A stretch of DNA of 35,874 nucleotides from contig CAIOZS010000002.1 in assembly GCA_903862845.1 (NCBI GenBank), positions 1 to 35,874 on the forward strand. Direction: 5' to 3'. A program made the position numbers and the translations under genes. Within the stretch, counting starts at the first letter, position 1, and every line of letters starts with the position of its first letter. The notes under the pieces were generated by a model. The model was not told the DNA's origin, searched no databases, and worked only from the letters and a program-made list of their open reading frames with translations. The stretch comes from an uncultured Thermoleophilia bacterium (lineage in GTDB: Bacteria; Actinomycetota; Thermoleophilia; UBA2241). This document shows positions 1 through 35,874 of the stretch, one piece after another.

Positions 1-1
1 C

Positions 2-535
2 GGCGGCCTGCAGGGCCGCGCGGGCCGCCAGCGCCGCCTCGTCCGCCGCCCCCCCCTCGTCCTCGGAGCCGGCCGCGGCCCCGCCGGAAGCGGCGCCGTT
101 GGCCTCGTGGTAGAAAGCCAGCTCCTGCGCCTCGCCGAGCCCCGCGGCGGGGAGCTCCACGGCGGCGCCGCGGGCGCGCAGCCCGCGCACGAGGCCTTCG
201 TTGGTGTAGCTCGCGCCGGCGTGGATCTCGAAGGTGAGCCCGTTCAGCTCGCCGAGCTCGGCCTCGAGCTGCGTGAGGACGCGCTCGCTCCAGGCCCGTC
301 GCTCGGCCTGCGAGAGCGACTTCAGCTTGAGATCGTACGGCGCCAGCTCTTCGCCGGGCGCCACCAGCCCGTGAAGCGCCGACAGCACGAACCAGCGCCC
401 GCAGGTGCGCTCCACATAGGTGCGGCGCGCGCGAAACAGCGGCGCCACGAACAGGTCCTCAGCCGCCGTCCTGCGAGGCGCCTGCTGCCTGACGCAGCCG
501 ACGAGGCCGACGTGATCCTCCAACTCCTGGCCCAT
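2..535 (-). CDS. DUF6884-like protein, 3' end cut by the window edge
   Basis: This minus-strand frame opens with ATG at 535 and stays open for 178 codons to the window edge, so the C-terminus is missing. Early residues read VGLVGCVRQQAP, followed by APLFRARRTYVERTCGRW and FVLSALHGLVAPGEELAPYD. That order, a GC-x-K/R start, an R..Y.E....W helix and an SA.HGL..P...L.PYD block, is what I associate with the DUF6884 family, known from genes near phage and DNA-modification loci and related to queuine-type transglycosylase accessory domains. No biochemical role is established for the family as far as I know. The visible C-terminal part turns Ala/Gly/Glu-rich (SEDEGGAADEAALAARAA), probably a low-complexity linker. 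Divergent or same-strand neighbours are lipoproteins with no obvious link. The family call is moderate; the reading frame is well supported. Confidence 0.6.
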   Translation of the reverse strand, partial: MGQELEDHVGLVGCVRQQAPRRTAAEDLFVAPLFRARRTYVERTCGRWFVLSALHGLVAPGEELAPYDLKLKSLSQAERRAWSERVLTQLEAELGELNGLTFEIHAGASYTNEGLVRGLRARGAAVELPAAGLGEAQELAFYHEANGAASGGAAAGSEDEGGAADEAALAARAALQAA

Positions 536-660
536 GACCACCCGCTTCCGTGCTCGCTGCCCCGACCGCGCGGCAGACCGTCCTTCGGTACAGGCGTCAA
601 GGTATCACGAGTCGGCGGGCGAGGGCCGGCGCCCGCCTCGATCACGGGAAGAGCCGCGCG

Positions 661-1560
661 TTACTCCTGCACGAACACGAGCCGCAGCCCCTGTGCCTTC
701 GCCGGGTCGATGGTGAGCTGGGACGCGGTCGCCTCGCCGAGCAGCCCGAGATCCGACAGTGCGGCCTTCGCCGTCTCGAGCGACGCGACCTTGAAGACCA
801 GCGACGCGATGACGTCCGCGCCGCCCTGATCGACCTCGACGGCCGGGCCATCGCCCATGGCGAGCAGGCCGTCTGCAGACATGGCGTCGGGGGCCATCGC
901 CGCCGACCAGACGCCGCGCAACGACGCCGCATCCTTGCTCGTGACCACGACCTTCTCGACCGACACGATGCCCAGCGGCCCTTGCGGCCCCGTTGCCTTG
1001 TTGCCGTCGAGGGCGGCCTTCATCTGCGGCGTGTACTCGCACAGGTAGACGATGTACTCGGGGCCGCACAGCGCCTTGAGGGTGACGTTGGTCCAGGCCG
1101 GCACCTGCTTGCCGCCGACCTCGGTCATCGTGACCTGAGCCTTGCCCGGCATGGCGCCGCGCGCCTTGAGCTCGGGGACCGACTCCGCGAGCGGATACGG
1201 TTCGAGGACGATACCGTAGTACATCGCCCCGGGGGTGGAGGTCTCGGCCGGCGGCCCGAAGTGCAGTGACTCGATGTTGACGTTGCCGGCGTGCACGCCG
1301 CCGGTGGAGAAGCCGGGATACTTGGCGTACGACCATGCCACCGGCAGTCCCAGAGAGCCGCTGAAGAGCTTGTACAGCGCCGCCGGATCCTCGCTGCTGA
1401 TGGCCACGTGGTCGACCTTCTTGACCACGGGAGTCGCGGTGCTGGACGGTGACGGCGACGGCGAGGCGGAGTCGTTCGCCGCCGGCGTCGCGGATCCGCA
1501 GCCGGCGACGGCCAGCGCGACGAGCGCGATCGATACGAGGACCGCCGAGAGCCTGGGCAA
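661..1560 (-). CDS. Lipoprotein with two VOC (glyoxalase/bleomycin-resistance) modules
   Basis: The start is TTG at 1560, chosen because AAAGGAGG lies seven bases upstream; this gives 299 aa. The N-terminus is a lipoprotein signal (LSAVLVSIALVALAVAGCGS) with the lipobox cysteine near residue 21, followed by a Ser/Pro linker (SPSPSPSSTATP), so the protein should be anchored outside the membrane. Residues about 45-180 contain VDHVAISSEDPAALYKLF, the typical opening of a VOC module, and residues about 195-299 (VEKVVVTSKDAASLRGVW onward) look like a second, more diverged module. VOC proteins use paired modules to bind a metal or a small ligand; the substrate cannot be read from the sequence. Extracytoplasmic VOC lipoproteins are less usual than cytoplasmic ones. 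It is followed downstream by the DUF6884 gene with no clear operon link. Confidence 0.75.
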   Translation of the reverse strand: MPRLSAVLVSIALVALAVAGCGSATPAANDSASPSPSPSSTATPVVKKVDHVAISSEDPAALYKLFSGSLGLPVAWSYAKYPGFSTGGVHAGNVNIESLHFGPPAETSTPGAMYYGIVLEPYPLAESVPELKARGAMPGKAQVTMTEVGGKQVPAWTNVTLKALCGPEYIVYLCEYTPQMKAALDGNKATGPQGPLGIVSVEKVVVTSKDAASLRGVWSAAMAPDAMSADGLLAMGDGPAVEVDQGGADVIASLVFKVASLETAKAALSDLGLLGEATASQLTIDPAKAQGLRLVFVQE

Positions 1561-1691
1561 CGTGGTTCCTCCTTTGTGGGATGACGGACGCCGGCAGAGG
1601 CCTCGCGTCCCGCGCATCCCTCTTTTTTCGCCGCCGGGCCGCCGGCACCCCCACGCGACGGCCACCGCGGGACCTGAGACGACGAGCGCGC

Positions 1692-2696
1692 CTACCGTAC
1701 CGTCACGTCTCGCGCCGGTGAGCTCGCCGCGGCGTGGTCGGCGTCGGCCGGCGCGTACGCGCGGAGCTGCCAGCGTCCGGCCTTGCCCAGGGCGAAGCGC
1801 GCCACGTAGCGCGTGGCGCCGGCGACGTCCTCGTTCGTCGCCGGGATGGTCCTCTTGAGCACCCAGGCCGACCCGGCGGCGCGATAGCAGCGGATCTCCA
1901 CGGAGTGAGCGCCGGCGGGGTGAGCCGGCGAGAGTGTCCCGTTCACGGCGAAGGGGGCGCCGGCAGTCACCACCGACGGCGCCTGTGGCACGCCCAGCGT
2001 AGGCTTGGGCAAGGGCGTCGGGCTCCAGTAGTGCGCCGGCTGCGGCGTCGGGATCGCCACGCCGAGGCCGTCGACCAGCGAGGACTTCGCCACCGGCGTG
2101 ACCGGCACGCCCGTCCACCAGCCCTCGGGGCCGGCGGCGACGTGCGCCCAGACCTGGTACGGGTACGGGTTGTCCGCCGTCCAGGCGTTGTACGCCCACG
2201 CCGCGTAGAACCAGTTCTCGTAGCAGCCCTCGGACCCGTCGCCGATCAGCGGCGTCCAGGTGCGCTTCTCGAGGAGGATCTGGACGCCGCACGCGATGTT
2301 GTAGTCGATGTCGGTCTTGAGCCTCTCGGGGTCGAAGCCGAAGAGGGCGTAGGACGTGACCTGCATGATGCCGATGCCGAGGCCGTCAGAGCCGATCAGC
2401 GGGTCACCGCTCGCGTCGAACTGCCGCCAGGTGCTCTCCTGGAAGGCGATGGCGTAGAGGATCTTGGGTGGGACGGCGCCGGCGACGGCCGCGTCGTAGA
2501 GCTTCGCCCTGATCTCGGCGGTGCTCGGGTTGGTGCCGGCCGCGGCATCCGGGACGGCGAGGGACGCGGAGGCGACGAGGGCCGCGGCGAGCAGCGCCAC
2601 GAACGCGCCCAGCGCCGCGGCCCTGCACGTGGCGAACCGGCGGCCGGCCGAGCGGCGCGCGCGGAAGCGGCGCGATGATGACGGCGTGTAGCGCAA
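1692..2696 (-). CDS. Secreted lytic transglycosylase-like protein (SLT fold)
   Basis: A 334-aa protein starting at TTG 2696, with GGAG eight bases upstream. An Arg-rich N-terminus and a hydrophobic stretch (AAALGAFVALLAAALVASAS, about residues 26-45) form a signal peptide or anchor. The catalytic region follows: ILYAIAFQESTWRQF (about residues 79-93, putative acid/base Glu87) and GIGIMQVTSYALFG (about 107-120), the E-S and G-I-M-Q motifs of SLT/lysozyme-like transglycosylases, then a YNIACGVQILLEK helix. These enzymes cleave the peptidoglycan glycan backbone. The C-terminal 120 residues (after PTPLPKPTLGVPQ) look like a beta-rich Ig-like domain with no recognised ligand. The next gene downstream starts 131 bp away, so co-transcription is possible but not shown. 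The fold call is strong; the physiological role is inferred. Confidence 0.8.
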   Translation of the reverse strand: MRYTPSSSRRFRARRSAGRRFATCRAAALGAFVALLAAALVASASLAVPDAAAGTNPSTAEIRAKLYDAAVAGAVPPKILYAIAFQESTWRQFDASGDPLIGSDGLGIGIMQVTSYALFGFDPERLKTDIDYNIACGVQILLEKRTWTPLIGDGSEGCYENWFYAAWAYNAWTADNPYPYQVWAHVAAGPEGWWTGVPVTPVAKSSLVDGLGVAIPTPQPAHYWSPTPLPKPTLGVPQAPSVVTAGAPFAVNGTLSPAHPAGAHSVEIRCYRAAGSAWVLKRTIPATNEDVAGATRYVARFALGKAGRWQLRAYAPADADHAAASSPARDVTVR

Positions 2697-2771
2697 GCGG
2701 GAGTCTCCGTCGGGACGCAGGACGTCCAGTGTAGCCGCCTGCGAGACGCGCCGCGCGCCGGCTGACGCTCC

Positions 2772-3080
2772 CTACGACTCCCGGCGGCGCGACGCGGGGA
2801 CGGAGCGGCGCTCCGTCAGCCGACCGGTCACGTACTTGTGCAGCACGCCGGCGATCAGCGTCTGGTAGGGGATGCCCTCCTCCAGGGCCCTGGTCTGGAT
2901 GTCGACGAGGTCGCCGGACGAGAGCCGGATGTTCACGCGCCGGTCCTTGATGGCCGTGGCCCGCGCGGCCGCCTTGATGCGGGCGAGCTCGTCCGGGGTC
3001 GCGAGCGACTGCAGGTCGCCCTTCTCGTAGCTCTCCAGGACTTCGGCTTCGTAGGCGTCAAGCTCCGCCACGGGGTCCAC
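2772..3080 (-). CDS. RHH antitoxin of a BrnT-like toxin pair
   Basis: A 102-aa acidic-to-basic protein starting at ATG 3080. The N-terminal half is helical and charged (AYEAEVLESYEKGDLQSLAT). The C-terminal half carries RRVNIRLSSGDLVDIQTRAL and GIPYQTLIAGVLHKYVTGRL, the beta-strand plus two helices of a ribbon-helix-helix DNA-binding domain. This sequence type is familiar as the antitoxin partner of short BrnT-like toxins. Its start lies 23 bp inside the end of the toxin gene, so the two are translationally coupled in the toxin-first order usual for BrnTA. It should neutralise the toxin and autorepress the operon; both are family knowledge, not shown here. Confidence 0.8.
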   Translation of the reverse strand: MDPVAELDAYEAEVLESYEKGDLQSLATPDELARIKAAARATAIKDRRVNIRLSSGDLVDIQTRALEEGIPYQTLIAGVLHKYVTGRLTERRSVPASRRRES

Positions 3081-3342
3081 CGCCCGTCAGGTAGTCGCGA
3101 GTCGCCTTGCGGCTCGGGATGATCGTCTTCAGAAAGAGGTAGTCGGCCTCTTCCACGAACGGCACGAGGCAGGCATAGCCGTCTGCGGCCACAACGAGGA
3201 CGCGCTGATCAGGGTACTTGTGCGGATCGGCGTGGGGCAGCACGTCCAGCAACCCGCCCGCGCCGATCGCCACGACCATGGCCTCGAACGACACGCCGCG
3301 CGCGTCCCTCAGCGACTCGTTCTTCTCAGCGTTCCAGCGCAT
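3058..3342 (-). CDS. BrnT-like (RelE-fold) toxin
   Basis: 94 aa from ATG 3342. The protein begins MRWNAEKNESLRDARGVSFE, the W-x-x-x-K-N..L...RG.SFE opening of BrnT-like toxins, continues with KYPDQRVLVVAADGYACLV and ends FLKTIIPSRKATRDYL, all characteristic of this group. BrnT toxins are RelE-fold ribonucleases that inhibit translation. The antitoxin gene overlaps its 3' end by 23 bp. The Shine-Dalgarno site is weak (GAAG), and no longer start is persuasive because upstream in-frame sequence lacks the family pattern. The module lies directly beside the 368-bp inverted-repeat element at 3486-3853, so it may have arrived with mobile DNA. The pair looks intact, unlike several others in this window. 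Confidence 0.8.
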   Translation of the reverse strand: MRWNAEKNESLRDARGVSFEAMVVAIGAGGLLDVLPHADPHKYPDQRVLVVAADGYACLVPFVEEADYLFLKTIIPSRKATRDYLTGGGPRGGA

Positions 3343-3485
3343 CGTCTTCTGCAGCGAAGGATGCGCCTCTGTCTGCCGGCTGTCTTCAGGTGGCCGGGAG
3401 GAGGGTCCGCGGCATCCGTTGCGCGAGCGTCGTTCATCACGTCTTGGAGCTTGCGAGGGGCCGGCGTGAGACACGAGTATGACAA

Positions 3486-3853
3486 TCGCGCGACACGACC
3501 ATCCCCGTCGCTCAGGCGCCGGTGAGCCACGAATGGGGCGCCCGGCGGGGGCACAGTCGGCAGCGCACCCGGCGGGCGCGCGGGCGGCCGCAACGATCCC
3601 GGCGGCTGCGGCGCGGGGCACGTGCGAAAGGGGAAGACAAGGATTCCTTGACTGTCGGGTCGCGCACGGCCGTCCACAGGCTCAGTTGCCGGGGGGAAGA
3701 CAAGGATCCGCCGACTTTTCTTATCTTCCCTCGCAGTACTACCCCGCCGCGCCGGCTCCGGCGGCGGCGGCGCGCCATGTCCGCCTTCTCGCCGCTCGTC
3801 GATCCGGAGGCTGAACGCGCAACCGGACGGAAGGGGATGGTCGTGTCGCGCGA
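3486..3853. repeat. 368-bp element bounded by a 21-bp perfect inverted repeat
   Basis: The left arm is 3486-3506 (it contains CGACACGACCATCCCC) and the right arm is 3833-3853, its exact reverse complement over 21 bp. Between them is the 135-bp repeat at 3613-3747. No open frame of transposase type is present, so this would be non-autonomous if mobile. No convincing target-site duplication is visible just outside the arms. The outer flank of the left arm (ATGACAATCGCGCG, 3479-3492) resembles a motif found at the ends of other repeats in the window. Confidence 0.65.
3613..3747 (+). repeat. 135-bp MITE-like repeat, copy A
   Basis: It is the same length as, and about 80 % identical to, 16392-16526. 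It starts GCGGGG and ends CCCCGC, and the two ends are imperfect inverted repeats of about 30 bp that include GGGAAGACAAGGA on the left and its complement on the right (degraded to TTATCTTCCC in this copy). A third, internal direct copy of the motif, GGAAGACAAGGATCC, lies near the middle. There is no coding capacity. Confidence 0.75.
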
Positions 3854-3921
3854 AGAGGGTGACGTTGTCGCGCCGCGCGGCGCCGGCGTCCGCCCGGCCG
3901 CGCGGCGGCGCGCGCGGGCCG

Positions 3922-5298
3922 TCAGCTCGTCGTGCGGTCGTCCTCGCCGAGCAGGGCGTCGGGCGCGTCCGGCGCGGACTCGTCCGCGGATTCGTCCGCG
4001 GATTCGTCCGGCTCGAGATCGTCGTCGGCCGCCGTGAGGTCGAGCACGCGCTCGGCCTCGTCGCCCGGGAGCTGCTCCACGGCGCGCAACTTGCGCTCCA
4101 TGGCGCGCGTGCGCACGCCGGTCTCGTCGATCGTGCGGCTGGCGGTGTCGAGCTGCCGCTTGACCCTGGCGAGCACGTCCTCGAACTTGGCGAACTCGGT
4201 CTTTACCCCACCCAGCACCCGCCAGACCTCGACGGCCTGCTGCTCGATGGCCAAGGTCTGGAAGCCCATGCGCAGGCTGCTGAGCAGCGCGGCCAGCGTG
4301 GTGGGCCCGGCGACGACGATGCGCAGGCGCTGCTGCAGGTCGTCGACCAGCGCCGGCTGGCGGACGACCTCGGCGTACAGGCCCTCGGTGGCCAGAAACA
4401 TGATGGCGAAGTCGGTGGTATGCGGCGGCTTGACGTACTTGCGGTGGATGTCCTGGGCGGCCAGGCGGATGGCCCGCCCCAAAGCCTCGGTGGCCAGCCG
4501 CGTGGCCTCGACGTCGCCCAGGTCGGCAGCGTCCTGGATGCGGATGTAGTCCTCTTGCGGGAGCTTGGAGTCGATGGGCAGCCAGATGCAGCTGCCGGGC
4601 TCGTCTTTGGCGCCCGGCAGGCGGATGGCGCATTCCACGACCTCGGCGTCGCCGGGCTCGACGTGGACGTTCTTCTCGAATTGCCCGGGCGCCAGGATCT
4701 CGGCGAGCAAGGCGCCGAGCTGCACCTCGGCCCACGTGCCTCGCGCCTTGACGTTGGTGAGCACGCGCTTGAGATCGCCGACGCCCGTGGCGAGGCTCTG
4801 CATCTCGCCGAGGCCCTTCTGCACGGACTCGAGCTGGTCGCTGACCAGCTTGAACGACTCGCCGAGACGCTTCTCGAGGGTGACGTGGAGCTTCTCGTCC
4901 ACCGTCTTGCGCATCTCCTCCAGCTTCTTCTCGTTGCCCTCCTGCAGCCGGGTGACGCTGGCGTCGAGAGTGGTGCGCACGCGCTCGAGCGAGGCCTGAT
5001 TGGACTCGCTGAGCTCTTTGAGGCTGCGCGACAGGCCGTCGAGCTGGGCGCGCTGGACCTCGCTCATGCTCGCGAGCGTGACGGCCAGCGTCTGGTTGGC
5101 GGCCGCGAGGCTGCGGGACAGCTCGTCGCGGGACTCGCGCGCGGCGCGGCCGGCCTCTTCCCGGCCGGCGCGCAGCTCATCGCGCAGAGGGTCGGCGCGG
5201 CCGCGCGTGGCCGCCGGCGAGCGCGCGAGCAGGACGCCGACCAGCACGGCGTTCACGACGCCGAGGGCGAGGAGCACCCAGAGGATGGCTGAGCTCAT
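3922..5298 (-). CDS. rmuC: DNA recombination protein RmuC
   Basis: 458 aa from ATG 5298, with GGGAG eight bases upstream. Residues 1-25 form one membrane segment (AILWVLLALGVVNAVLVGVL). Residues about 40-170 are a long coiled coil (SLKELSESNQASLERV and similar), and residues about 175-400 hold the conserved RmuC core: GTWAEVQLGALLAEIL, LPIDSKLPQEDYIR, PPHTTDFAIMFLATEGLYAE and TLAALLSSLRMGFQTLA. The D-S-K region matches the nuclease-like fold proposed for RmuC. RmuC limits inverted-repeat recombination in Escherichia coli, and its membrane-tethered form may act on DNA ends. The C-terminus is an acidic tail with tandem DESADESADESA. It is transcribed alone here, toward the BrnT-like module. Length and domain order are typical. 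Confidence 0.93.
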   Translation of the reverse strand: MSSAILWVLLALGVVNAVLVGVLLARSPAATRGRADPLRDELRAGREEAGRAARESRDELSRSLAAANQTLAVTLASMSEVQRAQLDGLSRSLKELSESNQASLERVRTTLDASVTRLQEGNEKKLEEMRKTVDEKLHVTLEKRLGESFKLVSDQLESVQKGLGEMQSLATGVGDLKRVLTNVKARGTWAEVQLGALLAEILAPGQFEKNVHVEPGDAEVVECAIRLPGAKDEPGSCIWLPIDSKLPQEDYIRIQDAADLGDVEATRLATEALGRAIRLAAQDIHRKYVKPPHTTDFAIMFLATEGLYAEVVRQPALVDDLQQRLRIVVAGPTTLAALLSSLRMGFQTLAIEQQAVEVWRVLGGVKTEFAKFEDVLARVKRQLDTASRTIDETGVRTRAMERKLRAVEQLPGDEAERVLDLTAADDDLEPDESADESADESAPDAPDALLGEDDRTTS

Positions 5299-5386
5299 GC
5301 GTCACGCTCCCGCGGTCGGTGATGTGGACAGAGTATGAACGCATCCCCGGACGGCAGCGCGAGCCGGCCGCCGCGAAGGCGAACCG

Positions 5387-6502
5387 TCAGTCATGCGCGG
5401 GCAGGTCCACGACCCCGGGCCGCAAAGGCAGGCGCGCCATCGCGGCACTGTCGGGCGGGTGCTCCTGGAAGAGGACGTCAAGGCGCGCCAGCCCGGCTTG
5501 GGGCTCGAGCAGGCGGATGATGTCGACGCCGCCGTAGCCGGGCAGGATGCCGGCGCGCACGCGGGCGCCGAACCAGATGGGGTGCGAGCTCTGGCTGATG
5601 TACGACGACGTTGCGGCCCTCCAGTACGCCGCATAGGTCTGCCCGAGCACCGGCGAGCGGACGTTGCGGTCGAAGCGGATGTCCCCCGGCTCGGGCTGCC
5701 GCGACCGCGTGTACCAACCGTTCTCGCGGAGGCCGTAGAGCGCCGGCCGCGGCCGCCCCGAAAGGTCGAAGTCGCCGGCGTCGAGCAGCGCGCGCACGAT
5801 CCGCGCGAGTCCCCAGTGCTGGGGATGCGCCCAGGTGTCGTCCGGGTTGAGCGTGATGATGATGTCCGGCCGGACGCGGCGCACCGCATTCTCGAGGCGC
5901 TCGGAGAGCAGCGGCTTGTCCCAGCCGGTCACCCCGTCGTCCCAGCTGTCGGCGAAGTCCGGGTGGCGCAGAGCGGACAGGAAGTAGACCTTGGCGACGC
6001 CGTGATGCGCGAGGCTGTCTAGGAATTCCGCGCGCCGCTCCCGGGCCAGGGCGGTGGGGGTGAGGATCTGCCGCAGGCGCGGACCCTTGGGCGGGCGCGT
6101 GAGCCACGTGCGGGGGCCCGGGTGCTTCTCGATGAGGATGTCGTCGTCGGCCTGCGCGTCGTAGGGGGCCCGGATCGCCTGGACCACGTGGCCGTTCTCC
6201 CCGTTGGTGACGAGAGCCACGCTGACGTTCCAGCCGCGCTCCCGAAAATAGCCGAGATCGAACAGAGTCTCGTCGTCGGGATGCGCGGTAATCAGAAGGA
6301 CCTTGGGGGCGCCGGACGGGCTCGCGCCTGCGCGGGCCTCGCCGGCGCCGCACCAGAAGGCCGTCAGGATGACGGCCGCCAGGGCGGCGCCAAGACCCGG
6401 CCAAAGATGCCGCGCGAAGCCGCGCCTGTCGCGGTGCCGGCAGCCGCGCCCCGCCGGCAGGCCGACCTCCTGCGCCAGTGGCGCACGTCCCCCTCGGCTC
6501 AT
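5387..6502 (-). CDS. Secreted or membrane-anchored PIG-L family deacetylase
   Basis: 371 aa. ATG 6502 is preferred because it overlaps the stop of the upstream gene as ATGA; a longer frame exists but runs through that gene. Residues about 32-58 are a hydrophobic export segment (GLGAALAAVILTAFWCGAGE). VLLITAHPDDETLFDLGYF (about 68-86) carries the AHPDDE zinc motif of PIG-L/LmbE N-deacetylases, and DTWAHPQHWGLARIV supplies the downstream zinc histidines. Family members remove N-acetyl groups from sugars such as GlcNAc-inositol, mycothiol precursors, lincosamide precursors or glycans. The export signal points to an extracellular glycan or glycolipid substrate instead of mycothiol synthesis. Translational coupling to a secreted phospholipase B-like hydrolase suggests both act on the same surface or environmental material. 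Confidence 0.85.
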   Translation of the reverse strand: MSRGGRAPLAQEVGLPAGRGCRHRDRRGFARHLWPGLGAALAAVILTAFWCGAGEARAGASPSGAPKVLLITAHPDDETLFDLGYFRERGWNVSVALVTNGENGHVVQAIRAPYDAQADDDILIEKHPGPRTWLTRPPKGPRLRQILTPTALARERRAEFLDSLAHHGVAKVYFLSALRHPDFADSWDDGVTGWDKPLLSERLENAVRRVRPDIIITLNPDDTWAHPQHWGLARIVRALLDAGDFDLSGRPRPALYGLRENGWYTRSRQPEPGDIRFDRNVRSPVLGQTYAAYWRAATSSYISQSSHPIWFGARVRAGILPGYGGVDIIRLLEPQAGLARLDVLFQEHPPDSAAMARLPLRPGVVDLPAHD

Positions 6503-8175
6503 CGCATGTGCAGGTGCAGCAGCCGCCAGTCGCCCTCGACGCGGTCGGGCACAGAGCGCAGCTTCTGGCTGCTCCACTGCGACTCGCTCCAGATGAACGG
6601 CTTGCCGCTCACCGACGGACTGCCGTACTTCATCCAGAACGCCCTCGTCGTCGCGCCGAGGTCGAGGATGCCCTTGAGCTTGGCGGCGCGGCGGACCATC
6701 GAGGCCGAGATGGCCTTGGCGTCGCAGGAGCCGTCGGGGACGGTCTTCGGCGACGGCGTGATGCCGTAGCCCAGGTCCCAGCGGCCGTAGATCGACAGGG
6801 GGTTCTGGGGGTCGATGTACGTGATCAGGGCCTTGGCCGATTCGACGTCGTGGACCCCGCCGATGCCGGCGAGGAACTGCACCCGGCGCGCCGGCCGGTT
6901 GTCCGTCGACTCGAGCTCGTCGCGGATCAGCAGGGAGGCCGGGAAGTTGATGCCGAGCACGTAGGTGGGCGTCACCAGCTCAGGGTCGTAGGCCGTGCTG
7001 AGCCCCGCGGGCTTGGTGGTGACGGCCACCGTGCTCTTGCCGTCCGGCCTGTAAAAGACGAAGGTGTCGTAGGACATCTCGATGGAGCCGATCTTGCCCG
7101 TGTTGGCGTTGGCCACCATGTAGCCGTTCATGTACGTCCCCGAGGCCTCCAGCGACATGAAGCGGAAGAACTCGTCGATCGAGGTGCTGAACTGTTCGGC
7201 CAGGGCGGCGCGCCAGAACATCCACAGCGCCCTGGCCTTGGGCTCGGTGCGCGCCCAGCGATGCGTCGTCTCGTTGAACATGATGCCCTTGTTGGTGTAG
7301 CCGAAGTCGACGTCCGAGCACAGATAGCCGGGCGCCCCGAGATTGCAGGTGATGAAGTCGCCGGCAACCCACAGCGAGAGCGCCTGGCTCTGGTCGAGGA
7401 AGCTGTTCCAGTTGTTGTGCGCGAGGAAGACGTCGCCGCCCGTCTTGAGGACGAAGGCCGAGCACTTGCTGGGCCGGCCGTCCGCCACTTCGGCCGGCAC
7501 GGCATCGCCCGGCAGCATGTAGAGCACGTCCGCGTAGGCGTTCACGAAGTAGAGGTCCATGAACGTGAGCCCGGGCGTCTCGTAGCCGAGCGAGAGCTCC
7601 GCAGCGCTGAAGTGGGGCTCCCAGCGGGCCTTGAAGGGCAGCGCCTGCGGCCGCTCCAGAGTAGCGCCGTGGTAGATGCCGATGAGCCGGTACATCAGGC
7701 GGCGCAGGTTCCTCGCGACCTGCGCGTCCGCCGTGGTGCGGATGTACTGGAGCGTGTAGTCCCAGTTGGCCGCCAGGGTGCGCTGCGCCATGGCGATCTC
7801 ATTCGCCGACGGCGGGATCTGCTTGGGGTACGAGTGCGTGGGGTCGATGAGGTACGCGCTGTCCCAGGAGTTGTCGCGGGCCGCGACGATCTGCTCCTTC
7901 TGCAGTCTGCCCTGGATGAACCCGGCCTCGTACTCGGCCTTGAAGACGTTGCCGTCGTTCGAGACGATGCTGGTGTTGTAGATGTTGTCGACCTTCTCGA
8001 TGACGCCCTGCGTGTCCGCGTCGATGCGGTAGCGCGCGAGGCCGGCGTGCGCGGGCGCCGGGGCGGCGGCGCGCATCGCCCGCGCCGCACCGCCGGCGCC
8101 GTGCTCCGCCGTCGCGAGCAGGGCCACGATCACCAGCAGGGCGACGGCGGCCAAACGGATGCAGCTTGTCTTCAC
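6499..8175 (-). CDS. Secreted phospholipase B-like / C45-type Ntn-hydrolase
   Basis: 558 aa from GTG 8175, chosen because GGAGGGGG lies just upstream and the protein then begins with a clean signal peptide (IRLAAVALLVIVALLATA). The diagnostic segment is GRPSKCSAFVLKTGGDVFLA followed by HNNWNSF (about residues 233-257): an internal Cys238 after a maturation site, then the H-N-x-W block of phospholipase B-like and acyl-CoA:6-APA acyltransferase Ntn-hydrolases. In these enzymes the cysteine becomes the N-terminal nucleophile after self-cleavage. NGYMVANANTGKIGSIEMSYDTF and YVLGINFPASLLIRDE further along also fit. The substrate is unknown; lipid amides, acyl esters or peptides are all possible. 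The length matches phospholipase B-like proteins better than short C45 peptidases. The stop overlaps the PIG-L start (ATGA). Confidence 0.75.
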   Translation of the reverse strand: MKTSCIRLAAVALLVIVALLATAEHGAGGAARAMRAAAPAPAHAGLARYRIDADTQGVIEKVDNIYNTSIVSNDGNVFKAEYEAGFIQGRLQKEQIVAARDNSWDSAYLIDPTHSYPKQIPPSANEIAMAQRTLAANWDYTLQYIRTTADAQVARNLRRLMYRLIGIYHGATLERPQALPFKARWEPHFSAAELSLGYETPGLTFMDLYFVNAYADVLYMLPGDAVPAEVADGRPSKCSAFVLKTGGDVFLAHNNWNSFLDQSQALSLWVAGDFITCNLGAPGYLCSDVDFGYTNKGIMFNETTHRWARTEPKARALWMFWRAALAEQFSTSIDEFFRFMSLEASGTYMNGYMVANANTGKIGSIEMSYDTFVFYRPDGKSTVAVTTKPAGLSTAYDPELVTPTYVLGINFPASLLIRDELESTDNRPARRVQFLAGIGGVHDVESAKALITYIDPQNPLSIYGRWDLGYGITPSPKTVPDGSCDAKAISASMVRRAAKLKGILDLGATTRAFWMKYGSPSVSGKPFIWSESQWSSQKLRSVPDRVEGDWRLLHLHMR

Positions 8176-8265
8176 GGCTCCCCCTCCACTTGAGTCACGG
8201 GCCACTTTGACGTTCATCGACAGCGGCGCGACCGTGCTTGAGCCACGCCGGGTGGCCGCGGCGGC

Positions 8266-9357
8266 CTACCCGCCAGAGGTGACGCCGGTCGCGGTCACGG
8301 TGAAGAACGTCTGGACCGCCTCGGCGAGACCCTGCGGGTCCTGATACATGAGCCCGTGGCCGGCGCCGGCGAAGCGTTCCAGCCACGAGCCGGGCACGCG
8401 CGCCGCCATCATGACGGCGTTCTGCTGGGGCGCTATCACGTCGTCGGTGCCCGTCACGAAGAGGGCCGGGCAGGTGATGCTCGTGAGACCGCTCCACACG
8501 CCGGCCCACGCGCCGAGCGCCTCGTTCTGCAGGTTGATGGCCGCCGGCTTGGCCTGCTCGGTGGGGATCGGGAAGGCCGCCGCGTAGGCCGGGTTCGCGG
8601 TGCGGTAGGCCGCCGGGAAGAGCAGCTCGATCAGCCGCTCGCCGCGCTTCTGCGCTGAGCCGGAGGTGTCCATCAGGACCGCCAGCGCCTGCTTGGTGGG
8701 CGGGAGCGCCCGGCGTCCGCCGGGATCGCCGGCGTACGAGACCAGGCTGCGGACCACGGCGGGGTGGCGCACCGCGAGATCGAGCGCCACGTCGGCGCCC
8801 ATCGACCAGCCCAGGATGTCGAGCTTGTCGTACCCGAGCGCCGTGATCAGCCCGGCAGTGTCGTCGGCGAGCTGCGAGAACCGGTACGCGCCGGCGGGGT
8901 CGTTTGTCTCGCCGATGCCGCGGTTGTCGAACACGATGACGGCGCGGTCCTGGGCGAGCGCCGTCACGAGCGCGGGCGACCAGAGGTCCATCGTCCCGCT
9001 GGAGCCCATGATGAGCAGCAGCGGTGTCTGCGTGCCTGCGGCCGTGCCAGCGGCGGCAGCCGGTGCCAAGGGACCGACGACGCGGTAGCCCATCGAGAGG
9101 TCGCCGACGGCGACGTGCTGGACCGGCGCGGCCTGCACCACGTCGGCGACCGGCGCGCCGCTGGCGGCCGGGCTCGGCGTCGCGGAGGTGCCCGCCGGGC
9201 TCGGCGTCGCCGAAGTGCCGGCCGGGCTCGGCGTCGCGCTGGTGCTCGCCGCTCCGCCGCCGGCCGCCGTGCCGCCGCAGGCGGCGCCGAGCAGCGCCAC
9301 GGCGGCGCCTGCCGCCACGATCCCGAGCCATGTGCTTCCCGTTCCTGAGCGTCTCAT
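8266..9357 (-). CDS. Alpha/beta-hydrolase lipoprotein
   Basis: 363 aa from ATG 9357, with GGGGAGG six bases upstream. A lipoprotein signal (IVAAGAAVALLGAACGG, lipobox Cys27) leads to a linker of three exact TSATPSPAG repeats (residues 39-65). The hydrolase domain then shows the oxyanion region LLLIMGSSGTMDLWS, FDNRGIGET, the nucleophile elbow LGWSMGAD (Ser185), the acid strand VTGTDDVIAP and the histidine loop GAGHGLMY, all three catalytic residues in order. Its substrate is not evident; lipid or ester hydrolysis on the outer membrane face is the simplest reading. It lies 90 bp upstream of the phospholipase B-like gene on the same strand, so a shared transcript of exported hydrolases (8266-5387) is possible. 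Confidence 0.85.
   Translation of the reverse strand: MRRSGTGSTWLGIVAAGAAVALLGAACGGTAAGGGAASTSATPSPAGTSATPSPAGTSATPSPAASGAPVADVVQAAPVQHVAVGDLSMGYRVVGPLAPAAAAGTAAGTQTPLLLIMGSSGTMDLWSPALVTALAQDRAVIVFDNRGIGETNDPAGAYRFSQLADDTAGLITALGYDKLDILGWSMGADVALDLAVRHPAVVRSLVSYAGDPGGRRALPPTKQALAVLMDTSGSAQKRGERLIELLFPAAYRTANPAYAAAFPIPTEQAKPAAINLQNEALGAWAGVWSGLTSITCPALFVTGTDDVIAPQQNAVMMAARVPGSWLERFAGAGHGLMYQDPQGLAEAVQTFFTVTATGVTSGG
9163..9243 (-). repeat. Three 27-bp coding tandem repeats
   Basis: Three consecutive 27-bp units each encode TSATPSPAG in the linker of the alpha/beta-hydrolase lipoprotein. The units are nearly identical at DNA level, so copy number probably varies by slippage and alters linker length between lipid anchor and enzyme. 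Confidence 0.85.
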
Positions 9358-9372
9358 CGCTGCACCTCCCCG

Positions 9373-9843
9373 CTACGCGACGAGCGCGTAGACGGCGAAG
9401 AACGTCATCATCGCCACGATCAGGAGGGTGAGCATGACCGCCCGCCACAGCCTCGCCGGCGAGCGCGTCTCATCGGTGAGGTATCGGTAGAGGTGCAGCA
9501 TCGCCGCCTGGAAGAGGTACAGCGAGTACCCGAGCAGCACGAGCGCCTGCGCGTGCACGCCCCAGCCGGCGATGACCGCCAGCAGGCCCATGGCGCCGAA
9601 GCCGAGGTTCGCGAACCCGACCTCCCACATCCAGTCCGGCCTGTCCGTCTCCCAACCGAGTCGTTTGGCGTCGGCCTTGTAGAAGATGTAGTGGCGGATG
9701 AACCCGATCACGCCCTCGACGCCCACGGTCATGACCGTCACGATCGCCAGCGACTTGTTCACGTCGTGGCCCAGATAGTAGAACCCCAGGAAGACGCCGA
9801 CGCCGACGACGACCCACCCCACGATGCTGATCCACTTGACCAT
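9373..9843 (-). CDS. Four-helix membrane protein, DUF6790-like
   Basis: 156 aa from ATG 9843 (GAGAGGGGCAGG upstream). Four hydrophobic helices are visible: WISIVGWVVVGVGVFLGFYY, a segment around VMTVGVEGVIGFIRHYIF, GFANLGFGAMGLLAVIAGW with ALVLLGYSLYLFQAAML, and AVMLTLLIVAMMTFFAVYAL at the C-terminus. The phrase W-E-V-G-F-A-N-L-x-F-G after RLGWETDRPDW is what I recall from DUF6790 integral membrane proteins, whose function is unknown. It precedes the alpha/beta-hydrolase lipoprotein by 15 bp on the same strand, so the two are very likely co-transcribed. No transport or enzyme motif is seen. Confidence 0.65.
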   Translation of the reverse strand: MVKWISIVGWVVVGVGVFLGFYYLGHDVNKSLAIVTVMTVGVEGVIGFIRHYIFYKADAKRLGWETDRPDWMWEVGFANLGFGAMGLLAVIAGWGVHAQALVLLGYSLYLFQAAMLHLYRYLTDETRSPARLWRAVMLTLLIVAMMTFFAVYALVA

Positions 9844-10020
9844 GCCTGCCCCTCTCTCGATTCGTGCCCCAGCGTGTGACGGCTCGGGGGTGGCGCTCCC
9901 GGATGGAGAGCACGGCGTTGGCCTCTTCCGTGGCACGCCTGCCCCCGGCCTGCGTGCCCTCATTGATCCCGCATCACCTTTGTCGGCAGGTGCCGCGGCG
10001 AACGTGAGTGACGGGCCCTC

Positions 10021-11091
10021 CTAGAACACCCTGGCGGCACGCTCGAGCACGGCCTGCGGCACCTGCACGCCGGCGGCAGCCGCCGCCGCCGTGTTCACGT
10101 AGAGCAGCGTGTCCGAGTCTTTCTGGAGCGGCATCGCGGCGGGGTCCTTTCCGCCCAGCACCGCGGCCAGCAGACGGCCCCCGGATCTGCCGGCCTGCGC
10201 GAAGTCGGGGCCGACGCCGGCGACGGCGCCCTGCTCGACGAACCCGGGATCGTTGATGAACAAGGGCATGCCGTCCTGCCGAGTGACCGCGACCACGTCG
10301 GCGAAGGCACCCATCACGGTGTTGTCCCCGGTGATGTAAAGCGCCTGGGGGTTGCCCGGGCCGCCGGCCTGGGGGCGCCCGCCGAGAAAGCCTTCGAGCG
10401 CGGACCTGACGTCCTCGGGGCGCTTGACCGAGAGCTTGGCGAGGCGCATCCCCTGCGCGGCGCAGGAGGCCTCCATGCGCTTCACGGCGGCCCTCGAGTT
10501 GGCTTCGCTCGGGTTGTACACGGTGCCGATGACGGCGATCCCGGGCAGGCACTCCGCGATGAGGTCGATGGTCTGCTCGACGGGCGGCGGCGTGTAGACG
10601 CCGGTGAGGTTGGACGGGTGGTGGCCTGGCGACTCGGCGACGCCCGCGGCCATGGGGTCGTACACCGAGGTGAAGACGACGGGCGTGTCCTTGACGTACT
10701 TCGCCGCGGCCACGAGGCACGGCGTGGTGAGCGGCACCACGGCGTCCAGCCCGGCGGCGGCGAAGTCGCGGGCCGTGCCGTCGATGAGGGCCTGGTCCCC
10801 GCCGCAGTCGCGGCGGTCGATGCGCAGGTTCTCGCCGAGCGTGTAGCCCCGGTCCGCGAGGCCCGCGACCAACCCTCTGTATGCGGACTCCGTATCGGCG
10901 TCGGGCCCGAACTGGAAGACGCCGATCCTCTTCACGCTCTGCCCGCACGAACAGGCGAGCAGGACGAGCGCCGCCAGCACGAGGCCGGTGACGGTCGTCA
11001 ACGCCGGGGAGCGCGGCCGCGGGAGTCTCGCGAACGTGCCTCTGCGACCGCGCAGGCACGACCTCGCGCCCTGCTCCCGGCCGCTCCTCAC
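10021..11091 (-). CDS. ABC-type substrate-binding lipoprotein (PF04392-like)
   Basis: 356 aa from GTG 11091; the start overlaps the TGA of the upstream phosphatase gene as GTGA. A basic N-terminus and VTGLVLAALVLLACSCGQ form a lipoprotein signal. The mature part reads VKRIGVFQFGPDADTESAYRG, GYTLGENLRIDRR, VFTSVYDPMAAGVAES, NLTGVYTPPPVEQTIDLI and YNPSEANSRAAVKRM, the signature order of the ABC_sub_bind family (TrpX-like binding proteins). Members bind amino acids or related small ligands for ABC importers. No permease or ATPase gene is adjacent, and coupling to a PAS-SpoIIE phosphatase instead suggests the protein may serve as a sensor input. That role is inference. Confidence 0.85.
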   Translation of the reverse strand: MRSGREQGARSCLRGRRGTFARLPRPRSPALTTVTGLVLAALVLLACSCGQSVKRIGVFQFGPDADTESAYRGLVAGLADRGYTLGENLRIDRRDCGGDQALIDGTARDFAAAGLDAVVPLTTPCLVAAAKYVKDTPVVFTSVYDPMAAGVAESPGHHPSNLTGVYTPPPVEQTIDLIAECLPGIAVIGTVYNPSEANSRAAVKRMEASCAAQGMRLAKLSVKRPEDVRSALEGFLGGRPQAGGPGNPQALYITGDNTVMGAFADVVAVTRQDGMPLFINDPGFVEQGAVAGVGPDFAQAGRSGGRLLAAVLGGKDPAAMPLQKDSDTLLYVNTAAAAAAGVQVPQAVLERAARVF

Positions 11092-13106
11092 GGCACGCCC
11101 TTGATGACCATCAGCGTGATGTCATCGAACTGGGGGGCGTCCCCGGCAAACTGCTGCACGCCCTCGAGGATCTCCGTCAGGATCTCGTGCGCGGGCAGTC
11201 GCACGCTCTTCCTGATGATCGCCTCCAGCCTGGCTTCGCCGAACATCTCTTGCTCGGCATTCATCGATTCCGTGACGCCGTCCGTGTACATGACGAGGCC
11301 GTCGCCAGGTCCGATGTCGACGGTCCGGGAAGAGTAGTCCCGGCCCTCGGCGGCGCCCAGAGCTATGCCCGTCGGCATGAGCCTCTCGAGGGCTCCGTCC
11401 GCGCCGCGGAACACGAGCGGTGGGTTGTGACCCGCATTCACGTAGGTCAGGGCGCGCGTCTTCTCGGAAAGCGCCCCGTAGAAGAGGGTCACGAACATCC
11501 CGGCCTTGGAATCCTGGGCGATGACGTTGTTCGCGTCGTGGATCGCGCGGGCCGGATCGCGGTGCCAGAGCGCGTTCACGCGGACGACGATCCGCGACAA
11601 GGCCATGAACAGCGCCGCCGGCACTCCCTTTCCCGAGACATCGGCGATGAGGATCCCAAGCGTGCCTTTCTCGAGCGGCACGACCTCGAACGGGATCACG
11701 TCGAAGAAATCGCCGCCCACCTCCATGGCCATCACGCTCCTCGCCGCGATATCGAAGCCGGTGATCTGCGGGACGACCTCGGGAAGAAAGCTCTGCTGGA
11801 TCTCCGCCGCGATCTGGAGCTCGGCATTTGAGCGCGCAAGATGCGCTTCCATCTCACGGCGCGCGGTGATATCGCGGATCGTCTCGATGGCCCCGGTGAT
11901 GTTTCCTTCGGGATCGTAGAGGGGGCTCGCCTTGGCCCAGAAGTACTTGCCCGCTTCCCCCAGCTTGGGGATGAACGTGTCCACAACGAGCGTATCGCCC
12001 TCCCGCTGCACGTGGGCGTACCGGCTCTCGATCTCCGCTTCGGGCATGAGGATCAGATCGGCCAGCATGAGTCTGCGCTCGTCGTAGAACGGCAGGGCAT
12101 ACTCGTAGTCTCCTTTGCCCACCATCTCTCGTGCAGATACGCCGGTCAGCTCCTCGATCGCCCGGTTCCACGTGACCACCACGCCGTCCCTGTCGATGGC
12201 GAAGGTGGCGTCCGGCAAGAAGCTGATGATCTCTGCGAGGCTCTGGCGCGAGCGGGAGATCTCGTGCTCCGCCCGCTTGCGGTCGGAGATGTCGCGGATC
12301 GTCTCGATAGCCCCAGATACCTCGCCCTGCGGGTCATACAGCGGGCTGGCTTTTGCCCAGAAGCACGCGCCCCCGTCGCGGAAGGTCGGGATGAAGACGT
12401 CCACCACGAGCGTGTCGCCCATCCTCTCGATGGTGTCGTAGCGCTTTTCGATCTCCGCTTCCGGCATGAACACGAGGTTGGCCAGCATCGGCTTGCGCTC
12501 GCCGTAGAACGGGAGCGCATACTCATAGTCACCCTTGCCCAGCATGGCTTCTGCGGCGACGCCGGTCATCTCCTCCAGCGCTCGGTTCCAGGCGATCACC
12601 CGCCCTTCGAGGTCGATCACGAAGGTGGCGTCCGGGAGAAAGTCGATGATCTCCGCCATCCGCTGGCTGGTCTTCGCCATCTCCTGCTCGGCGCGCTTGC
12701 GGCCCGTGATGTCCCTGATCGTCTCGATGGCCCCGATGACGGCGCCCTGCGCGTCGTACAGTGGACTGGCTTTCGCCCAGAAGTAGGCACCATCGGGGCG
12801 AAACGTGGGGATGAAGATGTCGACCACGAGCGTGTCGCCGACCCTCTCAACCGCGTCATACCGCTGCTCGATCTCCGCCTCCGGCATGAACACGAGGTTG
12901 GCCAGCATCGGCTTGCGCTCCCCATAGAACGGGAGGGCGTACTCGTAGTCACCCTTGCCCAGCATGGACGCGGCGGATACGCCGGTCACCTCCTCCATGG
13001 CCCGGTTCCAGGCGATCACTCTTCCGTCGAGATCGACCACGAACATGGCATCCGGCAGAAACGCGATGATCTCCCCGGCGAACGTCTCTCCCCGCGATCC
13101 CATCAT
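11088..13106 (-). CDS. Triple-PAS SpoIIE-type PP2C phosphatase
   Basis: 672 aa from ATG 13106 (GGGAG upstream). Three PAS domains occupy residues about 10-140, 150-280 and 290-420, in exact 140-residue register: FLPDA recurs at 16, 156 and 296, and KGDYEYALPFY at 51, 191 and 331. A short helical linker (ARSNAELQIAAEIQQSFLPE) leads into the SpoIIE domain, residues about 430-672. Its metal ligands are visible in GGDFFD, IADVSGKG, YTDGVTES and FDDITLMVI. Such proteins dephosphorylate anti-sigma-factor antagonists and so control stress sigma factors. There is no membrane segment, so it should be cytoplasmic. The GTGA overlap couples it to the binding lipoprotein downstream. No anti-sigma kinase gene lies nearby. 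Confidence 0.92.
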   Translation of the reverse strand: MMGSRGETFAGEIIAFLPDAMFVVDLDGRVIAWNRAMEEVTGVSAASMLGKGDYEYALPFYGERKPMLANLVFMPEAEIEQRYDAVERVGDTLVVDIFIPTFRPDGAYFWAKASPLYDAQGAVIGAIETIRDITGRKRAEQEMAKTSQRMAEIIDFLPDATFVIDLEGRVIAWNRALEEMTGVAAEAMLGKGDYEYALPFYGERKPMLANLVFMPEAEIEKRYDTIERMGDTLVVDVFIPTFRDGGACFWAKASPLYDPQGEVSGAIETIRDISDRKRAEHEISRSRQSLAEIISFLPDATFAIDRDGVVVTWNRAIEELTGVSAREMVGKGDYEYALPFYDERRLMLADLILMPEAEIESRYAHVQREGDTLVVDTFIPKLGEAGKYFWAKASPLYDPEGNITGAIETIRDITARREMEAHLARSNAELQIAAEIQQSFLPEVVPQITGFDIAARSVMAMEVGGDFFDVIPFEVVPLEKGTLGILIADVSGKGVPAALFMALSRIVVRVNALWHRDPARAIHDANNVIAQDSKAGMFVTLFYGALSEKTRALTYVNAGHNPPLVFRGADGALERLMPTGIALGAAEGRDYSSRTVDIGPGDGLVMYTDGVTESMNAEQEMFGEARLEAIIRKSVRLPAHEILTEILEGVQQFAGDAPQFDDITLMVIKGVP
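11817..13076 (-). repeat. Three 420-bp in-frame repeats encoding PAS domains
   Basis: Three direct repeats with a constant period of 420 bp make up the sensory half of the phosphatase gene. Units 1 and 2 are the most alike, with long blocks of identical protein such as YGERKPMLANLVFMPEAEIE; unit 3 is more diverged. The exact register without indels implies recent or conversion-maintained duplication. Confidence 0.85.
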
Positions 13107-13532
13107 GCTGCTCCCATCAGAGACGGATTCGGTCGGCGCCGGCGGACGCTGCGCGAAGGGACGGCTTCTGCGTGCTTGGACCGCGCACCGCGCTCAGAAG
13201 CTCCGGCCGCGCCTCCCCCGCGCGTCCTGCGGCGAGCCCGTGGTGCTCGCCTGCTTTCTCCCGCCTGTGAGCCCCCATAGACACGTTCCCTGCTTGCGGA
13301 CAGACTGTTTCTCCGACGCCCGACGACTTGCCTGCGGCCGACGGACCGCGGCCGCAGGCAGCCCCGGGAAGAGCGTAACCCCTCAGGCCGAAGGTTGACA
13401 GGTGAAAACGCTTCTCGAGGATCCCTGCCCTTCTGCGGTCGGCGCCGCTCGCGGGCCGGGAAGCCATCGTGGCCAGGCTGCCCCAGATAGTCCGCGCAGA
13501 GCCGGCCCTCGCGGAGCAGCCCACGCCGGAAG
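13107..13532. other. Intergenic region with one strong hairpin
   Basis: 426 bp with no credible gene on either strand. An 11-bp perfect stem (TGCCTGCGGCC at 13329-13339 and its complement at 13350-13360) with a 10-nt loop is the only obvious structure. It has no T-run on either side, so it is a weak candidate terminator for the HD gene and could equally be a leader structure of the phosphatase gene. No known riboswitch consensus was recognised. Confidence 0.45.
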
Positions 13533-14126
13533 CTACGTCCGCCCCTCCTCATCCACAGCCGCGGTCCACTTATCGGCAAAGTGGACGAGCATCTGCAATC
13601 TGCATTCGCGGTGGTGATAGTCGAGGTTGTTGACGCCGCCGGACACGGGGTAGATGCCGTCGTGGGCGACGATGGCCTGGGCCTCGTCCTCGGTCAGCTC
13701 GACGCGGTTGCTGATGAGGTAGAGGCTCCGCACGGCGAGGTTCATCGTCGTCGCCTCAGGGTTGACCTTGTAGGTCTTGCCGCGCTTCGTGACCTCCCAC
13801 TGCACGTCGTTGCGCAGGTAGTAGGGCTTGCCCGGATAGCCGACCTTGCCGAGGTCGTGGAAGAGCGCCGCGATGACCACCGACTCGTCGGGGATGTTCG
13901 GCGCCAGCAGACTCCGGATGCTGAGGGCGTTGCAGGTCACGCCGACGGAATGCAGCAGCAGGCCTCGCTCGATGTTGAGATGGAAGCGCGTGGAGGCGGG
14001 CGCGGTCAGCCAGCTCGTCTCGCGCTCGATGTAGTCCTTGAAGGCGAGGACCTGCGCCTTGCGCGGGCCGAGGAGCTCAAAGAGCGCGTGGTACCTGGCG
14101 TCCAGGTTGTCGAGGGTGAGCGTCAT
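13533..14126 (-). CDS. HD-domain hydrolase, second gene of a two-gene unit
   Basis: 197 aa. ATG 14126 is chosen because it overlaps the TGA of the upstream gene (TGATG). The HD motif is spread as LLLHSVGVTCNALSI (His), VIAALFHDLGKVG (His-Asp) and AIVAHDGIYP, matching metal-dependent phosphohydrolases of the HD superfamily. The segment between GKVGYPGKPYYLR and SRV..TEDEAQ is a beta-rich insertion. These enzymes act on nucleotides, cyclic nucleotides or nucleic acids; the substrate is not visible here. Strict coupling to a 626-aa protein with a possible nuclease motif suggests a joint role in nucleic-acid processing or defence. A truncated homologue of this gene lies at 28749-29172, without the partner. 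Confidence 0.7.
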   Translation of the reverse strand: MTLTLDNLDARYHALFELLGPRKAQVLAFKDYIERETSWLTAPASTRFHLNIERGLLLHSVGVTCNALSIRSLLAPNIPDESVVIAALFHDLGKVGYPGKPYYLRNDVQWEVTKRGKTYKVNPEATTMNLAVRSLYLISNRVELTEDEAQAIVAHDGIYPVSGGVNNLDYHHRECRLQMLVHFADKWTAAVDEEGRT

Positions 14127-16006
14127 CACAGAGTCTTGGCGTGCTCGAGGAGCCTGGCGACGTCCTGCCACTCCCGGTCGTCGTCGCCGAGCTCATCCAC
14201 TGCAGCGGGGATGAGGTAGGCGACGGCCGGCCCCTTCTTTTCGTACGGCCGGCCGGCGCCGTCCAGCCAGCGGGCATTGGGGCCTGCGTAGCCCGCGAGA
14301 GAAGCAACGGGGATCTCTGCGAAGAGCGTCGCGGGCAGGTCGTCGCCGCGGCGTTTCAGCACGAGCGCGATGCCGTCAGCCTGCGGATGGAGCTGGGCGA
14401 TGTTGGTCTTGCCGGCGCAGCTCAGATTGACGTACTGGGACTTGCGCCCGCACTCCTCCATGCCGCCGGTCTTGATGATCCGCTCGGCGAACGCAGCGCG
14501 CTCGTCGAAGACCTCCTCGACGGTGGCGCTGGGCTCCAGGGCTGCGCTCCAGCCGCTTCCCCCTTGCGGGGCTGCCGGCCTGGCGGAGGAGGACACCGCC
14601 TCCGGCCCGGCCTCGATGCCGAGCCTCGCCAGCCGTGCGATGAGCGCTGTCTGCACATCTGGATCGTTGGACGAGAGGTGATGCTTTCCGGCGAACGCGA
14701 ACCCGACGAAGATGACGACCAGCTTCTTGCCCTCCGGCAGCTCGAGCCCCTTGCAGGTTTCCAGGGCGCTCGCGATGGTCGGTGCCCCGCTCGTCCCTCT
14801 CGAGTCGTAGACCTCGATGGCCCATCCTTGCTTGAGGTCGTGGTGCATGAGCTCGCGATAGAGCTTGGACACGTCGCTGGTGCCGGGAGTCGCGTCGACG
14901 GCATGCGCCAGCATGTCCGGGTCGATGACCTTGTCGAGCGCCTTGTTCTTGCCGAGCTCGAAGGCGAACAGCGCCTGCAGCCTTTCGGCGCACCTGTCGT
15001 CGATGTCGTCGGGGGAGCTCGGCGGGAGAGTCAAGGCAAGGTCGAACCTCGCGCCCCTGGGAGTCTGGCCGATGCCGATGTACCGCGCGAGCGTGTAGTG
15101 CTCGGACTGCAGGAGCAGCGTGGAGAAGCCCGGCCGCGGATCGTCGATGCTGAGACGCGCACCCCCATGGGCATGGAGCCTGGCGTAGAGGTAGTCGCGG
15201 ATGCCGGTGTCGCCGTGAAAACCGAACGGGTGCGTGAGCAGCTTGGCGACCGTGTCTGCCACGGAGGCCATCGTGATCTGCTCGCAGAAGCGCTCGTAGT
15301 CCGTGGCCGGCGGCGCGGCGGGATGCTGCCCGTGGGTCTCCGCAGCCGACAGGTAGTCGAGGTCGTTGGTGACGCGGAGTGCCTCGAGCACCGCGGTGAA
15401 CCCGTCCGTGTAGTCCTCGCCCCACGAGCCGCCGGCGGTGCCATCGTGGAGGCAGCGCGCCATGTGCTTCGCGGCCTCGTCGACGGCGGCCCTGAGCTCC
15501 GGGCAGAAGTCTGGCCGGCGCTCAAGCAGCCAGGGAACCTTGCCCTGGGCCAGGATGCCGAGCGCGTCGATGGCGCCGACTGCGTCGTTGTAGCCATGCC
15601 CCTGCAGACTCCTGCCGGCGCAGAACAGCATGCCCGACTGCAGCGCCTCGCGGTAGCCGGGGATGGCGAGCGCGGTGAGCGGGTGGTCGCAGAGGCCGCG
15701 GGCCAGCGTCGCCGTGGCGATGTACGTGGGAGTGAAGATGTGCGCGACGCGCGTCTCTGCGTCCATGCCGTCGTCGCCGGGCGCAACCGCCCAGCTGCCC
15801 GGCATGGTCCTGCCCAGCGACCCACGCTGGCCTTCGACCAGCGAGCTCAGATAGCCGGCCAGATCGTCCAGCGAGTAGTCGGCGTCGTTGGGGACCGTGC
15901 CCGCATCCAGGGCGTCGAGAAGCTCCGTCATCGAGGCGATGATGCCCGGCTTCCCCGGCATCCCCCGATGGTCGCCCACGTCACTCTGCTGGAATCGCTT
16001 GATCAC
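14126..16006 (-). CDS. Unrecognised 626-aa protein with possible PD-(D/E)XK motif
   Basis: The start is GTG 16006 because AGGAGG lies eight bases upstream; longer frames lack a site. I do not recognise the family. Residues about 85-260 are helix-rich with many His/Asp (FTPTYIATATLARGLCDHPL, LCSWGED-type patches). A possible nuclease core lies in residues 310-430: ARFDLALTL (Asp322), FAFELGKNKALDKVID (Glu350, Lys353) and KKLVVIFVGFAFAGKHH, which resembles the D...ExxK order of PD-(D/E)XK enzymes with a long insert. The last 120 residues (NLSCAGKTNIAQLHP, GIALVLKRRGDDLPA) may be a separate recognition domain. The gene is translationally coupled to the HD hydrolase gene. A defence or repair role is inference only. 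Confidence 0.6.
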   Translation of the reverse strand: MIKRFQQSDVGDHRGMPGKPGIIASMTELLDALDAGTVPNDADYSLDDLAGYLSSLVEGQRGSLGRTMPGSWAVAPGDDGMDAETRVAHIFTPTYIATATLARGLCDHPLTALAIPGYREALQSGMLFCAGRSLQGHGYNDAVGAIDALGILAQGKVPWLLERRPDFCPELRAAVDEAAKHMARCLHDGTAGGSWGEDYTDGFTAVLEALRVTNDLDYLSAAETHGQHPAAPPATDYERFCEQITMASVADTVAKLLTHPFGFHGDTGIRDYLYARLHAHGGARLSIDDPRPGFSTLLLQSEHYTLARYIGIGQTPRGARFDLALTLPPSSPDDIDDRCAERLQALFAFELGKNKALDKVIDPDMLAHAVDATPGTSDVSKLYRELMHHDLKQGWAIEVYDSRGTSGAPTIASALETCKGLELPEGKKLVVIFVGFAFAGKHHLSSNDPDVQTALIARLARLGIEAGPEAVSSSARPAAPQGGSGWSAALEPSATVEEVFDERAAFAERIIKTGGMEECGRKSQYVNLSCAGKTNIAQLHPQADGIALVLKRRGDDLPATLFAEIPVASLAGYAGPNARWLDGAGRPYEKKGPAVAYLIPAAVDELGDDDREWQDVARLLEHAKTL

Positions 16007-16647
16007 GCTTGCCGCCTCCTGGCGCGATTGTCGGTGCCGCGAGCCCACGACCGAGCCGCGCGTGGCGGCGGTCGAGGAGCAACTCGCGGTCTTCGTATGC
16101 TCACAGTAGCAGGCGCCGCGGACGGAACTGCGGGCGCCGCAGCACCCGCAGCCGCGCAGCCGCCGGCCGGTGGATGCGGCGGATCTCGACCTCACGGCCG
16201 ACCGCCCGCGCGTGCTGGCCGCTCTCGTCCGCCCGCTCCACGCGGGCGGCCGCGAAGCCCCTGAGCTTCACGCCCCGCTCGCCGCCACGCGGCGGCATCC
16301 CCTCTATCGAAGGGGCACGTCCACGACAACGAACATCCTCCGGAACTTCCGTGCCCCTTGCCTTGACTTCTCGCTGCCCGGCCGCTCCAGGGCGGGGTGG
16401 TGCGCAAAGGGAAGACAAGGATTCCTTGACTTTCCGGTCGCGCGCGGCCGTCTGCAGGCTCGATCGCTGAGGGGGGAGACAAGGATCCGGCGGCATTCCT
16501 TGTCTTCCCTCGCAGCACTACCCCGCTGCGGCGGCCGCGGGTCGCGCTTGCCGCGAGGCAATCCGAGTGATGAACGGCGCTGCGATGGCGCCCTGAGCCT
16601 CCTCGTAGAGAATCAGCACATCGCCCGGCGTGGCAGTTAGGAGCAGC
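16007..16647. other. Divergent intergenic region with repeat and hairpin
   Basis: This 641-bp gap separates the minus-strand nuclease-like gene from the plus-strand FEN gene and must hold both promoters; neither is clear. It contains a 10-bp perfect stem (AAGGGGCACG at 16310-16319 and its complement at 16350-16359) and the 135-bp repeat at 16392-16526. Short frames on the minus strand are possible but have no ribosome-binding site or recognisable content. Confidence 0.5.
16392..16526 (+). repeat. 135-bp MITE-like repeat, copy B
   Basis: It is the same length and orientation as 3613-3747. The terminal inverted repeats are better preserved here: the left end GCGGGGTGGTGC...AGGGAAGACAAGGA matches the complement of the right end (TTCCTTGTCTTCCCT...GCACTACCCCGC) at about 28 of 34 positions. 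An internal direct copy, GGGGAGACAAGGATCC, is also present. It is non-coding. Confidence 0.78.
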
Positions 16648-17529
16648 ATGAAGGTCCATCTGGTGGACGGCACGTACGAGCTCTTTCGCAACTTCTTCGG
16701 CGCGCCTCCGAAGCAGAGCCCCGACGGTCGTGAGGTCGGTGCCACCGTCGGCCTGCTGCGGAGCCTCTTCATGCTCGTCTCGACGCCCGGCGTGACGCAC
16801 GTCGCCTGCGCCTTCGACCACGTCATCGAGTCCTTTCGCAACGACCTCTTCCCCGGCTACAAGACGAGCGCCGGCGTCGCGGCAGAACTGCTGGCTCAGT
16901 TTCCCCTCGCGGAACGAGCCGTCGCCGCGCTCGGTATCGTTGTCTGGCCGATGGTGGAACTCGAGGCCGACGATGCCCTGGCCACGGCCGCCTCCCGCTT
17001 CAAGGACGAGCCGGGCGTGGAGCAGGTCGTGATCTGTTCGCCCGACAAGGACCTCGCGCAGGCGGTCTCCGGCGTCGGCGTCGTGTGCTGGGATCGCCGC
17101 CGCGGCATCGTCCTCGACGAGGACGGCGTGCTCGAGAAGTTCGGCGTGCGGCCGCGCTCCATCCCGGATTGGCTGGCGCTCGTCGGGGACGCCGCCGACG
17201 GCCTCCCGGGGATCCCCGCCTGGGGAGCCAAGTCGGCCTCGGCGGTCCTGTCGCGCTACGCTCATCTCGAGGCTATTCCGGAGGATCCCGGCCGGCTCGG
17301 GCTTCCCCTCGGGCGCGCCTCCCGCCTCGTCGAGAGCCTCGCGGCTCACCGCGAGGAGGCTCTGCTCTACCGGCGCCTGGCGACTCTGCGCGATGACGCT
17401 CCGCTCGAGGAAGAGCTTGCCGCTCTTGAGTGGCGCGGTGCGAGCGCGGGGCTGGAGGACCTGTGCCGTGAACTGGGCGACGAGGGGCTGAAGAAGCGCG
17501 TCAGCGGGCGCCGCGGCGCTTCAGCCTGA
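16648..17529 (+). CDS. Stand-alone FEN/5'-3' exonuclease (H3TH) family protein
   Basis: 293 aa. ATG 16648 follows TTAGGAGCAGC, an excellent ribosome-binding site, so a GTG 18 bases earlier is less likely. Metal-binding and fold motifs appear in order: VHLVDGTYELFR (Asp), VACAFDHVIESFRNDLFPGYK, WPMVELEADDALAT (Glu-Ala-Asp-Asp), VICSPDKDLAQAV and LVGDAADGLPGIPAWGAKSA, the helix-three-turn-helix with G-D-x-x-D-x-x-P-G. This matches the 5' nuclease domain of DNA polymerase I and related free-standing exonucleases, which remove flaps or RNA primers. There is no polymerase domain, and the length is typical for free-standing actinobacterial homologues. It converges with the SNF2 gene, whose stop lies 23 bp downstream. 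Confidence 0.88.
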   Translation: MKVHLVDGTYELFRNFFGAPPKQSPDGREVGATVGLLRSLFMLVSTPGVTHVACAFDHVIESFRNDLFPGYKTSAGVAAELLAQFPLAERAVAALGIVVWPMVELEADDALATAASRFKDEPGVEQVVICSPDKDLAQAVSGVGVVCWDRRRGIVLDEDGVLEKFGVRPRSIPDWLALVGDAADGLPGIPAWGAKSASAVLSRYAHLEAIPEDPGRLGLPLGRASRLVESLAAHREEALLYRRLATLRDDAPLEEELAALEWRGASAGLEDLCRELGDEGLKKRVSGRRGASA

Positions 17530-17552
17530 GGAGGCTCTTGCCTGGCGGCCGG

Positions 17553-19736
17553 TCAGCGTGAGCCGGGCGCCCAGCCCTCGTCGGGCCGCGCCCCAGACGT
17601 CCTCCCCAGCAGCTCCGCCAGCCGGCCACTGTCAACAAGCTGCACGCCTCGATGCTCGGCCAGCCGCGTGGCATCTGCCGAGAACCCGGCTGGGCAGATC
17701 AGCGCGAGCCGGCCACCCGGATCGTCCACGGGAACGACGCCGGCGATGGCTCTGACGACCTCCACCCCGAGCGGCGCGGGGTGGTTCTCGCAGCGGATGT
17801 ACAAGGTCGTCGCCACGCCCACCACGTCCTCCCGCCGCGCGATCACGTCGACGCCACCGTCACGGGATCCCTGGGTGAGCTCCGTCTTGTACCCGAGATC
17901 TCGAAACAGCCTCTGCACGAATCCCTCGAACTGGCGGGCGCTCATGTCCGCGTACTTGAGCGCACCGGCGAGCGGGCTTCGCGCCGCGGGTTTCTGGGGT
18001 GGTTGCAGCCCGAACAGGCCGAAGAGCTCCTGCGCAGAAAGGACGCGCTCGAGATCCATGCTCACTTGATCGATGACCGTGTCGAAGAGAAGCTGCTTGG
18101 CCTCGAGCAGGCCGGCGATTCTCTCTTCGATCGTGCCTGAGCACGTGTACGTGTACACGTCGACGGACGACGTCTGGCCCATGCGGTGGCTGCGGTCCTC
18201 AGCCTGCTTCTCGCTGGCCGGATTCCACCAGCGGTCGAAGTGCACCACGTAGGACGCCTCCTGCAGGTTGAGACCCTGACCCCCGGCCTTCAGCGACAGG
18301 ATCATGACGCCATGACGTGAGTCGGCCTTGAAGCGACCCACGGCGCCGTGGCGCTCCTCCTGGGACATCGCCCCCGTGTACGTCAGGGGGGCGTGCTGCA
18401 CCAGCCCGCGGGCGATCGCCGCGACGCCAAAAGACGCGTCCGTGAACTGCGAGAACACGAGCGCGCGGTGATCCTCGGCGCGCAGCACCTCCAGGCGCTC
18501 CCGCAGATCGGCGAGCTTGGCAGACTCCCCCGTCGCGGGGCAGAAGTTGCAGATCTGCTTGAGCCTGGTGATGAGGCTGAGGACATGGGTGATGCTCACC
18601 GTCTCACCCCGCGATCGCAGCTCCACGACGCCCTGCTGCTCGGCCATGTCGTAGGCCTTGCGCTGAGCGACGGTCAGATCGAGCATCACGCTGTGGAGGC
18701 GTTTGGGGGGCAGCTCCGTGAGCACGTCCGACTTTCGCCGCCGGAGCTGCAGCTCCCGGTGCCGCTCGAGCAGAAGCCCATCGACGGCCAGCGGCGCGAC
18801 CGAATCCCCGGCCTCATTGGGCTGCAGGAGCTCCATGATCGAGGCGAGATCGTCGATGGAGTTCTCGAGCGGGGTCCCGGTGAGTGCCCACGACCGTGAT
18901 CGCGGAAGCGCCTTGCAGGCCGCACTTACAGAGGTCGCGCGATTCTTGATCTTCTGCGCCTCGTCGAGGATCGCGACCCCCCACGTTCTGCGGCGCGGGC
19001 CGCAGTCGCGGTCGTGCGTGAGGTCTGAGCGCAGCGACTCGTAGGTGGTCACGAAGATGTGCGCCGGGTAGGCCCACGCCATGGCGCGCTGCTGGGCAGT
19101 ACCCCTGATGGTGCTCACGCGCAGCTCCGGCGCCCACTTCTTGATCTCGCCACGCCACTGATACACGAGGCTCGCCGGTGCGACGATGAGGGCGGACTCG
19201 ACGGCCCCCTCATGGAACAGGATGCGCAGCGCCGCGATAGCCTGGACCGTCTTTCCGAGGCCCATGTCGTCGGCGAGAAGCACCTCGGGCCTGGAGACGA
19301 GCACGCGGACCCCGTCGAGCTGAAATGGCAAAAGCTCGCCGGGCCAATCCAGGACCGAGGCCCCGGAGGGAAACAGCAGCTCCACGGGTGGCGCGAGAAG
19401 AAGACGCAGGCGCTCGCGCAGCGAAGGCCCGTGAGCGACGGCCGCGGGCAGGCGGATGCCCGCCATGACGCCGGGTCCCACGGGGCCCGCGGCGCGGACA
19501 CCGGATGAAGACCGCGGCTCGAGGGAGTCGCCGAGCCGCAGGGCGCAGGGCGGCGACGCCACGAGGCGCACAGCCACGCGCCGACAGGCGCCGCCACCGA
19601 GCGCCGAGACGTCCGTCGCCTGGACCGGCCGGGCGTCGAGCCCGAGCGCGCTCCGCGCGGCGGCGGCGGGGCGCGGAGCCGGCAGCCGCAGGCGCCGCGG
19701 CGACGCCGGCGCGGCCTTCCTACTGAACAGCCCCAA
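17553..19736 (-). CDS. SNF2-type helicase with C-terminal Mrr-like domain
   Basis: 727 aa from TTG 19736, overlapping the preceding gene by 17 bp. After a basic, Pro/Ala-rich N-terminus of about 120 residues, the two RecA lobes follow: LADDMGLGKTVQA (motif I, about 154-166), LDEAQKIKN (motif II, about 258), ALTGTPLENS (motif III, about 288), a TGAMSQEERHGAVGRFK block, LSLKAGGQGLNLQEAS and EDRSHRMGQ (motif VI). The last 125 residues resemble Mrr_cat: MSARQFEGFVQRLFRDLGY and SRDGGVDVIARREDVVG, then YIRCENHPAPLGVEVVR where the usual Q-x-K is R-C-E. The ATPase should translocate on double-stranded DNA. The nuclease may be inactive or altered. It is the last gene of a five-gene coupled operon with BrxD-like ATPases. 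Confidence 0.88.
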   Translation of the reverse strand: MGLFSRKAAPASPRRLRLPAPRPAAAARSALGLDARPVQATDVSALGGGACRRVAVRLVASPPCALRLGDSLEPRSSSGVRAAGPVGPGVMAGIRLPAAVAHGPSLRERLRLLLAPPVELLFPSGASVLDWPGELLPFQLDGVRVLVSRPEVLLADDMGLGKTVQAIAALRILFHEGAVESALIVAPASLVYQWRGEIKKWAPELRVSTIRGTAQQRAMAWAYPAHIFVTTYESLRSDLTHDRDCGPRRRTWGVAILDEAQKIKNRATSVSAACKALPRSRSWALTGTPLENSIDDLASIMELLQPNEAGDSVAPLAVDGLLLERHRELQLRRRKSDVLTELPPKRLHSVMLDLTVAQRKAYDMAEQQGVVELRSRGETVSITHVLSLITRLKQICNFCPATGESAKLADLRERLEVLRAEDHRALVFSQFTDASFGVAAIARGLVQHAPLTYTGAMSQEERHGAVGRFKADSRHGVMILSLKAGGQGLNLQEASYVVHFDRWWNPASEKQAEDRSHRMGQTSSVDVYTYTCSGTIEERIAGLLEAKQLLFDTVIDQVSMDLERVLSAQELFGLFGLQPPQKPAARSPLAGALKYADMSARQFEGFVQRLFRDLGYKTELTQGSRDGGVDVIARREDVVGVATTLYIRCENHPAPLGVEVVRAIAGVVPVDDPGGRLALICPAGFSADATRLAEHRGVQLVDSGRLAELLGRTSGARPDEGWAPGSR

Positions 19737-20286
19737 GCCCGCTCACGTCCTCGCCGCGAGCCTCGCGGAGCCCGGCTGCGGCCCTCTCGAAGGGCTCCGC
19801 CAGCAGACCGGCCGCCCGCAGCCGGTCGACCAAGGTGCGTTCGGGCGAGCCGCCCGCGGGGCGCCCCGACGACCAGAGCAGGTGCAGCTCTGCGGCGTCC
19901 ACGTCCTCGCCCTGCTCATCGGCGCCGCTTGCGAGCGGGGCCGTCTGAGCGGCGACCCTGCAGGTGGCGACGGGCGTCTCGATCTCTCCGGCGAAAAAGC
20001 CCGGATCGACCTCATCCGCCATGGCGAAGACGACCAGCGGACGTGAGGTGGCGGCGCTGAAGAGCGCGGTGGTGAGCTCTCGCGCCGCGCGCCGCCTGAG
20101 ATCTTGTGGTCTCCAGAGGACTGTGCGCGGCGTCTCGACCCTGGAGTAGACGAACTCAACGGGCTCGCCTTTGAGGTTCATCACGAAGAGCGCGCCGTCG
20201 TAGCCCCCGGCCGCGTCGCGAATCACCCTGAGGAATCCTGCCACGTGGGCGCCGACGCCGTCGGTGGCACGGAAGGGGATGCTCAA
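19720..20286 (-). CDS. Unrecognised 188-aa protein of the BrxD-like operon
   Basis: The start is probably TTG 20286, overlapping the TGA of the ATPase gene (TTGA); a longer frame upstream runs inside that gene and has shadow-like composition. No family is recognised. The first 110 residues look like a compact alpha/beta domain: FRATDGVGAHVAGFLRVIRD, YDGALFVMNLKGEPVEFVYS, VLWRPQDLRRRAAREL and TSRPLVVFAMADEVDPGFF. The C-terminal part is acidic then helical (GADEQGEDVDAAELHLLW, LVDRLRAAGLLAEPFERAA). There is no signal or membrane segment. Its fixed position between a P-loop ATPase and a SNF2 helicase suggests an adaptor or effector subunit. A GTG a few codons later is an alternative start. Confidence 0.7.
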   Translation of the reverse strand: MSIPFRATDGVGAHVAGFLRVIRDAAGGYDGALFVMNLKGEPVEFVYSRVETPRTVLWRPQDLRRRAARELTTALFSAATSRPLVVFAMADEVDPGFFAGEIETPVATCRVAAQTAPLASGADEQGEDVDAAELHLLWSSGRPAGGSPERTLVDRLRAAGLLAEPFERAAAGLREARGEDVSGLGAVQ

Positions 20287-21548
20287 GGCGCGGCCGCCTG
20301 GTCGCCCGGCTCGTCGTCTTCGACGGGCTTCTCGAGCAGGGCGTCTTCGGCGTAGTCGTCGGCGATGTGCTGTACCTCGATCTCGGGCTCGTAGGCCGGC
20401 GCCACGCGATTGAGGTCCCAGGTCGTGATCCACGAGCGTACATACTCACGCATCTGCCGGCCCGTCTTGAGCGAGGCGTCGAGCGTCGCGGGCACGCAGT
20501 CATACGCTGTGGCGTAGATGACCGCGAGCGTCGCGAGCACCTCCTCGAGGTCGTCCTGCGACGGCTCGCGAAGCCGCAAGAGCTCCTGGTCGACGGCGTC
20601 CATGGCGAGCTCGGCGAGACTGGCCGTGAGGACGCTCTCGGGATCGCCGCGCAGACGGAAGCGGAAGCCGATCTGGTTGCGGTCGTCCTTCTCGTCGATG
20701 ACCGCCGAAGCGTAGTCGGGCGTGACTGCGCCGACGGCGAGAAGACCGGGGACGGCGTGATCATCGGCAAGCCCCAGCAGCCGGGCAAGCTCCGCATAGG
20801 CTCTGCCTCGCTGGAGCACCGTGTACCGGCCCATCAGCTCGAGCTCGTCAAGGAGGATCACCCAGCCGTCGTAGCCCGCGGCGCACAGCAGTCTGGCCAT
20901 GAACGTGAAGCGCTGACGCGCGAGGTCCTTGATGGCGATCTTCTCGAGGGCGAAGCGCTTGGCGTCGCCGGTCTGGCGAAGGCCCTCACGCAGGCGGCCC
21001 ACCTGCATGGCGCCGCCCTCCCAGAACCCGATCAGCTCGTCCTGCATGTCGGTATCCGCCCCCGCCTGCTCGAAGAGCCACGTCGTGGCCGCGAACCGGG
21101 AGTTCAGATCAGAGCCCTGCAACCAGAGGCTGAGCGCGGCGAACCGCGGGCTCTGGGTGCTCAGGCGGCTGACGGCGATGTCGCGCAAGGCGTCGCCGAC
21201 GACGTTCTCGCAGACCAGGCTGTCGACCGCGGCGCGAAACACCTTGAGCGGGTCGAACAGCTGCGTCTCTTTTGAGATGACGACCTTGCTGACCGCGAAG
21301 TTCTCCTGGCGCGCCTTGTGACTGAGGTACTCGAGCACGTGGGACTTGCCGCCGCCGAAGTCGGCGGCGACCAGCATCCCGCGCGGCCGCCGGCCGCCGG
21401 AAACGCTCCCGCGCAGCTCCGCGAGGCGGGCGTCAAAGACGCCGAGGACTTCGTGAGCCGAGCAGCCCAGGGCGCTGACGGCGTCCCGGTTGGGGACGCC
21501 GGCGCGCAGCGCCTCGATGGCTCGGCGGGCAGAGACCCGGACGTTCAT
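20283..21548 (-). CDS. BrxD-like (PF10923/DUF2791) P-loop ATPase
   Basis: 421 aa from ATG 21548, overlapping the TGA of the preceding gene (ATGA). The sequence opens SARRAIEALRAGVPNRDAVS, the hallmark N-terminus of the BrxC/BrxD-type ATPase family. Walker A is AADFGGGKSHVLEYL (about 61-75), Walker B is WVILLDELELMGRY (about 229-242, Asp234-Glu235), and GLLAVGAVTPDYASAV sits where the sensor strand is expected. A FRFRLRGDPESVL segment and an acidic C-terminus follow. In BREX type 2 loci BrxD accompanies helicase and PglZ genes; none of PglX, PglZ or PglW is seen here. The gene sits in a different five-gene context with a degenerate paralogue and a SNF2 helicase. An ATP-dependent DNA-sensing role is inferred from the family. 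Confidence 0.85.
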   Translation of the reverse strand: MNVRVSARRAIEALRAGVPNRDAVSALGCSAHEVLGVFDARLAELRGSVSGGRRPRGMLVAADFGGGKSHVLEYLSHKARQENFAVSKVVISKETQLFDPLKVFRAAVDSLVCENVVGDALRDIAVSRLSTQSPRFAALSLWLQGSDLNSRFAATTWLFEQAGADTDMQDELIGFWEGGAMQVGRLREGLRQTGDAKRFALEKIAIKDLARQRFTFMARLLCAAGYDGWVILLDELELMGRYTVLQRGRAYAELARLLGLADDHAVPGLLAVGAVTPDYASAVIDEKDDRNQIGFRFRLRGDPESVLTASLAELAMDAVDQELLRLREPSQDDLEEVLATLAVIYATAYDCVPATLDASLKTGRQMREYVRSWITTWDLNRVAPAYEPEIEVQHIADDYAEDALLEKPVEDDEPGDQAAAP

Positions 21549-22516
21549 GCCGCACCCCCCTGCGCCGCCGCGATGCGCACCATGGGCGCGTACGGGTCTG
21601 GATAGCTGCGGTCGCGGACGTCGTCCCAGATGCGGTTTCGGAGCGCCCTGTACTTCTGCAGGCTGCGATTGCTGGAGTCGTCGAGCAGCGCCTCGGGAGC
21701 AGACACCACGACCAGAAGGCCCTCCATCTCGTCGGTCGCGTCGATGAACTGGCGGAGCACCTCGTAGGCATCCCACAGGGCCGCCGGAGTGTAGTAGATC
21801 TCGCCTTCGGGAACGTCGCGCCGATGCGTCGCCGCGAGCGCGCGCAGATCGAGGTTGACGACGAGGCCGGACCCGCCGGTGTAGCGGATCCAGCGCGCCG
21901 CCGAGACGAGCATGGCCCTCGCGTTGTGACGCCCGATGCGCTGGTAGATCTGCAAGGGCTTCACCGCGCTGATGAGCCGCAGGTCGCCCCTCAGCCAATC
22001 GAGAATGGACGTGCAGCTCTGCCGCCCGCTGGCGTCGTCCTCCAGCTGCGCCAGGCAGAGCTGAGCCATGGCCACGCGGAAATCCTTGGCCAGCGTGTAG
22101 TTCCTGATGACGCTCACGGTGAGGCGCTTCTGCAGCTCTCGCCGCACGATGTTGGGATCGACCTCGTTGCGGGCGGCGAGCGTCGCTATAGTCAGGGGTC
22201 CGTCGGCCACCAGGTAAGGTTCGGAGGCGAGCGCCGCGTTCACGCGGTCGGCCAGTGCGCTCCAGTCGATCTGCGCGGCAACCGCGAAGAAGACCTGCTG
22301 GATCATGCTGATCCTGGTCTGCGCGGCCGCGACGCGGACGCCGGTGAAGCCGAGACGCTCGCTGCTGTGCTTGAGATCTCGCTCCAGGCGGTCGAGCGCC
22401 GCGGCGTCGGCGCCTACGGCGAACTTGACCGCGGCGCCTCCGTCGCGGACGAAGCTCGAGAGGTAGTCGTCGGCGAGAAAGGCGGCGTAGTCTGCGGCGT
22501 TGATCTGCGGAGTCAC
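21545..22516 (-). CDS. BrxD-like paralogue with degenerate P-loop
   Basis: 323 aa from GTG 22516, with GAGGT eight bases upstream and four bases after the preceding stop. The N-terminal YLSSFVRDGGAAVKFAVGAD has the layout of the strand leading into a P-loop in BrxD-type ATPases, but the G-x-x-x-x-G-K-S/T is replaced by GADAAALDR (about 35-43). Downstream, TRISMIQQVFFAVAAQIDW, then GSGLVVNLDLRALAAT (about 216-230) at the Walker B position lacking the Asp-Glu pair, and EGLLVVVSAPEALLDD parallel the active paralogue encoded next. I infer a catalytically dead ATPase that pairs with it. No other family is suggested. The overlap ATGA with the next gene supports a fixed stoichiometry. Confidence 0.65.
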   Translation of the reverse strand: MTPQINAADYAAFLADDYLSSFVRDGGAAVKFAVGADAAALDRLERDLKHSSERLGFTGVRVAAAQTRISMIQQVFFAVAAQIDWSALADRVNAALASEPYLVADGPLTIATLAARNEVDPNIVRRELQKRLTVSVIRNYTLAKDFRVAMAQLCLAQLEDDASGRQSCTSILDWLRGDLRLISAVKPLQIYQRIGRHNARAMLVSAARWIRYTGGSGLVVNLDLRALAATHRRDVPEGEIYYTPAALWDAYEVLRQFIDATDEMEGLLVVVSAPEALLDDSSNRSLQKYRALRNRIWDDVRDRSYPDPYAPMVRIAAAQGGAA

Positions 22517-22520
22517 GGCG

Positions 22521-23315
22521 TTAGACCTCGAAGCCTATGGAGGTGTAGTCCACGCGGCGCCCATCTTCTCCCACGACGGTGATCATGCCGGACGCCGCCT
22601 TGGTGCCGGTGCTCCGCCCAAAGTGGACGCGAGCGCCTTTGCGGGTCACGCGCTCGCCGCTCTGCTCCAGGAGGTAGAGGTCGCGGCCGAGCTCGGGCTT
22701 TGAGTACTCCCTGCTGCTCCCCGGGGCGATGGTGAGCGCCGCGTATACATGGTCGACGCGCACGTCAGGTCCGGGCCGGCGACCGCCGGCGCGCAGATGC
22801 CTGGCGTGGTCCCAGGCGACGTAGAGCGACTCGAGAAACTGGGTCGCCTTGAATCGCGGCGGCCGCGCCTGGACCGCTTTGAGGTGTGTCACGAGGGCGG
22901 ACGGCCGCACGCTGCGATAGGGCTTGCGATCGATGAAGACGCAGCGCCGCGCCGCGTCCACCTTGACGAGGCTCGGGTAGCAGACGATGGTGCCCTCTTC
23001 GACGCTCACCTGGAGACCACTCGCGGCAGCGTCGGCAACGAGCTCGGCGGTGAACCCGCCATCGGCGAAATAGGCGGTCTCCTCCTCTTCGGAGAGCCCC
23101 CACGACTGCGCGGCGCTGAGGGTCTCCGCGCGGGCGGCCTGCAGGTGGCCCTCGAGCTCCGCCAGGGCCTTGGCAAGCGCACTCAGGTCGCCGACGCGAG
23201 CTGCCTTCTGGCCGGCCTTGAGGCCGCTGGTCAGCCTGGCCACCGATTTCAATGCCGTTTCGATGCGGCGCTGCGTCTCTTCGCAGGCTCCTTCAAGAAC
23301 TGCCCCGTCTGTCAC
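22521..23315 (-). CDS. Unrecognised 264-aa first protein of the BrxD-like operon
   Basis: GTG 23315 is chosen because GGAGGT lies seven bases upstream. The first 100 residues are helical and coiled-coil-like (ETQRRIETALKSVARLTS, LSALAKALAELEGHLQAARA). The rest is a mixed domain with conserved-looking blocks: VCYPSLVKVDAARRCVFIDR, LESLYVAWDHARHLR, VDHVYAALTIAPGSSREYSK and LGRDLYLLEQSGE, ending in beta-rich TGTKAASGMITVVGED. I know no named domain for this; the layout (coiled coil plus a possible DNA- or partner-binding module) would suit a sensor or scaffold. It is the first gene of the five-gene operon, so its upstream region (23316-23513) must hold the promoter, next to a long stem-loop. Confidence 0.7.
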   Translation of the reverse strand: MTDGAVLEGACEETQRRIETALKSVARLTSGLKAGQKAARVGDLSALAKALAELEGHLQAARAETLSAAQSWGLSEEEETAYFADGGFTAELVADAAASGLQVSVEEGTIVCYPSLVKVDAARRCVFIDRKPYRSVRPSALVTHLKAVQARPPRFKATQFLESLYVAWDHARHLRAGGRRPGPDVRVDHVYAALTIAPGSSREYSKPELGRDLYLLEQSGERVTRKGARVHFGRSTGTKAASGMITVVGEDGRRVDYTSIGFEV

Positions 23316-23427
23316 CTGTGCTACCTCCAGTGCGTCTGCTTGCCAGTAAACATCAGCGGCTACGTCGCGGAGCGCATCTGCGCACGGCGAACAAGGCTCC
23401 GAGCAGCCTCGGCCAGACTCAAGCCAA

Positions 23428-23507
23428 GTTGTGCAAGCTCAGGGCAGCGCATGCCCCACAGGCGGGATTCGCGCCTGGCAGGGCACTGCTGAAGAGCTTG
23501 GCACAAC
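23428..23507. repeat. Long imperfect stem-loop upstream of the BrxD-like operon
   Basis: GTTGTGCAAGCTC (23428-23440) pairs with GAGCTTGGCACAAC (23494-23507), 13 pairs with one bulged G. Inside it CAGGCG (23459-23464) pairs with CGCCTG (23472-23477) across a 7-nt loop. It could be an RNA structure in the operon leader, a recombination site or a remnant of a mobile element. It lies in the 279-bp gene-free stretch 23316-23594, where no -10/-35 was recognised. Confidence 0.5.
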
Positions 23508-23594
23508 GTCGCCATGTTACCTGACGCAGGTGACGGAAGAGTCCCGCGGAAGGCGCCGTCAGGCGGAGCCGATCGTCCACGACTCCGCCTGACG

Positions 23595-23888
23595 ATGGCA
23601 TCCCCCGTGCCGGCGCGCCTGCATCGTGAGCGGCTCGCCGGATATCGCGCGAGGGGCCACACCGTGAAATGCGGGGCGGGTGGACACGTTCTGCCTGAGC
23701 TGGTGGGCAGCGACGCTGCCCGCGAGCTGCTCAAGCCCACACGCGGGCGGCCACGTTCCACGAACCCCAAGGATCACGTGAAGATCCGCCTGGATGCGGA
23801 CGTGCTGGCCGCGTTCAAGCGCACCGGCAGTGGCTGTCAGACGCGGCTGAACAGTGCTCTGCGTAACTGGTTGAGTACGCACGCCTGA
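23595..23888 (+). pseudogene. Chimeric remnant: TOTE helicase tail joined to BrnA tail
   Basis: From ATG 23595 the frame reads PVPARLHRERLAGYRARGHT, matching the last residues of the TOTE helicase encoded just downstream (VLARMHQKRLAGYRAMGYV). It then switches, at about 23690, to VLPELVGSDAARELLKP, RGRPRSTNPKDHVKIRLDAD and WLSTHA. That part is about three-quarters identical to the C-terminal two thirds of the BrnA antitoxin at 31222-31512. DNA similarity with that locus continues some 60 bp past the stop. The product would have an RHH domain but neither a complete BrnA nor a helicase. It is best read as a recombination scar that happens to remain open, and it might still bind BrnA operators. 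Confidence 0.7.
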
Positions 23889-23949
23889 GGTTGGACGCCG
23901 ACATCGAGGAACACGCTCGCCGTGCACGACACCAAGGGGATCGAGAAGC

Positions 23950-24190
23950 CGGCGGCAGTCTGAGAGCCGTGTCGACCTGAAGGGCGTCCGCCACCGAAGG
24001 CTTGTCCGGGTTGTTGTCCTGGTCAGGTTCGACGCGCACCAGCCAAGGCGCGACCGCGTAGCGCTCCCACCACTCGGTCAGGGGCACGACGACCCGCAGA
24101 GGGAGGATCCCGATCGCGTCTTCGCTGACGATCACCGCCGGGCGGGTCTTGCTGATCTCGGCGCCTCGATGCCGCCCGCGGCGGAGGAGG
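23950..24190 (-). pseudogene. MazF/PemK-family toxin remnant
   Basis: On the minus strand a frame reads GAEISKTRPAVIVSEDAIG, LPLRVVVPLTEWWERY, APWLVRVEPDQDN and NPDKPSVADALQVDTA, the core of MazF/PemK-type endoribonuclease toxins. The expected start, M-x-R-G-D-V-x-x-V-D-F-x-P, is missing: only LLRRGRHRG precedes the conserved part, so about eight codons are lost. The C-terminal 20-30 residues (usually R-F-V-R-x-L-G and a helix) are also gone, the break coinciding with the end of the BrnA-like duplicated block. No antitoxin gene is adjacent. It should be inactive. The divergent TOTE gene starts 36 bp away. Confidence 0.65.
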
Positions 24191-24225
24191 TGTCGATTCA
24201 CTCTGGAGACTGAAACAATGCCGGA

Positions 24226-26724
24226 ATGGTCAACGCGGATGGCGAGACGGACGACCTCACGGCTCTGCGCGCCGAATGCGTGCGGCTGCGCGCGGAAAAC
24301 GCCCGCCTCAGGTCGCAGCTTGGGCTGACGAAGGCTGAGCCCTTGGCTCTGCCGCGCCAGGCCCCGCCCGCGACGAGGGAGCATGCGGCGAACCGCCGTT
24401 CCCCTGCGGCGATGGCGCTCCCTGTGGCTGCTCCCAGCGCGCTCGAGACCGATGGCCAAGTGGCCTCCGCCTCCCCCGTCGCTGCCAAGCTGGCGCTTTT
24501 CCGCACCCTCTTCCGCGGCCGCGAGGACGTCTTCGCGGTGCGCTGGCAGAACAAGGCGGGTCGGTCGGGCTACGCCCCCGCGTGCGCGCACGAATGGGAT
24601 CGCTCCGTGTGCTGCAAGCCCCAGGTCAAGTGCGCCGACTGCCCCAACCGGGCGCTGCTCCCCCTCACCGACGAGATGATCCGCGACCACCTCACGGGCC
24701 GGCACACCGTCGGCATCTACCCGCTGCTGCCCGACGAGACGTGCCGCTTTCTGGCGCTCGACTTCGACAAGGCCGAGTGGCGGCATGACGTCTCGTCGTT
24801 CGCGGGAGTGTGCGCGCAGTCCGATGTCCCGGCGTACGTCGAGGTGTCGCGGTCCGGGGACGGCGCGCACGTGTGGGTCTTCTTCGCCGGGGCGATCGAC
24901 GCTGCGCAAGCGCGACGGCTCGGCTCGGCGCTTCTGACCCGAACGACGGCACAGCGCCATGAGGTGGGCCTCGACTCATACGACCGCCTCTTCCCCGGCC
25001 AGGACACGCTCCCCAAAGGCGGCTTCGGCAACCTCATCGCCTTGCCCCTGCAGCGCCAGCCGCGGGACGAGGGCAGAAGCGTGTTCATCGACGCCGACTT
25101 TCAGCCGGCGCTCGATCAGTGGCATCTGCTCTCCCGCGTGACGCGGATGACGGCCACCGACGTGGCACGAGCTCTCGAGAAGGTGCTCGACGGAGCCGAC
25201 GCCCTCGGCGAGCGCATCGCCCTGGACGACGGCGCGGAGAAGCCATGGACCCTTCCCCCGTCCGGGCGACGGCCAGAGCCTCGCATCGCGGGGCCCTTCC
25301 CCGACGCGCTCGAGGTGGTGTCAGGCAACCTCGTGTACGTGAGCAAGAACGGCCTTCCGCAGGGCCTGCAAGACAGGCTCGTCCGCCTGGCCGCATTCGA
25401 GAACCCGGAGTTCCACAGGGCTCAGGCGATGCGACTTCCAACGTTCGCGAAGCCGCGGCTCATCAGCTGCGCTGAGGAGCTTCCCGGCTACATCGCCCTG
25501 CCGCGCGGCTGCTTTGACGCGGCGCTCCAGCTGCTCGAGGACCACGGCATCGAGCCGCGGCTCCGTGACGAGAGGACGGATGGCCAGCCGCTCGACGCGA
25601 CTTTCCACGGCGAGCTCACGCCGCAGCAGCTCGAAGCCGCCGAGGCGATCCTGGCGCACGACAACGGCGTCCTGTGCGCCGCCACCGCGTTCGGCAAGAC
25701 GGTCGTCGGTGCCTGGCTCATCGCCGCCCGGCAGGTCAACACTCTGGTGCTGGTGCATCGCCGCCAGCTGATGGACCAATGGTGCGAGCGGCTCGCAGCC
25801 TTCCTCGACCTGCCGCCTGCCGCGATCGGTGTGATCGGCGGCGGCCGCACGCGGCCGACAGGAGCGATCGACGTCGCCGTCATCCAGTCCCTCAACAAGA
25901 AGGGCGTGGTCGCTGACCTCGTGGCCGACTATGGGCAGGTGATCGTCGACGAGTGCCACCACCTCTCGGCCTTCAGCTTCGAACAGGTGCTGAGGCAGGT
26001 GCGGGCGAAGTACGTCGTGGGCCTCACGGCGACGCCCGTGCGCCGGGACGGGCACCAGCCGATCATCACCATGCAGTGCGGCCCGATCCGCTACCGCACC
26101 GACGCCAGGAGCCAAGCCGCAGCGCGCCCGTTCGAGCACAGGGTCGTTGTGAGAGACACTGCCTTCTCGATGCCCGCGGCGGACATCGAGCCGGGCATCC
26201 AGGCGATCTACTCCGCGCTCGCCGCGGACTCCGCGCGCAACGCCCTCATCGTCGCCGACGTGCTCGCCGTCGCCGCCGCGGGGCGCTCCCCGCTCGTGCT
26301 CACCGAGCGTACCGAGCATCGCGACAGCCTCGCCGCAGCGCTGGACGAGTCGGCGGCGACAGTGTTCATCATGTCGGGCGGGATGGGCGCCAAGAGGCGG
26401 CGGGCGATCGCGGAGGCGCTGGCAGCGACGCCACCCGAGGCCCCGCGAGTGATCGTCGCCACCGGCCGCTGCGTCGGCGAGGGGTTCGACGACGCGCGCC
26501 TGGACACGCTCTTCCTGGCCATGCCGGTCGCCTGGCGAGGGACGCTGCAGCAGTACGCCGGCCGACTGCACCGGGTGCACGCGGGCAAAGCGGACGTGAT
26601 CATCTACGACTACGTGGACGGCGGTGTCCCCGTGCTGGCGCGCATGCATCAGAAGCGGCTTGCCGGGTATCGCGCGATGGGCTACGTAGTGGCAAGTGGA
26701 GCCTCGCCGTCCGATTCGACGTAG
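24226..26724 (+). CDS. TOTE-type primase-helicase (AEP domain plus SF2 helicase)
   Basis: 832 aa. Residues 10-35 form a short coiled coil (LRAECVRLRAENARLRSQL). Residues about 88-330 match the archaeo-eukaryotic primase domain described from TOTE conflict systems: DVFAVRWQNKAGRSGYAPAC, a Cys cluster (CCKPQVKCADCPN), GIYPLLPDETCRFLALDFDK with the catalytic Asp pair (about 179/181), and VEVSRSGDGAHVWVFF with the His (about 215). Residues about 470-820 are a superfamily 2 helicase: CAATAFGKTVVGA, LVHRRQLMDQW, IVDECHHLSAFSF, GLTATPVRRDGH and QYAGRLHRVHAGK. TOTE proteins are proposed DNA-based conflict effectors. No nuclease gene follows directly; the PIN-ImmA pair converges. A 65-bp copy of its 3' end lies upstream at about 23603. 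Confidence 0.88.
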   Translation: MVNADGETDDLTALRAECVRLRAENARLRSQLGLTKAEPLALPRQAPPATREHAANRRSPAAMALPVAAPSALETDGQVASASPVAAKLALFRTLFRGREDVFAVRWQNKAGRSGYAPACAHEWDRSVCCKPQVKCADCPNRALLPLTDEMIRDHLTGRHTVGIYPLLPDETCRFLALDFDKAEWRHDVSSFAGVCAQSDVPAYVEVSRSGDGAHVWVFFAGAIDAAQARRLGSALLTRTTAQRHEVGLDSYDRLFPGQDTLPKGGFGNLIALPLQRQPRDEGRSVFIDADFQPALDQWHLLSRVTRMTATDVARALEKVLDGADALGERIALDDGAEKPWTLPPSGRRPEPRIAGPFPDALEVVSGNLVYVSKNGLPQGLQDRLVRLAAFENPEFHRAQAMRLPTFAKPRLISCAEELPGYIALPRGCFDAALQLLEDHGIEPRLRDERTDGQPLDATFHGELTPQQLEAAEAILAHDNGVLCAATAFGKTVVGAWLIAARQVNTLVLVHRRQLMDQWCERLAAFLDLPPAAIGVIGGGRTRPTGAIDVAVIQSLNKKGVVADLVADYGQVIVDECHHLSAFSFEQVLRQVRAKYVVGLTATPVRRDGHQPIITMQCGPIRYRTDARSQAAARPFEHRVVVRDTAFSMPAADIEPGIQAIYSALAADSARNALIVADVLAVAAAGRSPLVLTERTEHRDSLAAALDESAATVFIMSGGMGAKRRRAIAEALAATPPEAPRVIVATGRCVGEGFDDARLDTLFLAMPVAWRGTLQQYAGRLHRVHAGKADVIIYDYVDGGVPVLARMHQKRLAGYRAMGYVVASGASPSDST

Positions 26725-26734
26725 CCGCGCAGAG

Positions 26735-27253
26735 CTACCCGGGGCCGCGCCCCCTGGCGATCATCCTGGACCATCGCCGCTGCGCCGCCTCGACCTCGTC
26801 GTGCGGTAGGCGCGATCCGGAGGCGACGATGGTCTCCAAGGCGATCAGAGCCCCAGGCGGGTCAAGGATCATCGCGGCGACGAGCCGCTTGAGCTCGCCC
26901 AGCACACCGCGGACCTGGACTCCGGCATCGAGGGCCGCCTTGCGCAAAGACCCGTCGCCCGTCAGCAAGACGGCGTTGTCTGCTCGCGAGATCACGAGGG
27001 CTTCGGCGTCCGCGACAGACAGCGCATGATAGTGCACTTGCATCGTCTCGTGCTGCGGTAGCTCCATGCTCGTCAGATGCCGAACACGTACTCCGTAGCG
27101 CGCAAGATCGACCATGCGCCGAGCCAGCTCGGTGTCGGCGCTCGCGGCGAACCCGCCGACCACCGGTTGCTCGAGATTCGTGCAGCTGGCCGCGAGCAAT
27201 CCCGCCGTGCGCAAATCCTCGACGAAGCAAGCCTCAAGCACATGCCCGGGCAT
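26735..27253 (-). CDS. PIN-domain protein coupled to XRE-ImmA
   Basis: 172 aa. ATG 27253 is preferred over an upstream in-frame ATG because CTGGAGGG lies six bases before it. The start GHVLEACFVEDLRTAGLLA and the later LSVADAEALVISRADNAVLL and TGDGSLRKAALDAGV show the acidic strand-helix layout of PIN-like nucleases of the DUF3368/COG2405 type, though the first acidic motif is weak. PIN proteins cleave RNA, often tRNA, as toxins. The gene overlaps the end of the XRE-ImmA gene by 20 bp, a frequent arrangement in actinobacteria, so the pair is probably a toxin-antitoxin or stress module. It converges with the TOTE gene with a 10-bp gap. Confidence 0.75.
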   Translation of the reverse strand: MPGHVLEACFVEDLRTAGLLAASCTNLEQPVVGGFAASADTELARRMVDLARYGVRVRHLTSMELPQHETMQVHYHALSVADAEALVISRADNAVLLTGDGSLRKAALDAGVQVRGVLGELKRLVAAMILDPPGALIALETIVASGSRLPHDEVEAAQRRWSRMIARGRGPG

Positions 27254-28319
27254 CGACCGCCCTCCAGGCATCGCTCCTCAGGCGGCGGAAGTGCTCGCGT
27301 GGGCAGCCCGAGAGCTCGGCGGCGCGGCTCTCGGAGACAATGCCTTCGGCCCAGGCGCGAAGGGCCAGCCGCAGCATCCGCTGCGGTTCCTCGAACTCCA
27401 CGTCCACGGGCTCCCTGTCCTCCCAGCCGGCGCTCCTGGCCGCTGCCAAGGCTACCTTCGCGGCGGCAGGCCGGAGGATGCCGAGCTCCTCGGATCTGCG
27501 CAGCCAGGCCTGCATGCTGAAGCCGTACTTGCGCTTCAGCAGGGCAAGCTCGGCGGTGGTCACAGCGCTGCGGGACTCCCCCAGCTCTCGCCGCGCCGCC
27601 TCCGCGGGGACGAGGAAGGCGGCCGCGAAGCGGTGGGCGACTGCCTCACTGCCCTCCGCGCGCGAGTCATCGTCAAGAACGAAGTGCCCGAGCTCATGGG
27701 CGAGAGAGAACCGCTGGCGCTCCCCGGGGCAGGCCGCGCCGCTGCTCGGCAGGGTCCGGCTGACGACGATCGCCGGCTGCCCCTCGTTGAGCTCGTACGA
27801 GCACACGTTCATGGGGCCGGCCTCGGGCAGCACCAGCACCTTCACCCCGTTGTCCTCGAGGACGTCGACCATGCTCTCGATGGCGTCGCCGCCGACCTGC
27901 CAGTAGGCGCGAAGACGCTCTGCCGCGTCTTCGGGATCGCAAGTGAAGTCGAGCGCGGCGCGCAGGCCGGCGACGGTGGCGCGAGGCTGCTCGTCGAGGA
28001 GCTGTTCGAGCACGACGTACCGCTCCAGCCAGTCGTGGGCTTTGGCCTCGACCGCCTCCGCGGCTCGGCGGCTCTGTCGTTTCAGTGGCTGCCACCGATT
28101 GGACGCGACCGAGAGTCCAAGGTCCGCTTCTTGACGCAGCAGATGGGCAACGGGAACACCCAAGGCCTGCGAAAGGCCGACCAGGCGCTCCCCATCTGGG
28201 GTCACGAGGCCACGCTCGTACTTGGACACAGCAACATTGGTGACGCCGATCCGGCGACCGACTTCAGCCTGGGTCAGACCCGCGACGCGACGCGCTGCCT
28301 TGAGCCTCTCGCTGATCAT
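27234..28319 (-). CDS. XRE regulator fused to ImmA/IrrE metallopeptidase
   Basis: 361 aa from ATG 28319, with GGAGGGCGGAG directly upstream. Residues about 3-58 are an XRE helix-turn-helix (RLKAARRVAGLTQAEVGRRI, VAVSKYERGLVTPD). A helical linker follows, then the ImmA/IrrE domain: GVKVLVLPEAGPMNVCSY, QRFSLAHELGHFVLDDD (H208-E209-x-x-H212) and EAVAHRFAAAFLVPAEA, the zinc peptidase signature. Such proteins repress their own operon and cleave a partner or themselves on damage; ImmA of ICEBs1 cleaves a repressor. Here DNA binding and peptidase are one polypeptide, with a PIN protein as partner. An inverted repeat 29 bp before the start is a likely operator. Confidence 0.9.
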   Translation of the reverse strand: MISERLKAARRVAGLTQAEVGRRIGVTNVAVSKYERGLVTPDGERLVGLSQALGVPVAHLLRQEADLGLSVASNRWQPLKRQSRRAAEAVEAKAHDWLERYVVLEQLLDEQPRATVAGLRAALDFTCDPEDAAERLRAYWQVGGDAIESMVDVLEDNGVKVLVLPEAGPMNVCSYELNEGQPAIVVSRTLPSSGAACPGERQRFSLAHELGHFVLDDDSRAEGSEAVAHRFAAAFLVPAEAARRELGESRSAVTTAELALLKRKYGFSMQAWLRRSEELGILRPAAAKVALAAARSAGWEDREPVDVEFEEPQRMLRLALRAWAEGIVSESRAAELSGCPREHFRRLRSDAWRAVDARACA

Positions 28320-28347
28320 CTCCGCCCTCCAGTTACGAATGTCCTCA

Positions 28348-28383
28348 GTTTAGACCATGGTCATATCAATGCAAGTTCTAAAC
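28348..28383. promoter_or_regulatory. Candidate operator of the XRE-ImmA/PIN operon
   Basis: GTTTAGA (28348-28354) and TCTAAAC (28377-28383) form a perfect inverted repeat with a 22-bp spacer. It is in the most AT-rich patch of this part of the window, just upstream of the XRE start at 28319. The half-sites are two helical turns apart, as expected for an XRE dimer. Autoregulation is inferred. Confidence 0.55.
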
Positions 28384-28748
28384 CAATCCATTGCCGTGAG
28401 CACCCGTATCCGAAATCGCCAAGAGTGACGGCGGCCACCCAGTCGGCGCGATGGCGCAGTCTCGTTGACGCTTTCCTCGAGCTTGGCGAAGGCTGCCGGG
28501 CACTGCAAGGATGACGATCACGCGGCAGGGGTGACGTTCACGGGTGCAACGGGGCCGGGCTGTCGAGGGCGATGCGTACGTCGATGCCTTTCTCTTCGAT
28601 TCTCGTGTAGGCACACGGATTCGCAGACCGAGATGACATGCCCCCAGAGTACCGGCAGGCAGACAACCTGACGAGGCTCACGATAGGCCGTCGCGTTGAC
28701 GTTGGGGGCGTCCGCGGGGTCACGTTTGCGGGGCGAGGGCGCGTGAAG
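28384..28748. other. Degraded stretch; possible NYN-domain scrap
   Basis: No intact gene is seen. On the minus strand near 28560-28625 a frame reads YTRIEEKGIDVRIALD, which resembles the E-E-K-G-x-D-V-x-x-A-x-D motif of NYN/LabA-like RNases, but it has no start, no ribosome-binding site and nothing else of the family. CAAGGATGACGATCACGCGG at 28506-28525 is a copy of the dispersed motif also found at 30739. Confidence 0.35.
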
Positions 28749-29172
28749 TCACGCGCCCGAGTCGCAGAGCCTCGCCCAGCGGACGGCGACGGTGACGCGC
28801 AGACGAAGAGGCCGACGCGGAAACCGGACGGCCCGGTTTGGCAGCCACGTGCGCCCCTCCTCGTCCACGGCGTCCGTCCACATGACGGCGAAGTGGACAA
28901 TCATCCGCAGCCTGCGGTGCTTGTGGTGATAGTCGAGATTGTTGACGCCGCCGAACACGGGGTAGACGCCGTCGTGGGTGGCGATCGCCTGGGCCCGGGC
29001 CTGAGCCTCGTCCTCACTCAGCTCGACGAGGTTGCTGATCAGGTAGAGGCTCCGGAAGGCCAGATTCACGGTGGTCGCCTCGCGGTCGACCTTGCAGGTC
29101 ATGCCCCGCTTCGGGATCTCCCACTGAACGTCGCTCCGCAGGTAGCAGGGCTTGCCCGGATCGGCGACGACG
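28749..29172 (-). pseudogene. Truncated paralogue of the HD hydrolase
   Basis: From about 29168 down to 28848 the minus strand encodes PGKPCYLRSDVQWEIPKRG, TVNLAFRSLYLISNLVELSE, THDGVYPVFGGVNNLDYHH and TDAVDEEGRT, colinear with the C-terminal half of the HD protein at 13533-14126 and about 75 % identical. The N-terminal half, with the HIS...HD metal site, is missing; a different small gene (29185-29412) sits there instead. Four extra residues (ARAQ) are inserted after EDEAQ, and the stop is lost, so the frame runs on to 28749. The 626-aa partner is absent. It is a decayed duplicate and should be inactive. Confidence 0.75.
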
Positions 29173-29184
29173 CGTCGTCGCTGC

Positions 29185-29412
29185 TCAGCCCTTCTTCGGC
29201 GGCGGGCCCTTCTGCGTGGGACGCGGCCCCAGGTTGCCCCCGAAGATCTGGCGGATGTTGTCGCCCTCAGGGCCCAGAGGCGCTTCAGGACCCTTCTTGT
29301 CGATCAGCTCGTTGACGACCTCCGTCAACCAGCGCTCGCCGTTCTCGGTCGTCGGAACGCGATAGTTGTAGCCAAGCGCCCTGCACGCCTCTTCGTAGTC
29401 CAATGGCGTCAT
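29185..29412 (-). CDS. Small hypothetical protein, 75 aa
   Basis: ATG 29412 follows ACAGGAGGGCC, a strong ribosome-binding site, which supports a real gene. The sequence begins TPLDYEEACRALGYNYRVPT, continues ERWLTEVVNELIDKKGPE and ends with a Gly/Pro/Lys tail (PTQKGPPPKKG). No family is recognised. There is no membrane segment or signal. It lies exactly where the N-terminal half of the HD paralogue would have been, so it may have been part of the DNA that disrupted that gene. Confidence 0.6.
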   Translation of the reverse strand: MTPLDYEEACRALGYNYRVPTTENGERWLTEVVNELIDKKGPEAPLGPEGDNIRQIFGGNLGPRPTQKGPPPKKG

Positions 29413-29470
29413 GTCTGGCCCTCCTGTCGTGCTGGCTCCATCCTACCCGTGGGTGCCAGGGCGAGGCGCT

Positions 29471-29857
29471 CTACACACCGAGGCCTATGGCCATGGCGTC
29501 GGAGGCCTCGACGTTGGGCTCCTCCGCCAGCTCCCTGAAGCGCTCGAGCAGCTTCACCAGAGCCATGGTGTCCATGCCACAGTACTCGCGCAGAGCATCG
29601 AGGATGCGCTGCCGCTCATCCGCCGTGACGCGCCCGGCGGCCACGGCCTCGTAAAGCAACATGGCCGCGTCGCCGTCCTGGATGGCCAGACGGTCATACG
29701 AGAGATCGTCGACAAGCGCAGGCCCGACGTACTTGATCGACGTGAACGCGTGGAAGTCGGGATGCCTGACGTGCTGCTTGACGACTTCCTTCTCCAGGTC
29801 GAAGAGGCGAGCCTGGAAGGCGGCGACATTGGCGGCGTGCTCGGGGCGCGTGCGCAT
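29471..29857 (-). pseudogene. C-terminal fragment of a DUF2779 nuclease-like protein
   Basis: The frame from about 29857 reads ANVAAFQARLFDLEKEVVKQ, HVRHPDFHAFTSIKYVGPAL, DDLSYDRLAIQDGDAA and EYCGMDTMALVKLLERF. This is the closing part of DUF2779 proteins, the RNase-H-like exonuclease end in which D-L...V..H..HPDF.....SIK..LP.L......YC..DT.A...L occurs. Full proteins are several hundred residues long and start with a Cas4-like PD-(D/E)XK domain, which is absent here. There is no ribosome-binding site before ATG 29857. A 5' fragment of the same family lies at the window's end (35749-35874). Confidence 0.7.
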
Positions 29858-29928
29858 GGAGACATGTCCACCGTGTGAGAGACGGTCGATCAGCGCACCC
29901 CCGCACCGGGCGTGAGCTGGATGACCCC

Positions 29929-30225
29929 TCAGGGCCGGACGCGCACCATCTTGATCTCGAGGCGACAGCCGACGGCTTCCGCGTACTTCTGCAACGTGGT
30001 CAGCGAAGGTGAGTGCTTCTGGCGACCCCCACCCGCCTCCAGACGGGCCACTACCGACGGCTGGGTGGCCATCCTTCGGGCGACCTCGGCTTGGGTCAGC
30101 CCAGCTTCCTTCCGTGCCCGCAGCAGCTCGTCGAACAGGGCAAACTCCTGCTCCAGCCCGTCGTATTCCTGGACGAAGGCGGGATCCTGCAGCCATTCGC
30201 CGACCATTTCATCGTGAGTCTTCAT
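29929..30225 (-). CDS. XRE-family antitoxin (HigA-like)
   Basis: 98 aa. ATG 30225 is chosen because GGAAGGTG lies at the right distance; a GTG nine bases earlier is possible. The N-terminal part is a charged helix (EWLQDPAFVQEYDGLEQEF). An XRE helix-turn-helix follows at about residues 35-95: RKEAGLTQAEVARRMATQPS, VVARLEAGGGRQKHSPSLTT and LQKYAEAVGCRLEIKM. This is the usual antitoxin of Gp49/HigB-type RelE toxins and would autorepress. It overlaps the toxin gene end by 17 bp. The toxin appears internally deleted, so this antitoxin may act as an orphan repressor. Confidence 0.85.
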   Translation of the reverse strand: MKTHDEMVGEWLQDPAFVQEYDGLEQEFALFDELLRARKEAGLTQAEVARRMATQPSVVARLEAGGGRQKHSPSLTTLQKYAEAVGCRLEIKMVRVRP

Positions 30226-30520
30226 GGCGATCACCTTCCACCCTGCGTCTCTGCACGTCGGCCAGGCGCCTGCGGGCGACTTCGAGCTCCCTTAGCGGCG
30301 CCTTCGGGGACTTTCGCGCCATCCCGAGGCCCTCCTTGCCTCTCGCCCGCATCTCGAAGAGGCCTTGCCCCATGCTGCGCGTGAAGGGCATGCCCAAGTT
30401 GGGACCGAAGACGCGCATGCGCTCGGTGAGCCTGGCGTAGTAGGCGCGGACGCCCACAGGCCAGGCGCCGATCGTCTCCTGGACGTCGTCGCTGTAGTAG
30501 ACGATCTCCCAGTCCGTCAC
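30209..30520 (-). pseudogene. RelE/HigB (Gp49-like) toxin with apparent internal deletion
   Basis: 103 aa from GTG 30520. The N-terminal part is typical of PF05973: WEIVYYSDDVQETIGAW, RAYYARLTERMRVFGPNLGM and TRSMGQGLFEMRARGKEGLG. Family members then continue with about 20 residues of the form R-x-x-F/Y-x-x-x-G-R-x-I-V-V-L-H-x-F-x-K-K-T. Here the frame jumps from KEGLG straight to MARKSPKAPLRELEVARRRL, the C-terminal helix. That removes two core beta-strands, so the product is probably inactive, though the frame is open. The start has no ribosome-binding site but TATGCT lies eight bases before it, suggesting a leaderless transcript. The antitoxin gene remains intact. Confidence 0.7.
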
Positions 30521-30919
30521 GGGACAGTAGCATATTTGCGAAGACGTGCCCAGTCCGGCGAGTGGAGCTCGACGTGGCGCGGAAGCCCAACGCTTGGCGG
30601 AACGTGGTCGCGAAGTGGGGCGACCTCGCCATGCACCGAGGAGATTGCCGGGGGCTCGTAGTGGACGACTCCGCCACCGTTGTGCTCTGGACCATCGCTC
30701 ATGCCGTCCCGGAGCGCAGCGAGGGCCACTCCTCGGCACAAGGATGACAATGACGCGGCGACAGGTGGACGCTCCCGTTGCCGACGACCAGCGCGAGGCG
30801 GCGCCTCTGCGCGTAGGTCTTCTCGGTGCAGCGCGCCCGCCCATTGTCATCCTTGACGTCCGCTGATGCCCAGAGAATCATCGGGGTCAGAACGACGGAG
30901 CGCACCCGGGGAAGCGAAG
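30521..30919. other. Gene-free stretch with an inverted-repeat element
   Basis: Short frames exist on both strands but none has a ribosome-binding site plus recognisable sequence. The promoter of the RelE/XRE pair lies at its left end (TATGCT about 30529-30534). The 117-bp inverted-repeat element at 30739-30855 fills the right part. Confidence 0.45.
30739..30855. repeat. 117-bp element with perfect 14-bp terminal inverted repeats
   Basis: CAAGGATGACAATG at 30739-30752 is the exact reverse complement of 30842-30855. The left end matches 28506-28525 over 20 bp with two differences. A near match of the right end occurs at 33132-33144 (CATTGTCATCTTG), and 3479-3492 has a related ATGACAATCGCGCG. 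There is no coding capacity. It is a candidate second family of small non-autonomous elements. Confidence 0.6.
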
Positions 30920-31138
30920 ATGACTCATCCGCAGAACGCCGCCGGCGCGGCGCGGCCGGCCTCGAAGCTGCTCCAGTCTCGCGGCGTCGATCCCCACGAG
31001 CTCTGGACGAATCACGTTCGCCGACGGCTCGAGCACGGCTTTGACCCCAAGCTCGCCTGCCTTGGCCTGATCCTCGACTGTGTGCTCGCCGCCAACTGGC
31101 GTGTGCTGGACGAGCGCGCATTGATGTGGGTACAATAA
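30920..31138 (+). CDS. Small hypothetical protein, 72 aa
   Basis: ATG 30920 follows GGGAAGCGAAG, a moderate ribosome-binding site. Third codon positions are strongly G/C, as in the coding genes here. The protein reads ASKLLQSRGVDPHELWTNHV and LACLGLILDCVLAANWRVLD, mixed helix with a hydrophobic C-terminal half and no known family. Its stop codon is inside the TACAAT box of the next promoter. On the opposite strand part of this region weakly resembles BrnA (ELVGIDAA...RGRPR), so the gene could be a chance frame over a BrnA scrap. Confidence 0.4.
   Translation: MTHPQNAAGAARPASKLLQSRGVDPHELWTNHVRRRLEHGFDPKLACLGLILDCVLAANWRVLDERALMWVQ
31131..31136 (+). promoter_or_regulatory. -10 box TACAAT of a leaderless brnTA-type promoter
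   Basis: TACAAT ends seven bases before ATG 31144, the spacing of a leaderless mRNA. TGGACG about 18 bp upstream is a partial -35 (four of six). It would drive the toxin remnant and antitoxin. Confidence 0.6.
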
Positions 31139-31143
31139 ATACG

Positions 31144-31221
31144 ATGCTGGTGAGCTACGATCCAGCCAAGAGCGAGCGCAACGAGGCGGAGCGTGGCTCG
31201 GCATTTCGAGAAGGATGCGCT
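31144..31221 (+). pseudogene. BrnT toxin remnant, first codons only
   Basis: From ATG 31144 the frame reads MLVSYDPAKSERNEAERG, the D-P-x-K-x-x-x-N-x-x-x-R-G start of BrnT toxins. After about 18 residues the family sequence stops, and SAFREGCA leads directly, in the same frame, into the BrnA start at 31222. About 65-70 toxin residues, including the RelE-like catalytic core, are gone. The promoter is kept, so the locus is an antitoxin with the toxin excised, possibly made as a fusion with a 26-residue extension. Confidence 0.65.
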
Positions 31222-31512
31222 ATGCCGCGCAAGCCAAACCCCGAGCTGATTGACGACGACGCTCCTGAAGCCACGGACGAGTGGTTCAAAGAAGCACGGG
31301 CGGCGAAGGACGTTCTGCCTGGGTTGGTTGGCATTGATGCTGCGCAGGAGCTGCTCAAGCCCAAGCGCGGGCGGCCGCGTTCCACGAATCCCAAGGAGCA
31401 CGTGAACATCCGCCTGGATGCGGACGTGCTGCGCGCGTTCAAGACAACAGGCCGTGGATGGCAGACGCGGCTGAACGATGCCTTGCGTGACTGGCTGAGT
31501 ACCCACGCCTGA
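31222..31512 (+). CDS. brnA: BrnA family antitoxin, toxin partner deleted
   Basis: 96 aa from ATG 31222, with GAAGGA upstream. The sequence MPRKPNPELIDDDAPEATDE, LPGLVGIDAAQELLKP, RGRPRSTNPKEHVNIRLDAD and the closing WQTRLNDALRDWLSTHA is a standard BrnA antitoxin: acidic toxin-binding N-terminus and RHH-like DNA-binding C-terminus. It normally binds BrnT and represses the operon. Only the first codons of brnT remain upstream. A second, truncated copy of its 3' two thirds is at 23690-23888. As an orphan it could still neutralise BrnT toxins from incoming plasmids, an anti-addiction role, but that is inference. Confidence 0.85.
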   Translation: MPRKPNPELIDDDAPEATDEWFKEARAAKDVLPGLVGIDAAQELLKPKRGRPRSTNPKEHVNIRLDADVLRAFKTTGRGWQTRLNDALRDWLSTHA

Positions 31513-31724
31513 GGCTGGACGCCGGCGTCGAGCGGCACTCTACTGAGTGCGGCACCCTGGGGATCGAGTATGGCCGGCCCCACGCCGCGCCGACTCACGG
31601 GTGGACGCTGAGCCCCCGGGAGGAAGGTGGGGCCCCGCCGCGCGAGGATCATGACCAGCAGCGCTACTCAGGGGCCGACCAGCACGAGAGGCGCCCGCAG
31701 GCTGGCGCGACTCGCGGACGAAGG
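31513..31724. other. Intergenic, short inverted repeat
   Basis: There is no credible gene. The first 60 bp continue the similarity with 23889-23950. GGCCCCAC near 31575 and GTGGGGCC near 31629 are an 8-bp inverted pair about 45 bp apart, of unknown meaning. Confidence 0.35.
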
Positions 31725-31913
31725 TCACTCCTCCTCAGGATTCTTGCCGGGCCGCAGGAAGTCCACGCCGAGCTGCCTGGCCAGTGAGATCCCGTCGTTG
31801 TTGTTCTTCATCCAAATCGCAAGGAAGTCGGCAACGTCCACCGGCGATCCGGAGATGGACGCCGTCGGCACCCCCCTCTCACTGTCAAAGGCGACGAAGT
31901 TCACTTCACCCAT
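31725..31913 (-). CDS. Small hypothetical protein, 62 aa
   Basis: ATG 31913 follows AAAGGAGGGGTAGTC, a near-perfect ribosome-binding site, which is the main support. The product reads GEVNFVAFDSERGVPTASIS, then DVADFLAIWMKNNNDGISLA and RQLGVDFLRPGKNPEEE. It is soluble, acidic at the end, and matches no family I know. It is the most downstream of a run of small minus-strand genes (32272 to 31725) that may form one transcript with the small membrane protein 45 bp upstream. Confidence 0.65.
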   Translation of the reverse strand: MGEVNFVAFDSERGVPTASISGSPVDVADFLAIWMKNNNDGISLARQLGVDFLRPGKNPEEE

Positions 31914-31958
31914 GACTACCCCTCCTTTCTCTGATCCGCCACAGTCGCGCAGAGTCTG

Positions 31959-32105
31959 TCAAGAGCAACTTGCGGCGATTGCCGCGATGATGAAGACGAC
32001 GACGAGCACGGCGATGACGCCCTTGACGGCGGTTGCGAAGTCCGGCGACTTGAGCATCAAGTAGCCGATCACGATGGCCGCGATGAAGAAGAGGAAGAAG
32101 ATCAT
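31959..32105 (-). CDS. Two-helix small membrane protein, 48 aa
   Basis: ATG 32105 follows AGGGAGGCACC, a strong ribosome-binding site. The protein is almost entirely hydrophobic: FFLFFIAAIVIGYLML, a short polar turn (KSPDFATAVKG), then VIAVLVVVFIIAAIAA and the end SCS. Two transmembrane hairpin helices are predicted. It is too short for a transporter; small hydrophobic hairpins of this kind include type I toxins, regulators of membrane complexes and structural peptides. No family is recognised. The stop of the preceding small gene is 11 bp upstream. Confidence 0.65.
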   Translation of the reverse strand: MIFFLFFIAAIVIGYLMLKSPDFATAVKGVIAVLVVVFIIAAIAASCS

Positions 32106-32116
32106 GGTGCCTCCCT

Positions 32117-32272
32117 TCAGCGGAGAATGTTGCAGAGCCGCTTCTGCATACGGACAGCATCGTTCATCCGCTGCGTCGGAGTCTTTTCGCTCATGTGCTC
32201 ATCGGCGACCCGGAGACCACCATGCTTCTCGGCGCGGCGCAGGAACAGTACCCGAGATTCCTGCGCAGCCAC
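32117..32272 (-). CDS. Small basic hypothetical protein, 51 aa
   Basis: The start is probably GTG 32272. The sequence AAQESRVLFLRRAEKHGGLR, ADEHMSEKTPTQRMND and AVRMQKRLCNILR is helical and positively charged, with clean codon composition. The ribosome-binding site is weak (GGCGG), and the frame remains open only a few codons further upstream, so it may be the tail of a longer, broken gene. It is 11 bp before the small membrane protein, suggesting co-transcription. Confidence 0.45.
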   Translation of the reverse strand: MAAQESRVLFLRRAEKHGGLRVADEHMSEKTPTQRMNDAVRMQKRLCNILR

Positions 32273-32452
32273 ACTCAGCCGCCAAGCAGCGCCTCAAGCT
32301 CGTCATCGATGGGCGCTGGCGCACCGCTTCGCGCGCGCCCACTCGTGATCGACCCTGGCGTCGAACAGTGAGTAGTCCACGTGCTCCCGAGAGTCGAAAG
32401 GGTACACAGCGGCGGGGACGGAAGAGCGTGCCTCGCGGGTCAGCGCCTGCGT

Positions 32453-32599
32453 CTACCCACTGATGAGCTTCGCCTTCAGCGCGGCGAGCTCGACGTCGGT
32501 CAGGGCGCCGCTGTCCCGGAGTTTCACGAGGGAGGCTCGGCAGAGCAGAAGAAAGTCACGAGACCGGGTGAGGGATTGATTGGCGCTCGGGGTGGGGAA
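32453..32599 (-). pseudogene. SHOCT-domain fragment
   Basis: The minus-strand frame reads LLLCRASLVKLRDSGALTDV and ELAALKAKLISG before the stop. This is the SHOCT short C-terminal domain (L...L.dsG.LTd.E....K.KLL). The frame opens only 49 codons upstream, at a stop within GGGGAATCACTTGAC, with no start or ribosome-binding site, so the main protein is missing. After the amber stop the same frame continues for 49 codons with coding-like sequence (YPFDSREHVDYSLFDARVD). A diverged copy of the SHOCT start lies at 35525-35600. Confidence 0.45.
32498..32573. repeat. 76-bp dispersed repeat, copy 1
   Basis: About 78 % identical, without indels, to 35525-35600. It encodes the LLCRASLVKLRD part of the SHOCT fragment on the minus strand. 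In both copies a GGGGAAT-x-ACTTGACGC motif lies downstream in the plus direction (32594 and 35699). Confidence 0.6.
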
Positions 32600-32643
32600 T
32601 CACTTGACGCTCGACACGCCCCCAGCAGCGCCAACAAGTGGAA

Positions 32644-32665
32644 ACGGCCGGAAGCCTCCGGCCGT
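32644..32665 (-). terminator. Terminator-like hairpin
   Basis: ACGGCCGGA (32644-32652) pairs perfectly with 32657-32665 over a 4-nt loop. On the minus strand the stem is followed by TTTCC, a weak U-tract. It lies 67 bp downstream of the minus-strand gene 32732-33007. Confidence 0.4.
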
Positions 32666-32731
32666 CTCAGGTGGCCCCCTCGGGGGTGCACCGCGATTCC
32701 CCCACTGTATGCCCAGCGGCAGCCCCGCCGT

Positions 32732-33007
32732 CTACGTGGCCCGCACCCAGGCCTCCGGCCGTCTCACCTTGGCGCGGTTGTCGGTGTGGGCGATGCGGTC
32801 GAACGCGCGCGCGGGCACGCGGCTCCTGAGCTCATCAGTCAGGGAGGCGTACGATGTGGTCGCGCGGTAGACCTCCCGCTTGGGGAAGCCCAGGCCAACC
32901 GACAGATACACGACCAACACCAGGCAGTCGGTGATCGTGTCGAACACGACCCCGTTCTGGGCCACCGCGTTGCGCAGGTCGCTGATGGCGAACGCCAGAT
33001 GCGGCAC
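32732..33007 (-). CDS. Hypothetical protein, possibly 5'-truncated
   Basis: From GTG 33007 the frame gives 91 aa: LAFAISDLRNAVAQNGVVFD, TDCLVLVVYLSVGLGF, PKREVYRATTSYASLTDEL and RIAHTDNRAKVRRPEAW. The composition and the regular hydrophobic pattern look like a real protein, with one hydrophobic stretch (DCLVLVVYLSVGLGF) that may be buried helix or membrane segment. There is no ribosome-binding site, and sequence upstream of 33010 runs into repeat-like DNA, so the true 5' end may be lost. No family is recognised. Confidence 0.4.
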   Translation of the reverse strand: MPHLAFAISDLRNAVAQNGVVFDTITDCLVLVVYLSVGLGFPKREVYRATTSYASLTDELRSRVPARAFDRIAHTDNRAKVRRPEAWVRAT

Positions 33008-33141
33008 AAGAGCGTGAGCACGACGATGACCCCACGTGCTGAATCGCGGCGGCCTCGGCGTTCGCAGCCCTGCCGACGCCCTGTGACCGGCCATACGCAT
33101 TCCGCATGGCCCCGCCCCCAGAGGCTTGGCCCATTGTCATC

Positions 33142-33172
33142 TTGCGGCGTCACGCATGCGCGGCGGTACAAT
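33142..33172 (+). promoter_or_regulatory. Promoter of the PF09720-type antitoxin/ParE-like toxin pair
   Basis: TACAAT at 33167-33172 is a good -10. TTGCGG at 33142-33147 with a 19-bp spacer is a weak -35. The antitoxin ATG is 36 bp downstream with its own Shine-Dalgarno GAGGTG. Confidence 0.5.
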
Positions 33173-33208
33173 CAGCATGTATCAACCGCTCCCAGCGAGG
33201 TGCGACCC

Positions 33209-33433
33209 ATGACCGTCGATGAGCTCAAGGCAGCAGCGTTGCAACTGGCCCCCCAGGCCCGCGCCGACCTCGCCCGCGAGCTGCTCAGCAGCCTCGATGA
33301 GTTGAGTGAAGCCGAGATCGAGCAGCTCTGGTTCGCGGAGGCGGCGCGGCGCGACCGCGAGCTCGACGCGGGCACGGTGCAGTCACTGCCCGCCGACGAG
33401 GTCCTCGCGCGGGCCAAGGCCCGCCGGGGTTGA
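33209..33433 (+). CDS. Addiction-module antitoxin (PF09720-like)
   Basis: 74 aa from ATG 33209, with GAGGTG six bases upstream. The sequence MTVDELKAAALQLAPQARAD, LARELLSSLDELSEAEIEQL and LDAGTVQSLPADEVLARA is the compact acidic helical layout of putative addiction-module antitoxins that accompany ParE/RelE toxins (L..L...eR..L...L..SLd......e..W..E...R...ld.G....v...ev). It should bind and block the toxin encoded next and may repress the promoter. Its TGA overlaps the TTG start of the toxin gene. Confidence 0.88.
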   Translation: MTVDELKAAALQLAPQARADLARELLSSLDELSEAEIEQLWFAEAARRDRELDAGTVQSLPADEVLARAKARRG

Positions 33434-33726
33434 GCCGGTCGCTGCGGTTTCATCCCGAGGCTGAGACCGATCTGGGCGACGCAGTCGACCACTACGCCCT
33501 GCAGTGCCCCGATCTCGACCAGCGCTTCATCGCCGAGATAGAGCTGGCGCTGGCGCAGATCGTCGCGTTCCCTGAGGCGTCGTCGCCCGTCAACGCCCGG
33601 ACCCGGCGCAAGATCCTGCCGGGCTACCCGTACTCGCTCATGGACGCGGTGACCGAAGCGGAGATCCGCGTCCTTGCCGTGGCCCACCATGCGCGCAGCC
33701 CGTTCTACTGGCATGGTCGTGAGTAG
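33430..33726 (+). CDS. RelE/ParE-family toxin
   Basis: 98 aa from TTG 33430, coupled to the antitoxin by a TTGA overlap. The sequence SLRFHPEAETDLGDAVDHYA, LDQRFIAEIELALAQIVAFP and RRKILPGYPYSLMDAVTEAE, then IRVLAVAHHARSPFYWHGRE, contains every ParE/RelE landmark: F...A..dl..a..Y, an R-F-....l......i...P helix, a R-x-x-x-x-x-x-Y-P-Y-x-l strand and the closing vlAvaH..R.P.yW. Targets are ribosome-bound mRNA (RelE) or gyrase (ParE); sequence alone does not separate them. The pair looks intact and functional. Confidence 0.9.
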   Translation: MSRSLRFHPEAETDLGDAVDHYALQCPDLDQRFIAEIELALAQIVAFPEASSPVNARTRRKILPGYPYSLMDAVTEAEIRVLAVAHHARSPFYWHGRE

Positions 33727-33887
33727 ACGCAGAACAGGCCAACTGCGCGTCGACCTGACGCGCCGGAGCGCTCAGATAGACTGGAATGGCGCGGCCCGTC
33801 CTCGAAGCACTCGAAGGCAGAAGCGTGCGGCGCCGCTGCCCGTTCACCTATGCACCCCGCGCGGATGGTCGCCGAGAAGTCGAGAGC

Positions 33888-35036
33888 TCACTGTGTCCGC
33901 CCGGCACGACACCCGGTCACGCAACGAGTAGGCCCGAGCGGAGCGGGTCGGTCGACCCAGCCCTCGAGGAAGGGGCTCACCTTGACCAGTGCCTTGCGCA
34001 GGTACTTGTAGTTGAGCTTGCCATCGTGGTGAAGACGCCCGACGACGATGCCGGGGTGGCGCCCGATGGACTCCGCGAAGGCGGTCACGGCATCCAGGGG
34101 GAAGCGCGAGCGGCGTTCCGCCAAGAACGCCCGGTAGGGTCGCGCCGGCATGAGCCGGTTCGACGCCCAACGGTCCGCCTGTCTCTCGATGGGTTTTGCG
34201 GCAGGCGCCGGGTCGCCGGTCTCGTCGATGAACGAGCCTTCGTGCCCGAGGACGAGATGGGCGAGCTCATGCATCAGCGTGAACCAGAAGTTGTCGAGGC
34301 GGTCCAGTCGGAGCGTGAGCGCGACCACCGGCTGCTCGCCGGCACGCAGCGCCGCGCCGTCAGCGTAGGTCCGCTCCAGGCGCGGCACGATGACGCACCG
34401 CACGCCAAGCGCGAGCAAGGCACGAGGCACCTCGCTCACCTGCTCCGGCCTCTGCGCCAGCTTCAGGATGCCCGGGATGCCGGCCTCTAGCTGCGAGCGA
34501 TCATAGGCGCCCGTGGTTTGCTGCGCAGCGAGGATCTCAACGCGGCGGGTCCACGCGTAGAGCCCGCGCTGGTCGGGCGTGTGCGCGGGTGAGCACCTGA
34601 AATTGGCTGCCTGCGGCAGCGGCTCGTCGAAGCTCCTAAGATCCAGGAACTCGAGCAGGTTGCTTTCCAGCACATCCTGATCCGCCGGGTCCTCCACCCA
34701 TCCGCGCTTGGTGAGCTCGCGCACTGGCGCGAGCGCGTACAACTTGCTGCGCCGCGCGATGGCGTCGCCCGGCTCTCGCTGCGCCGCAAGCTGCAGACGG
34801 TAGGCGGCCTCAAGGTTCGTCCAGAGCTCCGCCGATGTGCCCAACGCCTGCGCGAGCTCGATGGCCGTGTCGGGCGTGATCTGCTTCTTGCCCTGCACAA
34901 TCTGGTTGATGACCTGCGGCGGCCGGTCAACGATGCCGGCCAAGTCCTGCTGCGTCCAGCCACGCTCCTCCAGCTCGCGGCGCAGAATGCGACCCGGCGC
35001 CACCGGGCGCGCCGGCCTGAGCTCCCCTTCTGCCAT
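33888..35036 (-). CDS. higA: HigA-type XRE antitoxin fused to ImmA/IrrE peptidase
   Basis: 382 aa from ATG 35036, seven bases after the toxin stop, with AGAGGTGA upstream. Residues about 12-75 are a HigA helix-turn-helix: RILRRELEERGWTQQDLAGI, RPPQVINQIVQGKKQITPD and ELAQALGTSAELWTNLEAAY. Residues about 95-330 end in the peptidase core FWFTLMHELAHLVLGHE (His256, Glu257, His260), with EGSFIDETG and RQADRWASNRLMPARPY further on. The peptidase may cleave its own or a partner's repressor domain on stress, releasing the HigB toxin; this is inferred from ImmA. The C-terminus KLNYKYLRKALVKVSPFL is basic. Confidence 0.9.
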   Translation of the reverse strand: MAEGELRPARPVAPGRILRRELEERGWTQQDLAGIVDRPPQVINQIVQGKKQITPDTAIELAQALGTSAELWTNLEAAYRLQLAAQREPGDAIARRSKLYALAPVRELTKRGWVEDPADQDVLESNLLEFLDLRSFDEPLPQAANFRCSPAHTPDQRGLYAWTRRVEILAAQQTTGAYDRSQLEAGIPGILKLAQRPEQVSEVPRALLALGVRCVIVPRLERTYADGAALRAGEQPVVALTLRLDRLDNFWFTLMHELAHLVLGHEGSFIDETGDPAPAAKPIERQADRWASNRLMPARPYRAFLAERRSRFPLDAVTAFAESIGRHPGIVVGRLHHDGKLNYKYLRKALVKVSPFLEGWVDRPAPLGPTRCVTGCRAGRTQ

Positions 35037-35043
35037 CACGCAC

Positions 35044-35352
35044 TCACCTCTCCCTGCGATGGTAGTCGTCGATCGCGACGATCTCGATGTAGATGCCCTG
35101 CCCGTCGCGCTGCTCTCTGACGACCAGGCGCCGGCCTTTGTGGAGTCGTAGGGATCGGTCTTCTTTGCGGTCGCCCTTGAGCTTCTCGTAGTGAAGCGAC
35201 TTGAGGGCTCTGAGATCCTGCGGGTCCTTGGCGGCATGCACCGCAGCGACCACTTCGAAGAACGCTTCGAGGACCGCTGCGTCAACTCGGGTGCGCCCCT
35301 TCTCGTGCGTGTAGAGCGCCTCGAGCTTCTTGTCCAGGAAGACGATCCTCAC
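35044..35352 (-). CDS. higB: HigB-family RelE-like toxin
   Basis: 102 aa from GTG 35352. The sequence MRIVFLDKKLEALYTHEKG, FFEVVAAVHAAKDPQDLRAL and KSLHYEKLKGDRKEDRSLRL, then RRLVVREQRDGQGIYIEIVA and DYHRRER, matches HigB toxins, including L.S..yE.L.G....sirl...yRL and the final D.H. HigB cleaves translating mRNA on the ribosome. It is first in the operon, ahead of the HigA-ImmA gene, the normal order for higBA. The promoter next to the GTG implies a leaderless transcript. Confidence 0.88.
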   Translation of the reverse strand: MRIVFLDKKLEALYTHEKGRTRVDAAVLEAFFEVVAAVHAAKDPQDLRALKSLHYEKLKGDRKEDRSLRLHKGRRLVVREQRDGQGIYIEIVAIDDYHRRER

Positions 35353-35360
35353 GCTTGGGA

Positions 35361-35389
35361 AGGGTATTCCCGCGCAGCTCTAATGTCAA
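35361..35389 (-). promoter_or_regulatory. higBp: higBA promoter, TTGACA-17-TACCCT
   Basis: On the minus strand TTGACA (35389-35384) and TACCCT (35366-35361) are separated by 17 bp. The -10 ends eight bases before GTG 35352, so transcription should start at or next to the start codon (leaderless). The AT-rich patch upstream (35390-35425) contrasts with the rest of the window. Confidence 0.7.
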
Positions 35390-35524
35390 TCGCGAAATAC
35401 AGATTTAGGGTGACTATATGATGTGACGTTAAGAGGATCTTGATGGACTCGCGACCGCCCTGCGAAGAAGTCCGTCCCGACCGGATCACTCTGCGACCGT
35501 GAGGTCGCCATGCGTGGCTTGCCC

Positions 35525-35600
35525 GGTCAGGTCGCCCCTGTCCCGTAGCTGCACGAGGGAGGCCCGGCAGAGTAGAACGACCTTACGAGACCGGGCGAGT
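35525..35600. repeat. 76-bp dispersed repeat, copy 2
   Basis: About 78 % identical to 32498-32573. On the minus strand it reads LLCRASLVQLRDRGDLTG and then diverges from the SHOCT sequence, so only the first half of the domain is present here. Confidence 0.6.
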
Positions 35601-35698
35601 GCGATCACGCTCCAGCGCGCGCAGGCGGAGTCATCGCTCTGAACGAAGTGGGCCGGTCTCGTTCAGAGCCCCGCACTCTGAACGCTCGTGTTCCGGCT

Positions 35699-35774
35699 GG
35701 GGAATTACTTGACGCCACCCCTGGGGAATTGTCTGACGCCACAGGCCTTCAGCCCGGGGAATTGCCTGATCGCC
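35699..35774 (+). repeat. Three GGGGAATT direct repeats
   Basis: GGGGAATTACTTGACGCC (35699), GGGGAATTGTCTGACGCC (35723) and GGGGAATTGCCTGATCGCC (35756) recur at 24 and 33 bp. A fourth, GGGGAATCACTTGACGC, lies at 32594. Multiple short repeats like these occur at the ends of IS21-family elements, so this may be an element end; no transposase is in the window. The last repeat overlaps the end of the DUF2779 fragment. Confidence 0.5.
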
Positions 35775-35874
35775 GACGACCCTCGCTGACCGGGTCGGCC
35801 AGCTCCCGTTCATGGACCGCCAGCCAGAGAGCCTTGTGGCAGCTCAGGCCGGTCCGATAGCGCGACTTGGAGAG
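35749..35874 (-). pseudogene. N-terminal fragment of a DUF2779 protein, cut by window edge
   Basis: The frame enters from the window edge as LSKSRYRTGLSCHKALWL, AVHERELADPVSE, the recognisable opening of DUF2779 proteins (L-S-K-S-R-x-x-x-G-L-x-C-x-x-x-L-W-L...E-L-A-E/D-P). It ends in a stop after 41 residues, at RRSGNSPG, exactly within the third GGGGAATT repeat. The rest of the protein is missing here. Disruption by insertion or deletion is the simplest reading. The Met codon would lie a few bases outside the window. Confidence 0.6.

Follow-up and report, generated by a model that had tools for sequence, protein, structure and literature searches.

The window analysed here, 35,874 nucleotides from an uncultured Thermoleophilia bacterium, contains a five-gene operon (A-B-C-D-E) for which we tentatively favour the following reading: its products would include an ATPase and a pseudo-ATPase in one complex, whose task would be to load a SNF2 motor onto DNA, most likely against incoming DNA. 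The operon lies on the minus strand (Table 1). A first-pass annotation had described five closely spaced genes, and coordinates, overlaps and codon-position GC agree with it. A and B are separated by 4 bp, B and C overlap in ATGA, C and D overlap in TTGA, and the D/E overlap is 17 bp. All five genes are open and have a normal codon pattern, with GC high at position 3 and low at position 2, as in local coding sequence. When compared with PADLOC, the five genes gave only partial matches (E, to the helicase parts of ZorD, DpdE and DrmD) or weak ones (B and C), and none corresponded to a named system. Genes A and D had no PADLOC match and nothing above the Pfam cut-off.

Table 1. Coordinates of the operon, its genes and the sites discussed in the text (positions in the window).
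Feature	Position	Strand	Description	Basis
Operon A-B-C-D-E	17553-23315	minus	Five genes
Shine-Dalgarno-like motif	23324-23328	minus	GGAGG ahead of gene A	Read directly
Gene A	22521-23315	minus	264 aa, family without Pfam model
Gene B	21545-22516	minus	323 aa, BrxC/BrxD-signature protein, predicted pseudo-ATPase
Gene B, eroded P-loop site	22403-22441	minus	GGAAVKFAVGADA	Alignment to P-loop of C, read by eye
Gene C	20283-21548	minus	421 aa, BrxD-like AAA+ ATPase
Gene C, Walker A region	21339-21368	minus	AADFGGGKSH	Motif count in homologues
Gene C, Walker B region	20835-20864	minus	WVILLDELEL	Motif read
Gene D	19720-20286	minus	188 aa, TTG start; predicted RNase H-like fold, endonuclease V/PIWI clade, strand 1 without Asp
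Gene E	17553-19736	minus	727 aa, SNF2 translocase, C-terminal domain Mrr-like
Gene E, N-terminal extension	19332-19736	minus	Found only where the D gene occurs
Gene E, SNF2 helicase core	18177-19322	minus	SNF2-rel_dom and Helicase_C	Pfam
Gene E, Mrr_cat domain	17607-17948	minus	GVDVI retained	Pfam and motif read
Gene E, QxK site	17784-17795	minus	RCEN in place of QCKN	Motif read
5'-3' exonuclease gene	16630-17529		Next to the operon	Window

The two central proteins had been called BrxD-type, and both pass the PF10923 gathering score of 22.2 (42.9 bits for B and 64.2 bits for C). They had also been described as a P-loop pair, which did not hold: Walker A was present in none of 90 B homologues, and the idea that both proteins carry an active P-loop was rejected. 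Since B keeps the PF10923 signature and lacks Walker A, it is read as a pseudo-ATPase. All 95 C homologues contain FGxGKS, and 85 of them the strict GxxxxGK[ST]; the other ten, including the window copy, in which the first G is replaced by A, have FGxGKSH. Judged by these motifs, C is a predicted active P-loop ATPase and B is not. The kinship of B and C is drawn from their shared match to PF10923, an hhalign comparison of small B and small C alignments being weak (probability 17%). The C profile retrieved nothing useful from PDB sequences. B and C are fused in most Nitrospirota loci. Matches in the genomes G143 and G214 were marginal, and their neighbours included no A, C or E.

The model of gene A (mean pLDDT 94.1) looks like an N-terminal helical hairpin followed by an alpha/beta region and a winged-helix-like C-terminal part, the last called from the secondary structure of the model. 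Profile matches of the family (64 members) were at chance level, Foldseek retrieved no structure from PDB and viral models at E 0.001, and the hairpin was the sole part matched by VIA. We propose that A-B-C would assemble into a BrxD-type (ORC/Cdc6-like) AAA+ complex that binds DNA and in which C would hydrolyse ATP, B would be its catalytically dead twin and A might act as adaptor or sensor. Such a complex would load or license a partner helicase on DNA, which in the window would be the SNF2 translocase E.

In its proposed working the operon resembles two known 'ATPase plus helicase' modules. In type 2 BREX, BrxD has been proposed to load the partner helicase BrxHI (PMC12839542), and this dyad likewise places a BrxD-type ATPase beside an SF2 helicase. 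The operon differs in that its helicase is SNF2 rather than Ski2-like, that it has the additional pseudo-ATPase B, and that C scores 63.2 bits on the BREX_BrxD equivalog NF033438, against a cut-off of 350. As first annotated, no core BREX gene is present: PglX, PglZ, PglW, BrxC/PglY and BrxHI were found neither in the five genes (Pfam and PADLOC) nor in ten neighbours (Pfam). The BrxB/iSTAND pseudo-ATPases of BREX (PMC12839542) are likewise inactive STAND/ORC-Cdc6-kind relatives beside an active ATPase; gene B, in contrast, retains the PF10923 signature, and PglZ is absent from the genes tested. Shango, which consists of a TerB-like protein, an ATPase and a helicase (PMC10250203), is also a small operon of helper, BrxD-like ATPase and helicase, and B and C weakly match its SngB in PADLOC. 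Neither TerB-like SngA nor SngC was recovered, A and D being without PADLOC match and SngC not being among the 25 of 48 E matches listed. Nine loci matching SngB (four strongly, five weakly) contained no A, D or E homologue and no second B-like gene was found there, which rules out Shango under another helicase.

Gene E has the domains first assigned to it, matching SNF2-rel_dom (2.9e-49), Helicase_C and Mrr_cat (4.1e-20). The active Mrr nuclease motif consists of GVD followed by QxK. Window E keeps GVDVI and has lost the QxK lysine, so on motif grounds it is predicted not to be an active Mrr nuclease. Ten further full-length E proteins bear Mrr, and all of them retain QCKN, as does the partial one of locus L023. 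The Mrr domain is absent from 13 of the 26 E homologues with a readable end; such proteins are common and still follow A-B-C. The earlier proposal of the Mrr-like end as effector is thus not supported, and Mrr as an essential effector is ruled out by these homologues together with the altered window site.

The layout of E is that of Zorya ZorD, whose PADLOC models match its SNF2 core (1e-76) and, in another model, its Mrr part (3.4e-73). These matches, and the loss of the lysine in the window while other Mrr-bearing E proteins keep it, could point to a nuclease system, Zorya-like or restriction-like, that has degenerated: E would be its SNF2-Mrr effector, the other proteins its targeting subunits, and the window would hold a decaying copy. 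We consider this improbable: Mrr-less homologues keep their place after A-B-C, the window genes are intact, and no ZorA, ZorB or ZorC was matched by PADLOC within the five genes. E also lacks most of the N-terminal part of the ZorD models and reaches 172.4 bits on the ZorD equivalog, against a cut-off of 1500. The operon therefore fits no named defence system among those checked (BREX type 2, Shango and Zorya), and no paper naming it was found in the literature searched, which lay mostly outside subscription journals.

The predicted structure of gene D matched a known fold; its profile matched no sequence family or PDB sequence. Foldseek retrieved EndoV (1.4e-5, probability 1.00, TM 0.52), and VIA aligned the model with 2qh9 (Z 11.6) and with EndoV 3hd0 (Z 11.0, 151 residues aligned, rmsd 3.4). 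D is thus modelled as an endonuclease V/PIWI-clade RNase H fold across most of its length. No member of the EndoV family was found in the window's genome. In endonuclease V, the catalytic Asp sits on strand 1. Mapping the position by strand rather than by residue-level superposition, we found Asp in strand 1 of D (residues 16-22) in none of 23 homologues, and catalysis is for this reason predicted to be lost. Another active site is possible, because residue 22 is Glu in six of the 23, E92 is acidic in all 23, and E41 and E44 are acidic in 22.

D is also tied to the shape of E. Where D is separate and E is readable, motif I of E lies at residues 156-190 (all 16 loci); where D is absent, it lies at residues 22-46 (all five loci), so that D and the N-terminal extension co-occur in 21 of 21 readable loci. 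Along the tree there are five changes, with the extension going the same way each time (sign test p 0.25, too few pairs). In the favoured loading model, D would sit on this extension and hold E, and would probably recognise an unusual nucleic acid such as a hybrid, a flap or a modified base. E would then strip target DNA or move along it; forms with an intact Mrr could also cut, and window E is expected to act by translocation alone. On this reading D would be an inactive EndoV/PIWI-clade sensor of a new type. In TALON helicases (PMC12458937), an SF2 helicase is likewise tied to an RNase H domain that lacks the usual catalytic residue; D differs from these and from EndoV proteins in being a separate small protein next to a SNF2 translocase.

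An EndoV/UvrC-like fold and a dispensable Mrr would also suit a chromosome-maintenance or repair module that clears cellular DNA of stalled proteins, R-loops or damage; D would sense lesions like its EndoV relatives, and the translocase E would resemble RapA or a remodeller. We regard this as rather unlikely, partly on account of the distribution of the operon. Within the class, seven of the 299 genomes sampled (own genome included) carry B, and in six of these, the window and five others, the order is A-B-C-D-E. None of the six other genomes listed for the genus carries the operon; these are drafts, and such absences may be assembly gaps. This patchiness, even inside a genus, counts for the favoured reading and against a repair role. 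The first-pass annotation had named a lack of co-occurrence elsewhere as the result that would speak against it; that result did not occur, since the families recur in the same order, A-B-C standing in order at 65 of the 78 genome-contig loci, which span many phyla (some loci share one genome).

What follows A-B-C varies. For 64 loci the sequence extends 2.5 kb or more beyond C, and in 27 of these C is closely followed by a helicase. The partner is of the E type in 19 of them (13 counted with D, six without a separate D, and two of the 19 with a D-E fusion), a larger SNF2 in two (L090 and L103) and another SF2 helicase in six, whose top PADLOC match is PbeA (we label these 'RecQ-like'). No such helicase lies close behind C in 36 of the 64, 17 of them Nitrospirota, which counts against the loading model. 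Eight genomes with helicase-less loci contain other SNF2 proteins only, the best scoring 173-303 bits compared with 878 and 933 for true E. The C tree also mostly tracks phyla (17 changes versus 47 with shuffled labels), again counting against the model, whereas one starred clade that mixes four phyla on short branches counts for it and against a repair role. A broader view, which we hold to be rather unlikely, is that A-B-C is a separate and widespread AAA+/pseudo-AAA+ helicase-loading immune machine with interchangeable motors (SNF2, larger SNF2 and other SF2), and that in the five-gene form an inactivated EndoV/PIWI-clade RNase H protein recognises foreign nucleic acid and steers a SNF2 translocase that stops invaders, a nuclease being dispensable.

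Nitrospirota differ in several respects. The locus was found in 21 of 77 genomes of one order, and in six of these the copies lie at a constant distance of about 32-34 kb from each other. The genes in the single interval read look ordinary. Considering this constant spacing and gene content, the arrangement is unlike a mobile defence island and looks stably chromosomal, as a repair module might be. At several Nitrospirota loci, histidine-kinase-like and response-regulator-like genes were seen by eye behind the fused B-C. Together with the match of E to the NCBIfam model 'pilus expression-regulating Snf2', they would suit a regulatory or signalling module with helicase-driven transcription control. 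This we judge very improbable: the match (272 bits) is far under the cut-off of 1100, such genes were noticed at Nitrospirota loci only, with no systematic count, and in the class inspection by eye showed none standing out next to the five-gene form.

Support for defence from gene neighbourhoods is mixed, and the operon is perhaps antiviral. Single-query searches at the limits used found no match for a C alignment in viral contigs, for the C protein of L037 in plasmids or for the window's C in phages; in these collections the C gene was not seen as part of a phage- or plasmid-borne element, which counts against the favoured reading. PADLOC matched 98 families for 116 flanking ORFs and 26 for 111 control ORFs, the controls not being phylum-matched and the counts not being per protein; the control ORFs too gave defence-type matches (type IIG restriction-methylase and Cas12f models). 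When 20 of the 116 flanking ORFs were compared individually with PADLOC, four matched (L011, L057, L101 and L023) and sixteen did not. Many flanking genes appear by eye to be housekeeping-like, which counts against defence and is consistent with repair, as is the exonuclease gene next to the window operon. Defence-type neighbours at several loci argue the other way: a Pfam scan of ten neighbours in the window found the TOTE conflict gene and toxin-antitoxin-like genes noted earlier, and other loci have a type IV-like restriction helicase and Fic (L011), an AbiE-type pair (L051) or TOTE (L092).

The operon offers a testable, portable unit for studying the role of BrxD-type ATPases beside helicases, as in type 2 BREX and Shango. 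Because the ATPase comes with a dead twin and varied helicases, and Mrr and D are present in some forms and missing from others, loading, sensing and cutting should be separable by comparing natural variants. Pfam lacks a model for both A and D, yet these families are present in several phyla.

The five-gene minus-strand operon that the first-pass annotation placed at 17553-23315 is borne out by the gene coordinates (see table), as is its tight spacing: A and B are 4 bp apart, B meets C in ATGA and C meets D in TTGA, and D and E overlap by 17 bp. GGAGG lies upstream of A, and all five genes show a coding-type codon-position GC pattern; the source genome is a 4.38-Mb draft of 352 contigs. The BrxD-type label given to the two central proteins stands, as B and C both exceed the cut-off of the BrxC/BrxD Pfam family. 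Individual Pfam scans of 64 homologues of A and 23 of D gave chance-level matches only.

Genes of the operon and its defence-type neighbours in the window
Feature	Position	Strand	Pfam match or location
A	22521-23315	-	No Pfam family over cut-off
B	21545-22516	-	BrxC/BrxD, 42.9 bits (cut-off 22.2)
C	20283-21548	-	BrxC/BrxD, 64.2 bits (cut-off 22.2)
D	19720-20286	-	No Pfam family over cut-off
E	17553-19736	-	SNF2, Helicase_C, Mrr_cat
BrnA antitoxin	23514-23888		Close to the operon
TOTE primase-helicase	24226-26724	Opposite to A	About 0.9 kb upstream of the start of A

The proposed check for co-occurrence of these families in a fixed order found A-B-C-D-E within the class and A-B-C beyond it. B was present in seven of 299 sampled genomes of the class, the source genome included, and in none of the six other genomes listed for the genus, all drafts. 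Six of the seven carry A-B-C-D-E (the window and loci L022 to L026, a locus being the neighbourhood of a B or C homologue), with E running off the contig in L022, A doing so in L025 and E split over two frames in L023. The seventh, genome G078 (locus L011), has A-B-C-E without D; an additional gene there (10431-11114) overlaps the start of A and has no Pfam family, part of its product perhaps resembling DUF3320. Among 296 genomes of the phylum, clear B matches came from the source genome, G078 and G042, and two marginal ones had no adjoining A, C or E.

A scan of genome contigs with the C alignment retrieved at least 232 relatives, of which the best 80, less two duplicates, gave 78 loci. These 80 come from Chloroflexota, Nitrospirota, Acidobacteriota, Gemmatimonadota, Armatimonadota, Actinomycetota, Pseudomonadota, Bacillota and other phyla. 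A-B-C occurs in order in 65 of the 78 loci, some of them from one genome. The 13 exceptions, mostly Nitrospirota copies and some truncated by a contig end, comprise 12 with B in which A was not found and one (L085) lacking both. A quick tree of C, with phylum labels taken from record titles, largely tracks the phyla (17 changes, against 47 with shuffled labels), and includes a starred clade of short branches that mixes four phyla (L030, L034, L035 and L037).

B and C form a single protein in most Nitrospirota loci, and two such fused genes often stand in tandem after A (L117 to L119; genomes G568, G607, G620, G626, G630 and G645). The tandem pair is followed by genes recognised by eye as histidine-kinase-like and response-regulator-like, and a third B-C gene lies about 32-34 kb away at nearly equal spacing in six genomes.

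What follows C varies. Among the 64 of these loci with at least 2.5 kb beyond C, D and E follow in 13 (fused in L094), E by the threshold used in eight (D is fused to it in L100; the proteins of L090 and L103, SNF2 too but larger, score only about 310 bits), D alone in one (L030), another SF2 helicase with PbeA as its best PADLOC match in six, and none of these in 36, 17 of them Nitrospirota. A-B-C is thus the core, and the helicase beside it varies among lineages. The SF2 helicase takes the place of SNF2 in Acidimicrobiia and some others (L086, 11288-12868; L102, 8260-9843; also L059, L061, L070 and L080). In L012 (10544-13881), A-B-C stands alone, lacking both D and E, and the next gene resembles an aldehyde dehydrogenase.

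B and C appear as a dead and an active twin. The two had been read as a P-loop pair, which fails for B: none of its 90 homologues has a Walker A motif. A strict Walker A is present in 85 of 95 C homologues; the other ten, the window included, read FGxGKSH with the first glycine replaced. B keeps GGAAVK at its N-terminus, which we take for the stretch that once led into a P-loop. As a dead ATPase relative, B resembles the inactive STAND partners linked to sensing in the account of BREX in PMC12839542. The predicted model of A is confident (mean pLDDT 94.1) and shows a helical hairpin, an alpha/beta region and, at the C-terminus, a helix-helix-strand unit resembling a winged helix. We infer that A may be a DNA-binding sensor or adaptor; no relatives of the family were found.

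For D, a small protein, structure searches with the predicted model (mean pLDDT 87.9) hit endonuclease V, UvrC and PIWI. Its best Foldseek hit has an E-value of 1.4e-5 and probability 1.00, yet a TM of 0.52 and an rmsd of 7.7; VIA aligned it with 2qh9 (Z 11.6, 148 residues, rmsd 3.4) and EndoV 3hd0 (Z 11.0, 151 residues, rmsd 3.4). EndoV and RNase H enzymes carry their first catalytic Asp on strand 1. In D, that strand (residues 16-22) has no Asp in any of 23 homologues; Arg or Lys occupies residue 20 in 21 of them, and six have Glu at residue 22. E92 is acidic in all 23, and E41 and E44 in 22, so an unusual catalytic site is possible. According to PMC12458937, TALON has SF2 helicases with a fused, inactivated RNase H domain, and RNase H domains also occur in TOTE systems.

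D, with its modelled EndoV/PIWI-clade RNase H fold, co-occurs with an extended helicase. Where D is a separate gene and E could be read (L023, L048 and L075 were unreadable), helicase motif I of E falls at residue 156-190 in every one of 16 loci; it falls at 22-46 in all five loci without D, where C and E overlap or are separated by no more than about 40 bp. Three Alphaproteobacteria carry a D-like region as part of E, whose motif I is then at 235-242. The D trait changes five times on the C tree and the extension shifts the same way each time; three pairs stand on starred branches, and a sign test gave p 0.25, with too few pairs. Most simply, D would bind the N-terminal extension of E.

The Mrr-like end reported for E is there as an Mrr_cat domain, but 13 of the 26 E homologues assessed show none (L035, off the contig end, set aside), and its motif is altered in the window. 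The nuclease motif QxK reads QCKN in the full Mrr ends of L024, L025, L026, L033, L037, L040, L050, L052, L054 and L057 and in the partial one of L023. In the window it reads RCEN (cgc tgc gag aac), for which reason this domain is predicted to be inactive; with two residues altered, a single sequencing error is unlikely. D is present wherever E has an Mrr end (13 proteins).

Named systems were compared with the operon. PADLOC matched E to the ZorD, DpdE and DrmD helicases, B and C weakly to SngB, C partially to BrxD, and A and D to nothing; every NCBIfam match of the operon proteins was below cut-off. The defining tests in both collections failed for BREX type 2 and for Zorya. Shango, which PMC10250203 describes as protective against phages, combines a TerB-like protein with an ATPase and a helicase. 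In 149 genomes, 11 SngB loci were found. In the nine read (four with strong SngB, five with weak), SngB scored 30-90 bits against the B and C models; A, D and E are missing from all nine, which argues against identity with Shango. ARMADA, BRIGADE and TALON are centred on YprA according to PMC12458937. No description of the operon was found in an open-access library. The module is real and widespread, and apparently unnamed. By analogy, it may work as BrxD-helicase pairs do in known immune systems; its new parts are a dead ATPase twin, an EndoV/PIWI-clade RNase H-fold subunit and family A.

The TOTE and toxin-type neighbours reported for the window are present, together with two HTH-IrrE genes. 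Elsewhere, a full-length TOTE relative adjoins A-B-C in Actinoplanes (L092, 12872-15286) and a shorter one is close to L057; next to L011 lie genes for a type IV-like restriction helicase and for Fic, at L051 an AbiE-type pair and at L026 an AbiEii-type gene. A YgjP-like gene immediately precedes A in L037, itself preceded by what looks like an HsdR end without a Pfam match, and a Cas9-like gene lies about 7 kb from the L101 operon. PADLOC families matched at 1e-10 numbered 98 for 116 flank ORFs (24 loci, nearest ORFs of at least 130 aa, up to three per side) versus 26 for 111 control ORFs (20 regions of eight genomes, three of which also supplied flank loci), one protein being able to match several families and those listed being the first 25. 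These neighbours, and perhaps the PADLOC excess, speak for defence. Against it stand the many flanking genes that look ordinary by eye, the near-constant spacing (about 32-34 kb) of copies in six Nitrospirota genomes, with ordinary-looking genes in the one interval read, and searches that found no copy in 50,697 phage records, 72,556 plasmid records or viral contigs (one query each). Defence-type matches, to a type IIG restriction-methylase and Cas12f, also occur in the control set. On balance, we put a defence role at slightly better than an even chance.

Near E in L062, a 507-aa protein without a Pfam match (4566-6089) may, by length and sequence, be the pAgo match found among the flanking ORFs. 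In the window, a 621-aa protein without a Pfam family (14126-15991) stands beside a weakly HD-like gene slightly under the Pfam cut-off (13533-14171), and a triple-PAS SpoIIE-type phosphatase gene is encoded at 11088-13106.

Follow-up and report, generated by a model that had tools for sequence, protein, structure and literature searches.

The AEP-helicase of TOTE conflict systems, recognised by PF22548 plus ResIII, carries the C-terminal motif IYDY.D..VP.L.RM..KRL.GYRA.GY. A BrnA antitoxin (PF14384) is encoded immediately 3' of the gene for its toxin, BrnT, which it neutralises, and it represses the brnTA promoter. BrnA binds DNA through a C-terminal ribbon-helix-helix (RHH) domain (PMC11980606). 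Bacterial gene remnants and chimeric pseudogenes that arise by illegitimate recombination consist of truncated, unrelated fragments with sharp borders and frame damage, and they are not conserved in relatives.

In a stretch of 35,874 nucleotides from an uncultured Thermoleophilia bacterium (contig CAIOZS010000002.1 of assembly GCA_903862845.1; hereafter the window), a chimeric ORF touches on all three. Its first part aligns to the TOTE motif but, unlike an AEP-helicase, the remnant keeps only ~38 codons' worth of the gene, contains a stop and a frameshift, and is devoid of a catalytic domain. Its second part resembles the C-terminal RHH part of BrnA (profile positions 17-68 of 68) but, unlike this antitoxin, it is devoid of the N-terminal part, has Cys in place of a conserved Trp, and has no adjoining BrnT partner. 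The locus shares the properties of gene remnants listed above, but it differs from typical examples in that the joint is, by chance, in frame over 97 codons. Very probably, the segment is a recombination scar of gene debris, i.e., a mosaic of truncated fragments that remained after duplication and deletion within an island of defence and toxin-antitoxin genes. The features are listed in Table 1.

Table 1. Gene fragments, genes and other features at and around the chimeric ORF (positions in the window)
Feature	Position	Strand	Remarks
Perfect 12-bp inverted repeat, 14-nt loop	23557..23594	.	Directly 5' of ATG 23595
TOTE AEP-helicase gene remnant, 3' end	23563..23678	+	Last 6 codons and stop missing; helicase frame interrupted by TGA 23590-23592 and by indels
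Chimeric ORF, 97 codons	23595..23888	+	ATG 23595 to TGA 23886-23888
Joint between helicase-derived and brnA-derived parts	23678..23686	.	Identity in 9-nt blocks switches here from helicase to brnA; position known to within ~8 nt
3'-terminal brnA remnant (last 66-67 codons, RHH region included) plus 65 nt of 3' flank	23686..23953	+	Paralogue of 31310-31578
MazF/PemK toxin gene fragment, both ends missing	23968..24171	-	Profile positions 13-80 of 109
Intact TOTE AEP primase + superfamily II helicase gene	24226..26724	+	No closer relative of the helicase remnant was found
brnA, complete antitoxin domain	31126..31512	+	In frame after only ~21 brnT-head-like codons; paralogue of the second half of the chimera

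The two halves and their joint

The helicase-derived half was recognised by local nucleotide alignment of 23563-23660 with 26590-26685, which gave a score of 78, far above the 300 dinucleotide shuffles that served as control (mean 26.3, sd 3.0, maximum 44). In a blastn search over the whole window, this similarity amounted to 76.5% identity over 98 nt (E 1.5e-11), and chance similarity is ruled out by these scores. With tblastn, 64% identity over 25 aa was found (23604-23678; E 1.5e-6), extending the similarity at the protein level to 23678. The earlier note, made from the letters alone, had assigned the first 30 codons of the ORF to a helicase tail. The homology holds, but within the ORF it comprises ~28 codons (23595-23678), and it sets in 32 nt 5' of the ORF, in a different frame. 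Translation of that upstream part (23563-23592) in the helicase frame gives AEPIVHDSA*, in place of ADVIIYDYVD in the intact gene; hence, a stop and then a frameshift lie ahead of ATG 23595.

Only the region of the last conserved motif is represented in the chimera, and the AEP primase and helicase domains, which score 324 bits (PF22548) and 75 bits (ResIII) in the intact gene, are absent. Even within this region, which is conserved in the tails of 28 TOTE homologues, the remnant deviates at positions that nearly all TOTE tails have retained: RM has become RL, KR has become ER, GY has become GH, and V-P-[MV]-L has become V-P-V-P. In similarity to the remnant, the neighbouring helicase (score 78) far exceeds the best of the other TOTE homologues tested (score 35), which rules out another known TOTE gene as the source of the remnant and indicates a local origin, either by duplication or from a close paralogue that has since been lost.

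As the earlier note had held for the remainder of the ORF, the brnA-derived half matches the brnA copy at 31.3 kb (81.5% identity over 270 columns in blastn, E 1.5e-68), and the homology continues beyond the stop codon into the flank. At the protein level, the identity to this BrnA is 79%. The half scores 65.2 bits against PF14384 (cut-off 26.1), and the RHH segment in its C-terminal part is open and recognisable by this profile. The N-terminal codons of BrnA, corresponding to profile positions 1-16, have been replaced by helicase-derived sequence. When the same BrnA segment is compared, the chimera scores 64.4 bits vs. 74.6 bits for the 31-kb copy. The Trp of the GxGWQT motif, which is kept in all eight relatives aligned, is the residue that is Cys in the chimera, and inspection of the same eight relatives by eye showed the chimera to be the deviant copy at several further sites too. 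A sequence search against solved structures found no BrnA relative.

One frame is common to both parents from ATG 23595 through the stop codon, which bears out the in-frame joint that had been described earlier. In this frame, a longer, mechanically defined ORF begins at ATG 23514. That the joint is an artefact of assembly is scarcely credible: the genome is indeed a fragmented draft of 352 contigs, but the divergence of the two halves from the other genomic copies is 19-24% and they are, therefore, separate real sequences, and the assembly contains no further copy of either remnant that was available for mis-joining. The proposed recombination between a defence locus (TOTE) and a toxin-antitoxin locus (brnA) stands, in the form of a scar that joins material from both genes.

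Constraint and signals for expression

The differences between the helicase part and the intact gene are spread evenly over the three codon positions (8/8/9; NG86 dN/dS 0.35/0.47), which is the pattern expected in the absence of constraint on these codons. The brnA-derived codons differ from the 31.3-kb copy at 8/7/16 sites by codon position. Synonymous and nonsynonymous codon changes number 12 each (NG86 dN 0.11, dS 0.38), and these codons run over 198 nt without indel or stop. When neutral change of equal amount was simulated, the mean was 20 nonsynonymous codons, and 0.05% of the runs gave 12 or fewer (P 0.0005); therefore, the brnA pair has experienced constraint. However, when one neutral and one strictly constrained lineage were simulated, the mean was 10.3 nonsynonymous codons with a 95% range of 7-13. 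The observed number fits this half-neutral, half-constrained model, and the chimera itself may, therefore, have been neutral throughout. The frame stays open in 46% of fully neutral runs. As judged from their substitutions, the brnA copies were constrained during part of their history, on one lineage or on both.

At the start of the ORF, the inverted repeat at 23557-23594 is predicted to form a very stable RNA hairpin (z -3.1), and no Shine-Dalgarno sequence precedes ATG 23595. The repeat overlaps the decayed helicase codons and is unique within the window; as a guess, it may have arisen by quasipalindrome correction. A search for promoters of the sigma-70 type did not reveal any in 23200-24300. 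An in-frame GTG at 23664 is preceded, seven bases upstream, by the purine-rich sequence GAGGGG. If there is any product, initiation at this codon, yielding an RHH peptide of 74 aa with little of the helicase part, appears the most plausible from the sequence.

Such a peptide, started at GTG 23664 or at GTG 23703, could be a small BrnA derivative consisting of the RHH only, which would serve as a DNA-binding orphan, either a regulator or a decoy, e.g., at the promoters of other brnTA loci of the genome, with the helicase codons as a mere leader. The purine-rich site agrees with this option, as do the open RHH part with its 64 bits to PF14384, the pairwise dN/dS of about 0.3 of the brnA copies, the three brnT genes on other contigs of the genome, and the retention in the remnant of the very region with which BrnA binds DNA (PMC11980606). 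Nevertheless, this option is unlikely, considering the loss of the conserved Trp and the N-terminal part, the possibility that the constraint signal stems wholly from the other brnA copy, and the lack of a promoter-like site in 23200-24300. Even more doubtful is that the scar has been domesticated, with a truncated BrnA with intact RHH being expressed behind a leader derived from the helicase fragment and serving as a toxin-less DNA-binding regulator in the defence island.

That the entire chimera of 97 codons is a new protein kept by selection, with an N terminus from the helicase and a C terminus from the RHH of BrnA, is highly improbable. The open ORF and the in-frame joint are what could be expected of such a protein, but the changes in the helicase half favour no codon position and its frame is interrupted shortly before the ORF, the start codon is placed at a hairpin without a Shine-Dalgarno sequence, and no relative contains the fusion. 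The predicted fold of the chimera has a mean pLDDT of 45, a confidence too low to bear on this question. The suggestion in the earlier note that the recombination could yield a new DNA-binding protein thus found no confirmation: besides the points just mentioned, i.e., the stop and frameshift upstream, the even distribution of changes over the codon positions, the hairpin at the start and the lack of the fusion in relatives, it is at odds with the altered conserved residues and the loss of the Trp and the N-terminal region of BrnA.

The surrounding island and other genomes

The chimera does not stand alone. Its brnA homology ends ~15 nt from the cut end of the MazF fragment, the N-terminal part of which is not recognisable in any frame. 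Thus, 23563-24171 consists of three truncated gene fragments placed end to end, beside the intact TOTE gene that starts at 24226. One related genome contains an exact match of 24 nt, which lies in another reading frame and is not surrounded by a MazF gene; it was taken as chance.

The two brnA copies are mutual closest relatives within the genome. The ORF at 31.3 kb opens with a BrnT-head-like stretch of ~21 codons (MLVSYDPAKSERNEAERGSAF; cf. MLLEFDAAKNETNIRNRGLSF in a plasmid BrnT) and then passes straight into BrnA, which indicates that the toxin gene of this copy is mostly gone. This region (31126-31512) can, therefore, be described as a toxin-less brnTA remnant, the ORF of which reads as a BrnT-head/BrnA fusion. 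Near 23.6 kb, no BrnT match was found; such matches are present only at 3.1 kb, where the score is below the cut-off, and on three other contigs of the genome, C38, C128 and C212, where they are of intact length. The 3' flank of the brnA copies is common only to these two places and, hence, no repeated attC-like element is present, which dismisses integron-like cassette ends.

Several other observations were made in the window. On the minus strand, 2772-3336 contains a gene weakly similar to brnT and, after it, a candidate CopG-type antitoxin, possibly a divergent toxin-antitoxin pair. Besides a ZorD/DpdE-like SNF2 helicase, the minus-strand cluster 17553-23315 encodes two ATPases resembling BrxC/BrxD and a small protein that weakly matches CATASP; possibly, it is an uncharacterised defence operon. 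Another gene fragment of the island, at 28840-29168, is a partial copy, 80% identical, of the gene at 13528-13844, which has a weak HD-domain match. A repeat of ~159 bp is found at 3598-3756 and 16377-16535, and ~40 near-full-length copies of it, with 85-96% identity, are interspersed in the draft genome. It has no match in Rfam, its RNA fold is unremarkable (z -0.4), and perhaps it is a small mobile or REP-like element. Finally, a direct repeat of 76 bp (83% identity) is located at 32497-32572 and 35524-35599, and a partial copy is present on contig C10.

None of 14 additional genomes from the same family contained the chimera, which rules out a fusion conserved in relatives, and no similar DNA was detected in the plasmid collection. 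A search of another 298 genomes of the class yielded no relative of the brnA copies. Also the TOTE gene had no match in the six genomes of the same genus searched, and the locus, therefore, looks recently acquired or variable. An inherited neighbourhood of TOTE and brnTA was considered and rejected, as no BrnA, BrnT or MazF match was present in the flanks of TOTE homologues examined, many of which were short.

Proposed formation of the scar and its meaning

How could this scar have been formed? Presumably, an extra helicase end, or even an entire second helicase, and a brnTA copy were formerly present at the locus. One or more deletions or illegitimate joinings would then have taken out the end of the helicase gene, brnT, and the start of brnA, and the two remnants would have been left in one frame by accident. 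Since the joining, the helicase part would have been drifting; the brnA part may have been drifting likewise, or it may still yield a small RHH peptide. Consistent with gene remnants, the homology to both parents reaches outside the ORF, i.e., into 23563-23594, in another frame with a TGA, and 65 nt past the stop codon. The further truncated copies in the window, at 28840-29168 and in the brnT head at 31126, agree with an origin as gene debris. A selected function for the chimera as a whole is not indicated.

Duplication and deletion have left here an ordinary scar, although a well-resolved one. Gene callers may label the chimeric ORF as a BrnA antitoxin. The locus shows, to within a few bases, that duplication and deletion in a defence/toxin-antitoxin island joined unrelated gene fragments into an open frame and, although there is no sign of use here, such open frames are raw material for new genes.
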